From: Flavobacterium oreochromis
GTDB taxonomy: Bacteria > Bacteroidota > Bacteroidia > Flavobacteriales > Flavobacteriaceae
DNA length: 64,000 nucleotides
Assembly (NCBI RefSeq): GCF_019565455.1
Contig: NZ_CP067377.1
Location: 3,416,001-3,480,000 of the forward strand
Direction: 5' to 3'
Shown: piece after piece, positions 1 to 64,000 of the stretch
Layout of the letters: the number at the start of each line of letters is the position of its first letter
Numbering within the stretch: the stretch's first letter is position 1
Made by a program: the position numbers and the translations under genes
Notes under the pieces: model-generated
Databases searched by the model: none
Seen by the model: the letters and a program-made list of their open reading frames with translations, nothing else
Told to the model about the DNA's origin: nothing

Positions 1-1
1 A

Positions 2-241
2 GTACAACATAATCACGAATTTATTGCTGATTTTGAAAATGCAATATTAAAGTTAGATGAAGTATTAGAATGCTTTCATGTCAGCGGTGATTATGATTAT
101 ATTTTAAAAATTTGCGTTGCAGATATGGAGGAATATAGAGAATTTATGGTAACGAAACTTACTTCTATTAAACATATTGGAAGTACCCATTCTTCATTTA
201 TGATTGGAGAAGTAAAAAGTACAACTGTTTATGATATTTAA
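2..241 (+). CDS. Lrp/AsnC-family transcriptional regulator, C-terminal part
   Basis: This is the 3' end of a gene that begins before the window. It is open in frame from base 2 to a TAA at 239-241 (79 residues visible). The visible part has the look of the Lrp/AsnC RAM (ligand-sensing) domain: a helix ending LDEVLECFHVSGDYDY, a strand ILKICVADMEEY, then a helix and LTSIKHIGSTHSSFMIGEVK near the end. Proteins of this family bind DNA through an N-terminal helix-turn-helix and sense amino acids as octamers. The DNA-binding part lies outside the window, so its target cannot be judged. A hairpin follows 48 bases after the stop. The family call is fairly safe; the ligand is unknown. Confidence 0.8.
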   Translation, partial: VQHNHEFIADFENAILKLDEVLECFHVSGDYDYILKICVADMEEYREFMVTKLTSIKHIGSTHSSFMIGEVKSTTVYDI

Positions 242-288
242 AAGAACCCTATACTATTTACTTACAGTTAATTAAAAAAGATTCAATA

Positions 289-318
289 TTCAAACTGCAA
301 TCAGTTTGAAATTTTATA
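289..318 (+). terminator. Rho-independent terminator after the Lrp-type gene
   Basis: A perfect 9-bp stem (289-297 with 302-310, arms TTCAAACTG / CAGTTTGAA) with a 4-base loop is followed by ATTTTATAA. It lies 48 bases after the Lrp stop codon and points the same way. Confidence 0.65.
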
Positions 319-537
319 ATTAAAAACAGTATCATTTTTTAATTTACTTTAATCAAACAATGCAGTAATACAATAAAGAACAAACAATTTTATAACTAGT
401 TAATTCAAGATAAAATGATTCTAAAAATCATGAAACCTTGTTAATATGAAGTTTTCATACATAAAAACATAATCACTCACTACTTAGATTAAAATTAAAT
501 ATCACAAATTATCTGATTTTTTTCTATTATAAATTGT

Positions 538-545
538 TAATTTTG
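538..545 (+). promoter_or_regulatory. Possible -7 element for lpdA
   Basis: TAATTTTG matches the Bacteroidota sigma-A -7 consensus TAnnTTTG and sits 36 bases before the lpdA start codon. No TTG is found at the usual -33 distance, so this is a weak call. Confidence 0.35.
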
Positions 546-581
546 TAACCAACTTTTTTAAAACAACATAAAATATATATT

Positions 582-1985
582 ATGAGCTCATTTGACGTAG
601 TTGTAATAGGTTCAGGCCCTGGAGGATATGTAGCAGCAATTCGTTGTGCACAATTAGGAATGAAAACGGCTATTATTGAAAAATATGCCACTCTTGGAGG
701 TACCTGTCTAAACGTAGGCTGTATACCTTCAAAAGCATTATTAGCTTCTTCACATCATTATGAAGAATTACAACACTTTACAGATCATGGAATTGAAGTA
801 TCAGGTGATATCAAGATTAACCTTCAAAAAATGATCGAACGTAAACAATCTGTAGTTGATCAGACTTGTGGTGGGGTTAAATTTTTAATGGACAAAAACA
901 ACATTACTGTATTTCAAGGTGTTGGATCATTTGAAAATGCAACTACTTTAAACATAACAAAAGAAGATGGTTCTATTGAAAAAATTGAAGCAAAAAACAC
1001 AATCGTTGCTACAGGCTCAAAACCATCAAGTTTGCCATTTATTAAAATTGACAAAGAAAGAATCATTACCTCTACTGAAGCATTAAAATTACCTGAAGTC
1101 CCTAAGCATTTAATCATTATTGGTGGTGGTGTAATTGGCCTAGAACTAGGTCAAGTCTATCTACGATTAGGAGCTCAAGTATCAGTAGTTGAATTTATGG
1201 ACAGAATTATTCCTGGTATGGATGGTGCTTTATCAAAAGAACTGACTAAAGTATTAAAAAAACAAGGAATGAAATTCTATACTTCACATAAAGTAAAAGA
1301 AGTTTCTCGTAATGGAAATGAAGTAGTTGTAAAAGCAGATAATGCAAAAGGACAAGAAATTGTACTTGAAGGAGATTACGCCTTAGTAGCAGTAGGACGC
1401 CGCCCTTATACTGATGGATTAAATTCTGAAAAAGCAGGTATAAAACTTACAGAAAGAGGACAAATAGAAGTAAATGACCATCTACAAACCTCTACTCCTA
1501 ACATATATGCTATTGGTGATGTCGTTCGAGGAGCAATGTTAGCTCACAAAGCAGAAGAAGAAGGTGTTATGGTAGCAGAATACCTAGCAGGTCAAAAACC
1601 TCATATTGATTACAATTTAATCCCTGGAGTGGTTTATACTTGGCCTGAAGTTTCTGCTGTAGGAAAAACAGAAGAACAATTAAAAACTGAAGGTAAAAAC
1701 TATAAAGTTGGAACCTTCCCATTCAAAGCTTTAGGACGTGCTCGCGCAAGTGCTGATACTGATGGTTTTGTTAAAATTTTAGCTGATGCTAATACAGATG
1801 AAGTATTAGGTATACACATGATTGGAGCTCGTGCTGCTGATTTAATAGCAGAAGCTGTTACTGCTATGGAATTCCGCGCAAGTGCAGAAGACATATCAAG
1901 AATGTCACATGCTCACCCTACTTTTTCAGAAGCAATCAAAGAAGCTGCTTTAGATGCTACTGGTAAAAGAGCATTACATATATAA
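582..1985 (+). CDS. lpdA: Dihydrolipoyl dehydrogenase (E3)
   Basis: The 467-residue FAD flavoenzyme reoxidises dihydrolipoamide of the 2-oxoacid dehydrogenase complexes and/or the glycine cleavage system with NAD+. Seen in the sequence: an N-terminal FAD-binding GSGPGGYVAA, the redox disulfide motif GGTCLNVGCIPSK (about residues 40-52), a second Rossmann motif IIIGGGVIGLELG for NAD, the FAD segment NIYAIGDV, and a C-terminal interface with HAHPTFSE carrying the catalytic His-Glu pair. Length is normal for the family. It stands alone between an Lrp-type gene and tRNA-Tyr and has its own terminator. No pyruvate or 2-oxoglutarate dehydrogenase genes are adjacent, so which complex it serves cannot be told. 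The ATG at 582 fits the start of the FAD fold (MSSFDVVVIGSGPGG). Confidence 0.95.
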   Translation: MSSFDVVVIGSGPGGYVAAIRCAQLGMKTAIIEKYATLGGTCLNVGCIPSKALLASSHHYEELQHFTDHGIEVSGDIKINLQKMIERKQSVVDQTCGGVKFLMDKNNITVFQGVGSFENATTLNITKEDGSIEKIEAKNTIVATGSKPSSLPFIKIDKERIITSTEALKLPEVPKHLIIIGGGVIGLELGQVYLRLGAQVSVVEFMDRIIPGMDGALSKELTKVLKKQGMKFYTSHKVKEVSRNGNEVVVKADNAKGQEIVLEGDYALVAVGRRPYTDGLNSEKAGIKLTERGQIEVNDHLQTSTPNIYAIGDVVRGAMLAHKAEEEGVMVAEYLAGQKPHIDYNLIPGVVYTWPEVSAVGKTEEQLKTEGKNYKVGTFPFKALGRARASADTDGFVKILADANTDEVLGIHMIGARAADLIAEAVTAMEFRASAEDISRMSHAHPTFSEAIKEAALDATGKRALHI

Positions 1986-2268
1986 AAACTATCCACTTAA
2001 AATAAAAAATAATAGGCTGTCCAAAAGGATGGCCTTATTATTTAATAAAATATTTGACACCTCTTTAATATAGTTTTCAAATAAGCAATTCTCATAGAGC
2101 CCTTTTTACTTTTAGAACATCTTCTTTATTTTTTTTTACGATTCATAAAAGCCTTTCAAATTTCTGATCATAAAAGACAAAAATATCTAAAAATTCAGAT
2201 TATCTTAAAAATCATCTAACTAAAAAACAGATACTTACAAAAAATAATAAAAAAACTTACAAAAAAGC
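1986..2268. other. AT-rich spacer between lpdA and tRNA-Tyr
   Basis: Apart from the lpdA terminator at its start and the tRNA promoter just after its end, I see no gene, no clear repeat and no recognisable transposase frame here. Confidence 0.5.
2008..2046 (+). terminator. Terminator after lpdA
   Basis: An imperfect stem around AGGCTGTCC / GGATGGCCT with AAAA loop (2008-2042, extended by AATAAT / ATTATT with one bulged T) lies 22 bases after the lpdA stop. Two G-U pairs close the loop side. It could work on both strands. Confidence 0.7.
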
Positions 2269-2297
2269 TTGTTTATCCAAAAAGAACTGTACTTTTG
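2269..2297 (+). promoter_or_regulatory. Promoter of tRNA-Tyr, Bacteroidota type
   Basis: TTG at 2269-2271 and TACTTTTG at 2290-2297 are separated by 18 bases. This matches the Bacteroidota consensus TTG / TAnnTTTG. It lies 30 bases before the mature tRNA 5' end. Confidence 0.75.
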
Positions 2298-2327
2298 CAT
2301 CGCAATCAAGCAATCACGGTCATGTGA

Positions 2328-2408
2328 GGGGAGATACTCAAGCGGCCAACGAGGACGGACTGTAAATCCGTTGGGAAACCTTCGCAGGTTCGAATCCTGC
2401 TCTCCCCA
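2328..2408 (+). tRNA. tRNA-Tyr (GTA)
   Basis: The acceptor stem GGGGAGA pairs with TCTCCCC (2401-2407), followed by discriminator A. The anticodon loop CTGTAAA gives anticodon GTA. A long variable arm (TGGGAAACCTTC) is as expected for bacterial tRNA-Tyr. The T arm is GCAGGTTCGAATCCTGC. The CCA end is not encoded (ACG follows). It has its own promoter upstream and a strong terminator three bases downstream. Confidence 0.95.
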
Positions 2409-2410
2409 CG

Positions 2411-2446
2411 AAAAAACCGATAAATTAAATTTATCGGTTTTTTTTA
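2411..2446 (+). terminator. Terminator of tRNA-Tyr
   Basis: The stem AAAACCGATAAA / TTTATCGGTTTT is followed by a run of T, directly after the tRNA. Confidence 0.9.
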
Positions 2447-2549
2447 TTTCCTATATTTTCAAACCAGATTACGGATCAAGTCAATACTGACCTTAAAAAC
2501 TTGACACTTCTTCTCAACTGGAAATTTACATTTATAATGATGCGTAAAT

Positions 2550-2652
2550 TCATATCTTATCTGTCACTCTTAAAGAAGATGCAACTGCCTTTTTTAATAT
2601 ACCTCGTTCCAGTTTTACATCAGCTAACTCTTTTTGTAATCGAATAAAAAAT
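2550..2652 (-). pseudogene. IS3-family transposase OrfA fragment
   Basis: On the minus strand an open frame of about 32 codons ends at TGA (2550-2552) and contains LQKELADVKLERGILKKAV. This is the signature C-terminal leucine-zipper end of IS3-family OrfA (usual form LxKELxxVxxERDILKKA). The helix-turn-helix part and OrfB are missing, so it is a dead scrap. It lies between tRNA-Tyr and the end of the biosynthetic cluster. The rest of 2447-2768 shows no other recognisable gene. A second IS3-type remnant lies at the other edge of the cluster (about 46.8-47.3 kb). Confidence 0.75.
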
Positions 2653-2768
2653 TAGTAACTATTTCTGGCTATGTTATCTAAAATAAATCTATACTTCCAA
2701 ACTTTCTAAATTAAATAACAAAATTGTATAAGATGAAAATTATTAATTTCTCTAATCTTGATAAGAGT

Positions 2769-4673
2769 CTAATCTACATACCATTTAAAGAAATAAAAAT
2801 GTAACAGAAAAAATGAAAGTATCAACATCGAGTATAATGGAATATTTGATTTCATTCTCTTAATTAACGAATGAATAACAAAACTTAAAGAAAGGAATAA
2901 GGAAATTAGGTATAAATAATTAACGAAACTCCACTCTTTAGGTAATCCAAAAGCAAGGATATAAAAATTGTCATTCATCACAGAATTAATGCTTAATGTC
3001 AAGAAAATTAAAAAAACTATACTTATCAAACTTGCACTAAACAATAGCCACGTATTTAAATTTGTATTCAATTTATTTTTTATAACCGCATAAGTTGTGT
3101 AACATAAACTAGAAAACAAAACAAACATTGATAATAGTAAGGGAATAAAATAATACCATTGTTTTGAGGAAACTTCTCCACCTAACTTAACAACTGTTTT
3201 ATTTATTTCAATATCAGATTTAAACTCGACTCTTTTCTTATTAAAATATTGCTTTAAAGAATCTGTAATTGGTTTATTTTCAATAAAATTATTTATAATT
3301 TCTCTTCCAGATTTGGTATAACCTAGACCATGACCATAAGTATAACCTTCAATAACGAATGAATTATTAAATTTTTTTGCAGTTTCGTAACCAAAATATG
3401 TTGGTGTTATTGGATCAAAACCTCCAGATAAAACAAGAACTTTATATTTATTATTATTTGGTTTAAAATCATTTTTTTTAGTATTTAATTTGGAAACACT
3501 ATTCCATTTTTTACATACCTCAAAATCTGATTTATAAAAAGAGAGACCTTCTTTTAGTTTTGTGCTTCTAGAAACTGTATTATATTCATTTAAATTATTA
3601 AAAGGAATTACTTCATTACAAGTGAAGCAAAAATAATTACCATAATTTAAAGATAAAGCTCCTGAAAAAGCCTGAACTAGCCCAGCTAAAGTGGTCTCAT
3701 TTCTATTTTTAAATTGATAAATTAAAAGTGGCAAAACCTCAACTAGCTTTTTGTCATATAATGATTGTTGGATTGCAATTTTATAATCTTCAGCATTGTA
3801 AGTAAAAGTTCCAGAAGGTACAATTGATTTATTCACTTTAACAGTGATTGGTTTCTTTTGTAAAGCTGAAATATTGTTGTAATATACTTGCTCTAAATTT
3901 GGAAAACTAGCATTACAGTCAGGATTATTTCTACAATCATCGAATAATTTTTGTAAACTCAACTCATAATTTTTTGTATTGTTTACATAATAGTTGCCAA
4001 TTTCAGGTATTGATGAATCCAATATAAGTGAATTTATATCATCAGGGAATAAATTTGCATACGTTTGACTGATATGGGTCCCATAAGAAACTCCTAATAC
4101 ATTCCATTTTTGATACTTTAAAGCCTTTTTCAAAGCATTCAAATCCATCGATACTGAATTACTATTGTAAGCTGATAAATCAATACCTTGATTTATCATA
4201 TCTTGTTTGCATTCTAAAGAAACTTTAACTTTATCTGAAATGTCTTTTTCATTTGATTGATTTTTTGAAAGGATTTCAAAGAACTTTTTACCTAAATCTG
4301 GACATAATTTAGGCTCTGAAAATCCAGTTCCACGTAAATCAAGCAATACAATATCATGATTCTTTCTTAAAGGATGATTGACCCAAAACATTGTTGTTTC
4401 AATAGTATTACCACCTGGTCCTCCTTGAATAAAAACCACAGGTTCTGATTTTATTTTATTTGTATTTTTCAAAACTGCCACTGCCAGTTTTACTTTTCTT
4501 CCTTGCGTTGAATTCCAGTTTTCTGGAACGGAAAAATAAAACCAATCTATCTTTTCTTCTTTCAGTTCTTTATTATCAGGAAAGAACGTTTTTGTTTTTT
4601 CTAATTTAATTTGGGCATTAATTGCTGTTGAGAAAAACAGTATTAAACAGGTTAACAAACGTAATAACTTCAT
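2769..4673 (-). CDS. S33-type alpha/beta hydrolase (proline-iminopeptidase/TAP-like) with C-terminal membrane domain
   Basis: A 634-residue protein. A signal peptide (to about residue 20, ending INA-Q) is followed by an alpha/beta hydrolase. Visible motifs are the oxyanion-hole motif FIQGGPGG, the dipeptide strip DLRGTGFSEP, the nucleophile elbow GVSYGT (Ser), the acid in GGFDPITP and the histidine in YGHG. These match the S33 tripeptidyl/prolyl aminopeptidase group. The last ~140 residues hold four hydrophobic helices, an unusual tail that would anchor it in the membrane with the hydrolase in the periplasm. It starts 2 bases after the PPTase stop, so it belongs to the cluster operon. A role in trimming a peptide precursor or in self-protection is plausible but is inference. 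Housekeeping peptide turnover is the alternative. Confidence 0.75.
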   Translation of the reverse strand: MKLLRLLTCLILFFSTAINAQIKLEKTKTFFPDNKELKEEKIDWFYFSVPENWNSTQGRKVKLAVAVLKNTNKIKSEPVVFIQGGPGGNTIETTMFWVNHPLRKNHDIVLLDLRGTGFSEPKLCPDLGKKFFEILSKNQSNEKDISDKVKVSLECKQDMINQGIDLSAYNSNSVSMDLNALKKALKYQKWNVLGVSYGTHISQTYANLFPDDINSLILDSSIPEIGNYYVNNTKNYELSLQKLFDDCRNNPDCNASFPNLEQVYYNNISALQKKPITVKVNKSIVPSGTFTYNAEDYKIAIQQSLYDKKLVEVLPLLIYQFKNRNETTLAGLVQAFSGALSLNYGNYFCFTCNEVIPFNNLNEYNTVSRSTKLKEGLSFYKSDFEVCKKWNSVSKLNTKKNDFKPNNNKYKVLVLSGGFDPITPTYFGYETAKKFNNSFVIEGYTYGHGLGYTKSGREIINNFIENKPITDSLKQYFNKKRVEFKSDIEINKTVVKLGGEVSSKQWYYFIPLLLSMFVLFSSLCYTTYAVIKNKLNTNLNTWLLFSASLISIVFLIFLTLSINSVMNDNFYILAFGLPKEWSFVNYLYLISLFLSLSFVIHSLIKRMKSNIPLYSMLILSFFLLHFYFFKWYVD

Positions 4674-4675
4674 TT

Positions 4676-5323
4676 TTATAATTTATTTATATCTATTTCT
4701 TGCAATTTTATTTTTTCTAAATCTGATTTTTCATCAGAAGTTGCGATGCAGCATTTATATCTTGAATCTATATCTATTTTTTTTACATAAAACTTTTGAC
4801 TGTCTATAACGGCAACATCTTCAATAATTTCAAATGACTTTAAAGGAATAAATAAACCATTACCATGTGATTTTATGACTGCTTCTTTTTCTGTCCAATA
4901 AGTAAAAAAACTTTGCTGCGTGTTTACAGAGGTTATCACCTTTTCAAACTCATTACCAGTCATTTGAGACTTAAACATTTCAATATCTATATTTTTATCT
5001 ATAAACTCAATATCAATTCCAATATTTGATTTGGACAAGACACATACTACTACATCATTAGCATGTGAAATATTAAATTGAATGTCTAATTCTTTTAAAA
5101 AAGGTTTTTTATTGTTTGCATAGCCAATTTCAAAATGATTAATACCAAAACATTCTTCAAGACCTTTCTTTAAAAGTAATCGCCCTAGTAAAGATAACTG
5201 AGCGTCTTGCCATCTTCTATAACGTAACACTCTTTGTTTAAATTCACTAGAAAAACTATCAATATAATTTTCAAGCAAAAAACAATGATTTTCTTCGTTT
5301 ATGTATGAATAATATACAATCAT
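4676..5323 (-). CDS. 4'-phosphopantetheinyl transferase, Sfp type
   Basis: It converts apo to holo carrier domains by moving phosphopantetheine from CoA to the conserved serine of the T domains and ACP of this cluster. About 215 residues. The two family motifs are present: IGIDIEFI (Mg2+-binding Asp/Glu) and FTYWTEKEAVIKSHG (KEA motif). The N-terminal RRWQDAQLSLLGRLLL and FNISHANDVVVC match the Sfp fold. The frame could begin with a TTG three bases earlier, but the ATG at 5323 overlaps the NRPS4 stop as TGATG, which points to translational coupling. It is the dedicated activating enzyme for the synthetases here. Confidence 0.92.
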   Translation of the reverse strand: MIVYYSYINEENHCFLLENYIDSFSSEFKQRVLRYRRWQDAQLSLLGRLLLKKGLEECFGINHFEIGYANNKKPFLKELDIQFNISHANDVVVCVLSKSNIGIDIEFIDKNIDIEMFKSQMTGNEFEKVITSVNTQQSFFTYWTEKEAVIKSHGNGLFIPLKSFEIIEDVAVIDSQKFYVKKIDIDSRYKCCIATSDEKSDLEKIKLQEIDINKL

Positions 5324-8300
5324 CAAAAATCAAAATCAATTTCAACTGAACCCAAAATCTTTTTCTCTTCAATAGTTCTCAAATCTAAAGAGCTTATTTT
5401 AGCAGATGAATTAGTTCCTAATAAATCAATCAAAATCTCCAATTTATCTAAAATTAATTGCAGATAAATTTCATCAATAAATTCACTATATTCTATTTCA
5501 CATCGTAATGTATCATTTTCAAAGAAATTAAATACGATTGGGAATCTAGATTTAGTTTTGATTACATTGTTTCTTTCCAATATAAATTCACCAAAATTAA
5601 TCTTGTTTTCCATCGCCTTATTCCCTTTTTGATAAACAATCATAAAGTCGGTGAGTTGATTTAGATTAATTTGTATTGGTGCATTATTGTTTTCGTTGAT
5701 TAATAGTAATTGATCATTACAGATTTTGAGTAATTGATGCAATGAACTTTCTTGATCTATATTCAATTGAAGGGGTAATGTCTTAACAAACATCCCAATT
5801 TGACTTTCTAAATCTGTATGATCCCTACCACTAACTATAGTTGCTAAAGTAATTTCTTGTTGTTGAAGAATTTTACTTAATACTACATTCAAAGAAGTCG
5901 CAATAACCGTAAAAACGGATGTTCTATTTGTATTTGATATTTCTTTTAAAGTTGAATGCTGCTCTTTATCAAACACTTTAATCTTTGATTTTGTATAACC
6001 AAGTGAAGTATCACTTATTAGAGCTTTGGTTTTTGCAACTTTTGAATTAAAGAAAGATGCAAAACTTTTAGAATTCTGTTCTTCCCTTACCCATTCTGTA
6101 TAATCTTTAAATTGGAAATCTTTGTTTATCGTATTGCCTTCTTCAATTTTATATAAAGAAATCAACTTAGCCAACAACAATTCTAATGAGATTCCATCCA
6201 CAATAATATGGTGTGTTAAAAAGGCAAGATGTTTTTCATTATCATCCACTTCAAAAATGGCTACTTTTAATAAAAGATCTGTATTTAGATTAAAATCATA
6301 CGAAACAAATTCTGTAATTGATTTTAATAATTCTTCTTTGTCTATTTTATGAATATCTATTTTGAAATCAACTTTTTGATTTATTAATTGTAATACTTCA
6401 CCTCGTGATTCAATAAAATTGGTTCTTAAAATTTCATTTTCTTCTATAACTTGGTTAATAGCATTTTCTAACAATTGATTGTCAATAATTCCCTTTATAG
6501 AAAAAATGGAATACATATTATATGCGTTAGAAAAATCTTCCATTTGAGTGGCTAGCCAAATGTTTTCTTGATCTTTAGTTATAGGATAGGCTTCCTTTAA
6601 AATTGCTTTAGGTATTACAATATTTTCAGTTGTTACTATTTCTAAAGATTTCGCCAACTCTTGAATTGTTTGATTCTGAAAAATATACTTTAGAGTAAGG
6701 TTTTTGTTTAATTTTTTTGAAATTTCATTTACTATTTTTACAGCCAATAAACTATGCCCCCCTAATTCAAAGAAATTATCGGTTACACCAATTTTTTCAA
6801 CATTTAATATCTCTTGCCAAATGGAAACTAATGCTGCCTCGATGGCTGTTTGCGGGGCTATATAAATCTTCTTTACTATATTCTCCTCTGAAATTTCGGG
6901 TAAGGCTTTACGATTTACTTTACCATTTGGTGTGAGTGGAATACTCATTAATTTTACAAAGAAATTGGGAACCATATAATCAGGCAATCTTTCTTGTAAA
7001 TACGATTTAACAGCTGTTGTATCTAATTCAGACTCCCCCTTTTCAGTATAATAAGCTACTAAATATTTTTGCCCGTTGATTTCTTTTGCGTCTACAACTG
7101 CTTGAATAATTTGTTTGTTTTCTTGCAATTTCGATTCAATTTCCCCTAATTCGATTCGGAATCCTCGTATTTTTACTTGAAAATCATTTCTACCTAAAAA
7201 TTCTATTTCGCCTTTTTCATTCCATTTTCCTAGATCACCAACTTCATACATCAATACTCCTTGTTCGAATGGATTATTAATGAATCTTTCTGCCGTTAAT
7301 TCAGGATTATTGTAATAGCCTTTTGCTAAACCATCGCCTGCTATGAATATTCGTCCCACCGTATTTGATGGTAACAAATTCAAATTAGCATCCAAAATAT
7401 AAATTTGTGTATTAGCAATAGGTTTACCAATATTGGATGCATCTGAAGGTTTTTCTATTTTTTTGCAACTCGACCAGATTGTTGTTTCTGTTGGACCATA
7501 CATATTCCAAACTTCTTGGCAAGATTCCAAAAGTTGTTTGGTTAATGATTCATTTAAACTATCTCCACCACATAATACTTTTAATTTCTTGCTTCCTTCC
7601 CAATTTGCATTGAATAGCATTTGATAAAAACTTGGCGTGGCTTGTATAATGGAAGGATTAACTTTTGTTAAAGTTTCTTTTAAAACATCTATATTTCCTA
7701 ACACCTCTTTACTTACTACATACACACGAGCACCACTTATAAGGGGCACAAAAAATTCTAAAATTGAAATATCAAAAGAATAGGTAGTTACAGAAAAAAG
7801 TGTATCCTGAGATTCAATTCCTGGTTGATTTTGCATACTTACCAGAAAATTACACAACGCTTTGTGTCGTATTTCAACTCCCTTTGGATTACCTGTTGAG
7901 CCTGAAGTATAAATGATATAAGCCGTATCTTCAACTTTAATTGAATTTGAATTAAAACTGGTATTTCCTTCAAATTCTAAAATCTCTTTTTGCTGATTAA
8001 ACTAACTTTGTCTGAAGATTCCTTTGTGGACTTAAAATCATTTAACAATTCATCTTCAATTATCAATACTCTTGAATTACTTTGATGGATGATGTATTTT
8101 ATTCTTTCTTTTGGTAATAATGGATCAATAGGAATGTAACTTTTACCCGATTTTAAAATACCCAGTAATAAAACAATTAAATCTGCTGATCGATTAACTA
8201 TAATCCCGATAGGTTCTTTATCCAATCCAAATTTTGAAGTTAAATAAGTTGCAACTGCATTTGATTTAAATTGTAACTCTTTGTATGTAAAGCTTATCAA

Positions 8301-9723
8301 GGAATCTTGAACTGCTACATTATCAGGTGTTTTAGCCGCTTGTACTTCAAACAACTCAACAATCGTTTTATCTTTTGGATAATCTACCTTGGTGTCATTA
8401 AAGTCATATACTAATTGGTGACGTTCATTTTTAGGAATATATTCTAGCTCTTTAAGTTTGAAATCTGGGTTTTTTAAAACATTTTGCAAAAGAATTTGAA
8501 AATGCGAAACCACTTTTTTAATCTCACTCTCTGTAAAATAGTTAGTGTGATAATCAAAGTCTATTTCTACATCTTCGTTAGCATCAAATTCTCTAATATA
8601 AAGCGCTAATGCGACTCTTTCAGCTTCGTGAGAGAGTGGAACAACCTTTGTAATAGTATCCTGAAAATGTGATGAATAGTCTTGCTTTTCATAAGAAAGT
8701 GTCATATTAAAAATTCTTTCTTTCTCATTAAAAGTACCCAATTCTTTCACTAGTTGTCCTAAAGGCAAACGTTGGTATCTATAATCTTGACGTAATTGTA
8801 TTTTAGTTGTTTCGACCAACTCAGCAAAAGTACTTTCTTGATTTATCTCGATTACTAATGGATTTACTCCCATAAACAAACCAACTGTCTTTTTAAATGC
8901 GGTACTAGATCGATTTAAAACAGGAAGTCCTATTGAAATAAACTCTTTTTGGTATCTTTTACCAAAATAAGTGTAAAGTAAAGAAAGTATGATGTGAAAA
9001 CTCGATGACTTTGTTTTTACTGCTAAATCGATTAACTGGTTATAAGTATCACGCTTTAACACCAGTTTTTCGCGAGAACTTATATTGGTTTTATTAGCTG
9101 GATCTATTTTTTTCAAACAAAGATTCAGGCAACGTACTAAATTTATCAACCCAGTATTTTTTATCTGTAGAAAACTGTGGAGATTCGAAATATTTTTTAT
9201 CGTCTTCTACGAAGTTTTGATAAGTAAAAGGATATTCACTTGTAACTTCCCCTAATTCTAAAATTTCATTATAGTTCTTAACCAATCTTGTAAACATCAA
9301 TGATGTACCCCAACCATCAGTAATAATGTGATGATATACAGAAAATAAAAAATGTTTATTTTCTGCTACTTTAATTAACACAAATCGGTATAAAAATTTA
9401 TCATTTTCAATATCAAAAGGTTTTTTAAACTCTTTTTGCATAAAGTCTAAAACAGATTCTTCTTCATATATTTCTTCTGTAAAGTCAATATACTCTAAAG
9501 GGCGAACTTCTTCTATAACAACAAAATCTACTTGATTGGATTCCACTTTTAAACAGCTTCGATACGTATCATGCTGCTTAATTAATTGAATATATGCTTT
9601 TTCAAATACTTCAAAATTTAAAATCCCTTCGATTGAAATTTTTGCACCAATATTGTAAATGGCTTCTTCAGGATATATAAGTTGCTCAAAATATATATCC
9701 AATTGCGGAAGTGTTAGTTTCAT
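5323..9723 (-). CDS. NRPS4: C-A-T-C synthetase (two apparent frameshifts)
   Basis: Merged gene of about 1,466 residues. An N-terminal C domain (HHIITDGWG near residue 133) leads to an A domain (about 454-944; YIIYTSGSTGNPKG, YGPTETTIW, NGKVNRKAL), a T domain (LGGHSLLAVK near 988) and a final C domain (HHIIVDGIS near 1173). There is no thioesterase or reductase at the end. Hand-read A code: DILQLGMIWK, close to the glycine code DILQLGLIWK. The frame breaks at the T runs 9107-9113 and 7987-7991 (plus strand). One extra base at each restores a continuous protein, and the paralogous module in NRPS1 has six A where this has five. The A-T region (6740-8380) is nearly identical to NRPS1 37151-38792. 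The start at 9723 lies 7 bases after the ABC transporter stop. The final C domain may transfer the chain or close a ring; this is unknown. Confidence 0.85.
6740..8380 (-). repeat. NRPS4 A-T segment duplicated from/to NRPS1 A3-T
   Basis: Counterpart of 37151-38792. The two differ by one base in the A run at 7987-7991, which is what breaks the NRPS4 frame. Confidence 0.85.
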
Positions 9724-9730
9724 AATTTAC

Positions 9731-11359
9731 TTAACTAATAATAGGAAGACTCATTTTTGAATTTACTTCTATGTCTTGAACGATTTGTCCATAGTCAAAT
9801 TTCACAATTCTATCTGCTTGGTCAAAATAAGCATCATCATGGGTAACCGCAATAATTGTTTTCCCTTCTCGTTTAAATTTAGGAACTAATTCTTCATAGA
9901 AATATTTTCTAAAATACGGATCTTGATCTGCTGCCCATTCATCTAAAACTAAAATAGGTCTCTCCTCTAATAATGCAAAAATTAAGGACATTCTCTTACT
10001 TTGTCCTTTAGAGAAATTTCGTCTAGCCGAATCTTCTTTATCATCCGTAACCACTTTATCCATTTCCATCAACTTTAATAATGAATGATACTCTGGATTG
10101 TTTTCTAATTTATAATGATCATAATTATGAGAAAAGACATAATTATCAGTAAAAACAGGAGCCATTAAAGATTGTAAATCGGATTTAGAACCCAAATCTT
10201 TACCATCTAGAGTAATGTCACCTGAAACTCTATCATATAAACCTGTCAATACGTTTATAAATGTACTTTTACCACTACCATTACCACCAATTATAAAGAT
10301 GACTTCGCCTTTTTTTACATTAAAATTTACTTTATCCAAAGCGAATGATTTTTCTTCTAAACTCTCACCATAGGTAAATGAAATATTTTTAAATTCTAAA
10401 GTATCAAAATCGTTTACTTTTTCACGGATTAAAGATTCTGAATGATTATCTTCTAAAACAAAGTCTTTCATAAAATCATTAATACGCTTATTTGCTACCG
10501 CAAAACGAACATATATACTTTGCATATTGATTAAGTTCGTTATTGGACCTGTAATGAAAAGTAAAATAACCACATAAGATGTTATATCTTCCTTTGGCAA
10601 TAAATTTAGATTAGGTAAAACAAAAAGAATTGCCCCAATGATAAGATACAATCCATATTGACTTATTAAATTAATGGATAAAAAAATGTAATTAATCGTA
10701 TAATTTAAATCTCTAGCTTGATCTCGATTAGGATTTAGATTATTATTTATTAAGTTCTTAGCTAATACTGAATTAATTTTAAGGTTTTTAAATCCCTTAA
10801 TAACATCATTCACATATTTAAAGTAATTTTCGTTGTATTTTCTTAAAACCTCTACTTTTCCAGTCATAGTATTCATTACTACAAAATAAACTACCGCTAT
10901 TAAAATAATTAATCCCAATACGGCTAACCCAGAATATAAAGACAATGTGAACATATACACTAAACATAAGACTAGCATTAACAACGAATTAATCGAATGT
11001 GTTACTACTTCGGGTAATGATGAAAACACTCTTACATCTTCTATAACAGTATAAAAACGCTGTGTACCAAATTTCTCTAAAGTAATGAGTTTTGTATTTA
11101 ATATTCTATTGAAAATTTTCTTTTCATTTTCATACAAAATGAAGTAGGCGTACTGATTTAATCTTTTTTGAAAAATAATGTTTAGTAAATATGTAAAAAC
11201 AATGATACATAAAAAGCCCCAAGATAAGTAAGGTTCATCATAGCCTTTTGAGTTAGATATTACATTGTTTATGATAAAAAGTATGCCAAAACTTAATACT
11301 GTATTAGGTAAGGCAAAAGCGATTAAAGAAATGATATTCTTAAATGATATTTTCAACAT
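9731..11359 (-). CDS. Peptide-export ABC transporter, fused permease-ATPase (SyrD/PvdE-like)
   Basis: The 542-residue half-transporter has about six hydrophobic helices in the first ~300 residues and then an ATPase domain. Visible motifs: Walker A IGGNGSGKST, signature FSKGQSKRMS (a variant of LSGGQ), Walker B ILVLDEWAADQD and the H-loop IIAVTHDD. This arrangement and the short permease fit the cyclic-peptide/siderophore exporter group (SyrD, PvdE, YojI) found with NRPS clusters, where it moves the product or precursor across the inner membrane. Its start overlaps the thioesterase gene by 20 bases and NRPS4 follows after 7 bases, so the three are one transcription unit. The substrate is inferred from context only. 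Confidence 0.88.
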   Translation of the reverse strand: MLKISFKNIISLIAFALPNTVLSFGILFIINNVISNSKGYDEPYLSWGFLCIIVFTYLLNIIFQKRLNQYAYFILYENEKKIFNRILNTKLITLEKFGTQRFYTVIEDVRVFSSLPEVVTHSINSLLMLVLCLVYMFTLSLYSGLAVLGLIILIAVVYFVVMNTMTGKVEVLRKYNENYFKYVNDVIKGFKNLKINSVLAKNLINNNLNPNRDQARDLNYTINYIFLSINLISQYGLYLIIGAILFVLPNLNLLPKEDITSYVVILLFITGPITNLINMQSIYVRFAVANKRINDFMKDFVLEDNHSESLIREKVNDFDTLEFKNISFTYGESLEEKSFALDKVNFNVKKGEVIFIIGGNGSGKSTFINVLTGLYDRVSGDITLDGKDLGSKSDLQSLMAPVFTDNYVFSHNYDHYKLENNPEYHSLLKLMEMDKVVTDDKEDSARRNFSKGQSKRMSLIFALLEERPILVLDEWAADQDPYFRKYFYEELVPKFKREGKTIIAVTHDDAYFDQADRIVKFDYGQIVQDIEVNSKMSLPIIS

Positions 11360-12014
11360 TGGTGCTCTCTTGTGATAAACTGTTAAAATAGTTTTGAAAA
11401 TATTCTATGTGATTAAAGATAAAAAAATGATTACCTTCCAATTTAGTTATAGTAATTTTTCCTGTTGTTTCTTCTTTCCATCCTAACATCTCCTCCTCAG
11501 TAGCTTCTTCAGAACCATAAAAAACATCAATAGGAATGTTTAGTTTAGGTTTCTTTTCGTATTCATAACTTTCTACTAATTTAAAATCATGTCTTAAAAT
11601 AGGTAAATAATAATCTATCAATTCTGGGTAGTTTTGCATTTCTTCTGGAATTCCGCCTAAAGCAACTATCTCTTTCCAAAATTCCCGATCAGGTAAATGG
11701 GAAATTTTATTTTCTCTTGGAATGGATGGTGCTTTTTTACCGCTTACGATTAATTGTTGAGGCATAGGCAAACCTTCTTCTTGAAGTCGATGACATAATA
11801 GATAAGCCAATAGAGCTCCCATACTGTGACCGTAAATTATATAGTCAGATTTAATGTTATCTAATTTTAAATTGTTTAAAATTTCTTCAATGGTAGTATT
11901 TAAATCAGAGTTACTCCTATTTATTTCAATAGGAAGGGAACAACTAGTTTGATTAAATATCTTATTGAAAGAGTATTTATTTCCTCCAGCAAAATGGATT
12001 GTAAAAAGTTTCAT
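11340..12014 (-). CDS. Type II (editing) thioesterase
   Basis: Stand-alone alpha/beta hydrolase that cleaves wrong or stalled acyl groups from T domains. About 224 residues from the ATG at 12014. That start overlaps the stop of the N-monooxygenase as TGATG and begins MKLFTIHFAGGNKYSF. Visible features: the nucleophile elbow YGHSMGALLAY (Ser), an Asp region FYGSEEA, and the catalytic His in EGNHFFIF. This matches the GrsT/SrfA-TE type. A longer frame with a TTG start at 12023 exists but is less likely. No TE domain is fused to any NRPS here, so this protein could also take part in release, though editing is the usual role. Confidence 0.88.
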   Translation of the reverse strand: MKLFTIHFAGGNKYSFNKIFNQTSCSLPIEINRSNSDLNTTIEEILNNLKLDNIKSDYIIYGHSMGALLAYLLCHRLQEEGLPMPQQLIVSGKKAPSIPRENKISHLPDREFWKEIVALGGIPEEMQNYPELIDYYLPILRHDFKLVESYEYEKKPKLNIPIDVFYGSEEATEEEMLGWKEETTGKITITKLEGNHFFIFNHIEYFQNYFNSLSQESTNVENII

Positions 12015-13263
12015 CAACTCCAACTTAAAATTGATTTTTCATTAGTAACATCGTAAACTTCCTTATTCATTAAGGAATTAATAATAACACCGCTTCTCCA
12101 TGCTAATAAGCTCAAATTAGGATCAGCAACCCCCTAATATGTCTTGCTCCATTATGTATATAAATATTCCCTTTTAAGTCTTTATTTTTAGGTACTAATC
12201 TATACTCCTCATCTACTATAAACATTTCGTCTACCTTTTCGTAGTTAGCTGATAAATCTAGAATACATTTTGGAATGCCATATTTATACCCAGTTCCTAA
12301 AATTATTACATCTGATTTAAAACTTGAATTATTATTAATTTCTAATTCATAAGTTTTATCAGTTGATTTTACATTTGTCAACTTAGATTCATTAAAAATT
12401 TTAATAGATAAATAATTTCCTATTTCATTGTGATATAATAAATCATAAATCTGATCTAGTGTTTCACTTGAAACACCATCCGATGTAAATTTTTGTCTGT
12501 TTATTATGTCATTACGTTTGGCCACATCTGAATTAAATATATACTGGCTATAATTAGGCGTATACAGCTCATTTGAAAATGGAGTATCCTCTAATACATC
12601 TAATTTATGATTTTTAAATACCCAATTAATATGTGCAGGTTGTTCATCTTTTTCTAACTCTAAAATAAATTTTAAAATTTCACAACTACTTTGTCCGCCT
12701 CCTATTATGGTAACTATTTTGCTTGAATAATTATTATATTCTTTTAGAAACTGTGAACTATGGAAACAAGTAGATCCTAATAGTTTTTTACAAAAATCCG
12801 GGATAACTCCGGTTAAACCTGCCCCCATAATTATATTCTTAGCATATAATATTTCGTCATTAACGGCTACCTTAAAACAATCGTTGTCATAACTAATTTC
12901 CCTAACAGTTTGTCCAAACTTCAAATTTTCAAGTTTTGAAGAGACCCACAACAAATAGTCTTCAAATTCTTTTCTTTTTACATTATTAAATCCATTCCTT
13001 GCAGCAAACATGTAAAGTTTCTTTTTTTCTTTCAAATAATTAAGAAATGAGAATTGACTGGTTGGATCTAGCATTGAAACTAAATCTTTCAAAATGGAAA
13101 CTTGCAATTTTGCATCAGGGAACATTAATCCTGGATGCCAATTAAATAATTTTTTATCATCAAAAAAAACCGACTGAAAACTATCTGAAATAGGTTTTAA
13201 AAGAGCCGCTGTGCTCAAATTTGATGGACCAATTCCTACTCCTATTAAATCATATTTTTTCAT
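12014..13263 (-). CDS. L-lysine N6 / L-ornithine N5-monooxygenase family enzyme (one apparent frameshift)
   Basis: Flavin enzyme that hydroxylates the side-chain amine of lysine or ornithine with NADPH and O2. Seen: FAD motif GVGIGPSNLS, substrate/flavin region WHPGLMFPDAKLQVSILKDL, NADPH motif IIGGGQSSCE, and the late motif DVIILGTGYKYGIP, all as in the IucD/PvdA/SidA family. The frame breaks at the C run 12130-12134. One more C gives the expected tail RGVADPNLSLLAWRSG and a stop at 12014-12016, about 417 residues. Such enzymes normally point to hydroxamate siderophores. Here the next genes upstream (FAD oxidoreductase, cupin, MetRS-like) suggest instead that N6-hydroxylysine feeds hydrazine formation. 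A gap of 272 bases separates it from the oxidoreductase gene, so it may have its own promoter, although I see no clear one. Confidence 0.9.
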
Positions 13264-13535
13264 GTGTAATTTTATTTTTTTATTACTATTCAGGCTTAAC
13301 CTTTAGGTAGCTAACACTACTCGTTCCAGTGACTACAATCCATTATTTTACCATTAAGCAATCAATGAAATATTCTGTTCAAAGTATACACTATTCAACT
13401 GATTAGCATATCATCTGTACATCTCAAGCATATTTTTTATTAAAATGAATAGCTACATTTTTTTATTATAGTATAGAATTTCTTTTATCTTTTTGATTCC
13501 CGTATTTACTAAAAAACCTCTAGTTGATTGCTATA

Positions 13536-14560
13536 TTACAGATTTATCTGTTTTATAGTTTCAATTGCCAAAGCTGGTGCTAAACGGATACCCGATCCTC
13601 CGGTGGCTCCTATAACAAAATAATTTTTATCTATTTCACATATTATTGGTAACGAGTTAGGAGTATTGTATATGTCTATGTACACCTGACCGCCCAAGAT
13701 ATGCTCCGAAAAATCAGAAGTATATTTTTTTAATACTCCTTTTGCAACATTCAAATCGGTTTCAGTTATCACAAATTTTTCTGTATTCTTATTTATATCC
13801 CATTCTTCACACCGGTAACTAAATAAATATCTGTTAAAATAAGGTTGTGGTAAAAGAAATGCATCGTCATCGAAAAAATAATAGATAGATGAATCTAAAT
13901 TCTGCCATTTATCAATATGAAAAGCCACTACTTTTTTAGTTCTAACATCTCTATTTTTGGTTTTTAATATCTCAAATAAGTTTTTCCCTGAAGCATTTAA
14001 CACTACTGATGCCAAATTTTTTTTATTTACTTGGTTGATAAGACTATAACCCTCACTTTCTTTTTGAATATCTTTAATTCGAGTACCTTCAAACACTTTA
14101 ACTCCTTTTGAAGCAATCAGTTCATGTAAATAAGGAAGTAAATTCCTTTTTGTAGCATAGGCTTTTATTCGGAAATAGTAACGTGATCGTTTGAAAATTC
14201 GGCGAAAGGATAATTCGCTTTATTAATCAAAACATTTTTTTGTGTCAAATCAGCAAGAACAGCTTCTAATTTTTCTTTATGACAAACCCCAATAAAATCA
14301 CGTTCTTCCATAGGAAAATTCGTATATTCCGATACTAAATTTTTATACAGATTTATGCTTATTTCAGCTAGTGAATGCTTATATCCGCTACCATAATGGG
14401 TATGCAAATGTCCGGAATAGGCAGATATCCCATTTCCAATAACCTCAGCTTCATAAAGACTAACCCTTTTATTCGGATGCAGAAGCTTGGCATAATAAGC
14501 AAGAAAAATCCCTTGTACACCTCCACCTATTATGGCGATATCTGTTTTATCTACCACCAT
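13536..14560 (-). CDS. DAO-family FAD-dependent oxidoreductase (one apparent frameshift)
   Basis: Glycine/D-amino-acid-oxidase-type flavoenzyme. The N-terminal IAIIGGGVQGIFLAYYA binds the ADP part of FAD, and the C-terminal VIGATGGSGIRLAPALA is the matching C-terminal FAD segment. Two frames join if one base is added at A run 14173-14175, giving about 342 residues; the region between them then reads through with no stop. It overlaps the cupin gene by 10 bases, so they are co-translated. In actinobacterial hydrazine pathways a FAD oxidoreductase (Spb39, Tri27; from memory) cuts the lysine-hydrazine adduct to release hydrazinoacetic acid. I infer the same role here from gene order. Other amine oxidations cannot be excluded. 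Confidence 0.8.
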
Positions 14561-14892
14561 ATGGATAAAATTTCAAGATTGGTTTCGTGTGAGAGATTCT
14601 TAACCTGATGAGTTACCAAAGAATCAAAAAAATAAACTTCTCCTTCTTTTGCCTGAACTTCGTTTCCGTTGATATATAGAAGACCATTTCCTTTTGCAAA
14701 ATACCAGTATTCCTTTGCTTCATGCCGGTCTAGATCAGAAAGGCTATCAGGATTTACGATAAAACGGATCAGGTTAAAACTAGAGAGTTCCTTCCCCTCT
14801 ATTGTCCGGGTGAAATTATATACTTCCCGAATAGTATTTATATCGGTTGATTCAATGGGTATTGATTGCAATTCTTTTGCTGTATTTTTCAT
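14551..14892 (-). CDS. Small stand-alone cupin, candidate half of a hydrazine synthetase
   Basis: A 113-residue single cupin domain. Likely metal ligands are His57 and Glu61 in DRHEAKEYWYFAKGNG (cupin motif 1) and His95 in FFDSLVTHQVKN (motif 2). It lies between the MetRS-like gene (22-base gap) and the FAD oxidoreductase (10-base overlap). In the known hydrazine synthetases (Spb40, Tri28, ForJ/PyrN; from memory) a cupin domain of this kind is fused to a MetRS-like domain and rearranges an aminoacyl ester of N-hydroxylysine to the N-N bond. Here it is a separate gene with the same partners. Cupin identity is solid; the reaction is inferred from context. Confidence 0.82.
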   Translation of the reverse strand: MKNTAKELQSIPIESTDINTIREVYNFTRTIEGKELSSFNLIRFIVNPDSLSDLDRHEAKEYWYFAKGNGLLYINGNEVQAKEGEVYFFDSLVTHQVKNLSHETNLEILSIWW

Positions 14893-14914
14893 GTTGTTTT
14901 TTACTATGTGATTT

Positions 14915-16521
14915 TTAATTTGTTAAATCTTGTAATTTTCCAGGCAGGCATTTTTCAAGAATTTCATAGCTTATTTCTCTAAAATAAACATCGGGAGCTA
15001 TGTTTTCTTGTAACTGATTACCAATGAAGAAATTTTCGAAGTTAATTTCATTTTCAAAACATAGACTTCTCCAAAGTTTTTTAGAAATATTTGGCATAAC
15101 AGGATAAACTAATAAAGCATATCCTTTAAGCCACCAATATGAATTATTTTTCTTTGCTTCTTTGGACATTTTTAGATAAGAACTAACCCAAAGTTCAACA
15201 GGCAGCAACAATTTGGAAAAAGCAAACTCAGGAGGTTCTATGTAGTTGTTTTGTTGAACAAGCATTTCTTGTAAGTTATTAAACAAATCCTGACATAAAA
15301 CATGAGGACTATTGCTGGAAGATACTATTGCTTCTTTAATGGCTTTATTATGTTTACCGCACAATTCCGTATTTACTAGATCGATAAAATCATTAATGTC
15401 AAAATTTTTCGTTTCTTTTTCTGGATTTTGTTTTGTTAAGTAATACCGTACAACATCTGGCTGAATTCCCGAAATGGAAACAATATCGTTGCCCCAAATC
15501 ACATTTCCTCTACTGGTAGAAAATTTTTCCCCATTCAGATGGTAAAGGTAGTTCGAAATATAATAGTCGAAGGATTTGTAATGGTCAAGCGTTTCGCCAA
15601 TACCCATCAAACCTGCTGTAAACGGTAAAACAGTATCTACACCAAAACTAACAATAGAAGTGTAGGCAGAGTCTTTTGCCAAAGGATGTTCTTTTAATTT
15701 CATTTTTTCTTTACAGATATCAGCAAAAAAAACATAAGCCAGCAAGTTAGCTGTATAGCTAAAGATAACCTGTTTCTCAGAATCGTTTACGGGCCATTCT
15801 ATTCCAGTTTCCTGTGGAGTGGTAAGCCGAATGTAAGGTCCCTGAATTTGAATATATTGTTTAAATAATTCAGTAAAAGAGCCGTTATTTACCTTATTGA
15901 TAAGTTCCAACAAATTTTCGAAATCCAATTTTAAATAAAGCGAAGCTGCATCATAAAGGTTAGCATCTGGATAATTTTTTTGATCAAAAATATCTATGGG
16001 TCGATAATGCATGCCGCAATTTTCGCATAAGTAACTACTTGTAGTCGCTTTGCAATTAGGGCAATTTCCTTTTATCCAACATCCTGCAAGGTATTTTTTT
16101 TGAACAGAATCGAAGATAAAGATTTCGTCTTTTTTAATGACCTTACCCGAATCTACGAGGTTTTGTAAGAGCTCTTTTTCTCGTGTTGCAAAACTTTCCC
16201 GAAATTCATCATCTAACGGGTTGATAAAAAAATCGAATTCTATATCCAGTGCTTCAAAATCTTTCAAGATTAGTTTATGAAATTTATTACAGGCTTCATC
16301 GGTAGAAATACCTAACTGTAAGGCCTTCGACTCCATATGTGATTCATAAACATCCGAACCGGAAACGAGTAGCGCTGTACCACCTCCTCTTTGAATTTTT
16401 CGCTTTAGCACATCCATTTTTAAATAAGGTCCTGCAATATGTCCTAAATGCATTCTACCATTTGGAGTTGGGCTTGCTGGTAACAGAAAGAATTTTTTTC
16501 TTTTGAAATATTGAACTGCAT
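14915..16521 (-). CDS. Methionyl-tRNA-synthetase-like protein, candidate amino-acid-activating half of a hydrazine synthetase (one apparent frameshift)
   Basis: About 535 residues after one base is added at T run 16493-16499. The corrected start is the ATG at 16521, giving MQFNISKEKKFFLLPASPTP before the HIGH-type motif HLGHIAG. Also seen: zinc knuckles CPNCKATTSSYLCENC, the KMSKS-type loop KFSTSRGN, and class I regions VSFGVDTVLPF and GIQPDVVRYYLT. It is shorter than housekeeping MetRS, lacks a tRNA-binding EMAP-type tail, and is embedded between a cupin gene and a C45 hydrolase. In hydrazine pathways a MetRS-like domain activates glycine or glutamate and esterifies it to N-hydroxylysine. 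That is my preferred reading. The alternative is a drug-resistant spare MetRS that protects the producer. It starts 6 bases after the upstream stop codon. Confidence 0.85.
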
Positions 16522-16527
16522 GATATG

Positions 16528-17562
16528 TTAAAATTTAAATACTGAATAATTCTCTTTACAAGGTTTACCCTTTAGTGCATGAAATATTCCTTCTTTGGGT
16601 TGCATGATTACTGCGGCAACTGTTTCAGACCAATTAAAATTAGATTCGTTATGGGCGCAAGTACCAACCGGATATACCGAGTGATCCCGAAACATCGTTT
16701 TAATATCTTCCAATTCCTGCTTTTCGGCAATCTGTGCCTGCAATACTTCTAACCTTTTTCTAGAAGAGTTTTTACTGAAAATATTAACCACATCGTCTTT
16801 TTGAAGATCTTCATGCAAGTAATGATTAGTGTGTAGCAATATATCCGACTCGATAACACGATACTTACTAGGCGTTATTTCCAAGATTATTTGCTTGTGT
16901 TTGTCCTGAATGATAAAACTCCTCGAACTTGCTATGGGTAAACTTTTGATACAATCGAGACACTCGTCGATCTGTTTACATTCTAAAAATTTTCTTACTA
17001 AAAGATAAGGTGGTATACCTGCCTGCCATCCATTTGAAACGACTAGGTTGATGCATACGCTTAATCCAAAGTTATTCATTCCCATATAACCTAATAATCC
17101 TGAAAAAGAATATTGCAATATTTCAGGCTTATCCTTACCGAAAGGCTTCAATTTAAATACCTGTCCTAATGATGTCATGTCTCCATTCAGGTCAATGGTT
17201 TGGCCGGCTAGTAAATTATTAGGCCGATGTATTCCTATTGAGCTACAATCTCCAGCCAGAGTAAATGCATTAGATCCTATTATTTCTCTCCTGATTTGAA
17301 GCAAAATTGCATCCTCCAGCGTAATTCCAGCTCCTTCAGAAAGTCCTTTTATTTCTTCATAAATTTCCGGTAAATACCTTTGAATAGATTGCTGATACAC
17401 CTCTGTATATGCTTTTACATTTTTTCCATTAATCGGTTTATTGCATAACCTATTAATTTGAAAATAACCATCTTCCAAAAAGCGATGAATATCCTCTTTT
17501 AGGAAAGAACCATGTTGCTTCCCCATTTCATAATAAGTACCGCTTAACTGTATTTCTTTCAT
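16528..17562 (-). CDS. AAT-like C45 Ntn hydrolase / acyltransferase
   Basis: A 344-residue protein of the acyl-CoA:6-aminopenicillanic-acid acyltransferase type. Family marks: N-terminal GTYYEMGKQHG, LSEGAGITLEDAILLQIRRE, the segment AGDCSSIGI whose Cys would become the N-terminal nucleophile after self-cleavage between Asp and Cys (residues ~103-104), the AGQTIDLN region, and NNFGLSVCINLV. Members make or break amide bonds (peptide amidase or acyl transfer). In this operon it could remove or swap an acyl protecting group on the hydrazine or peptide intermediate; that is inference. It lies 1 base after the GNAT stop and 6 bases before the MetRS-like start. Confidence 0.82.
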   Translation of the reverse strand: MKEIQLSGTYYEMGKQHGSFLKEDIHRFLEDGYFQINRLCNKPINGKNVKAYTEVYQQSIQRYLPEIYEEIKGLSEGAGITLEDAILLQIRREIIGSNAFTLAGDCSSIGIHRPNNLLAGQTIDLNGDMTSLGQVFKLKPFGKDKPEILQYSFSGLLGYMGMNNFGLSVCINLVVSNGWQAGIPPYLLVRKFLECKQIDECLDCIKSLPIASSRSFIIQDKHKQIILEITPSKYRVIESDILLHTNHYLHEDLQKDDVVNIFSKNSSRKRLEVLQAQIAEKQELEDIKTMFRDHSVYPVGTCAHNESNFNWSETVAAVIMQPKEGIFHALKGKPCKENYSVFKF

Positions 17563-17563
17563 T

Positions 17564-18145
17564 TCAGTTACTCTGTTTTAGCCATTCTTCTTTTAGTATG
17601 GAGTAATATATGGTATCTCTTCTCCGATCATGATGCATTAAAGTATGCGATCTCAATATTCCTTCTTCTGTAGCTCCTATTTTTAACAAAGCCTTTCTGG
17701 CTTTCCCGTTCAAAACATCTGTTTTAAATTCCACCCTTAAAAAGTCCAAGTATTCAAAAGCAAACTTTAATAATAATTTTTTGTAGCTGCCATTCACGCC
17801 TGTACCCTGAAAAGAACTTCCTATCCAGCTCCAGCCTATCTCAATTCTTCTATCTGGAACCGAAATATTTCCATAAGCAGACATACCCACTATTTTATTA
17901 ATTTGTTTGTCGATAATAACAAAAGGTACCAGGCTTTTTGTTGAAAAATCTGCCAAACATTTTTGTACGTACAACTTCAAGTCTTCTTCTGTATAAAGTT
18001 CTACTGTGTAGTATTTCCAAATCGACGGGTCGGATGCTATTTCTTCCAGTTGCGATAAATCACCGGGTGAAACAATTCTTAGTTTGATTAGCTCATTCTC
18101 AATGATAAAATCCGGATTGAATAAAGTCTCTATTGCTGATACCAT
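17564..18145 (-). CDS. GNAT acyltransferase, RimJ/RimL type
   Basis: A 193-residue N-acyltransferase that uses acyl-CoA or acyl-carrier donors. The fold marks are a strand IGWSWIGSSFQGTGVNGSYK (acyl-CoA pyrophosphate-binding loop of the Q/RxxGxG/A kind) and VLNGKARKALLKIGATEEG at the end. Its start overlaps the stop of the ACP gene by one base. In triacsin biosynthesis (from memory) a GNAT acylates the distal nitrogen of ACP-bound hydrazinoacetate, so an ACP-coupled GNAT next to a hydrazine cassette is suggestive. Ribosomal-protein acetylation is unlikely given the operon. Confidence 0.8.
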   Translation of the reverse strand: MVSAIETLFNPDFIIENELIKLRIVSPGDLSQLEEIASDPSIWKYYTVELYTEEDLKLYVQKCLADFSTKSLVPFVIIDKQINKIVGMSAYGNISVPDRRIEIGWSWIGSSFQGTGVNGSYKKLLLKFAFEYLDFLRVEFKTDVLNGKARKALLKIGATEEGILRSHTLMHHDRRRDTIYYSILKEEWLKQSN

Positions 18146-18405
18146 TATTTTATTTTTTGGGTTAATAATTCATACATATCCTGAACACTTTTTGCATTGA
18201 GAAGTTCATAATCGGCAAAATCGAGAATACTTATATTTAACTTTTGCGTAATAGAGGTGAGAAAAAAAACTATTTTCATTGAGGGTAAACCCAAATCTTC
18301 TTTTATCAACATACCTGGTGCTATAGTCATAGGACAACCTACTTGGTTTAACAACTCTTCCACAACTAGATTATAAATTTCGTTTTTAATTATTAAATTT
18401 TCCAT
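18145..18405 (-). CDS. Stand-alone acyl/peptidyl carrier protein
   Basis: 86 residues, four-helix carrier fold. The phosphopantetheine attachment site is the Ser in EDLGLPSMKIVFFL (the usual form is DSL instead of GLPS). It would be armed by the PPTase at 4.7-5.3 kb and loaded by the AMP-dependent ligase encoded just upstream. It overlaps the downstream GNAT by one base. It most likely carries the building block made by this sub-operon. Confidence 0.85.
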   Translation of the reverse strand: MENLIIKNEIYNLVVEELLNQVGCPMTIAPGMLIKEDLGLPSMKIVFFLTSITQKLNISILDFADYELLNAKSVQDMYELLTQKIK

Positions 18406-18464
18406 TATTGTCTATTTTCCATTTATTTATAAAATATTAGTAATCTTTTAGCATTGGCTATGTG

Positions 18465-20042
18465 CTACACATCATACAGTTCTTCAAATTGGGTTTTGTA
18501 TTTTTCATAAATATTTTTACGTTTGATTTTGTTTTGATTGGATATAAGATCATTTTCTTCCGTAAAATCATCATGTGTTACAAAAAATTTATAAATATAC
18601 TCTTCAGGATGACAAGTGGTATTATATCTTTTAACCAATGGTTCTATTTCTGAATAAGTTACGTCTTCTGAATGCGGTATAATCAGAGCAGTTAAATAAG
18701 GCCGATTATCTCCATATACAATGCAAAACTTGACTTGTGGATCAACACCTATTTTTTCTTCGATACTACGTGGCATAATTTTCTTAGAACTAGATAAAGC
18801 AATCATTTCTTTTACCCTGTTAGTGATAAATAAATAGCCTTCTTCATCCATATAGCCCTGATCGCCGGTGGCTATATAACCATCTTTTAAAAAGGTATTA
18901 TTTTGATCTTCTACAGGTGCTACAAAATAACTGCGGCATATCGGGTATTTATTTTTAATAAGAATTTGATCGTTTTCATCAAAACGCAGTTCAATATTCG
19001 GAAATATCTTACCTACACTACCTATTTTATTATTATCAGGATAGTTTTTAGCAATAATACATGTTTCATTCATCCCATATCCTTGGTATAATGGAATATT
19101 CATTGAAAAATAGAATTGAAGTACCTCTTTCGGAATGGGAGAAGAACCTGTCCATAAATAATTAATATGACCGCCTAGATAGTCCATAAAAGGTAAAAAA
19201 ATGCCTCTAGTAGCTGCATCCGATTCTATAAATTGCCGGTATGCCCGTTTTATTTCAATATTTTTTTGCAGTATTGATGTAAAATCCCGGTACAATAGCT
19301 CGTAGATATAGGGCACCCCCATCAGCACGGTGGGTTTTTCTGTTTTAAGCGAAACAAATAAATACTCTTTAGGTACAATAATAATGGTAAACCTGAAAAA
19401 TACAGCAGAATAGAGCCAATACCTTTGTTGCAATAAATTAAGTGGAAGAAATATGAGTAATCGCTCCTGATGATTGTGTTTAAAGAGATTCTGTACTCCG
19501 TTTATCGTATTTTCAATCCCTTCTACAGCATGTCCTATGATTTTTGGTTTTCCTGTGCTACCCGAAGTCATTTTATACGATATTACTTCTTCAGATGCGT
19601 ACTGATGTCTTTTTTGCTTAATCTCTATTGGAGTTATTTTGCTATCGATAAGGTCGTTCATACAAATACATTCCAAGTTTGACAGATTTAGCTTGTCAAG
19701 CTTGTCCATGTAGTATTTATCGACCAGAATACAGTTTAAGTTAAAACCGTATTCTTGCAGATAATTCACGTCTGTATTGGGTTCTAACGGTACAAGTTTA
19801 ATCCCACAGTAAATACAAGCGAAATCCATAATAACCCATTCTAAATTATTTCTCCCGAGTATCCCAATGGTTGTGGTTGCATTGTACCCTTTTTGACACA
19901 AGAATGATACAACGTGTCTGATCTTGGGATATAGTTCCTCAAAACTAATCTCAATACGTTTGTCTTTATAAAAGGAAATTATTTTACCTTCTTTATTTGA
20001 TTCGATTTCATCGATCAAATTATTTATTTGAGCTTTTTGCAT
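18465..20042 (-). CDS. AMP-dependent acyl ligase (acyl-CoA/ACP synthetase type)
   Basis: A 525-residue ANL-superfamily enzyme that activates a carboxylic acid as acyl-AMP and passes it to a thiol. Motifs: P-loop KMTSGSTGKPKIIGH, the A5 region YQGYGMNETC, ATGDQGYMDEEGYL, and the hinge ITNRVKEMIALSSSKKIMP typical of long-chain acyl-CoA synthetase relatives. The C-terminal domain is present. With an ACP directly downstream and a KAS III-like gene 1 base upstream, it most likely loads the ACP. The substrate cannot be read from sequence: a fatty acid, an aryl acid, or hydrazinoacetic acid given the neighbouring cassette. Confidence 0.85.
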   Translation of the reverse strand: MQKAQINNLIDEIESNKEGKIISFYKDKRIEISFEELYPKIRHVVSFLCQKGYNATTTIGILGRNNLEWVIMDFACIYCGIKLVPLEPNTDVNYLQEYGFNLNCILVDKYYMDKLDKLNLSNLECICMNDLIDSKITPIEIKQKRHQYASEEVISYKMTSGSTGKPKIIGHAVEGIENTINGVQNLFKHNHQERLLIFLPLNLLQQRYWLYSAVFFRFTIIIVPKEYLFVSLKTEKPTVLMGVPYIYELLYRDFTSILQKNIEIKRAYRQFIESDAATRGIFLPFMDYLGGHINYLWTGSSPIPKEVLQFYFSMNIPLYQGYGMNETCIIAKNYPDNNKIGSVGKIFPNIELRFDENDQILIKNKYPICRSYFVAPVEDQNNTFLKDGYIATGDQGYMDEEGYLFITNRVKEMIALSSSKKIMPRSIEEKIGVDPQVKFCIVYGDNRPYLTALIIPHSEDVTYSEIEPLVKRYNTTCHPEEYIYKFFVTHDDFTEENDLISNQNKIKRKNIYEKYKTQFEELYDV

Positions 20043-20043
20043 G

Positions 20044-20983
20044 CTATTTCACTTCTAATAACAAACAGATATTTGAACCCGAAGAACCTGTAGCAAACGA
20101 AAATATTTTAGAGGCCTGGGGCAACATTTTTTCTGCTATAGTCTTTAGGTTTATGATGAAATCGACACAATCCAAATGGCCGTATTTATATATATTTTCC
20201 TTAAAGAACTGAGACTCTTTAAAACCCAAACTGGAAAGGCATTGGGTAACCAAAATCGGATTGGCATTTTGGATATTAACATACATATAATCTTCAGGTA
20301 CTAGCTGATGAATTGCAATACATTCTGAGATACATTTCAGGTAGTTTTTACAAAGCAATAAAGAATTATTTGTATCCTGATCAGCATTATACAAAAGTCC
20401 GTTAGTATATGAATGTTTGGCTACTATAGTAAAACCTTCTTTCTCATCGGTATTCATATAGATTATTCCGGCACCATCGCCATGAATCGCATAGGTTCCT
20501 ACGGTTCGTTCTCCTATATCAATAATTTTGTTTGCAGCAAGGATAATCAAATTTTTGACCATTCCTGATTGTAAAAGCCCCTCGGCATAACTAACAACAA
20601 ATTCGGTATTTGCACATTGGTTTCCTGATATAGATAAAAATTCGGCATTATCCAGTTCGTGTTTGTGAATTAAATAATGTCCTAAATTTTTCATTCGTTG
20701 ATTTCTACCTAAGTCATCGTTGATTAAAATGAGCAAATCGATTTTTTGCTTATCGATTATTTTTTTTCAAAAAATTATTTAAGAGTATATCGAACATCGT
20801 CTCCTCTTTCATCGTATCAGCATAAGCTACTTCCGTCAAATTAATGCTGGTTTTAAAAAAATTTATTGCTTCATTAGCAGTCGTAAACGCCTTCGGTATT
20901 TTTTTTGATTCTGCCACCTTCGTAAAAATTTCTTCTATTGAAATCCTTTCCTTAGGTATATAGTAATCTAAATATTTTATCAT
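20044..20983 (-). CDS. KAS III (FabH)-like condensing enzyme or acyltransferase (one apparent frameshift)
   Basis: Two frames join at the T run 20760-20767 (one base fewer or two more needed) to give about 312 residues. The N-terminal part has MIKYLDYYIPKERISIEEIF, typical of FabH relatives. The second part holds SISGNQCANTEF with the catalytic Cys, then AIHGDGAGIIYM and a C-terminal FSFATGSSGSNICLLLE glycine-rich loop. The FabH Asn of the Cys-His-Asn triad may lie in NIQNANPIL; the His is not obvious, so it could be a CerJ-like acyltransferase rather than a true condensing enzyme. It lies 5 bases after NRPS3 and 1 base before the ligase. Confidence 0.75.
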
Positions 20984-20988
20984 GATAA

Positions 20989-23900
20989 TTAATTTTCTTG
21001 TAAAATTATATCTTCTCTTTTTAGTAATTCTAGAGTTTTTTCATTCAATATAATACGAACCTTGTCTCCTAAATCAACAATATCATCTTGATCAATATCA
21101 AAAAACGGTAACCTCCACGAAATAGGTAACACTTCTTTTCTTGCTGTATTTAACCACTCTTCCTCATCTACACAAGTCAATTTATCAATATCTTCTCCGT
21201 AATAATCAATTACTAAATCTTTTGGCGATTGTTGTTTTGTGAAATGATGCAAAACAGTGTATTTATCTATCCCGGAGATATAATCCTTATTTAAAAAATA
21301 GCACATATTTTTAACCAACACATTTACTGAGATAGTTAAGTATTTCACCCTGTCATAATCAGGATAGATACCCAAAATGGCACAACTTTCCAAATACTGT
21401 TTCAACCACTGATTTGAACCATCGTGTGTTTTGTTTTCAGAATCCCATAATACCAGACCTACACGATGAGTAACAATGGGAATGTCAAATTTTTCTACTG
21501 CTTTTTCTACAAGTCTTTCTGCTACCCATTTACTGGCTTTATAACCAAGGGAATTATAGTGTTTCTCATTGGCAATACTACTGGATTCATCGACAATTAC
21601 TTCCTTGTTGTAGGTCAGCATGTTAAATACAGAGGTTGTGGAAACATAATGCAATTTCTTTTTCTTTTTATTCAAACAAAATTGAAATATTTCCTCCATT
21701 CCATTCACATTAGCACGTTTTAATACATCGTAGTGTAAAACGTGGTTCATAAAAGTTGCATTATGTAGTACAAGATTTACATCATTAGACAACTCTTCGT
21801 AGATAGCACTATCTATACCCAATCTTGGTTGGGAAATATCACCTTTAACAATTACAATACGATTTTCATAACTATCCTGCCATAATCCCTTACCTGCTAA
21901 ATTCTGCTTTAGTCTAACAAAACCTTCTTTTTCAGAATCGCAACGCACCAAGCAGTATAATTTGCCCAGATCATAGTTGAACAATTCACGTATCAAATAG
22001 CAACCTACATAACCCGTTGCTCCAGTCAATAAAATATTAGGGGCTTTAGTAGCCACAAATTCTTGTGTTGGAAAATCATACGTTTTTGTAAAAATAGCTT
22101 CTTTTTCTAGGTCGAGCTGATAATCTTTATTTGATTGCCCTTTGGTATTCAGAAGTTCTGCAAATTCTTTTATGGTTGGATGTAAATAAAAATCTACCAA
22201 AGTGAATTTGGTTTTGAATTCTTCATTAATTTGAGTAATAATACTGATTGCTTTTATGGAAGTCCCTCCTACTTCAAAGAAATCCTGCGTAATTTCTATA
22301 TCCCCATGTTCAAGAATCTTTTTCCATATCAAATATAATAAGGTTTCGATACTGCTCATGGCGGTTTGAATTATCGTTTTTACTTCTGCAGGTACAGTTA
22401 CCGCAGGCATTTCCGAACGTAGTGCCGAATGTGCAAATTCCCGATGGTCAAACTTTATATCGTTGATAGACAAGTTACTATTTTCTACTGCTTGAGCCAT
22501 TGCATTTTTAATTTGTTCCAAAAAGAATACTGCAGTTTCTTCTTTATAAAGCGATACATCATATTCCATTTTTAATGAAATGGTATCGTCATGGCGAATG
22601 ACCATAAAGGTTAAATCAAATTTGGTTGTATAGTCGTTTGATTCTAAAGCTTCAATTTCGAGATCTGTTTCATCTTTCTCATTTTTGCTATAGGATTCAC
22701 TTTCAATTCCAACCACCATATAGTTAAATACAGGATTCCGATTCAATTCGTGGCGATAATTAATGTCTTCAACGATCTGTGAAAAAGGATAGAATTTATT
22801 TTCGTAGTAGTCGAGCAAATCATTAATCCTGTCCTGCAAATACTCTTTAAATTGCTTATTTTCATCAATAATAAATTTAACAGGAAGAGTATTGACAAAA
22901 AAACCAACGGTATCATTGTAGGTCTCTCCCATATCCCGCAATGTCATAGGTATACCGAATATAATCTCATTTGATTTGGAATAGTTTCTGAAAAACAAGG
23001 AAAGTGTACTTGAATAAAGCATGAAAAGGGAAACACTGTTTTCCTTGTTAAAAGCCAGTATTTTTTTACTGAGCGATTCTCCAAGATCAAGTGATACGTT
23101 CTTTCCTCCAAAATCCCTTGCGTTCATTCTTTTAAAATCGGATGGCAATTCGAAATTGAATTTGTTCATAAATTTACCTTTCCAAAAATCTTTAGTTTTA
23201 GAGGCAACCTGACTATTTAACAGATGGTTATAGTGTTGTGTAAAATGAATGTATTCAAGTGTGGGATTGGTCGTTTTCATAACTCCGTTATGATAATAAT
23301 TCATAAAGTCATTTTTGATCTGTGCCAATGCCTGTATATCAACAGTAACGTGATGAGTTTTAAATACCAGTACGAAGTCATTTTGACCTACTTGTAATAG
23401 GGAAATTTTTAAGGGAAGCGAATCGTTAAATAATTCAAATTCTGTATTCAACTCCTCTTTTAAATAATCCTCAATATTCGTTTCATTTATTTCTATTTTT
23501 TCGTATACTTGGTATTTCCCTTCCTTAGGCAATATTTTTTGCTGGAATGAATTATTTGAATAAGTATAAGTTGTTCGGAATATTTCATTAGATTGTACCA
23601 AGTGATTGACGTAGTTTGTTAATTTCACCTCATCAAGATTGCCTTTTATTCTGAAAGCAAGTAAAACATTATAAGCCAAATTTGATTCTTTGCTATACAT
23701 CGTGGCAATCAACATTTGTCTTTGATTAGGGCTCACAAGAAAAGAATAATCTTCCTTTTTATCTTCTACCTCTACTGTGGTATTAGTGGAAAGAGAATCG
23801 CTTATGAAATTAACGATGTCCTTAATTTTATTATTCAAAATAAATACTAGTGGTATTTTCACTTTGAATTCCTTATAGAAATTCGAAAGAATCTGTATGG

Positions 23901-25587
23901 ATTTCAGCGAGCTGACCCCTAGTTTCATAAAAGTATCGTCTTCTTTTATAGTTGTTACAAAAGCATATTTCTGTATAATAGCATATACTTTGTTTTTTAA
24001 ATCAGTTTGGCTATCGGTACTAACAGCACTCTTATGATTTTTTTGATTGTAAATCTCAAGTAATTTTCTATAATCCTTTTTCCCATTGGTATTCAAAGGT
24101 ATTTCATGGATATAGACTATAGAATGGGGAATCATGTAGTTTGGCAAAAAGCTTTTCAGATAATTTGTGACGGTTTCCTCTTGCAGCCCGCTTTTTGCAG
24201 TATAAAAGGCAATAAGAATTTGATTATCAGCGTTTTCAATAAATAAAACAGCACATTCCTCTATTTCTTTAATGCCAGCTAAGACTGTTTCTACTTCCAG
24301 CAATTCAACCCGGTTGCCGTATATCTTTACCTGTCTGTCTTTTCTGCCAGCAAAATGAAGATAGCCATTTTTAAGAAAGCCTAAATCACCAGTTGCATAT
24401 ACGTTGACCGTTTTCTCTTCTATTTTGATGGTTACAAATTTTTCATTATTTAATTCATCGTTAAATAAATACCCATTAGATCGATAGTCGGTACTTATCA
24501 TTATTTCCCCTGTTTCTCCTTCTTTGCAAATTTGGTTGTTTGCATAAATATATACTTGTGTATCTGGCAAAGGTTTTCCAAGTGGTACTATCTGCTCCCA
24601 GTTCTTTTCTATAGGTTCTGTAATTGTATAAAAGAATTTGGCGAGTGTGGTCTCAGAAGGACCATATAAATTTGTTATTAATGCCGTACTATTAATTTTC
24701 TCTTTCCATTGATAGACATCTTTCCAAAAAAGTGCTTCTCCTGCTGTAAAAACGAATTTTATGGAAGCAAAATAAGCGGCATCCTGTTGGGTAAATACTT
24801 TTAGCATAGACGGTACTACGTGTAGCAATTCTATTTTTTCTGTTTTGATCAAATCCAGAATATAAAAAATATCTTCTCTAACACTGCGAGACGGAATAAT
24901 TAATTCTCCTCCTGAAAGTAGTGGTGTAAAAATATCTCTTAAACTGACATCAAAACCTAAATTAGTAAGCAAAGCCCCCTTTACTTCGCTTAGTTTGAAC
25001 TCATCTATTTGCCATTCAATGAAGTGACAAAGAGAATCATTCCTTCCCAAAATTGCTTTTGGTTTTCCTGTACTACCGGAAGTATATAAAACATAGGAAT
25101 TTGATTTTTTGTCCATTTCGATCTCTAATACCTCGTTAGTAGGCTTTTCGAGCTCGACCCAATCTCCAACTACTTTTTTTGAAATATGAAGTGTGTTTGC
25201 GTCCAACTCTATCCGGAGTACGAGTATATCTTCACTTATATTTTCTATTAAGTGAGTCCACTCCTTACTTACAAGAATAACTGAAGGCTTTGAAAAATGA
25301 AGTTGTTCTTCTATTTTATTTAATGGATGAGCGGTATCAATTGGCAAGAAAGCGTTACCACTTTTATTGATTCCTGTGATCGAAAGTATGTACTCTAAGC
25401 TAGGAGCTAATAACGTTGCAACTATATTGGATTGTCCGGTATTCGCAAAAATATTTTTTGCAAGCTGGTCTGACAAAGTATCTAGTTGACTATAACTTAT
25501 AGCAGCAGTATCTGTTTTTACTGCAATTTTATCCTTATACTTCTTGCAGACTGTTGTTAAACGCGAACTGATTGTTTGTTCTTTCAT
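20989..25587 (-). CDS. NRPS3: A-T-C-T-reductase synthetase
   Basis: 1,532 residues, unbroken. It starts directly with an A domain (about 1-510; VLYTSGSTGKPKA, YGPSETTLA, YATGDLG, NGKKDYRKLL), followed by T (LGVSSLKS), a C domain with the degenerate motif THHVTVDIQAL (no Gly after Asp), a second T (VGGTSIKAIS) with no A domain of its own, and an SDR-type thioester reductase (NILLTGATGYVGCYLIREL, catalytic YKASK). The reductase would release the chain as an aldehyde or alcohol with NAD(P)H. A code read by hand: DVRHFALLAK, not one I can assign. NRPS2 ends in a C domain and this protein begins with A, so one module seems split between the two proteins. The second T domain must be loaded in trans, perhaps by the ligase/ACP set downstream. 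Confidence 0.9.
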   Translation of the reverse strand: MKEQTISSRLTTVCKKYKDKIAVKTDTAAISYSQLDTLSDQLAKNIFANTGQSNIVATLLAPSLEYILSITGINKSGNAFLPIDTAHPLNKIEEQLHFSKPSVILVSKEWTHLIENISEDILVLRIELDANTLHISKKVVGDWVELEKPTNEVLEIEMDKKSNSYVLYTSGSTGKPKAILGRNDSLCHFIEWQIDEFKLSEVKGALLTNLGFDVSLRDIFTPLLSGGELIIPSRSVREDIFYILDLIKTEKIELLHVVPSMLKVFTQQDAAYFASIKFVFTAGEALFWKDVYQWKEKINSTALITNLYGPSETTLAKFFYTITEPIEKNWEQIVPLGKPLPDTQVYIYANNQICKEGETGEIMISTDYRSNGYLFNDELNNEKFVTIKIEEKTVNVYATGDLGFLKNGYLHFAGRKDRQVKIYGNRVELLEVETVLAGIKEIEECAVLFIENADNQILIAFYTAKSGLQEETVTNYLKSFLPNYMIPHSIVYIHEIPLNTNGKKDYRKLLEIYNQKNHKSAVSTDSQTDLKNKVYAIIQKYAFVTTIKEDDTFMKLGVSSLKSIQILSNFYKEFKVKIPLVFILNNKIKDIVNFISDSLSTNTTVEVEDKKEDYSFLVSPNQRQMLIATMYSKESNLAYNVLLAFRIKGNLDEVKLTNYVNHLVQSNEIFRTTYTYSNNSFQQKILPKEGKYQVYEKIEINETNIEDYLKEELNTEFELFNDSLPLKISLLQVGQNDFVLVFKTHHVTVDIQALAQIKNDFMNYYHNGVMKTTNPTLEYIHFTQHYNHLLNSQVASKTKDFWKGKFMNKFNFELPSDFKRMNARDFGGKNVSLDLGESLSKKILAFNKENSVSLFMLYSSTLSLFFRNYSKSNEIIFGIPMTLRDMGETYNDTVGFFVNTLPVKFIIDENKQFKEYLQDRINDLLDYYENKFYPFSQIVEDINYRHELNRNPVFNYMVVGIESESYSKNEKDETDLEIEALESNDYTTKFDLTFMVIRHDDTISLKMEYDVSLYKEETAVFFLEQIKNAMAQAVENSNLSINDIKFDHREFAHSALRSEMPAVTVPAEVKTIIQTAMSSIETLLYLIWKKILEHGDIEITQDFFEVGGTSIKAISIITQINEEFKTKFTLVDFYLHPTIKEFAELLNTKGQSNKDYQLDLEKEAIFTKTYDFPTQEFVATKAPNILLTGATGYVGCYLIRELFNYDLGKLYCLVRCDSEKEGFVRLKQNLAGKGLWQDSYENRIVIVKGDISQPRLGIDSAIYEELSNDVNLVLHNATFMNHVLHYDVLKRANVNGMEEIFQFCLNKKKKKLHYVSTTSVFNMLTYNKEVIVDESSSIANEKHYNSLGYKASKWVAERLVEKAVEKFDIPIVTHRVGLVLWDSENKTHDGSNQWLKQYLESCAILGIYPDYDRVKYLTISVNVLVKNMCYFLNKDYISGIDKYTVLHHFTKQQSPKDLVIDYYGEDIDKLTCVDEEEWLNTARKEVLPISWRLPFFDIDQDDIVDLGDKVRIILNEKTLELLKREDIILQEN

Positions 25588-25596
25588 ATGGATTTA

Positions 25597-26322
25597 TTAT
25601 TTAATGGCTATTATTGAGAAGAATCGAAATTCTTGGTATACTATGTTAACCGATTTGAATCCTAGTGTTTTGAGCTGATCTATGGTGGTACTAATCAAAG
25701 CTTCTTTGTCGTTTTCACTAGCTTTAGCTCTACGGTCGTTTGCAATAATGGTGTCTATTTCTAATTCATCAATCATAAAATCTAACTGCATTTCAGCTAT
25801 CAATCGAGCTTGAATATCTCGGCAAGCTAGGTATTCGATTAACAAATCCCCTTCGCCATGATCGATTTTAAACTGATCGAAATAGATAAACTTCCCGCCA
25901 ATAGTCATATTCTCATAGATTTTTTTATACAGATCAAATTTTTCGGTATCTTTTAAATGATGGATGGTTAAAGCCGAGAAAACAAGATCATTGCTTGGAA
26001 TGGATTGCCAATCTATATTTTGAAGCCAAGCCTGTCGATAGTAGATATTCGGTTTTTCTAAAAACTTACTTTTTGCTACATTTAACATATCTACAGAACC
26101 ATCTACAAGTATACACTTCATCTCCGGAAACGATTCTACCAGTACCTTTGTAAAAAAACCTGTACCACAACCTAATTCTATACAATGAACCGGATTCATT
26201 TTATAGAAACTGAATATATCTTTCAACAATAAAACGTGGATACTTCTATTTCCTTTATCGAACTCGGACTCGTTGTCATATTGACTGGCTCTCTCCCTGT
26301 CATAATTTTTAATTTCACTCAT
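25597..26322 (-). CDS. Class I SAM-dependent methyltransferase
   Basis: 241 residues. The SAM-binding motif I is VHCIELGCGTGFFTKVLVE, followed by the acidic loop ILVDGSVDML, motif IV NDLVFSALTIHHL and a motif with GGKFIYFDQF. It lies between a GNAT and NRPS3, with gaps of 45 and 9 bases, so it is part of the cluster operon and probably methylates the peptide or an intermediate (O, N or C target unknown). It has no fused domains. Confidence 0.85.
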   Translation of the reverse strand: MSEIKNYDRERASQYDNESEFDKGNRSIHVLLLKDIFSFYKMNPVHCIELGCGTGFFTKVLVESFPEMKCILVDGSVDMLNVAKSKFLEKPNIYYRQAWLQNIDWQSIPSNDLVFSALTIHHLKDTEKFDLYKKIYENMTIGGKFIYFDQFKIDHGEGDLLIEYLACRDIQARLIAEMQLDFMIDELEIDTIIANDRRAKASENDKEALISTTIDQLKTLGFKSVNIVYQEFRFFSIIAIK

Positions 26323-26367
26323 TGTATTTGTTGTTTAAAATATCGTAGTACTCTATTTTTATAATAA

Positions 26368-26868
26368 TCAATTAATATTTAAATGATATAGCCAATATTT
26401 TTTTTCGAAGAGAGGTTCAATTTCCTTGACAATTTCAAAACCCAAACTTTCATATATATGTCTGGCAGCATGCATAAATTCGGAAGTATGTAGAGCTATA
26501 ATTTTTTCATCCGTTTTTTTTGCTAAATCAATACACATTTGCGTGAGTTTTTTCCCTATACCCTGCCCAGCATAATTAGGATTTACCCCCACCATACGTA
26601 TGTAAGACCAATCTGCCTGAAAAATATCAGTAGGATTTCCGTTATGTACCAAATAAGCCATCCCTACCAACTGTTCTCCATCTAAGCAGATAAAGCAGGT
26701 TGAAATATCAAGTAGTTTTAAATAATTTTCATCCAGTCTTAGAATGGAATCCATTTTGTTCCAGTTTTTTTCAGACAAATCGTCTTTAAATTGCCCATAA
26801 CTTAAAATTCCGAGAGCTTTAAGTCCTTCAAGGTCATTTTTAGTACCTTCTCTATAAGTTAAATTCAT
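26368..26868 (-). CDS. GNAT family N-acetyltransferase
   Basis: 166 residues. The acyl-CoA loop is VGVNPNYAGQGIGKKLTQMC (Q-G-x-G-K pattern) with the C-terminal ALHTSEFMHAARHIYESLGF, both classic GNAT marks. It lies 18 bases after NRPS2 in the operon. It could acetylate a precursor or protect the producer by acetylating the product amine; neither can be decided. It is the second GNAT of the cluster and not a close copy of the first. Confidence 0.82.
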   Translation of the reverse strand: MNLTYREGTKNDLEGLKALGILSYGQFKDDLSEKNWNKMDSILRLDENYLKLLDISTCFICLDGEQLVGMAYLVHNGNPTDIFQADWSYIRMVGVNPNYAGQGIGKKLTQMCIDLAKKTDEKIIALHTSEFMHAARHIYESLGFEIVKEIEPLFEKKYWLYHLNIN

Positions 26869-26886
26869 TTTGTTTTCTTATGCTAT

Positions 26887-29800
26887 TTATTTAATATTTT
26901 GATCAATTAATTCAAGATATCTTAAGGCAAACGATGCAACTTCTTGATCATTAAACAAGTTTTCGTTGTATTCTATTTCCAGATGGAGTAAGTTAGAAAC
27001 AGCCAAACTAAATGTAAGATTCAATTTTGATAAAGAATTGGAACTTAAAATCAGAGACGTTTTATTAAACTTGATTGATTTATTAAGATTTTCCTCTCCT
27101 GTATCCTGGTTTTGAAGTGTGAACATCACATTAAATATGTTTTCGATAACTGCACCTTGTTCCATCAAGGCATCTACAATACTTGCAAAAGGATAGTAAT
27201 AGTTTGAAAAATTTTTTAATACTGTGTCTTTCGTTTGATCAATAATTTCTATAAATGATTTGTTTTCCCCTACATTCATACATAATGGAACAGTATTCAA
27301 ATACAAACCAATTTGATTTTCAAAAACAATATTTGGTCTTACTGAAAAAGGAGACAAAAGCACTACTTTATTGTTTCCTGTCCATTCATAAATTAAGAGA
27401 GCCGCTATAGAACTATATAAAATATAATCTGTGCTGTTATTTTTGAGAATAAAACTACGTACTCTATCTACCAATTCCGGGCTAGAATTGACCGAAATCT
27501 TTTTCCCTTTATAGGAATTTTGATTTTGATTGATTATAAATGATGGTTTTGGTAAAGGTAATAACTGATTGACCCAATAATCCTTGTAAATAGACTCGTT
27601 TATTTCAGTTTTTGCATTCAACCAACTTGCATATTCTTTATATTGGATGTAGAGTGACTCTTTTTTATAGTCGATATTCGTTTGCAAATTTTCATAATAA
27701 TCAAAAAAGTCATCTATAATCACTTTAATGGAAGAACCGTCACAAACAATGTGATGAATATTGAAAATGAAAAAAGATTTATTATTAACAATTACATATT
27801 TGAAATAGATTAAAGGTCCATTTTCAAGATCAAAGATTCTTTCTTTTTCTTTTTTAATAAACAATCTCCATAAGTCGTAATTTCATTTTCGTTCAGACTT
27901 ACTTCTTCTACTTCAAAATAAAAATTAAGATCTACAATATCAATTACTTTCTGCATCACACCAGTTTCTTCTATGGTGAAAACAGTTCGTAGTATTTCAT
28001 GTCTTTTCACTAACATGTGTATGGAGTTTTCGACCAGTTTCTTGTCCAAAACACCATGAATCAACAAACCATGTACCATATTGTACGATTTCAGTAAATC
28101 ATTACTTTTCTGGCATTCAAACCAAATACCGAATTGAGTGGCTGTAATAGGATAAAATTCCTGTTTTACTAAAGGTTCAATCTTTTCGTGAACAATCCCC
28201 GCTACATCATTATTTTGTTCTATAAATCCGGCAAGTGCAAGCGGTGTACTGAATTTAAAAAAATCTTTTATTTTGACCTCTACACTCCATTTTTCTTCTA
28301 TCTTATTAATAACGGAAATGATTTTCAAAGAGTTCCCTCCTAATTCAAAAAAACTATCGGTTATACCTATATTTTCTACTCCTAATACTTCTTGCCAGAT
28401 TGTAACTAATTGTTTTTCTGTCTCATTTCTTGGCGCTATGTATTCTCTGCGAATTAAGTCCTCTCCACTAACACTTGGTAACCCTTTACGGTCTATTTTT
28501 CCATTAGGGGTTAATGGTATCGTTTCTAGCTCAACAAAGTAACTGGGTACCATATATTCTGGCAACTTACTTTGTAGGTACTCGCGTAAAAGGGTTTTAT
28601 CTATTTCTTTATCTTCTCTTGTGGTATAATAGGAAACTAATACTTTTTCGGAGTTGATTTCTTTTACTTCTACCACTACTTGAGTAATGTCTTGGCTAAA
28701 TTGTGATAAGCTTGTTTCAATCTCTCCCAATTCTATACGATACCCACGTATTTTAACCTGAAAATCGGCTCTACCTAAAAACTCTATATTCCCGTCAGGT
28801 AACCATCTAGCTAAGTCTCCCGTGTCATACATCTTGGTTCCTGCTTCAAATGGATTTACTATAAACTTCTCTGCTGTTAATTCAGGTTTGTTTAAATAGC
28901 CTCTTGATAAGCCTGCGCCAGATATATACAACTTTCCAGTTACACCAATTGGAACCACCTTCTTGTCTTGATCTAAAATGTAAACTTGGGTGTTGGAAAT
29001 AGGACGACCGATAGATAAAATCTCATTTTGTTTATAACAAAATTCAACTGAAGTCACTGTGGTTTCTGTTGGACCGTACTCATTATAAAAATCACAAATT
29101 GAACTCCATGATTTGGCTAATTCTATGGAACAAATATCACCTCCTGCTATTACTCTCTCTAAAGAAAACCTATTATCTGGTCTTATTTTATTTAATAATG
29201 ACGGTACAGCATGTAGATGAGTAATTTCATTTTTATAAATAAAATTTTCTAACAACGTTTCATCCAACAACGTCTCTTTAGACAAAATAAATAAGCTACA
29301 TCCATTTAAAATGGTCAGAAATATTTGCTCAACAGAAGCATCGAAAGAATAATTAGAAAATAAAAGTATTTTTTCATCTTTTTCTATTTGAAATTGTTCT
29401 ATTTGAGATTGTATTAGATTAATTACTCCTTTATTCTCAATCATCACCCCTTTAGGTTGTCCTGTGGTTCCTGAAGTGTAAATGATATAAGCTAAATTAT
29501 CTGGTTTACTAATAATTTCTAGATTAGAATTATCGTAATTACTTTTAGTGTTATTGAATTCTAACAAAAACTCTTCATTGATGGTAACTTTCGCTTGCGT
29601 ATCTTGTTCTATATAATCAATACGATCTTGTGGGTATGCTGGATCAATAGGAACATACGCTGCTCCTGATTTTAATATTCCTAGGATAACCACAATCATC
29701 TTCTCGCTTCTTTCTAGCTTTATAGCTATTAAATCATCGGGCTGTATTTGATAATTTTCTCTTAGATATGCTCCTAATTGATTGGCTTGTTCATTAAGTT

Positions 29801-32800
29801 CTTGATACGTTAGCTCGACATTATCAAAAACAACTGCTACATTATCAGGTGTTTGAGTTACTTGTTCTTCAAACAACTCAACAATCGTTTTATCCTTTGG
29901 ATAATCTACCTTCGTATTGTTAAAGTCATACAATAATTGATGACGTTCTTGAGTCGTTAAAAAATCAATGGTTTCAATTAGTTGCGTATCATTTTCGATA
30001 GCTTGGGTTAATAAACTCTCTAAATGTGCAAACATTCTCTCTATTAAGAACAAATCATAGATATCGGTATTATACTCAATAGTAAGACCTAATTGATCTG
30101 CTTCTTCCGCAAAAGTATAACTCACATCAAATTGTGATGTCTTTCTATGATAATCATATTCCTCAACTTTTAAACTCTTTATATCATTAGTAGTACCTCC
30201 TAATCGAAGTTGATTTTGGTTTTGTAATACCACTAAAACATCAAATAGAACTGAACGACTGGTATCGCGTTTTAAATTGAGTTTCCCTACTAATTCATCA
30301 AATGGATATAATTGATGTTCATAAGCTCTCAATAAAATTTCTTTCTCCTTTTGTAATAGAGAAGCAAAACTATTAGCATCTTCTTCTAATTGTGTTCGGA
30401 TAGCTAGGGTATTTAAGTACAATCCTATTTGATTTTCTAAATCGGGATGTTCTCTTCCTGCTATTGGGGTTCCTATGACCAAATCGGTTTGACCTGTATA
30501 ACGATATAACAAGGCTTTTATACCCGCCATTAAAGTCATAAAAAGGGTAACTCCTTTATCTTCTGAATACTGTTTTAATTTACTGGTAAATTCCTTTGAA
30601 AATAACTGACTTACATTGTCTCCATTATAGGTTTGAATTAGTGGACGTGTCTTGTAACTTGGTAGATCCAATACTGGTAGTTCGCCTGAGAATTGTGCTA
30701 GCCAATACTTCTCCGCCTTTTCATATTTCTCGCCTTTGATTTCTTCTTGTAACCATACCGCATAGTCTTTGTATTGAATAGGAAGTTCTGTTGCTGTTAT
30801 TACTCCGTCTTGTAACAATGAATTGTAATTATTCACTACTTCTGAAATCAACAACTCGGTTGACCAACCATCACCAATAATGTGGTGCATTGATAGGAAA
30901 AACACATACTCGTTTGCTCCTTTTTGTAATAGGCTTGCTCGTAATAAAGGACCTTGTTCTAAATCAAAAGCTTCTGCATTGGTTTGTTGTAAATAGTTTT
31001 CTATAGCAACACTATCAGCATCTTGAAAATCTAAAACTGTTAGATTAAATGTTATATCTTCTTGTGTTTTTATATGTTGACGGATTTCTCCTGTGTTTTT
31101 ATCCGATCTAAAACACGTACGTAGAATCTCGTGTCTTGCTATTAATTCTTGGAAAGCTTTTTCAAAATTAGTAATATCTAATTCTCCTTTTAGTCGAACT
31201 ACCGCTGGCATATTATAAGCCTGCGAACCACCTTCTAACTGACTCAATACCCATAATCTTTGTTGTGATGGGGTTAAAGGATAGTTTTCTTGTTCTGCTG
31301 CTTTAGGAATGGCTACATAGTTCTTATGACTTAGATTTTTTGAAATTCCTTTAATAGTAGGAGTGGCAAAAAAATCTTTGAAACTTATTTGCAGGGATAA
31401 TCGTTGGTGAATTTTATTAAGCACTTGAGCTGCCATTAAACTATGACCGCCTAATTCAAAGAAACTATCGGTTATACCTATATTTTCTACTCCTAATACT
31501 TCTTGCCATATTGTAACTAATTGTTCTTCTGTCGCATTCCTTGGCGCTATGTATTCTCTACGTATTAAGTCCTCTCCACTAACACTTGGTAACCCTTTGC
31601 GGTCTATTTTTCCATTAGGGGTTAATGGTATCGTTTCAAGCTCAACAAAGTAACTGGGTACCATATACTCTGGAAGTTTACTTTGTAGGTATTCACGTAA
31701 ATTAGTTTTATCTATTTCTTTGTTTTCTCTTGTGGTATAGTAGGCAACTAATACTTTTTCGGAGTTGATTTCTTTTGCTTCTACCACTACTTGAGCAATG
31801 TCTTCACTAAATTGTGATAAACTTGTTTCAATCTCTCCAAATTCTATACGATACCCACGTATTTTAACCTGAAAATCGGCTCTACCTAAAAACTCTATAT
31901 TCCCGTCAGGCAACCATCTAGCTAAGTCTCCCGTGTCATACATCTTGGTTCCTTCTACAAATGGATTTACTATAAACTTCTCTGCCGTTAATTCGGGTTT
32001 GTTTAAATAACCTCGCGATAAGCCTGATCCAGCCACATATAACTTTCCTGTTACGCCAATTGGAACCACCTTCTTGTCTTGATCTAAAATGTAAACTTGG
32101 GTGTTGGAAATGGGGCGACCGATGGGAAGAGTAACATAGTCTCTATCCATAACTTTGTAATATGTACTATATGTGGTATCTTCCGATGGACCATATAAAT
32201 TATAAACTGATAATTTAAATAAAGGTAATTTGTTTGTTAAATCTACTGGAATAGGCTCGCCTGCCATATTTAAAATACTTACGCCTTCTAAACTAATTTT
32301 ATCTGTTAATAATTTATTAACTACTGATGGAACTGTATTAATAAGAATACTTTCTTCTGTATTCACATAATCTTTTATACTCAATCCATTTTTAAGAATT
32401 CTTACTTTCTTGCCAATTGATAAACTATAGAACATTTCGTAAATAGACAAATCAAAACAATATGAAGTAGCTGAATAGACTACATTAAATTGAGTATTAT
32501 CAAATTCTTGTTTGCTCCAATTAATCAACTCAACAGCACTTCTATTCTCAATCATCACCCCTTTAGGCTGTCCTGTCGTCCCAGAAGTATAAATTACATA
32601 AGCTAGACTATCTGGTTTACTGATGATTTCTAAATTAGAATTATCGTAATTGTTTTTAACGTTATTGAATTCTAACAAAAACTCTTCAGTGATGGTAACT
32701 TTTGCTTGCGTATCTTGTTCTATATAATCAATACGATCTTGTGGGTATGCTGGATCAATAGGGACATACGCTGCTCCTGATTTTAATATTCCTAGGATAG

Positions 32801-34561
32801 CCACAATCATCTTCTCGCTTCTTTCTAGCTTAATCGCTATTAAGTCATCAGGTTGTATTTGATAATTTTCTCTTAGATATGCTCCTAATTGATTGGCTTG
32901 TTCATTAAGTTCTTGGTAGGTTAACTCTACATTCTCAAAAACAACCGCTACATTATCAGGTGTTTTAAGCACTTGTTCTTCAAACAACTCAACAATCGTT
33001 TTATCCTTTGGATAATCTACCTTGGTATCGTTAAAGTCATATACTAATTGATGACGTTCCTCATCTGTAGTAATTTCAATTTCAGAAATTAGCTGATCTG
33101 TATTTTTAGCTACTTTCTCAAGAATATTGCTAAAATGTGCTATTAAGTTCTTTATAAAGAATTCCTCATAAATGTCAGAATCATAATTAAGTTCAAGATT
33201 TAATTTGTCTTCTTCTAGATGAAAACTAAACGTTAAATCAAATTTACTTGTTTCATCTTGTGGGATGATTTTCTTTATGGTTGTATTTTCAAGAGCAATT
33301 ACACCAGAATCGGACTTCTCTTGTAAAGAAATCATAACATCAAATAATGGATTTCTTGAAGAATCGTATGGGAATTTTAAATTTGAAACTAATTCATCAA
33401 AAGGATATTCTTGGTGTTTGTATGCTTCTAGTAATTGAGTCTTATTGGATTGCAATAAACTTAAAAATGACTGATTCTTTTCAACTTTTGTTCGTAAAGC
33501 TAAAGTATTAGCATAAAAACCTATTTGATTTTCTAATTCTTGTAATTCCCTATTTGCAATAGGAGTTCCTATAATTATGTCTTTTTGATTGGTATATTTA
33601 AATAGTAATACATCCACTAGAGTCTTTAGCCCCATGAATAAAGTGGCGTGATTATCTTGACATACTTTTTGAAATTTTGATAAACTAGAAGATGAAAATT
33701 GAGTCAAAATTGTACTACCGTTTCCATTTTTCACCTTAGGTCTAGGTTTAAAAGAAGGTAATTGTAGCACAGGAATTTCCTCAGAAAAAACAGCCAGCCA
33801 GTACTCTTTATCCTCTTTTAATCCATTAGAACCTATTCTATTTTGTTGCCAAACAGCGTAATCTTTGTATTGAATTGATAATCCATCTAAATGATGTGAA
33901 TTTTCATTATTGTAAATAGCAAAGAAATCTTTAGCAAAAACTTCTAACGACCATCCATCACTAATAATGTGATGCATTATAATTAATAAGATATGCTTAT
34001 CATCAGATTCTTTAAATACATTTGCTTTAAATAATAGATCTTTAGATAAATCAAAAGGAGTATTAATTATTTCTTCGATAGATTTCTGTATTTCTTCAGG
34101 TTTTTCAGAATCTTTGGTTATTAAATTAAATAAATCATCGGTATAATGCTGTATTACTTGCACAGGATTACCTTGAGAATCAATGCTAAATTTTGTTCTT
34201 AAAGACTCGTGTCTTTTTAATAGAAATTGCAACGCTTTTTGTAACTTATCTAATGAAAAACTCCCTTCTATTTCAAATACCATAGGAATATGGTAGGCTA
34301 CATTATCAGGGTTCATTTGATGTAGTAACCACATTCTTTTTGTGTGGAAGAAAGCGGATAAAACTCATTTTCTGCTACTTTAGTAATTATAGGTTTTACA
34401 TTAAAATCCTTCAAAAAGTTAATTAATTCAACCTTTTTACCTCTAATTTCTTCTAAAATTTCGGTAGTAATAACTCCTTTAGGTGCTTGTATATCAAGAT
34501 TCTCTCCTTTAAGCCCGATTTTTATATCAAGAGAATTTAATTTTTCTAATAACTGATTCAT
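26887..34561 (-). CDS. NRPS2: docking-C-A-T-C-A-T-C synthetase (two apparent frameshifts)
   Basis: Merged gene of about 2,558 residues. Order: a TubC-type N-terminal docking domain (residues ~1-60, LLEKLNSLDIKIGLKGENLD), C (HHIISDGWS ~199), A (~520-997), T (LGGHSLMAAQ ~1037), C (HHIIGDGWS ~1225), A (~1563-2030), T (LGGNSLKIIS ~2072), and a final C (HHIVCDGSS ~2272). Hand-read A codes: DLYNNALTYK, close to a known alanine code, and DAEHIGEVTK, which resembles lysine-type codes only loosely. Frames break at T runs 34337-34341 and 27850-27855; one added base in each restores continuity. The middle T-C part (29961-32000) is nearly identical in DNA to two segments of NRPS1. The docking domain should receive the chain from the end of NRPS1. 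Confidence 0.87.
29961..32000 (-). repeat. Copy 1 of a ~2-kb near-identical NRPS module segment
   Basis: The stretch covers the end of an A domain, T and C of NRPS2. It matches 38851-40890 and 42002-44041 in NRPS1 with constant offsets of 8,890 and 12,041 bases. Over long runs every line I compared was identical. It reflects recent module duplication or gene conversion. Confidence 0.9.
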
Positions 34562-34583
34562 GAGATTATTATAAAAGCATTAT

Positions 34584-37014
34584 TTAGTTTCCTGTTCTAT
34601 TTCTTTCTTCTTCGTTACCTACAGGTCTTTTTACAGATTTGAGTTTTTGATTTCCAATTTTATAACTTATATTCAACTGTATATATTGATTGTCTGAATA
34701 ATAAATACCATTCTGATGAATACTATTAAAATAAGAATTCACATCAATCTTATCGCTTTTAAATAAATCATTAGCTTTTAGAGTAATTTTAAGAGGGTGA
34801 TTTTTCAATGAATATTGTAATGACATTGATAAATTACTCATTGATGCAATATTATAAAACTTACCATCAACTCCTTTTGAACTGTACCAAAAGTTAATAT
34901 TATACACCCAAGATTTATTTTTATCAATTATGAAGTCATTATTGGTTGAAAATCGGCTATTCCATCCGGTCTGAGACCTATCAATTAGGGAAATAAACGA
35001 TTTTGATTGTACATAATTTATGTCTAAACTATTGGTAGAAGTCCACCACTTATATTTTTCAAAAATGTAACTTTCTGAAAATCCAATTCTACTGGTTTTA
35101 ACATAATTTTTATTTGTAAAAACTATATCTTTTGTAAAAGAATTAGGAATAGAAACTTGTCCATAAAGATTATCTTCGTAAGCAAAATAAATCTTACTTT
35201 CAAGTGTTTTATAATTATATACAAAGTCAATATTATCAATAAAAGCAGGTAGTAGAAAAGGATTTCCTCCAATTTTTTGAAAAGGACTCACGTACCATTC
35301 ATTAGGATTTAATTCCATAAAAGTGGGTCTTTCTATTCTTCTGCTATAATTTAAAGAAAACGTACTGTTTTCAGAATAACTATAATTTACATTCAAACTA
35401 GGAAATAATTTTGCATAATCAGATTTGAATTTTGTATTTAAACTATTTGAATTATTTTCCAAAATAGTGGATTCATACCTTAAACCTAACTGAGTTTCCC
35501 ATTTTTCATTAAATTTTTATTAACAGAAACATATAGTGCTTGGATATACTCTTTGTATTCAAAATTTGAAGGATTTAAAGTATATTGAGAGATTGGTAAA
35601 TTAACAAGTCCACTATTAAATTGATTCATTTCATTTGTTGCATTTGAAAAACTCAATTTTCCTCCAAAACTCAAATTGTAGCCCTTTATTGGATAATCAA
35701 TATCAATTTTTGCTGAATAATTGTTTATATCTTGTTTATTTAGATTTTCTCCTTTAAAATATTGAAGTTGATTTGAAGAATAACTTACCGATTTTCCATC
35801 ATAGTACTTATTATCTTGATTTGAAAAATTAAAATAGTCTATATCAAAGCTAATTTTTCGATTTAAAGTATCCAACTTAAATTCATTATGAAAATTAATA
35901 GAATTAAACTTTGGTTTATTTGATTGATTACCTACTGAAAAAAGTTCTTTCTCAATTAATTTAGTAGAAGAATTTGTTGAAGATGTATAGGGACTGTCGG
36001 TAATAGTGGTTCTATTATTATTTATCATATACTGAATACCTGATTTCCAAAATTTATTTATTTGATAATCAATTCCTATTTTCCCTCCAAATCTTTTATA
36101 ATTAGATAAAAAAGGAGATTTTGTATACCATAAAGCATCCGTAAAATAAGCATAATCATCTTGATCAGTCAGTCTCTTTCCTTGTCTATAATTTAAAGCA
36201 GTTGTTAATGTGAATTTATTCTTATTCATATTAAAATTCAAAAAACTAGAACCATCTGGTCTACTTCTTTGTAAATAACCAATTCCAAAATTTGAATTCC
36301 AAGAATCTTTTTAGCCGTTTTCGTTTTAATATTAATCATTCCACTATTACCAGCCGCATCATATTTTGCAGGTGGTGTGGTAATAACTTCTATACTTTTT
36401 ATATTATCAGCAGAAATAGACTTCAAAAAATTACCTAACTCTTCTTGTTTAAGTTGTATAATTTTATCATCTATCATTACGCTAACTACACCTTTTCCTA
36501 TTATAGAAATATTATCATTTTGTACTTTTACACCTGGTGTAATTTTTAGTGCATCTAAGGCATCTCCCCCAGTTGTTGCAATAGATTTTTCTACATTAAA
36601 TACAACTCTATCAATTTTTCTTTCTACCACTTTCCTTTTAGAAGACACTACTACTTCTTCAAGTTTTTTAACACCTTCTAACTGTATTATTCCTAAATTA
36701 ATATCAGAATTAACCTGCAATTGCTTATTAAATAAAATTTCACCTAATTGTTTAACTTTGAAAACATACGTACCAGACTGTTCCACTTTTAAACTAAAAG
36801 TTCCGTCTTCGTTTATTAGATCATTCTTCACAATTATTGAATCCTTATTTATTAAGGATACCTCCGTAAATTGATTTTTACTTTTATCAGATTGCTCTAA
36901 TTTCCCAGTGATATTGTGTTGTGCTAAAACATTCGTCAAGCAAAACAGTAAACTAATAGTAAATAAAATTTGTTTCAATTTAAATTGTAAAGGTTTCTGA
37001 TTCTGAATTTTCAT
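34584..37014 (-). CDS. TonB-dependent receptor / outer membrane beta-barrel protein (two apparent frameshifts)
   Basis: About 810 residues after merging. The ATG at 37014 opens a signal peptide ending LTNVLAQ, then a carboxypeptidase-D-like domain (HNITGKLEQSDKSKNQFTEV), a plug domain (LEEVVVSSKRK, DALDALKITPGV, VITTPPAKYDAAGNSGMINI) and a long barrel. The C-terminus has the usual basic-acidic tail (GNEEERNRTGN). Frames break at T runs 36308-36312 and 35502-35506. It sits inside the NRPS operon between NRPS1 and NRPS2, so it may take up the product (a siderophore-like role) or help move it through the outer membrane. The plug-plus-barrel type is the one seen in Bacteroidota rather than the FepA/FhuA type. 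Its start overlaps the probable NRPS1 end by 35 bases. Confidence 0.85.
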
Positions 37015-40000
37015 ATTCTTTTTAGTTATATCTTTTAGTAATTGCAGATTATTTATTTTTCTTCCTAATTCTTGTATAGTGACTAAATCAAAAAATTGAT
37101 TAAGATTTATATTAATTTCATATAGTTCATTTATTCTGTGAATTGTCTTAATAGCCAATAAACTATGCCCTCCTAGTTCAAAAAAATTATCAGTTATACC
37201 AATATTTTCAACATTTAATATCTCTTGCCAAATGGAAACTAATGCCACCTCAATAGTTGTTTGCGGAGCTATATAAGCTTTCTTTACTATATTGTCCTCA
37301 GAAATTTCAGGTAAGGCTTTACGATTTACTTTACCATTTGGTGTGAGTGGAATACTCATTAATTTTACAAAGAAATTAGGCACCATATAATCAGGCAATC
37401 TTTCTTGTAAATACGATTTAACAGCTGTTGTATCTAATTCAGACTCCCCCTTTTCAGTATAATAAGCTACTAAATATTTTTGCCCGTTGATTTCTTTTGC
37501 GTCTACTACCGCTTGAATAATTTGCTCATTTTCTTGCAATTTCGATTCAATTTCTCCTAATTCGATTCGGAAACCTCGTATTTTTACTTGAAAATCATTT
37601 CTACCTAAAAACTCTATTTCTCCTTTTTCATTCCATTTTCCTAGATCACCTACTTCATACATCAATGTTCCTTGTTCGAATGGATTGTTAATGAATTTTT
37701 CAGAAGTCAAATCTGGATTATTGTAATAGCCTTTTGCTAAACCATCGCCTGCAATGAATATTCGTCCTACCGTATTTGATGGTAACACATTCAAATTAGC
37801 ATCCACAATATAAATTTGTGTATTGGCAATAGGTTTACCAATATTCGATGCATCTGAAGGTTTTTCTATTTTTTTACAACTCGACCAAATGGTTGTTTCT
37901 GTTGGACCATACATATTCCAAACTTCTTGACAAGAATCCAAAAGTTGTTTGCTTAGTGATTCATTTAAACTATCTCCTCCACATAACACTTTTAATTTCT
38001 TGTTTCCTTCCCAATCTGCATTGAATAGCATTTGATAAAAACTTGGCGTGGCTTGTATAACGGAAGGATTAACTTTTGCTAAAATTTCTTTTAAAACATC
38101 TATATTTCCTAACACCTCTTTACTCGCTACATACACACAAGCGCCACTTATAAGAGGTGCAAAAAATTCTAAAATAGAAATATCAAAAGAATAAGTAGTT
38201 ACAGAAAAAAGTGTATCCTGAGATTCAATTCCTGGTTGTTTTTGAATACTTACTAAAAAATTACACAAGGCTTTGTGTGGTATTCCAACTCCCTTTGGAT
38301 TACCTGTTGAGCCTGAAGTATAAATGATATAAGCAGTGTCTTCAACTTTAATTGAATTTGAATTAAAACTGGTATTTCCTTCAAATTCTAAAATCTCTTT
38401 TTTACTGATTAAACTAACTTTGTCTGATGGCTTTTCAGTTAAATTAAAATCATTCATCAAGTCATCTTCAATTATCAATACTCTTGAATTACTTTGATTG
38501 ATGATGTATTCTATTCTTTCTTTTGGTAATAAGGGATCTATAGGAATGTAACTTTTACCCGATTTTAAAATACCTAGTAATAAAACAATTAAATCAGCCG
38601 AACGATTAACAATAATCCCGATAGGTTCTTTATCCAATCCAAATTTTGAAGTTAAATAAGTTGCAACAGCATTTGATTTTAATTGTAACTCTTTGTAGGT
38701 AAAGCTTATCAAGGAATCTTGAACTGCTACATTATCAGGTGTTTTTGCTACTTGTTCTTCAAATAACTCTACAATCGTTTTATTCTTTGGATAATATACC
38801 TTGGTATCATTAAAGTCATACAATAATTGATGACACTCTTTAGTAGTTAAAAAGTCAATGGTTTCAATTAGTTGCGTATCATTTTCGATAGCTTGGGTTA
38901 ATAAACTCTCTAAATGTGCAAACATTCTCTCTATTAAGAACAAATCATAGATATCGGTATTATACTCAATAGTAAGACCTAATTGATCTGCTTCTTCCGC
39001 AAAAGTATAACTTACATCAAATTGTGATGTCTTTCTATGATAATCATATTCTGCTACTTCTAAACTCTTTATATCATTTGTACTGCTACCTAATCGAAGT
39101 TGATTTTGGTTTTGTAATACCACTAAAACATCAAATAGAACTGAACGACTGGTATCACGTTTTAAATTAAGTTTCCCTACTAATTCATCAAATGGATATA
39201 ATTGATGCTCGTAAGCTCCTAATAGAACTTCTTTTTCCTTTTGTAAAAGCGAAGCAAAACTATTTTCATCATCTTCTAATTGTGTTCGGATAGCTAGAGT
39301 ATTTAAGTACAATCCTATTTGATTTTCTAAATCGGGATGTTCTCTTCCTGCTATTGGGGTTCCTATGACCAAATCGGTTTGACCTGTATAACGATATAAC
39401 AAGGCTTTTATACCCGCCATTAAAGTCATAAAAAGGGTAACTCCTTTATCTTCTGAATACTGTTTTAATTTACTGGTAAATTCCTTTGAAAATAACTGAC
39501 TTACATTGTCTCCATTATAGGTTTGAATTAGTGGACGTGTCTTGTAACTTGGTAGATCCAATACTGGTAGTTCGCCTGAGAATTGTGCTAGCCAATACTT
39601 CTCCGCCTTTTCATATTTCTCGCCTTTGATTTCTTCTTGTAACCATACCGCATAGTCTTTGTATTGAATAGGAAGTTCTGTTGCTGTTATTACTCCGTCT
39701 TGTAACAATGAATTGTAATTATTCACTACTTCTGAAATCAACAACTCGGTTGACCAACCATCACCAATAATGTGGTGCATTGATAGGAAAAACACATACT
39801 CGTTTGCTCCTTTTTGTAATAGGCTTGCTCGTAATAAAGGACCTTGTTCTAAATCAAAAGCTTCTGCATTGGTTTGTTGTAAATAGTTTTCTATAGCAAC
39901 ACTATCAGCATCTTGAAAATCTAAAACTGTTAGATTAAATGTTATATCTTCTTGTGTTTTTATATGTTGACGGATTTCTCCTGTGTTTTTATCCGATCTA

Positions 40001-43000
40001 AAACACGTACGTAGAATCTCGTGTCTTGCTATTAATTCTTGGAAAGCTTTTTCAAAATTAGTAATATCTAATTCTCCTTTTAGTCGAACTACCGCTGGCA
40101 TATTATAAGCCTGCGAACCACCTTCTAACTGACTCAATACCCATAATCTTTGTTGTGATGGGGTTAAAGGATAGTTTTCTTGTTCTGCTGCTTTAGGAAT
40201 GGCTACATAGTTCTTATGACTTAGATTTTTTGAAATTCCTTTAATAGTAGGAGTGGCAAAAAAATCTTTGAAACTTATTTGCAGGGATAATCGTTGGTGA
40301 ATTTTATTAAGCACTTGAGCTGCCATTAAACTATGACCGCCTAATTCAAAGAAACTATCGGTTATACCTATATTTTCTACTCCTAATACTTCTTGCCATA
40401 TTGTAACTAATTGTTCTTCTGTCGCATTCCTTGGCGCTATGTATTCTCTACGTATTAAGTCCTCTCCACTAACACTTGGTAACCCTTTGCGGTCTATTTT
40501 TCCATTAGGGGTTAATGGTATCGTTTCAAGCTCAACAAAGTAACTGGGTACCATATACTCTGGAAGTTTACTTTGTAGGTATTCACGTAAATTAGTTTTA
40601 TCTATTTCTTTGTTTTCTCTTGTGGTATAGTAGGCAACTAATACTTTTTCGGAGTTGATTTCTTTTGCTTCTACCACTACTTGAGCAATGTCTTCACTAA
40701 ATTGTGATAAACTTGTTTCAATCTCTCCCAATTCTATACGATACCCACGTATTTTAACCTGAAAATCGGCTCTACCTAAAAACTCTATATTCCCGTCAGG
40801 CAACCATCTAGCTAAGTCTCCCGTGTCATACATCTTGGTTCCTTCTTCAAATGGATTTACTATAAACTTCTCTGCCGTTAATTCAGGTTTGTTTAAATAG
40901 CCTCGCGATAAGCCTGATCCAGATATATACAATCTATCGTAAACACCAATGGGAGCTAATCTATTTTTGTTTCCTATATAAATTTGAGTATTTGAAAAAG
41001 GTTTTCCAATAGGTGTAGTACCTCTAAATTCAATTAAAGCTTCATCAAAATATGTGGAATCTATTGTTACTTCTGTTACACCGTAGCTATTAATCACTTT
41101 AATAGAATTCCCAAATTTATTTCTAATAGATAAAAAGTCTTGATTATTAAAACTGTCTGAACCGAAAATGAAAATTTTTAAAAATGAAAAATCTAATTTT
41201 TTCGTTATTATCAAATCACACAGGCCTAATAATAAAGAAGGGGTTCCTTCTAAAATTGAAATTTTATGTTTCTTTAGCAACTCATACAGAGATTGATAAT
41301 CTAATTTAACATTATTTGGACAGATTACCATTTTTCCACCATTAAGAATAGAACGGCATATATCTCCCACAAAAACGTCAAATGAAATACTTGCTAATTG
41401 AAGTAAATTAATTTCGATTTTTTTCTAATTGATACTCTTTTTTCCAAGATTCATAGATATTAGCTACACTTCTATTCTCAATCATCACCCCTTTAGGTTG
41501 TCCTGTGGTTCCTGAAGTGTAAATGATATAAGCTAAATTATCTGGTTTACTAATAATTTCTAGATTAGAATTATCGTAATTGCTTTTAGCATTATTGAAT
41601 TCTGTTAAAAACTCTTCATTGATGGTAACTTTCGCTTGAGTATCTTGTTCTATATAATCAATACGATCTTGTGGGTATGCTGGATCAATAGGGACATACG
41701 CTGCTCCTGATTTTAATATTCCTAGGATAACCACAATCATCTTCTCGCTTCTTTCTAGCTTTATAGCTATTAAGTCATCGGGCTGTATTTGATAATTTTC
41801 TCTTAGATACGCTCCTAATTGATTGGCTTGTTCATTAAGTTCTTGATACGTTAACTCGACATTATCAAAAACAACTGCTACATTATCAGGTGTTTTAACT
41901 ACTTGTTCTTCGAACAATTCCACGATAGTCTTATCCTTTGGATAATCTACCTTGGTATCATTAAAATCATACAATAATTGATGACGCTCTTTAGTAGTTA
42001 AAAAGTCAATGGTTTCAATTAGTTGCGTATCATTTTCGATAGCTTGGGTTAATAAACTCTCTAAATGTGCAAACATTCTCTCTATTAAGAACAAATCATA
42101 GATATCGGTATTATACTCAATAGTAAGACCTAATTGATCTGCTTCTTCCGCAAAAGTATAACTCACATCAAATTGTGATGTCTTTCTATGATAATCATAT
42201 TCCTCAACTTTTAAACTCTTTATATCATTAGTAGTACCTCCTAATCGAAGTTGATTTTGGTTTTGTAATACCACTAAAACATCAAATAGAACTGAACGAC
42301 TGGTATCGCGTTTTAAATTGAGTTTCCCTACTAATTCATCAAATGGATATAATTGATGTTCATAAGCTCTCAATAAAATTTCTTTCTCCTTTTGTAATAG
42401 AGAAGCAAAACTATTAGCATCTTCTTCTAATTGTGTTCGGATAGCTAGGGTATTTAAGTACAATCCTATTTGATTTTCTAAATCGGGATGTTCTCTTCCT
42501 GCTATTGGGGTTCCTATGACCAAATCGGTTTGACCTGTATAACGATATAACAAGGCTTTTATACCCGCCATTAAAGTCATAAAAAGGGTAACTCCTTTAT
42601 CTTCTGAATACTGTTTTAATTTACTGGTAAATTCCTTTGAAAATAACTGACTTACATTGTCTCCATTATAGGTTTGAATTAGTGGACGTGTCTTGTAACT
42701 TGGTAGATCCAATACTGGTAGTTCGCCTGAGAATTGTGCTAGCCAATACTTCTCCGCCTTTTCATATTTCTCGCCTTTGATTTCTTCTTGTAACCATACC
42801 GCATAGTCTTTGTATTGAATAGGAAGTTCTGTTGCTGTTATTACTCCGTCTTGTAACAATGAATTGTAATTATTCACTACTTCTGAAATCAACAACTCGG
42901 TTGACCAACCATCACCAATAATGTGGTGCATTGATAGGAAAAACACATACTCGTTTGCTCCTTTTTGTAATAGGCTTGCTCGTAATAAAGGACCTTGTTC

Positions 43001-45558
43001 TAAATCAAAAGCTTCTGCATTGGTTTGTTGTAAATAGTTTTCTATAGCAACACTATCAGCATCTTGAAAATCTAAAACTGTTAGATTAAATGTTATATCT
43101 TCTTGTGTTTTTATATGTTGACGGATTTCTCCTGTGTTTTTATCCGATCTAAAACACGTACGTAGAATCTCGTGTCTTGCTATTAATTCTTGGAAAGCTT
43201 TTTCAAAATTAGTAATATCTAATTCTCCTTTTAGTCGAACTACCGCTGGCATATTATAAGCCTGCGAACCACCTTCTAACTGACTCAATACCCATAATCT
43301 TTGTTGTGATGGGGTTAAAGGATAGTTTTCTTGTTCTGCTGCTTTAGGAATGGCTACATAGTTCTTATGACTTAGATTTTTTGAAATTCCTTTAATAGTA
43401 GGAGTGGCAAAAAAATCTTTGAAACTTATTTGCAGGGATAATCGTTGGTGAATTTTATTAAGCACTTGAGCTGCCATTAAACTATGACCGCCTAATTCAA
43501 AGAAACTATCGGTTATACCTATATTTTCTACTCCTAATACTTCTTGCCATATTGTAACTAATTGTTCTTCTGTCGCATTCCTTGGCGCTATGTATTCTCT
43601 ACGTATTAAGTCCTCTCCACTAACACTTGGTAACCCTTTGCGGTCTATTTTTCCATTAGGGGTTAATGGTATCGTTTCAAGCTCAACAAAGTAACTGGGT
43701 ACCATATACTCTGGAAGTTTACTTTGTAGGTATTCACGTAAATTAGTTTTATCTATTTCTTTGTTTTCTCTTGTGGTATAGTAGGCAACTAATACTTTTT
43801 CGGAGTTGATTTCTTTTGCTTCTACCACTACTTGAGCAATGTCTTCACTAAATTGTGATAAACTTGTTTCAATCTCTCCAAATTCTATACGATACCCACG
43901 TATTTTAACCTGAAAATCGGCTCTACCTAAAAACTCTATATTCCCGTCAGGCAACCATCTAGCTAAGTCTCCCGTGTCATACATCTTGGTTCCTTCTTCA
44001 AATGGATTTACTATAAACTTCTCTGCCGTTAATTCAGGTTTGTTTAAATAGCCTCTTGATAAGCCTGCGCCAGATATATACAACTTTCCAGTTACGCCAA
44101 TTGGAACCACCTTCTTGTCTTGATCTAAAATGTAAACTTGGGTGTTGGAAATGGGGCGACCGATGGGAAGTATTTTATATTCTTCATTTGACTCGAGTTG
44201 AAAAATACTTGTACATACAGAATATTCAGTAGGTCCATAGGCATTAAAGTATTTTTTATTATTATTCAATACTTTTTTTGCTATAAATGGATTTGCAGAT
44301 TCCCCAGCAGTAATTATAACTCTTAAACTGGTGAGTTCATCAATATTGAGTTTCTCTAAGTAACTTGGAGGAAAAGTTACAACTGTAGATTGCGTAGAAT
44401 TGATAAAATCAGTGAATTGTTTTGTATCTTTTATTTCATATTCTGAAGGAATACATAAAGTAGCCCCTGAGTATAAACTCATCATCATTTCTGAGATTGA
44501 TGCATCAAAAGCAATAGAGGCAAACCAAACAATTTTGTCATTTGAAGTGATATCAAATGTCTTAATTTGGTCAAAAGACATGTTAATATTACTTGTATGT
44601 TCAATTAACACCCCTTTAGGATTTCCTGTAGAGCCAGAAGTATAAATTAAGTAAGCAAGATCATTAGGCGAAATATCTCTATCTAAATTATTGACAGACT
44701 CATTCTTAATCTTTTCATATTCTAAGCTTGCATAATCTTTCTCAATATTAAGATTTTTAATAATTTCATCTGTACTTATTAGAATATCACTTTGACTATC
44801 ATTTAGTATGAATTCTATTCGATTAGAAGGATAATGAGGGTCTATTGGCAAATAGACACAGCCTAGTTTTTCAATTGCAAGGAAAGCTACAAGCAAATCA
44901 TAGGATTTGGGTAGCAAACAAGCCACTACTTTCCTTGATTGGATATTATAATTAGAGTTTAAATAACGTGCAAATTGATTGACCTTTCCATTAAGTTCCT
45001 TGTAGGTAAATTGTTTATTATCAAAATAAACGGCTACTTTTTCGGACGATTTAATTACTTGTTCTTCAAAAAGATCTACTATTGTCTTATTGTTAGGACA
45101 ACTTACTTTAGTATCATTAAAATCGTAAAGTATTTTTTGGAAGTCATTTTCATTAACAAGATTGTAATCACTTAATTTATTATTTAACAAATGCTCTAAC
45201 GAGAGCAGAATTTGTTTGCAATTCACTAAAAGGTTTTCTATCAGATAAACAGGGTAATCTTTTGGGAAGGTTACTTCTAAAACTATATTTTCCTCTTCTT
45301 CTAAAATTATGAATGTTAAATTTTTTTCTCCTTCAACACTTGTTTTATTGTATTGAATAGTAAGATTAGAATAATCTTGTAATAAAACTCTTTCGCTTTT
45401 ATAATTATTCTGAAGTATGGCTTCTTTAAAAGCTAATGAAACGGATTGAATGTTTTCTTTAAAAGTTATTTCTTTTTTGCCATTTAAATCGAGTAATATA
45501 TCTTCCTCTAAATTTAGATCATGTGATGCAGAAACCTTAATTATTGATTGAAAATCAT
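36980..45558 (-). CDS. NRPS1: (vestigial C)-A-T-C-A-T-C-A-T synthetase (apparent frameshifts)
   Basis: Merged gene of about 2,860 residues. The first ~145 residues look like the tail of a worn C domain. Then come A1 (~150-640), T (LGGHSLMAAQ ~696), C (HHIIGDGWS ~880), A2 (~1205-1695), T (~1733), C (~1931), A3 (~2260-2750) and T (LGGHSLLAIK ~2796). Hand-read codes: A1 DASTIAAVCK (one change from a Tyr code, also near Phe), A2 DVGEIGSIDK (the ornithine code of GrsB), A3 DILQLGMIWK (near glycine). Frame breaks: A run 45551-45554 hides the ATG at 45558, T run 41418-41424 splits A2, and T run 37019-37023 hides the stop at 36980-36982 and creates a false fusion with the receptor. As the first synthetase in the operon with no full C domain, it probably starts the chain. 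Confidence 0.87.
37151..38792 (-). repeat. NRPS1 A3-T segment duplicated in NRPS4
   Basis: The segment matches 6740-8380 in NRPS4 at an offset of about 30,411 bases, with high identity and only scattered substitutions. Both A domains have the same hand-read code (DILQLGMIWK). Confidence 0.85.
38851..40890 (-). repeat. Copy 2 of the ~2-kb NRPS module segment
   Basis: This copy spans A2 end-T-C of NRPS1. It is near-identical to copies 1 and 3; it differs from them mostly at the C-domain end (around 39050-39280), where several substitutions sit. Confidence 0.9.
42002..44041 (-). repeat. Copy 3 of the ~2-kb NRPS module segment
   Basis: This copy spans A1 end-T-C of NRPS1. It is closer to copy 1 (in NRPS2) than to copy 2 at the C-domain end, for example sharing the residues LGGTTNDIKSLKVEEYD. 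Confidence 0.9.
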
Positions 45559-45589
45559 AAAAGTACTTTTACACAAAAAGAGATCACAC

Positions 45590-45613
45590 TAGCTAAGATT
45601 GAAAACTTAGCTA
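45590..45613 (-). promoter_or_regulatory. Inverted repeat just upstream of NRPS1
   Basis: Perfect 8-bp arms TAGCTAAG (45590-45597) and CTTAGCTA (45606-45613) with an 8-base loop lie 32 bases before the proposed NRPS1 start and overlap the stop of the small ORF. There is no T run on the minus side, so an operator or attenuator is as likely as a terminator. Confidence 0.5.
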
Positions 45614-45872
45614 ATGAGTTGTTTTTTGATACTTTAAAAAATACTCTAATTCTTCATTGAGAATTATTATGGAATTAATATTTTGATTAATACTATTAAA
45701 CTCATATATATGAACTAGATCTCTTCTTTTAAGTGGAGAATGAAATATTTTATCCATTAAATTATTAAGAATTTTCTTTTTAAAAAATGAGTAGAAAAAA
45801 GCAATATAGAATTTATACTGTTTTTTAGTTCTTTTTGAAAATCACAAACTAGAAGAGTGCAATTTTATTCAT
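45611..45872 (-). CDS. Small hypothetical protein at the head of the NRPS operon
   Basis: An open frame of about 82 codons ends at TAG (45611-45613). It gains an ATG start at 45872 (MNKN...) if one base is added in T run 45863-45866; without that only shorter starts such as the ATG near 45754 (MDKIFHSPLKRRD) remain. The predicted protein is about 87 residues with lysine-rich and hydrophobic parts. I recognise no family. It lies 53 bases before NRPS1, on the same strand, and its last codons form one arm of an inverted repeat. It may be a cluster-specific small protein or a leftover of a C domain or of another gene. Confidence 0.4.
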
Positions 45873-46137
45873 AAGAGTAATGAAATTAGTATAAAACCTA
45901 ATTATTCTAGAAGTTTGTGTTGTTGTCATTTAGTTTAGTTGTTTGTTGTTTTACAAAAACGAGAAATAATAATTTTTATTGTGATAAAAAATAAAAAATA
46001 CTTATTTTAAAACAATATTTTTTTAAAAAATAAAATTAAATTCACAAATAAACAATAAATTTTTATTATTAATAAAAATAGATAAAAAAACTAAAAACCC
46101 TAATAAAACTCAAATTTTAACATAAATTATTGCGTTT
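45873..46137. other. Likely 5' region of the NRPS operon
   Basis: Very AT-rich DNA upstream of the first cluster gene (minus strand). I searched for the TTG / TAnnTTTG promoter form on the minus strand and found no good match. Confidence 0.4.
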
Positions 46138-46344
46138 TCACCAAACATCATTTTTCTCATAAGAAAAACTATTAAAGATTATCAAATTAAACATTTCTCT
46201 CATTCTAGAACACAAACGATTATCATACAAATTTTCAATTTCTACAACTGATATATTTGTTCTAATATATGATGCTATAGAATTGTTTTCAATAAAATAC
46301 TCATAGCCAGTAATGAGTATTTTAACTATTACAGTCATTCTCAA
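46138..46344 (-). CDS. Small hypothetical ORF
   Basis: 68 codons on the minus strand from ATG at 46344. The start VIVKILITGYEYFIE has a faint resemblance to the first strand of a response-regulator receiver, but the catalytic acidic residues are absent. It has no partners and sits in junk-like DNA between the NRPS operon and mobile-element remnants. It may be a decayed regulator fragment or a chance ORF. Confidence 0.25.
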   Translation of the reverse strand: MRMTVIVKILITGYEYFIENNSIASYIRTNISVVEIENLYDNRLCSRMREMFNLIIFNSFSYEKNDVW

Positions 46345-46459
46345 AATGCTTAATTCACTATTCCCTTCCTAAACCGTCAAAGCAATATCTTGTTAGTCAT
46401 TGTTTAAAATTTCATTTTTTAATATAAGACCATAATACTTTGTATCCATATTTTTTGAA

Positions 46460-46630
46460 TTAAACCCAGATTACACGTTAGAAATTTTTTAATAAAATTC
46501 ATTTTATAATTTTCATAAAAACGAATGTTCTACTGAATGTTTTCAAATAAATCCATTTTTTATGATTTGATTTTTGTCAAAAAAATATTTCTAAAATTCA
46601 AATTTATCCTAATGTGCAATCTGGGTTAAA
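46460..46630. mobile_element. MITE-like element with ~22-bp imperfect terminal inverted repeats
   Basis: TTAAACCCAGATTACACGTTAG (22 nt, 46460-46481) is the near reverse complement of the 22 nt at 46609-46630 (CTAATGTGCAATCTGGGTTAAA written on the plus strand), with about four differences. The 127 bases between are AT-rich and non-coding. This is the structure of a MITE or of two left-over IS ends. The rest of 46345-46780 shows no gene. Confidence 0.6.
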
Positions 46631-46780
46631 AAGAAATTTATCAACATTTTTTTATATTATACTACTGTTTTACAAAAGGTTTTAACAAACGTATAAGAAA
46701 TGTTTTACCACATCCTATTTAGAGCACCTATCTTTGTTTTGAGATAATAATTAAGCACATAAATAGTTATATTTTAATTA

Positions 46781-47260
46781 TGAGGAAATTTATAAGAATG
46801 ACTTTAAAATTATGATTGTAGAATTGTTAAAGTTAGACCAATCAACAAAAGAAGTTAGTCAAGAATATCTTTTAAATAATAGTATGTTACGAAGATGGAG
46901 AAAAGGATTTCATTTAAAATTGGGTGATTTTTCTAAAAGACGGAACTATCTGTTTTAGAAATAGAATTAAAACAATTCAGGGCGGAATTAGAAGATGTTA
47001 ACTAGAACATGATATCCTAAAATAAGCAGAAAACATGTTTTACAAAAACGATAGATAAAATATGAATTCATTTTTAAAAACAAGAATATTTATCCTGTTG
47101 AAAAGATATGTAATTGTATCAAAATCAATAAAAACGCTCATTATCATTGGTTAAGAAAAAATCTTTATTAAACTCTAAAAAGTTCCACCCAAGCATTTTT
47201 AATACCAAAATTAAGCAAATGTTTTATAAAAATAAAGAAATTTATGATAGTTATACATTT
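46781..47260 (+). pseudogene. IS3-family orfA/orfB remnant
   Basis: The plus strand first reads an OrfA-like helix-turn-helix (IVELLKLDQSTKEVSQEY, then SMLRRWRKGFHLKLGDFSK), then breaks frame and continues with pieces ELKQFRAELEDV and LEHDILK before a stop, then OrfB-like pieces (YPVEKICNCIKINKNAHYHW, IKQMFYKNKEIYDSY). These match the IS150-type IS3 group. Several stops and frameshifts and loss of the DDE catalytic part show it is dead. It lies right before tRNA-Ser and marks the right edge of the cluster region. Confidence 0.8.
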
Positions 47261-47352
47261 TCCTTATATCTTTTTGTTTTGATCCTAAATTTACAGATTT
47301 AATTAGTACACCACAGAAATCTTACTTAAACCAAAACATCCCTCCACAATAC

Positions 47353-47381
47353 AAAAAAAAGGTCTGATTACTCAGACCTTT
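47353..47381 (-). terminator. Terminator of tRNA-Ser
   Basis: On the minus strand a perfect 10-bp stem AAAGGTCTGA / TCAGACCTTT (47381-47372 with 47367-47358) is followed by T8. It lies 10 bases after the tRNA 3' end. Confidence 0.92.
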
Positions 47382-47391
47382 ATCCTTTCGG

Positions 47392-47475
47392 CGGAGAAAG
47401 AGGGATTCGAACCCCGGACCTGTTACAGTCAACAGTTTTCAAGACTGCCGCATTCGACCACTCTGCCATTTCTCC
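47392..47475 (-). tRNA. tRNA-Ser (TGA)
   Basis: On the minus strand the acceptor GGAGAAA (47475-47469) pairs with TTTCTCC, discriminator G at 47392. The anticodon loop CTTGAAA gives TGA. A long variable arm (GTTGACTGTAACAGG region) and T arm GGGGTTCGAATCCCC follow. CCA is not encoded. Confidence 0.95.
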
Positions 47476-47506
47476 AGTAAAAAACAATACTTCCGTATTG
47501 CGAGTG

Positions 47507-47536
47507 CAAATATAAGATGTTTTTTTATTTCTGCAA
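47507..47536 (-). promoter_or_regulatory. Promoter of tRNA-Ser, Bacteroidota type
   Basis: On the minus strand TTG (47536-47534), a 19-base spacer, and TATATTTG (47514-47507) match TTG / TAnnTTTG exactly. It lies between the ribB stop and the tRNA. Confidence 0.8.
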
Positions 47537-47559
47537 ACTTTTTACTTAAAAAATATAAT

Positions 47560-48693
47560 TTAATAATTTACATATTCTACAATTTCTAATCCATAACCTA
47601 TCATTCCTACTCGTTTACCTACTTCTGTATTAGAAACTAAACGGATTTTAGTAATATCTATATCATGCAAAATCTGAGCTCCTATTCCATAATCTTTACT
47701 ATCAATTACTATTTTTGGTGCTTTCATTTCACCTTGTTGTTGTAATTCTCTTAATTCTGTGATACGATTTAATAAACTTATTGCTTGAATATCTTGATTA
47801 ATAAAAATAACAGCTCCTTTTCCTTGTTCGTTAATAACTTTAAACATATCATCTAATTGCTTATCAACATTATTTGTTAAAGTACCTAATAAATCATTAT
47901 TAACCTGAGAAGAATTAATTCTTGTTAAAACAGGCTCTCCTGAATTCCAAGTTCCTTTTGTTAAAGCGATATGAATTTGTTTATTAGTAATTTGTTCATA
48001 CGCTCTTAAACGAAAAACACCAAAACGAGTCTGTATATCAAAGTCTTCTTTTTTTACAATTAAACTGTCATGCTGCATTCTGTAAGCTACTAAATCTTCT
48101 ATAGAAACTAATTTTAAACTAAATTTCTGAGCTACTTCTACAAGTTGTGGGAGTCTGGCCATTGTTCCATCTTCATTCATGATTTCTACAATAACTCCTG
48201 CTGGCTTTAGACCTGCTAAACGAGCAAAATCTATAGCGGCTTCTGTATGACCTGTACGTCTCAAAACACCTCCTTTTTTAGCTATTAAAGGAAAAATATG
48301 ACCAGGACGAGCTAAATCAAATGGTTTTGTATCAGGATTAACTAATGCTTGAATAGTTTTAGCTCTATCAGACGCTGATATTCCAGTAGTAACTCCATGT
48401 CCTTTTAAATCAACAGAAACAGTAAAAGCTGTTTCCATATGATCTGTATTATTAGTCACCATTGGGTTTAAGCCTAGTTCTCTACAACGTGTTTCTGTTA
48501 GTGGTGCACAAATAAGCCCTCTACCATGAGTAGCCATAAAATTAACCATTTCTGGTGTTATTTTTTCAGCAGCTGCAAGAAAATCGCCTTCATTTTCTCG
48601 GTCTTCATCATCAACCACAATAATTACTTTTCCTTGGCGAATATCTTCAATAGCTTCTTCTATGGTATTTAATTTAATGGTTTGTGTCTCCAT
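47560..48693 (-). CDS. ribB: 3,4-dihydroxy-2-butanone-4-phosphate synthase with degenerate GTP-cyclohydrolase-II domain
   Basis: 377 residues. The first ~205 residues are a complete DHBP synthase of riboflavin synthesis (ribulose-5-P to DHBP + formate): [43 protein letters not shown]. The C-terminal half aligns with RibA ([32 protein letters not shown]) but the three zinc-binding cysteines of GTP cyclohydrolase II are missing: the segment reads [15 protein letters not shown] where RibA has C-x10-CxC. This C-terminal domain should not be catalytic, a pattern I know from other Flavobacteriia; a separate RibA must exist elsewhere. The gene overlaps the LptF/G-type gene by 20 bases. Confidence 0.9.
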
Positions 48694-50133
48694 CTTTATT
48701 TTTTTTGAGTTGTGTTAGTTTTGTATATATTTTTGTAAATGGTTCTGTAATAAAATCAAAATTAATATTACCATTATCATTTATTGCTTTTTTAGTTAAA
48801 TAAATGGCTAATGGAGTTAATACTATTGAAGCTAAAGATGCTCCTAAAAAAACAGGAATTTGAGATTCTTGTGCCATCTTTTTACTAAATGTATTCATAA
48901 AATGAAAAGAAATAAAAATAAGCATAGCAAATACAATAGGTAAGCCTAATCCTCCCTTACGAATAATAGCTCCTAGTGGTGCACCTATAAAAAACATTAA
49001 TATACAGGCATAGCTAAAAGTAAACTTTTCAAAAATAGCATTCAAATAACCATTTATTTCTTTTTCTTTTGATAACATGGCAAACTCATACATTTCTAAA
49101 TTACTTTTAGAACTTATCAAATCACTTTCAGCTACATTTAAAACATTAATCTTAGAGGATTTATCTTTAATAATACTCAGTAAATCTGTTTTTTTGGTAT
49201 TCTTAATTTTAACTGTATCTACATTATAGTTATTCGTAACTCCAAGGCGTTGATAATTATTATCTGCAAGAGCAATTAATTCTTTATTATAATTAGTTCT
49301 TAAAGAATCTGCCGTATATCTTAAATCATTTATTTTTAGCATTGCATCTGAATTTTTTAATTCATCTTTCAGTGCATCATTTGTATTTAATTTAGATAAA
49401 TCAATATTAATTGTATATTGTTTAAAAAATACTTTTACGAAAGGTAATTTTTGACGTTGTTCATAATCAACAGGGCTAATATCTTCATAATAATATCCCT
49501 CTTTTAATACTAATTGCAATAAATTACTAGCTTCAGAAGATACAAGAACACCTTCTTTTGATTTTATAACGGTTCTTACCCCTTCCCCTGTAGTAGATTT
49601 TTTATGTATCGTAACTGCTTTTAGAATCTCTCCCTTTTCCCCTGTTTTCTTTTCAACTTTAATATTAAATTCCCCTATATCACAAAATTGTCCTTCTGCA
49701 ATTGCTAAAGCAGGTTTTACTTGAGCTAAATTTCGTCTAAAATTAGTAAACTTATATTCTGAATATGGTATAATATTATTAGCAAAGAAAAATGCTATTA
49801 TACTTAATCCAAAAATAAAAACTAATAAAATTTTCAAGCTTCTAAAAAAGAAACTCCTGCTGATTTCATAGCTGCAAATTCATAATGCTCTGCTAAATCT
49901 CCAAATGTCATAATAGAAGCTAACAATACCGTTAGAGGCACTACCATAGGCATTAGTTTAGGCGTAGCAAAAATTAAAAACTTGATAATCATAATAAAAT
50001 CAAGATCTTTTCCTGCTAATTCAGATATAAACAACCATACAGTTTGTAAAATGAATATAAAAAACAAGATTACAAATACCGAAGTAAATGTAATCAGGAA
50101 GGACTTAAGTAAATATCGGTCTAGGATTTTCAT
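48674..50133 (-). CDS. LptF/LptG-family LPS export permease (one apparent frameshift)
   Basis: About 486 residues after merging. The N-terminal part ([20 protein letters not shown], then [21 protein letters not shown] and [11 protein letters not shown]) is typical of YjgP/YjgQ permeases of the Lpt complex, which extracts LPS from the inner membrane with LptB. The second part holds [11 protein letters not shown], a periplasmic domain and three C-terminal helices including [18 protein letters not shown]. The frame breaks at 49836-49837; one more base gives [12 protein letters not shown]. As this function is normally required for growth, a true break is unlikely. Bacteroidota carry LptF and LptG copies apart, so I do not choose between the two names. 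Confidence 0.85.
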
Positions 50134-50141
50134 TAGTAAGA

Positions 50142-50780
50142 TTAATCCAGGTTATTGATGTAATAATTTGGGTACTTTGATTTTACAAATGTAAAATAGT
50201 TTTTAGGCAAAGTCCCATTCGTTTTTAAAGAATTAACTGTTAGGGTTACTTTTGTGCCATTTTTATTTAGAGTAATCGTATTATAAATTAACTGAGTTGC
50301 TGTATCAACTCCTACTAAAATTTGTTTACGATCATCTTTAGAACTTATTGGAACTAACTTTATATATTGAATTTTTTTACCTTTAATTGTTTGATTTATA
50401 TCCCAAGTATATTTAAATCCTTTATTAAAGAAAGTTAACATTTTAGCAGGAGTATCTGCTTCCTCTTCATTTCCTACTTTTGCTATAGAAACCTCTTCAT
50501 CTTCTTTTGATATAGTATATACTTTTGTTCCATCACAAATTTTAGTAAGACCTAAAAAATTCAAAAGGTATTTATTTCCTGATAGAGTTACGTTTCCTTT
50601 ATTATCTTGGTTAATTCCTTCTTTCGTATTTTGCAAATTATATTTAAAATCTACTTGAATAGTTTTAAAAGACTTAACTTTTGCTGCTACTTTATCTAAT
50701 ATAGCTTTTGCTTTAGGATCATTTTGAGCCTGAAAACTAAACGAAATTAAGGTTAATAATACTACTATTATTTTTTTCAT
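50142..50780 (-). CDS. lolA: LolA-like periplasmic lipoprotein carrier
   Basis: 212 residues with a signal peptide ending FSFQAQ. The mature part has the LolA start NDPKAKAILDKVAAKVKSF followed by IQVDFKY and a half-barrel of strands (GNVTLSGNKYLLNF, CDGTKVYTI). It carries lipoproteins from LolCDE to the outer membrane. It sits between ftsK (7-base gap region) and the LPS permease gene; ftsK-lolA-lptF/G order is common in Flavobacteriia. Both lolA and the permease act in envelope building. Confidence 0.85.
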   Translation of the reverse strand: MKKIIVVLLTLISFSFQAQNDPKAKAILDKVAAKVKSFKTIQVDFKYNLQNTKEGINQDNKGNVTLSGNKYLLNFLGLTKICDGTKVYTISKEDEEVSIAKVGNEEEADTPAKMLTFFNKGFKYTWDINQTIKGKKIQYIKLVPISSKDDRKQILVGVDTATQLIYNTITLNKNGTKVTLTVNSLKTNGTLPKNYFTFVKSKYPNYYINNLD

Positions 50781-50786
50781 TTTATA

Positions 50787-53291
50787 TTAATTGTTTTTCT
50801 CATTATTTAAAAAATGTTCAAGAGCTACTAAATCAGGTACATTTACGCTACGCGCTTTACTTCCCTTCAAAAGGTCCCACAATACCTGCTGCTTCTAACT
50901 GATCTATTAATCTACCCGCACGATTATAGCCTAATTTTAGTTTTCGCTGGATTAAAGATGCTGATCCTTGCTGAGCTGTAACAATTACTTCAGCAGCATC
51001 TCTAAAAAGAGGATCTCGTTCTGAAATATCTATATCAAGACTTGTACCGCTTCCTTCTTCACCAATAAACTCAGGAAGCAAATAAGCATTTGGATAAGCT
51101 TTCTGGGCACCAATAAATTCAGTAATTTTTTCCACTTCTGGAGTATCTACAAAAGCACATTGAACACGTACTAAATCATTACCATTTGTATACAACAAAT
51201 CTCCTCTACCTATTAACTGATCAGCTCCTTGTTGATCTAAAATTGTTCTGGAATCAATCTTAGAAGTAACTCTAAAAGCTATACGGGCAGGGAAATTAGC
51301 TTTAATAATACCTGTAATTACATTTACGGAAGGTCTTTGCGTAGCTATTATTAAATGTATTCCTATTGCACGGGCTAATTGTGCCAAACGCGCAATGGGT
51401 GTTTCCACCTCTTTTCCAGCTGTCATAATTAAATCTGCAAACTCATCTACAACTAGAACAATATATGGTAAAAAGCGATGTCCTGCTTCTGGATTTAATT
51501 TCCTTTGTTTAAATTTTTCATTATATTCTTTAATATTACGGACCATTGCATCTTTTAATAAAGAATAACGATTATCCATCTCTACACATAAAGAATTTAA
51601 AGTAGTAATTACTTTTGAATTATCAGTTATAATAGCATCTTCTGTATCTGGTAATTTTGCTAAATAATGCCTTTCTATTTTATTAAAAAGAGTTAATTCA
51701 ACTTTTTTAGGATCAACTAAAACAAATTTAACTTCAGCAGGATGTTTTTTATACAGCAAAGAGGTAAGCACCGCATTTAAACCTACTGACTTACCTTGTC
51801 CAGTTGCTCCTGCCATTAATAAGTGGGGCATTTTAGCTAAGTCAACTACAAATGTTTCATTAGAAATCGTCTTTCCTAAAGCTATTGGCAACTCCATTTC
51901 TGCTTCTTGAAATTTTGCTGATGCAATTACGCCTTTCATGGGAACTAAAGTTGGATTTTTATTAGGAACTTCAATACCAATAGTTCCTTTACCTGGCATA
52001 GGTGCTATAATACGAATTCCCAATGCAGCTAACGAAAGAGCAATATCATCTTCCAAGCTTTTAATTTTAGAAATACGTACACCTGCTTCCGGTACTATTT
52101 CATACAAAGTCACAGAAGGTCCAACAGTAGCTTTTATTTGAGCAATATCTATTTTATAGTTACGAAGTGTTTCTACTATTCGATTTTTATTTTCTTCTAA
52201 TTCTTCTTGATTAATAGTAATTCCTGCCGAACCATATTCCTTCAATAAATCAATAGTTGGAAACTTATAGTTGGAAAGATCTAAAGTAGGATCAAATTCT
52301 CCAAAATGAGCCACTAAACGTTCCGCTAAATTTTCTTCTATAATATCCTCCTCTTCTACTTTTTCAATCACCAATTCATCTGAATTATATTCTGATTCAT
52401 TTAATGGTTTTATAGTAGGATTTACATCTAAAGTCAACTCTGAAGGAGTACCTATAGTAGGTTTTAAAGTATCTTTGTTAATTTCTAATTTAGAAGGTAT
52501 TGTTTTTAAAATAATACCTTCTAATTCTTCATCTTCACAATCTTCCTCTATAGGTTTTATTATTTCTTTAAAAACTTTTTCTTTACTTTTTGAAACGGAT
52601 TGAATTTCTTCTTCTGGAACTGCAAATTCTTCTAAATTATAAAGTGTTTCACTTTCTTTAGATAATGGATTTTTAAAATCCTCTTTTAACTCAGATTTTG
52701 TTTTTTCAAAAGCTTCTTTTATCTTTTCTGGCGATATTCTTATTTTAAAAACAAGATAAATAACGATTCCAAAAAGTAAGGTAAGTAAAGTACCTGCTTT
52801 CCCTAAATAGTCTTGTAAAAATGAATTCATTTCAAACCCAACTACTCCTCCTAATTCTGGAAGAGAAGTGCTAAAAAAACCAAAAAGAATTGAAAGAATG
52901 ATTATTACAAAAATATCCCAAAACCACGTTTTCTTTAATTTAGAAACCGCTAAATCAAGTACTAAATAAGATCCTGTTAAAAATAACAATCGAACAAATA
53001 AAAATGCTGCAATACCAAATCCTTGATAAACAAAAAAATTAGCTAAAAATACGCCTAATTTTCCCAGCCAGTTTTGAACCTCTGATGTTCTATTTCCAAA
53101 TTCATTAACCTCACTTTGATCAAATTTACCATTAACAAAATAGGAAATAAAGGAAATTGCTAATGCTATAGAAAACAATATAAGCAAAATCCCGAAGGTA
53201 ATTTTTTGCTGACGACTTATTGAAAAGCGTTTTTGTAAAATTTCAGATTCTACTTCTGCAGATGTATTTTCTTTCTTTTTGATTTAGCCAT
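50787..53291 (-). CDS. ftsK: DNA translocase FtsK (two apparent frameshifts)
   Basis: Division-linked DNA pump that clears the chromosome terminus and activates XerCD. About 835 residues after merging. The start ATG at 53291 (MAKSKKKENTS) is restored by one base in T run 53276-53280; four membrane helices lie in about residues 35-190, then an acidic linker, the beta domain, the RecA-like motor with Walker A GATGQGKSVGLN and Walker B IVLVVDEFADL, and the gamma DNA-reading winged helix (LKLGYNRAGRLIDQLE). A second break near 50873-50875 (GGG where GG is expected) hides the family-typical tail GPFEGSKAR and about 20 more residues to a stop at 50787. FtsK is needed for normal division, so both breaks look like sequence errors. 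Confidence 0.93.
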
Positions 53292-53331
53292 TATAATTTT
53301 AAAAAAAGGATCTATTTATACCAATTTAGAC

Positions 53332-53706
53332 TTACATTATTTTAGGTAAATAAATGAAGCTTCCTATAACACAGGCTGTCATAGCTGCAAAAAAAACTGC
53401 TCCTGCTGCAATATCTTTTATAAATCCTATTTTTTCATGAAAATCAGGATGCACAAAATCCGCTAATTTTTCAACTGCAGTATTTAAACCTTCAACACTT
53501 AAAACTAAGCCAAAAGCAAATATTTGAAACATCCACTCTTCACGAGTGATTTGAAAATAATAACCTGCTAATGACATTAATATCGCTAAAGAAGACTGCA
53601 CCATTACACTGTGCTCTGTTGTAATTAATTTAAATGCTCCTTTCGCTGCAAATCGTATACTTTTTAATCTACCTGTAAATAAGGTTTCGTCTTTTTCAAA
53701 TTTCAT
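53332..53706 (-). CDS. dgkA: Diacylglycerol kinase family protein
   Basis: 124-residue membrane enzyme with three helices. Family marks: FAAKGAFKLITTEHSVMVQ (Glu of the Mg2+ site), and VEGLNTAVEKLADFV, the strongly conserved E-N-T-A-E-x-x-D motif. It phosphorylates diacylglycerol or undecaprenol. Its start overlaps the tpx stop as TAATG, so it is translationally coupled to tpx. Confidence 0.9.
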   Translation of the reverse strand: MKFEKDETLFTGRLKSIRFAAKGAFKLITTEHSVMVQSSLAILMSLAGYYFQITREEWMFQIFAFGLVLSVEGLNTAVEKLADFVHPDFHEKIGFIKDIAAGAVFFAAMTACVIGSFIYLPKIM

Positions 53707-54203
53707 TATAGAGAAGCTAAAGCAGATTCATAATTAGGTTCTTGAGCAATTTCTGCAACTTGCTCTGTGTATTTTACAACTCCATTCTCATCTATTACAA
53801 TTACACAACGCGAGTGCAATCCTGCCAAAGGCCCTTCCGCTATAGTTAAACCGTAATCAACACCAAAACTACCTGTTTTAAAATCAGATAGATTCACAAC
53901 ATTTTCTAAACCTTCTGCTCCACAAAAACGAGTTTGAGCAAATGGTAAGTCTCTTGAAATACATAATACTTTTGTGTTTTCTAAGTTAGATGCTGTTTCA
54001 TTAAATTTTCTAACAGAAGCAGCACAAATTCCTGTATCAATACTAGGAAAAATATTTAAAACTATTTTTTGCCCTTTAAAGTCTTCTAATGTTTTAACTG
54101 ATAAATCTGTTGCTACTAATTCAAAAGATTTCGCCTCTACTCCTACCGCAGGTAATTGCCCAACTGTATTTATTGTATTTCCCTTAAATGTTATCTGTGC
54201 CAT
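53706..54203 (-). CDS. tpx: Thiol peroxidase Tpx
   Basis: 165-residue atypical 2-Cys peroxiredoxin that reduces H2O2 and alkyl peroxides with thioredoxin. The peroxidatic Cys lies in FPSIDTGICAASVRKFNE (Tpx has S-x-D-T-x-x-C) and the resolving Cys in AQTRFCGAEG. The N-terminal ITFKGNTINTVG and FKTGSFGVDYGL are typical. It is divergent from the arsR operon. A TATTTTTG box at 54232-54225 (minus) could be its -7 element. Confidence 0.93.
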   Translation of the reverse strand: MAQITFKGNTINTVGQLPAVGVEAKSFELVATDLSVKTLEDFKGQKIVLNIFPSIDTGICAASVRKFNETASNLENTKVLCISRDLPFAQTRFCGAEGLENVVNLSDFKTGSFGVDYGLTIAEGPLAGLHSRCVIVIDENGVVKYTEQVAEIAQEPNYESALASL

Positions 54204-54264
54204 AATTTTATTTTTTTAAAGCTCCAAAAATAAGGATATTTTTCAAATATTTTTTCTTAATAAA

Positions 54265-54304
54265 AACGTAAATATCGATAATTAATATCGTAATATTGCA
54301 ATAT
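54265..54304. promoter_or_regulatory. Divergent promoter/operator region of arsR
   Basis: Between tpx and arsR lie two ATATCG repeats (around 54272 and 54285) and a perfect 12-bp palindrome ATATTGCAATAT (54293-54304). TAATATTG at 54291-54298 is one base from the TAnnTTTG consensus. A site of this type overlapping the start point suits ArsR self-repression. Confidence 0.45.
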
Positions 54305-54319
54305 GTAAATTTAAAAAAC

Positions 54320-54646
54320 ATGGGAGCCTCAAAATCAGCCTTTTTCACCGATTCTCAAAATGAGTTAGCTAACCTTTTTAAAGCTTTAAGCAACCCCGCT
54401 CGCTTAGCTATTATTGAACATTTAATAAAAGTAGATTCATGTATTTGTAATGATATAGTAGAAGAACTACCTCTTGCACAGCCCACTATTTCACAACATC
54501 TAAAAGAACTTAAACAAGTAGGCCTTGTTAAAGGGAGTATAAAAGGAAAAAACATTTGTTATTGTATAAATAAGGAAATATTTAATAAAATACATATTTA
54601 TTTTTCTTTGTTAGAAAATACGAAAAATGCTATTTGTTGTCCATAA
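54320..54646 (+). CDS. arsR: ArsR/SmtB-family repressor
   Basis: About 108 residues from the ATG at 54320; a TTG start 24 bases earlier is possible but less likely. Winged helix-turn-helix: LFKALSNPARLAIIEHLI, QPTISQHLKELKQVGLV (recognition helix) and GKNICYCINK (wing). The metal-site motif is DSCICNDIV, matching the CxC arsenic site in helix 3 of ArsR, and a further CC pair ends the protein (NAICCP). It should repress the operon that follows and release DNA when arsenite binds. Confidence 0.88.
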   Translation: MGASKSAFFTDSQNELANLFKALSNPARLAIIEHLIKVDSCICNDIVEELPLAQPTISQHLKELKQVGLVKGSIKGKNICYCINKEIFNKIHIYFSLLENTKNAICCP

Positions 54647-54684
54647 CTAAAAGATACTTATCATCTTATAAATCTACATAAAAA

Positions 54685-55149
54685 ATGAAACTATCTGAAT
54701 TCAAACAATATTTATCAAAAAGTAATTCTTTTGATATCATATTAACTGACGGAACTTATGTTCCAAAACATTTTCACATTACAGAAATGGGAGTTATTAA
54801 TAAAAAATATACTGATTGCGGAAATACATTTAGAGAAGAAAATTATTTCACCTTTCAGTTATGGTTTGCTAATGACACTTCCCATAGACTAACTAGTGAA
54901 AAAACAGTACAAATCATTGAAAGTATAGAAAAAAATATTATTTGTAATGATTATGAAATTATAGTAGAATATCAAAACCAAAATACGATAGGAAAATATA
55001 AACTAGATTTTTTAGAAGGTCATTTTTTATTATTACCAACTCAAACGACCTGTCTTTCAAAAGACAAATGTGGAATACCTAAACAAAAAATCAAAAAAAA
55101 CTTAAACGAAATCACTAATTGTTGTACCCCTGATTCTAATTGTTGTTAA
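54685..55149 (+). CDS. DUF6428-type protein of ars operons
   Basis: 154 residues, function unknown. It has a cytosolic alpha-beta look with HFHITEMG, DCGNTFREENYFTFQLW and LDFLEGHFLLLPTQ. The tail is rich in cysteine (CLSKDKCG and NCCTPDSNCC), fit for binding arsenite or soft metals. I know this family from Bacteroidota arsenic operons, next to arsR and arsC-like genes, as here. It lies 38 bases after arsR and overlaps nothing. Confidence 0.7.
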   Translation: MKLSEFKQYLSKSNSFDIILTDGTYVPKHFHITEMGVINKKYTDCGNTFREENYFTFQLWFANDTSHRLTSEKTVQIIESIEKNIICNDYEIIVEYQNQNTIGKYKLDFLEGHFLLLPTQTTCLSKDKCGIPKQKIKKNLNEITNCCTPDSNCC

Positions 55150-55152
55150 ACT

Positions 55153-55784
55153 ATGGAGAAAAAAGCACATTGGGAAAATGTTTTTTCCACAAAAAAGAAA
55201 ATGAGGTTAGCTGGTATGAGAAAAAACCTGAAACTTCTATTGAATTAATCAATAAATTAAACCTACCTAAAGATGCCAAAATAATAGATATTGGAGGTGG
55301 TGATAGTTACTTAATAGATCACCTATTAGATTTAGGCTATACTAATTTGTATTTATTAGATATTTCTGCTAAAGCAATTGAGCGAACACAAAAAAGATTA
55401 GGAAAAAACTCTAAAAAAGTAAATTTTATAACAACTGATATAGTACATTTTATATCAGAAGAAAAATTTGATTTATGGCATGACAGAGCTTCTTTTCATT
55501 TTTTAACTGATCCTAGTGATATTACGACGTATAAAAATATTACAACAAAAAATATACAAGAAAAAGGAAAATTAATTATTGGTACATTTTCAACATCTGG
55601 CCCTTTAAAATGCAGTGGACTACCTATAACTCAATATACAGCTGCTACATTAAGAGAAGTATTTGAACCTGATTTTACACTTATTGAAAAACAAGCAATA
55701 GAACATAAAACTCCTTTCGAAACTATTCAAAATTTTATATACTGTTCTTTTAAAAAAAACTACAATGTTACTAAATCTATCTAA
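55153..55784 (+). CDS. Class I SAM-dependent methyltransferase of the ars operon (one apparent frameshift)
   Basis: About 210 residues from the ATG at 55153 (MEKKAHWENVFSTKKENE) after one base is added in A run 55191-55196. Motif I is KIIDIGGGDSYLIDHLL, then YLLDISAKAIERTQ, and DLWHDRASFHFL as motif IV. It is not ArsM: the conserved ArsM cysteines are not seen. WHDRA-type methyltransferases of this length are often thiopurine/tellurite-like, so it may act on metal(loid)s or thiols. It overlaps the arsC-like gene by 20 bases and follows DUF6428 after 3 bases. Confidence 0.78.
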
Positions 55785-56391
55785 CTATATTGAACAAATA
55801 AATATTTCTTCTATTTCAGACGAAAGAAAATTAATTCTTAAATTAGTAATTGATTATATTGAGGAAAAAATAGAAAAACAAGAACCAATTAATCTTAATT
55901 TTATTTGTACTCATAATTCTAGAAGAAGTCATCTCTCTCAAATTTGGGCTCAAACGTTTGCTTATTACTTTGGAATACCCAATATTTACTGTTATTCTGG
56001 AGGCACTGAGACTACAGCATTATTCTACAAAGTGGTAGAAACACTAAAAAAACAAGGTTTCTACATTATTCAGCTAAATTCTAATAATAACCCCGTTTAT
56101 TGTGTAAAATACGACGAAAATAAACCTGGAATTATTTGTTTTTCTAAAACATATGATCATCCTTTTAATCCTAAATCTAACTTTGCTGCTATTATGACTT
56201 GTAGTAGTGCAGATGAAGGATGTCCTATTGTAATGGGAGCTGATAAAAAAATTGCATTAAAATATGACGATCCTAAAACGTTCGATAATACGGACTTAAT
56301 GGATCTGAAATACGAAGAAAAAAGTTTTGAAATTGCAACTGAATTATTTTATATTTTTTCGAAGGTAAATAAAGATACGCTTAAAAAATAA
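55765..56391 (+). CDS. Low-molecular-weight-phosphatase-type arsenate reductase (ArsC-like)
   Basis: 208 residues. The phosphate loop is FICTHNSRRSHLSQIW (C-x5-R-S), as in LMW tyrosine phosphatases and thioredoxin-linked ArsC. The second redox pair lies in MTCSSADEGCP, close to the Cys-x6-Cys segment of pI258 ArsC, and YDDPKTFDNTD holds the general-acid Asp region. It should reduce arsenate to arsenite via a Cys relay. It is about 70 residues longer than pI258 ArsC, mostly by an N-terminal helix. No arsB or acr3 efflux gene follows in the window; a terminator comes 23 bases after the stop. Confidence 0.82.
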   Translation: MLLNLSNYIEQINISSISDERKLILKLVIDYIEEKIEKQEPINLNFICTHNSRRSHLSQIWAQTFAYYFGIPNIYCYSGGTETTALFYKVVETLKKQGFYIIQLNSNNNPVYCVKYDENKPGIICFSKTYDHPFNPKSNFAAIMTCSSADEGCPIVMGADKKIALKYDDPKTFDNTDLMDLKYEEKSFEIATELFYIFSKVNKDTLKK

Positions 56392-56413
56392 TGAAACAGT
56401 TCAGATAATACAA

Positions 56414-56442
56414 AAAGCCGGCAATTTGCTGGCTTTCAATTT
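56414..56442. terminator. Bidirectional terminator between the ars operon and the thioredoxin operon
   Basis: The stem AAAGCCGGC (56414-56422) / GCTGGCTTT (56428-56436), loop AATTT, has one G-U pair. It has A5 on the left and CAATTTTT on the right, so it serves convergent genes on both strands. Confidence 0.85.
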
Positions 56443-56700
56443 TTATTTATCAATAGATCCTAATACGCGCTTCATAAACTCGTTTAATGCTATTTTCTTT
56501 TCTTTTCCTTCTCTGATTAACTTTTGAACCTCCAAAGCACCATAAAGATTGGAAATTAACTCTCCAATAACATCTATTTCTTCATCTTTTAAAGACTCTA
56601 ACTCTGTAAGATTTTCTAATACCGCAATTGTTTCTACTAAATAATCGCTATCATTTTCTTCTATAAACTGAGTTAAATGTTTTATAACAGGTAATTTCAT
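56443..56700 (-). CDS. DUF6952-type small protein
   Basis: 85 residues, acidic and helical (KLPVIKHLTQFIEENDSDYL, LEVQKLIREGKEKKIALNEF). I recognise it as the small family that follows thioredoxin in Flavobacteriia peroxiredoxin operons; its function is not known to me. It lies 12 bases after the thioredoxin gene and its stop touches the shared terminator. Confidence 0.65.
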   Translation of the reverse strand: MKLPVIKHLTQFIEENDSDYLVETIAVLENLTELESLKDEEIDVIGELISNLYGALEVQKLIREGKEKKIALNEFMKRVLGSIDK

Positions 56701-56712
56701 AATCTATTTTTC

Positions 56713-57021
56713 TTAAAGAATTTCACCAACTAAGTCATTTAATACTTCTGCTTTATTGGTTTGCGTTTCTTTTACTAATTTTCCATTAACAAAAGTTGCA
56801 AATGTAGGTAAATTAGAAACATTAGCCAGTTTTCTAGATTCAGGTGAATTTTCAGCATCTATAATTACAAAAGTAAGGCTTTCATTTTCAGTAGATAATT
56901 TTTTAAATTTTGGTTTCATAATTCTACAATTACCACACCATGATGCAGAAAATTGCACAACTACCTTTTCATTTTCATTAATTACACTTTGTAATGTATC
57001 TTCGTTTAATTCTATTAACAT
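56713..57021 (-). CDS. Thioredoxin-family protein
   Basis: 102 residues, single thioredoxin fold without signal peptide. The active site is ASWCGNCRIMKPKF (CGNC instead of the usual CGPC), and the cis-Pro region is SNLPTFATFVNGK. The variant CxxC should shift its redox potential. It follows the peroxiredoxin gene by 94 bases on the same strand and is its likely reductant. Confidence 0.88.
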   Translation of the reverse strand: MLIELNEDTLQSVINENEKVVVQFSASWCGNCRIMKPKFKKLSTENESLTFVIIDAENSPESRKLANVSNLPTFATFVNGKLVKETQTNKAEVLNDLVGEIL

Positions 57022-57115
57022 ATTTATAAAGATTACAAAACCAATAGCAATGCAAATTTTAACTAATAAGGCATTGCCATTGATTTTTGTTTTGGTTATT
57101 CGGAATTGAATTTAA

Positions 57116-57751
57116 TTAGTTTTGGCTTAGGTAAGCAGCTGTACTTAATCTATCAGCATTCATTGCTTCTTTACCTTCTTCCCAGTTTGCAGGACAAACT
57201 TCTCCTTTTGTTTGAACGTGTGTATAAGCATCTACTAAACGTAAATATTCGCCTACATTTCTTCCTAATGGCATATCATTTACACTTTCATGAAAAATTT
57301 TACCTGTTTCATCAATTAAATAAGTTGCACGGAAAGTAACGTTTGAGCCTTCTAATAAAATATCATCAGATTCTTCATCATACACTTCTTCTGCATCTAA
57401 AATACCTAATGCTTTAGATAAATTACGAGTAGTATCAGCTAATAATGGATAAGTAACACCTTCAATTCCTCCATTATTTTTAGGGGTATTTAACCAAGCA
57501 AAATGAACTTCATTTGTATCACAAGAAGCACCTATTACCATTACATTTCTTTTCTCAAATTCTGGTAATGCAGCTTGAAAAGCATGTAATTCAGTTGGAC
57601 AAACAAATGTAAAATCTTTTGGATACCAAAATAATAATACTTTTTTATTGTTTTTTGTTGCTTCTTCAAGAACGTTGATTCTTAAATTATCTCCCATTTC
57701 TGAAATTGCATCTACTGTAATGTTTGGAAATTTTCTTCCTACTAAAGCCAT
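57116..57751 (-). CDS. Typical 2-Cys peroxiredoxin (AhpC/Prx1 type)
   Basis: 211 residues. The peroxidatic Cys is in FTFVCPTELHAFQ and the resolving Cys in GEVCPANWEEGKEAM. These are the classic marks of a thioredoxin-dependent 2-Cys Prx that reduces H2O2 and organic peroxides. A thioredoxin gene lies downstream in the same direction. Upstream is a -7-like box TAATTTTG at 57794-57787. Confidence 0.93.
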   Translation of the reverse strand: MALVGRKFPNITVDAISEMGDNLRINVLEEATKNNKKVLLFWYPKDFTFVCPTELHAFQAALPEFEKRNVMVIGASCDTNEVHFAWLNTPKNNGGIEGVTYPLLADTTRNLSKALGILDAEEVYDEESDDILLEGSNVTFRATYLIDETGKIFHESVNDMPLGRNVGEYLRLVDAYTHVQTKGEVCPANWEEGKEAMNADRLSTAAYLSQN

Positions 57752-58137
57752 AATTTATAAGTGTTAAATTTATTATTTTCTGGTTGCAAAATTAATAATT
57801 GTATCCTTCCTATTTTCTATACTTCCCTATTAATTTTCTATTCAAATATAAATATTCTTTATAGCATAAAAAAGACTTTATTTTTTTAAGATCAAGCAAT
57901 AACACTATAAGAATTATTTATTAAAAAATAAAAACATATAAATAAAGTCACTTTAGATTTGCTAAGGAAAAATAAGTAAAAACAGAAACAATAATTTTAT
58001 ATTTTTTTAAAATATAACACTATAAAACAAATATTTATACAATATCATATAAAGTATTAGTATAGATATGTTTTTAAAATTCATAGACTTATCAAGTATT
58101 GAAAGCAACACTTAAGTTTAATATAAAACAATTAAAA
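57752..58137. other. Divergent regulatory region between peroxiredoxin and catalase
   Basis: AT-rich, non-coding. It must hold promoters for the peroxiredoxin (minus) and katA (plus). Apart from the TAATTTTG box I find no consensus promoter and no obvious OxyR-like dyad by eye. Confidence 0.5.
57787..57794 (-). promoter_or_regulatory. Possible -7 element of the peroxiredoxin operon
   Basis: TAATTTTG on the minus strand fits TAnnTTTG and lies 36 bases before the ATG. No TTG at -33 is visible. Confidence 0.4.
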
Positions 58138-59607
58138 ATGAATGATAATCAACAAAACAAAATGACATCAGTATCTGGAAGACCAATAGCTGATAATCAA
58201 AACTCGTTAACTGCGGGAAAAAGAGGACCTATGCTTTTACAAGATATTTGGTTTTTAGAAAAATTAGCTCACTTTGATAGAGAAGTAATTCCTGAAAGAC
58301 GTATGCACGCAAAAGGATCTGCTGCATTTGGAACCTTTACCGTTACACATGATATTACTAAATATACTAAGGCAAAAATATTTTCTGAAATTGGAAAACA
58401 GACGGATTTATTCTTACGATTTTCAACAGTTGCAGGAGAACGTGGTGCAGCTGATGCAGAAAGAGATATTCGCGGTTTTGCTGTAAAATTTTATACGGAA
58501 GAAGGTAATTGGGATTTAGTAGGAAACAATACTCCTGTTTTTTTTATTCGTGACCCATATAAATTTCCTGATTTAAATAAGGCAGTAAAAAGAGATCCTG
58601 GTACAAATCTTAGAAGTGCTAATAATAATTGGGATTATTGGACATTATTACCTGAATCTTTACATCAAATTACAATGACGATGAGTGAACGCGGTATTCC
58701 TAAAAGCTATCGTCATATGAATGGTTATGGAAGTCATACTTTCAGCTTTATAAATACAAACAACGAACGTTTTTGGGTAAAATTTCATTTCAAAACAGCA
58801 CAAGGGATAGAATGCTTAACTGATCAAGAATCTGAAATAATAATAGGTAAAGATCGAGAAAGTCATCAAAGAGATTTATACAATAGTATTAAAGAAGGAA
58901 ATTTTCCTAAATGGTATTTAAAAGTTCAAATAATGCCTGAAGAAGATGCAAAAACATATCCTTTTAATCCTTTTGACTTAACAAAAGTTTGGCCTCATAA
59001 TGATTATCCATTAATTGATGTAGGCGTATTAGAATTAAACAGAAATCCCGAAAATTACTTCGCTGATGTTGAACAATCTGCATTTAATCCTGCAAATATA
59101 ATCCCAGGTATAGGTTTTTCACCAGATAGAATGTTACAAGGTAGATTATTCTCTTACGGAGATACTCAACGCTATCGTTTAGGTGTTAATCATTATCAAA
59201 TTCCTGTGAATGCCCCAAAATGTCCTTTCCATAACCATCACAAAGATGGGGCAATGAGAATTGATGGCAATGGAGGAAACACTGTCCATTACGAACCTAA
59301 TAGTTACGGAAAATGGCAAGAGCAAAAAGAATATAAAGAACCTGCTTTAGCCTTAGAAGGAGCTGCTGATCATTGGGATTTTAGAGAAGATGATAATGAT
59401 TATTACACACAACCAGGTAATTTATTCAGAATTATGACTCCTGAACAACAACAAGTCTTATTTGAAAACACGGCACGTTCTGTAGGAGGAGCTGAAAAAT
59501 TTATACAAGAGCGTCATATTCACAATTGCTACAAAGCAGATCCTAATTACGGCAAAGGAGTTGCTACAGCTTTAGGAATTAGCTTAACAGATTTAGATTT
59601 AATATAA
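58138..59607 (+). CDS. katA: Heme catalase, cytoplasmic
   Basis: 489 residues from the ATG at 58138; a TTG start 39 bases upstream is unlikely. Small-subunit monofunctional catalase that dismutates H2O2. Seen: the distal His region [43 protein letters not shown] with the active-site Asn in VGNNTP just before, and the proximal heme ligand Tyr in [14 protein letters not shown]. No signal peptide. A second catalase gene with a signal peptide follows after 19 bases, so the two are probably co-transcribed. Confidence 0.95.
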
Positions 59608-59626
59608 ATATTTTATACTAATAGTA

Positions 59627-61119
59627 ATGAGAAAATCAATTTTAACTTGTGCATCACTTATTGTTTCGATAAGTGCATTTGCTCAAACCCCCTTACAACC
59701 AGTGCGGGAGCTCCTGTTAATGGTGATTTACAGTCACTAACTTTAGGTCCAAATGGCCCTGTTTTACTAGAAGATGTTCACTTAATTGAAAAATTACAAC
59801 ATTTCAGTAGAGAACGAATTCCTGAAAGAGTTATGCACCCAAGAGGTACTGGAGCTCAAGGCTATTTTACTTTAACTAAAAATATTAGCGATCTTACTAA
59901 AGCTAAAATATTTTCAGAAGTAGATAAAAAAACACCTGTTTTAGTTCGTTTTTCTAGTGTTATTCATTCTAAAGGCTCTCCTGAAACTGCAAGAGATCCT
60001 AGAGGTTTTGCAGTGAAATTTTACACAGAAGAAGGCAACTGGGATTTAGTAGGAAATCACATCCCTACTTTCTTCATAAGAGATGCTATTAAATTTCCTG
60101 ATTTTACACATGCAAACAAACCATCTCCTATAACAGATCTTCAAGACGAAAACAGAATTTTTGATTATTTTTCAAAAACACCAGAGGCTACTCAAACATT
60201 AACTTGGTTAATGTCTGATAACGGTACTCCTAAATCATATAGAGAAATGGATGGATTTGGAGTAAATACTTTTAAATTCATAAATGATAAAGGTGATATT
60301 TCTTGGGTAAAATTTCATTTTAAATCTTTACAAGGAATCAAAAACCTAACAGCAGAAGAAGTTGTTCAAGTACAAGGTAAAGACTTTAGCCATATGACTA
60401 GAGATTTATATGATAATATTGCTGCTGGAAATTTTCCTAAATGGGATCTATACGTACAAGTAATACCTAATAAAGATATTAATAAATATGATTTTAATAT
60501 TTTTGACGACACTAAACAATGGTTTAATGTTGAAGAAATAAAAGTAGGTACATTAGTTTTAGATCGTATACCTGCAAACTTCTTCCAATATACTGAAAGT
60601 GCTGCTTTCGCTCCTTCTAGAGTTGTTCCTGGAATAGGTTTTTCTCCTGATAAAATGCTTCAAGGTAGAAATTTCTCTTATGCTGATGCTCAGATGTATC
60701 GATTAGGTAAAAATCATCAATTATTACCAGCTAATAGACCTTTGGTGAAAGTAAATAATTATCACATAGATGGCGCAATGAATTTTGAGGAAAGAACTGG
60801 TGATACGAACTACTTCCCTAGTCATAATAATCCTACATATACAGAGTTTAAAGCTGATGATAAAAGGCTTCTTGATGGTTATATGGTACGTGAAGAAATA
60901 AAAGACTCTAAAGACTTTTATCAAGCAGGTATCTTATATCGTAGTTATTCTAAACAAGAAAAAGATAACTTAATAAAGAATTGGACAAATAATTTAGGTA
61001 AAGTTAAAGACAAAAAGATTCAGGCTACCATTGTTAGCTTTTTATATAAAGCAGATCAAGAATATGGAACAAGAGTTGGTAACGCTCTAGGCTTATCTAA
61101 AGATAGTTATAATAAATAA
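59627..61119 (+). CDS. Secreted (periplasmic) heme catalase (one apparent frameshift)
   Basis: About 497 residues from the ATG at 59627: MRKSILTCASLIVSISAFAQ is a clear signal peptide. The frame breaks at the C run 59688-59692; one more C gives AFAQTPLTTSAGAPVNGD and joins the catalase body. The body has RVMHPRGTGAQGYF, RFSSVIHSKGSPETARDPRG and the heme Tyr in RNFSYADAQMYRLG. It differs clearly from katA, so it is an old paralogue. It is followed by a hairpin and a secreted ankyrin protein, a pairing known from katB-ankB in Pseudomonas. It probably removes H2O2 in the periplasm. Confidence 0.88.
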
Positions 61120-61136
61120 ATTCCCTTAACTCGATA

Positions 61137-61190
61137 GAATGCTATAATATTAGTTTTTTATTCCTCTAATATCTATAGCATTCTTTTTAA
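61137..61190 (+). terminator. Strong hairpin with T run between the periplasmic catalase and the ankyrin gene
   Basis: The 17-bp stem GAATGCTATAATATTAG (61137-61153) pairs with 61166-61183 with one bulged C, then TTTTTAA. It ends only 12 bases before the ankyrin ATG, too close for a separate promoter after it. It may attenuate rather than end transcription. Confidence 0.75.
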
Positions 61191-61200
61191 AATTAAAATC

Positions 61201-61656
61201 ATGTATACAAAAAGAATTTTTACGTTCATTTTATTAGTAAGTACTTTTTTTATTTCCCATGCTCAAAATTCTAATGCTCAACAAGAGCTTGAAAAATCTT
61301 TTTTTTACGGAGCAAGAACTTCTAATATTGAAATATTAAACGAGTTTATTAAAACAGGTGTAAACGTAAATTATCAAGGAGAAAATGGTTATACAGCCAT
61401 AATGATTGCCGCTTACAATGGACAAAAAAAAGCTGTTGAATTTTTAATTTCCAAAGGAGCAGACTTATGTATAAAAGATAAAAGAGGTAATACTGCCCTA
61501 ATGGGAGCAATTGTTGCCAGTGAAGATGATATTGCAAAATATTTAATAAATCTTGAAAAGTGTGATGAAGAAACAAATAAAAGAACTCTTGAGTATGCAC
61601 AACGTTTTGGAAGAACTGAAATAATGAAACTTCTATCTACAAAGGAAAAAAGATAA
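61201..61656 (+). CDS. Secreted ankyrin-repeat protein
   Basis: 151 residues. A signal peptide (ending FFISHAQ) is followed by about three ankyrin repeats: NVNYQGENGYTAIMIAAYNG, ADLCIKDKRGNTALMGAIVA and a weaker last one. Ankyrin repeats bind partner proteins. Its place after a periplasmic catalase matches the katB-ankB/bromoperoxidase-ankyrin arrangement of other bacteria, in which the ankyrin protein is needed for full catalase activity (from memory). So it is likely a periplasmic partner of the upstream catalase. Confidence 0.85.
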   Translation: MYTKRIFTFILLVSTFFISHAQNSNAQQELEKSFFYGARTSNIEILNEFIKTGVNVNYQGENGYTAIMIAAYNGQKKAVEFLISKGADLCIKDKRGNTALMGAIVASEDDIAKYLINLEKCDEETNKRTLEYAQRFGRTEIMKLLSTKEKR

Positions 61657-61899
61657 AACGAATGTAATTTCAAAAATTTTTTATCTAAAAAACATACATC
61701 TCACAAATTAGAGATTTTCTAATACATTATTTAGTTATTAATTTAATGATTATAGAAATCCAGAATATAAGTCATTAATAAATTAAACATTTTCTTAATC
61801 TCGATTAAAAAATAATCTTTAAAACATTTTTTGATTTATAAATTTGTAGTTTACTAGAATTTAATAGAAAAATATCTAAAAAACCTTAAAAATGTAAGC

Positions 61900-61907
61900 T
61901 ATCTTTG
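61900..61907 (+). promoter_or_regulatory. Possible -7 element for the outer membrane protein gene
   Basis: TATCTTTG fits TAnnTTTG and lies 40 bases before the ATG at 61948. No clear TTG at -33. The rest of 61657-61947 is AT-rich spacer. Confidence 0.4.
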
Positions 61908-61947
61908 TTTGTAATTTTAACACAAAGAATCACATATTTATTTTAAA

Positions 61948-62807
61948 ATGAAAAAAAAAATTTTTTATCCGTATTCAGCTTACTGATCTCCCTACTTTCG
62001 TTAGCACAAGAAACGGATTCGGGTCGCTATACAGCACACAATAAAGGTAAATTCTATGTTTACTGGGGTGGAAATCGCGAAACTTTTAGTAATTCAGATA
62101 TTACTTTTAAAGGAAATGATTATAATTTTACAATTCAAGATGTACCTGCTCATGATAAGCCTAAAGGATGGCATATAGATTACATCAATCCTCTTAGAAT
62201 GACTATTCCACAAACTAATTTTCGTTTAGGATACTTTATTAATGATCATTATAATGTTTCATTAGGTTTAGACCATATGAAATATGTTATATATCAAGAC
62301 AAAATCGTAAATTATACTGGTACTTATCCGAATAGAGGTACATATGGAGAAAATGTAAATGAATTAGGACAACCCCTTAATTCAAATCAAATAAATCTAA
62401 CAGAAGATTTTTTGACCTTCGAACATACGGATGGACTTAATTATATTAACGCTGAAATTAGCCGAGTAGATGATCTAACGAAATATATTATTCCTACTTT
62501 AAACACAGATAAAATACAATTAAACTTAACCGAAGGAATTGGAGCAGGGGTATTATTACCTAAAACAAATACTAAACTTTTTAATAAAGAACGTTATGAC
62601 GAATTTCATTTAGCAGGTTATGGTTTAGCTGCTAAAGCTGGGTTAAATTTAACTTTCTTAAAACACTTCTTTATACAAGGAGAACTTAAAGGAGGTTATA
62701 TCAATATGCCTGATATTCGTACTTCCTATGATTCATCTGATAGAGCTAGTCAACATTTTTGGTTTCTACAACGTATTATTGCCTTTGGTGTCATATACAA
62801 ACTATAA
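61948..62807 (+). CDS. Putative outer membrane/periplasmic beta-barrel protein (one apparent frameshift)
   Basis: About 286 residues after one T is added in the run 61961-61966; the result starts MKKKIFLSVFSLLISLLSLA, a normal signal peptide. Repeated aromatic strands follow (GKFYVYWGGNRETF, FRLGYFINDHYNVSLGLDHM, FIQGELKGGYINMPDI) and the end is FGVIYKL, as in small Bacteroidota beta-barrels. I do not recognise the family. It has its own terminator and probably its own promoter. Confidence 0.65.
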
Positions 62808-62835
62808 TAATAAATTCCCTCTTTATTATTTATTC

Positions 62836-62865
62836 AAAACTGTCCAAAAAGACAGTTTTTTCTTT
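62836..62865 (+). terminator. Terminator after the outer membrane protein gene
   Basis: The perfect stem AAAACTGTC (62836-62844) / GACAGTTTT (62851-62859) is followed by TTCTTTTT, 29 bases after the stop. Confidence 0.88.
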
Positions 62866-62938
62866 TTAAAATATTTACTTCTTAATTTTGATCATATTAA
62901 TAAATTTTATTTACTTTGCAATACAAAGTTCTTTCAAT

Positions 62939-63543
62939 ATGGATTCAAAAAATTATTTACAAGACATAAAAGACATCAAACAAATGATGTCTCAATCATC
63001 ACAATTCATTTCATTAAGTGGATTAGCAGGTGTATTAGCTGGTATTTATGCTCTAATAGGAGCTAGTTATGTTCATCTACTTTTACAGAACTGTACTTAT
63101 TCTATAACAATAGATTCTCTAATATTTAAAAAAATTATTATTACCGCAATTATTGTTTTAATATCATCACTCGCAACTGCTTTTTTAACGACACTAAAAA
63201 AGCAAAAAGAATAGGAGAAAAGATTTGGAATAACTCTTCTAAACAATTATTCATAAATTTCATCATACCATTAATGACAGGCGGAATCTTTTCATTACTT
63301 CTTATGCAACACGGCTATTTTGGACTAATTGCTCCTATTATGCTTCTCTTTTATGGTTTAGCTTGTTTGAATGCAAGTAAATATACACTTAGAGATATAC
63401 GCTATTTAGGTCTAACTGAAATAATACTAGGATTATTATCAGCAGAATTCATCGGTTATGGATTATACTTTTGGATCATAGGATTTGGGATATGTCATAT
63501 CTTATATGGAGGAATTATGTATTATAAATATGATAGAAAATGA
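62939..63543 (+). CDS. Hypothetical multi-helix membrane protein (one apparent frameshift)
   Basis: About 201 residues from the ATG at 62939 (MDSKNYLQDIKDIKQMMSQS) after one A is added in run 63196-63201. About six hydrophobic helices: LAGVLAGIYALIGASYVHLL, IIITAIIVLISSLATAFL, then the half that starts FIIPLMTGGIFSLLL. I know similar proteins in Flavobacteriia as unnamed membrane proteins placed next to a small winged-helix regulator, but no such gene is recognisable downstream here. A loose -7-like TACTTTG precedes it. Confidence 0.65.
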
Positions 63544-63610
63544 TATATCTTTTTTGTTACTTCTTTTCATTTTTATTCCTATAGATTTTATTCTAGCATT
63601 ATTTTTTTAA
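63530..63610 (+). CDS. Possible small membrane protein
   Basis: A 26-codon frame starts at an ATG that overlaps the previous stop (MIENDISFLLLLFIFIPIDF). It is one hydrophobic helix. One T more at the T run near 63602-63609 would extend it by about nine residues. Its overlap with the preceding gene hints at translation, but it is too short to be sure. Confidence 0.3.
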   Translation: MIENDISFLLLLFIFIPIDFILALFF

Positions 63611-63628
63611 TCACAAAAAATAAAAACA

Positions 63629-64000
63629 TTGAGAATTAGGATTTTTTTAGGTTTTCCATTTATTATTTTACTCTTATATAATCTATACACAAACCTATTT
63701 ATTACTAAAATAAAACTCAACCAAGATGATTTATATGCAAATATCTTATAAATACAAACAAATGTGCTGGTAAGCAAACTCAATGGTAACACAATCATTA
63801 TTGATTTGAAATTTAAAAAAATAACCATTTTTATTTCTATCAATATAATGATCAAGGTGATTTAATACAAAAATTTGTAAAACCTCTAAAATTTAAAAAT
63901 GGAAGTTATAGCCCCCAAATTGATTTTCAAACTAACCATAAGAATTTTCACATTATACAAAATAACCCAACCTTATATCGAGAAGTTTGGTCTTTTTATT
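63629..64000 (+). other. Possible frameshifted ORF running off the window
   Basis: The plus strand reads a hydrophobic start (RIRIFLGFPFIILLLYNLY), a TAA near 63749, then continues in the same frame to IIIDLKFK; one added A near 63809-63815 leads into an open frame to the end of the window (NHFYFYQYNDQGDLIQKF). It may be one membrane-anchored hypothetical protein with sequence errors or a decayed gene. I cannot name it. Confidence 0.3.

Follow-up and report, generated by a model that had tools for sequence, protein, structure and literature searches.

The window analysed here, a stretch of 64,000 nucleotides from Flavobacterium oreochromis (GCF_019565455.1, contig NZ_CP067377.1, positions 3,416,001 to 3,480,000 of the forward strand), carries a block of genes that, as judged from its sequence, probably makes a hydrazine unit for an NRPS and leaves this building block at the hydrazine, not the hydrazone, level. 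Most of what is established about hydrazine-synthetase chemistry comes from Streptomyces and related bacteria, and the block would bring NRPS clusters from Flavobacterium and further Bacteroidota within its range.

A gene block around the predicted hydrazine synthetase

A preliminary description had proposed a hydrazine-synthetase cassette within a flavobacterial NRPS cluster, composed of N-hydroxylase, DAO, cupin and MetRS-like genes in a row. Pfam matches place all four genes there on the minus strand, and our comparisons support the proposal. The cassette comprises a lysine/diamine N-hydroxylase (12014..13263; PF13434, 323 bits, E 3.4e-96; counterpart of AzsL/Tri26/DobG), a DAO-type FAD oxidoreductase (13536..14560; counterpart of Spb39/AzsM/Tri27), a Zn-type cupin (14551..14892; PF07883) and a MetRS-like protein (14915..16521; PF09334, 151 bits), the latter two being the putative halves of the synthetase. 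The start ATG at 16521 and the stop at 12014 agree with the sequence. The cupin and DAO genes overlap by 10 nt and 22 nt separate the MetRS-like gene from the cupin gene, so that the suggested co-translation of these three is a fair reading; the gap between the N-hydroxylase and DAO genes is 272 nt.

The four genes are only half of the whole block, since upstream of them the operon runs on with five further genes of the same pathway, all on the minus strand. These encode a C45 peptidase (16528..17562; PF03417; NF040521 with 229 bits against a cut-off of 85; GDCSS with the candidate catalytic Cys; AzsT/DobA counterpart), a GNAT acyltransferase (17564..18145; PF13302; AzsS/Tri31/DobB counterpart), an 86-aa carrier protein (18145..18405; AzsQ/Tri30/DobQ counterpart) with a DLGLPS serine motif and no Pfam PP-binding match, an AMP-binding ligase (18465..20042; PF00501; AzsP/Tri29/DobC counterpart) and a KAS III-like acyltransferase (20044..20983; AzsD/Tri13 counterpart) with a weak PF08545 match (25 bits, cut-off 24). 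An NRPS gene of the type A-PCP-C-PCP-reductase (20989..25587) and further NRPS modules with several frame breaks (26887..45226), among them an outer-membrane barrel gene (PF14905, 34584-36241), lie on the same strand, as do a type II thioesterase gene (11340..12023; PF00975), which also has counterparts in an uncultured Flavobacteriaceae locus (L034) and in the RHS1 locus of Rhodococcus jostii (L002), and an ABC transporter, NRPS pieces and a phosphopantetheinyl transferase (4676..11359).

The cupin groups with RHS1/5uqp and not with unrelated cupins, and the latter identity was therefore rejected. Its residues D55, H57, E61 and H95 correspond to D63, H65, E69 and H103 of RHS1, for which the metal-site residues and an essential Glu have been described (PMC8664883), and the H/E/H residues of the metal site are present in all 72 proteins compared. 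The MetRS-like protein stands apart from housekeeping MetRS in the tree, and comparison with the genome's own housekeeping copy gave 207 vs 731 bits; on these two grounds we rejected an identity as housekeeping MetRS. The ATP-site lysine motif KFSTS is kept and is invariant in A1, and the alignment suggests that its K is the equivalent of K458 in PyrN (PMC8664883). PyrN, the pyrazomycin enzyme (9l8v), is the best solved match both by sequence and by fold, with a small lead over a true MetRS when sequence only is considered (86.1 vs 83.0 bits). Both proteins have HIGH and KFSTS-type motifs, whereas PyrN is a fusion protein with glutamate as substrate and is about 20% identical in the fold alignment. 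Met-recognition positions, placed by E. coli numbering, are replaced in the window protein. Eight specificity residues are reportedly given by Matsuda et al. 2024 (cited in PMC11705231). The residues of the MetRS-like pocket agree neither with those of the Streptomyces noursei protein nor with those of the glutamate-type R. jostii protein, and a substrate prediction from the pocket was dropped for this reason.

Among the closest known synthetases is that of R. jostii RHA1 (5UQP), in which RHS1 and a partner MetRS-like protein likewise form a split two-protein enzyme encoded beside a lysine N-hydroxylase, with a thioesterase nearby and the same four metal-site residues. The window proteins are 23% (cupin) and 20% (MetRS-like) identical to it in alignments. 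RHS uses glutamate and adjoins a putative saccharopine-dehydrogenase gene (PMC8664883), and the profiles for C45, GNAT and ACP found nothing in the R. jostii locus. The window block would provide a naturally separate two-protein synthetase for biochemical work.

The predicted route and the fate of the hydrazine

By homology and gene order, the N-hydroxylase would produce N6-hydroxylysine. Its PDB matches 6xbb, 7us3 (putrescine) and 5o8p (lysine) rank above KtzI and the ornithine enzymes, and its gene sits beside the synthetase genes, as expected of a partner. The MetRS-like protein would then adenylate an amino acid, for which glycine is the likeliest choice, before esterifying it to the hydroxylamine, after which the cupin would rearrange the ester to form the N-N bond; for these steps homology to proven enzymes and the conserved metal site can be cited. 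The remaining steps are again predicted from homology and gene order: the DAO-type oxidase would remove the lysine carbons to give hydrazinoacetic acid, the GNAT would protect the hydrazine by acylation, the ligase would load the protected unit onto the 86-aa carrier protein, the C45 peptidase would strip the protecting group and the KAS III-like protein would transfer the hydrazinoacetyl unit onto a carrier domain of the NRPS.

The wider block places the cassette, by its predicted functions, nearest the hydrazinoacetic-acid route of azaserine, triacsin and dob, so that of the likenesses first suggested, that to triacsin stood while formycin/pyrazofurin proved not to be nearest. All eight functions of azs (AzsD, L, M, N, P, Q, S, T; from the published table) and of the S. 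noursei nng locus (L076; by sequence) have counterparts in the window. Differences are that AzsN/NngM is a single cupin-MetRS-carrier fusion, that AzsF dehydrogenase is missing and that a long NRPS line with a reductase takes the place of AzsO (Cy-A-CP). The tri and dob clusters, compared through the papers, share N-hydroxylase, DAO, synthetase, GNAT, ligase, ACP and C45 with the window and differ in having the Tri22/DobM dehydrogenase and a PKS, and dob also a ferritin-like oxidase. Sequence comparison itself used S. noursei and other loci in place of the azs, tri and dob proteins, and it recovered GNAT, ligase, ACP, C45 and KAS III: the GNAT is 40% and the ligase 28% identical to the S. noursei copies, the S. 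noursei ligase reached 581 bits with a profile grown from the window ligase, and for ACP and KAS III identity to the actinobacterial proteins used in the comparison is just 16-25%.

Since the MetRS-like pocket differs from that of the S. noursei enzyme, whose product implies glycine, glycine can be put forward here only as the most likely substrate. The same machinery might accept alanine, serine or another amino acid and yield an alpha-substituted hydrazino acid; the pocket, unlike both reference types, leaves room for this, but the downstream enzymes match those handling hydrazinoacetic acid, and we regard a different substrate as possible and not the favoured choice. The second PCP of the 20989..25587 protein lacks its own A domain and is a candidate acceptor of the hydrazino-acyl unit. 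Tentatively, this C-PCP-reductase module could take the hydrazinoacetyl group from the KAS III-like protein, its condensation domain using the free hydrazine NH2 as nucleophile, and release a peptidyl hydrazino-aldehyde able to cyclise, giving peptides that end in or contain N-amino-glycine at the hydrazine level. If true, the azaserine/triacsin logic would have a branch that works without a dehydrogenase.

No PF02770 acyl-CoA dehydrogenase (AzsF/Tri22/DobM type) was found in the window, and because the cluster is without one, the unit should remain a hydrazine and not become a hydrazone or diazo group. PF02770 is also absent from the cluster contigs of five relatives (0 of 4 matches in L004, 0 of 3 in L034, 0 of 4 in L005, 0 of 16 in L035 and 0 of 23 in L006), two of these contigs being short (30.7 kb in L034, 11.1 kb in L035), whereas S. 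noursei has one match within its locus. A dehydrogenase encoded elsewhere might still take the unit on to the hydrazone or diazo level known from azaserine, triacsin and dob: every other enzyme of that route is present, and four PF02770 matches outside the window could supply the missing one. In addition, desuccinylation in dob, the step of its C45 enzyme, has been assigned after oxidation (PMC13061610), so that, if the unit stays a hydrazine, the C45 peptidase here would be without its usual substrate. Given the absence of PF02770 from the window and from the contigs examined, we nevertheless consider a hydrazone or diazo product unlikely. Published mining for hydrazone pathways took the fusion enzyme AzaE as its starting point and discarded neighbourhoods without Pfam02770 (PMC13061610), a stated criterion under which a dehydrogenase-free cluster such as this one would be missed.

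Integrity of the reading frames

Three of the four cassette genes are frame-broken in the assembly. The MetRS-like frame is open from 14915 to 16453 and its start at 16521 lies in another frame, the C-terminus of the N-hydroxylase is in a different frame, and DAO is split into ORFs 14165-14560 and 13536-14096, both matching PF01266, with the C-terminal one just below the cut-off; single-frame DAO relatives exist in L004 and L034. KAS III (ORFs 20750-20983 and 20044-20736) and several cluster NRPS genes are broken too. The KAS III-like protein retains its Cys (GNQC) and His (YGHLD), and its 230-aa ORF is 33-50% identical to single-frame relatives in L004, L034, L005 and L035 and 25% identical to the S. 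noursei protein. Because of the broken frames the block might be dead in this strain, but decay into a non-functional cluster seems improbable to us. An intact 535-aa homologue (P0001) differs in 1 of 512 shared residues, and frame damage also affects an LptF/G-family gene that lies beyond the cluster. Of the 10 break regions, 8 contain a homopolymer run, compared with 31% of 80-nt stretches chosen at random; the compared regions differ in length, and the excess suggests sequencing indels.

Co-occurrence and distribution of the cassette

With the MetRS-like protein as sole query, 79 loci were collected. A matching cupin and N-hydroxylase are present in 64 of them, within 6 kb in 63 of these, and DAO as well in 48 of the 79 when both halves had to lie in one ORF other than the N-hydroxylase (56 by a looser count, in which certain other FAD proteins were scored as DAO). 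To judge from these co-occurrence counts, the association is probably no chance neighbourhood. An N-hydroxylase, two GNATs and an outer-membrane barrel gene in one NRPS cluster could also point to siderophore hydroxamates, with the cupin and MetRS-like genes as passengers, but we give this very little credence, as it leaves unexplained the cupin metal site, the PyrN-like MetRS domain, C45, ligase and ACP as well as their co-occurrence across phyla.

The four functions, previously noted from actinobacteria, do occur there as described but are not limited to them: in the tree the MetRS-like family is also present in Pseudomonadota, Myxococcota, Bacteroidota and others. Within the literature covered, which included few subscription papers and preprints and was judged in part by titles and abstract openings, we found no Bacteroidota hydrazine synthetase. 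The main texts of PMC8664883, PMC13274452, PMC13061610 and PMC10445470 do not mention Bacteroidota, and neither does PMC11705231. Among the relatives, a reductase lies near the block in L035 (L090) and is absent from the block's contig in L004, L034, L005 and L006, and a conserved reductase-type acceptor module was rejected on this basis; in L035 no C45 was identified and the rest of the block is present.

Chitinophaga sp. GbtcB8 (L004) and the uncultured Flavobacteriaceae locus (L034), two systems for which we know of no experimental work, have the same gene order KAS III-ligase-ACP-GNAT-C45-MetRS-like, after which come genes for cupin, DAO and N-hydroxylase. As in the window, an NRPS adjoins the block in both; L004 differs by an inserted carbamoyltransferase gene and L034 by a cupin gene relocated behind the N-hydroxylase.

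Operon layout and the cupin

The four genes named in the preliminary description, coding for an N-hydroxylase, a DAO-type FAD oxidoreductase, a cupin and a MetRS-like protein (12014-16521, minus strand), were all found in the window (positions 3416001-3480000 of one 3.54 Mb contig). Transcription runs towards falling coordinates, with the genes in the order KAS III-like, AMP ligase, 86-aa carrier protein, GNAT, C45 peptidase, MetRS-like, cupin, DAO, N-hydroxylase, thioesterase, ABC transporter and NRPS, and adjacent genes between KAS III and DAO overlap or are spaced by at most 59 nt. The carrier protein contains a DLGLPS motif; a Pfam search of it gave no PP-binding match, and its identity is based on its position and on alignment with equivalently placed small ORFs in relatives. 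Unrelated genes bound the NRPS cluster: a Pyr_redox_2-family gene (582-1985) on one side and, from 47560 on, ribBA, an LptF/G-family gene, LolA and FtsK. ribBA is 91-92% identical to the closest of its relatives that bear the name Flavobacterium.

The closest solved structure to the window cupin was 5uqp (phmmer, 4.3e-8), which was also found with A3, a 41-row cupin profile (1.3e-27; runner-up 2.5e-19). This structure is RHS1 of Rhodococcus jostii RHA1, for which PMC8664883 reports N-N bond formation in vitro, requiring Asp63, His65, Glu69 and His103. In the window cupin these positions are occupied by D55, H57, E61 and H95. The H, E and H positions were invariant in 72/72 cupins (from 70/79 loci and two plasmid loci, with three rows representing the window itself removed), a set recruited with a profile seeded by the window cupin, which favours conservation; at the D position, 41 cupins of the same set carry D, 28 carry H and 3 carry E. 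Judged from sequence, the system very probably belongs to the split hydrazine synthetases.

MetRS-like protein and distribution

Scored with the NCBIfam model NF008863, 'methionine--tRNA ligase', the MetRS-like protein (14915-16453) reached 390 bits, below the cut-off of 551, and the copy on a Robbsia plasmid record carries this annotation; hydrazine-type synthetases are thus easily mislabelled. P0001, an intact 535-aa homologue, differs by one residue from the 512-residue window ORF, showing that an intact gene exists in another assembly. With P0001, only the own genome was matched at E 1e-50 or better among 299 genus genomes and 395 phylum genomes, and at 1e-60 among 60 relatives, these three sets overlapping.

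Profiles grown from the window proteins were used to scan 79 loci, drawn from the 80 top-ranking of 542 matches, for about 8 kb either side or to the contig end. Within these, cupin, N-hydroxylase and MetRS-like genes occur together in 64 (both partners within 6 kb in 63), with DAO in addition in 48 by strict count. C45, GNAT, ACP and AMP ligase are jointly present in ten (L004, L005, L006, L007, L008, L034, L073, L076, L079, L082), and a KAS III scoring at least 200 bits in seven. Eight loci are from Bacteroidota (L004, L005, L009, L010, L034, L035, L053, L070), all with cupin, N-hydroxylase and DAO; C45 was not identified by the profile scan of L035. L034 (uncultured Flavobacteriaceae) and L004 (Chitinophaga) nearly match the window in gene order, and DAO is a single frame in both.

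Proposed route and possible NRPS acceptor

The azaserine counterparts of the block are assigned in PMC10445470. There, AzsL/M/N are assumed to produce hydrazinoacetic acid, which AzsS succinylates; AzsP loads AzsQ, AzsT desuccinylates to HAA-AzsQ (tested with a homologue from another strain) and AzsF dehydrogenates. The dob cluster has the same enzyme set, yet desuccinylation is placed after oxidation (PMC13061610). For S. noursei (L076 here), PMC13274452 describes syntenic spb38-40 homologues and a product derived from hydrazinoacetic acid.

PF02770, the family of AzsF, had no match in the window and four elsewhere in the genome; the S. noursei locus has one. On the block's contig we found none of the genome's matches for L004 (0/4), L034 (0/3), L005 (0/4), L035 (0/16) and L006 (0/23), the L034 and L035 contigs being short. 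If the AzsT rather than the dob order applies, the ACP-bound product would be hydrazinoacetyl-ACP. It may be accepted by the last NRPS protein upstream (20989-25587; A-PCP-C-PCP-reductase), whose second PCP lacks an A domain; a module of this kind is not a consistent feature of the relatives examined. The data establish homology, motifs, gene order and distribution, whereas each reaction, the hydrazine-level product and the acceptor are inferred. A hydrazine-unit block feeding the NRPS is the likely overall scheme, rated slightly lower because of the dob step order and because PyrN, the fused pyrazomycin synthetase, scores only narrowly ahead of a true MetRS by sequence. Glycine is somewhat favoured as substrate. 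Elsewhere in the cluster, the A domains in 36238-41370 and 5323-7857 have near-identical specificity stretches (NMYGPTETTIW context), which may resemble glycine codes.

Frame breaks and other arrangements

Within the cluster, the genes for the N-hydroxylase, DAO, MetRS-like protein and KAS III are split, as are several NRPS genes and that for the outer-membrane barrel; the LptF/G-family gene outside the cluster is likewise split. A homopolymer run lies near 8/10 break regions compared with 31% of random 80-nt stretches, an excess that is only suggestive since the regions vary in length (41-161 nt).

A PF14905-family barrel gene is located inside the cluster in both Flavobacterium (34584-36241) and Chitinophaga (L004, 1065-3584), with a possible role in uptake or self-protection. 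Flavivirga jejuensis (L009), Aquimarina sediminis (L010) and a Roseivirga MAG (L053) have a second arrangement: N-hydroxylase, MetRS-like, cupin, DAO and an AMP ligase of a different type, with a PF04909 amidohydrolase (L009, L053), a weakly ACP-like small ORF (L010, L053) and GNAT (L010). This is perhaps an alternative protecting-group scheme. On plasmid p1 of Robbsia andropogonis (L003, 3538-9793), a split hydrazine synthetase (MetRS-like and cupin) is accompanied by genes for an N-hydroxylase and a diaminobutyrate transaminase-family protein, suggesting a hydroxylamine donor other than lysine.
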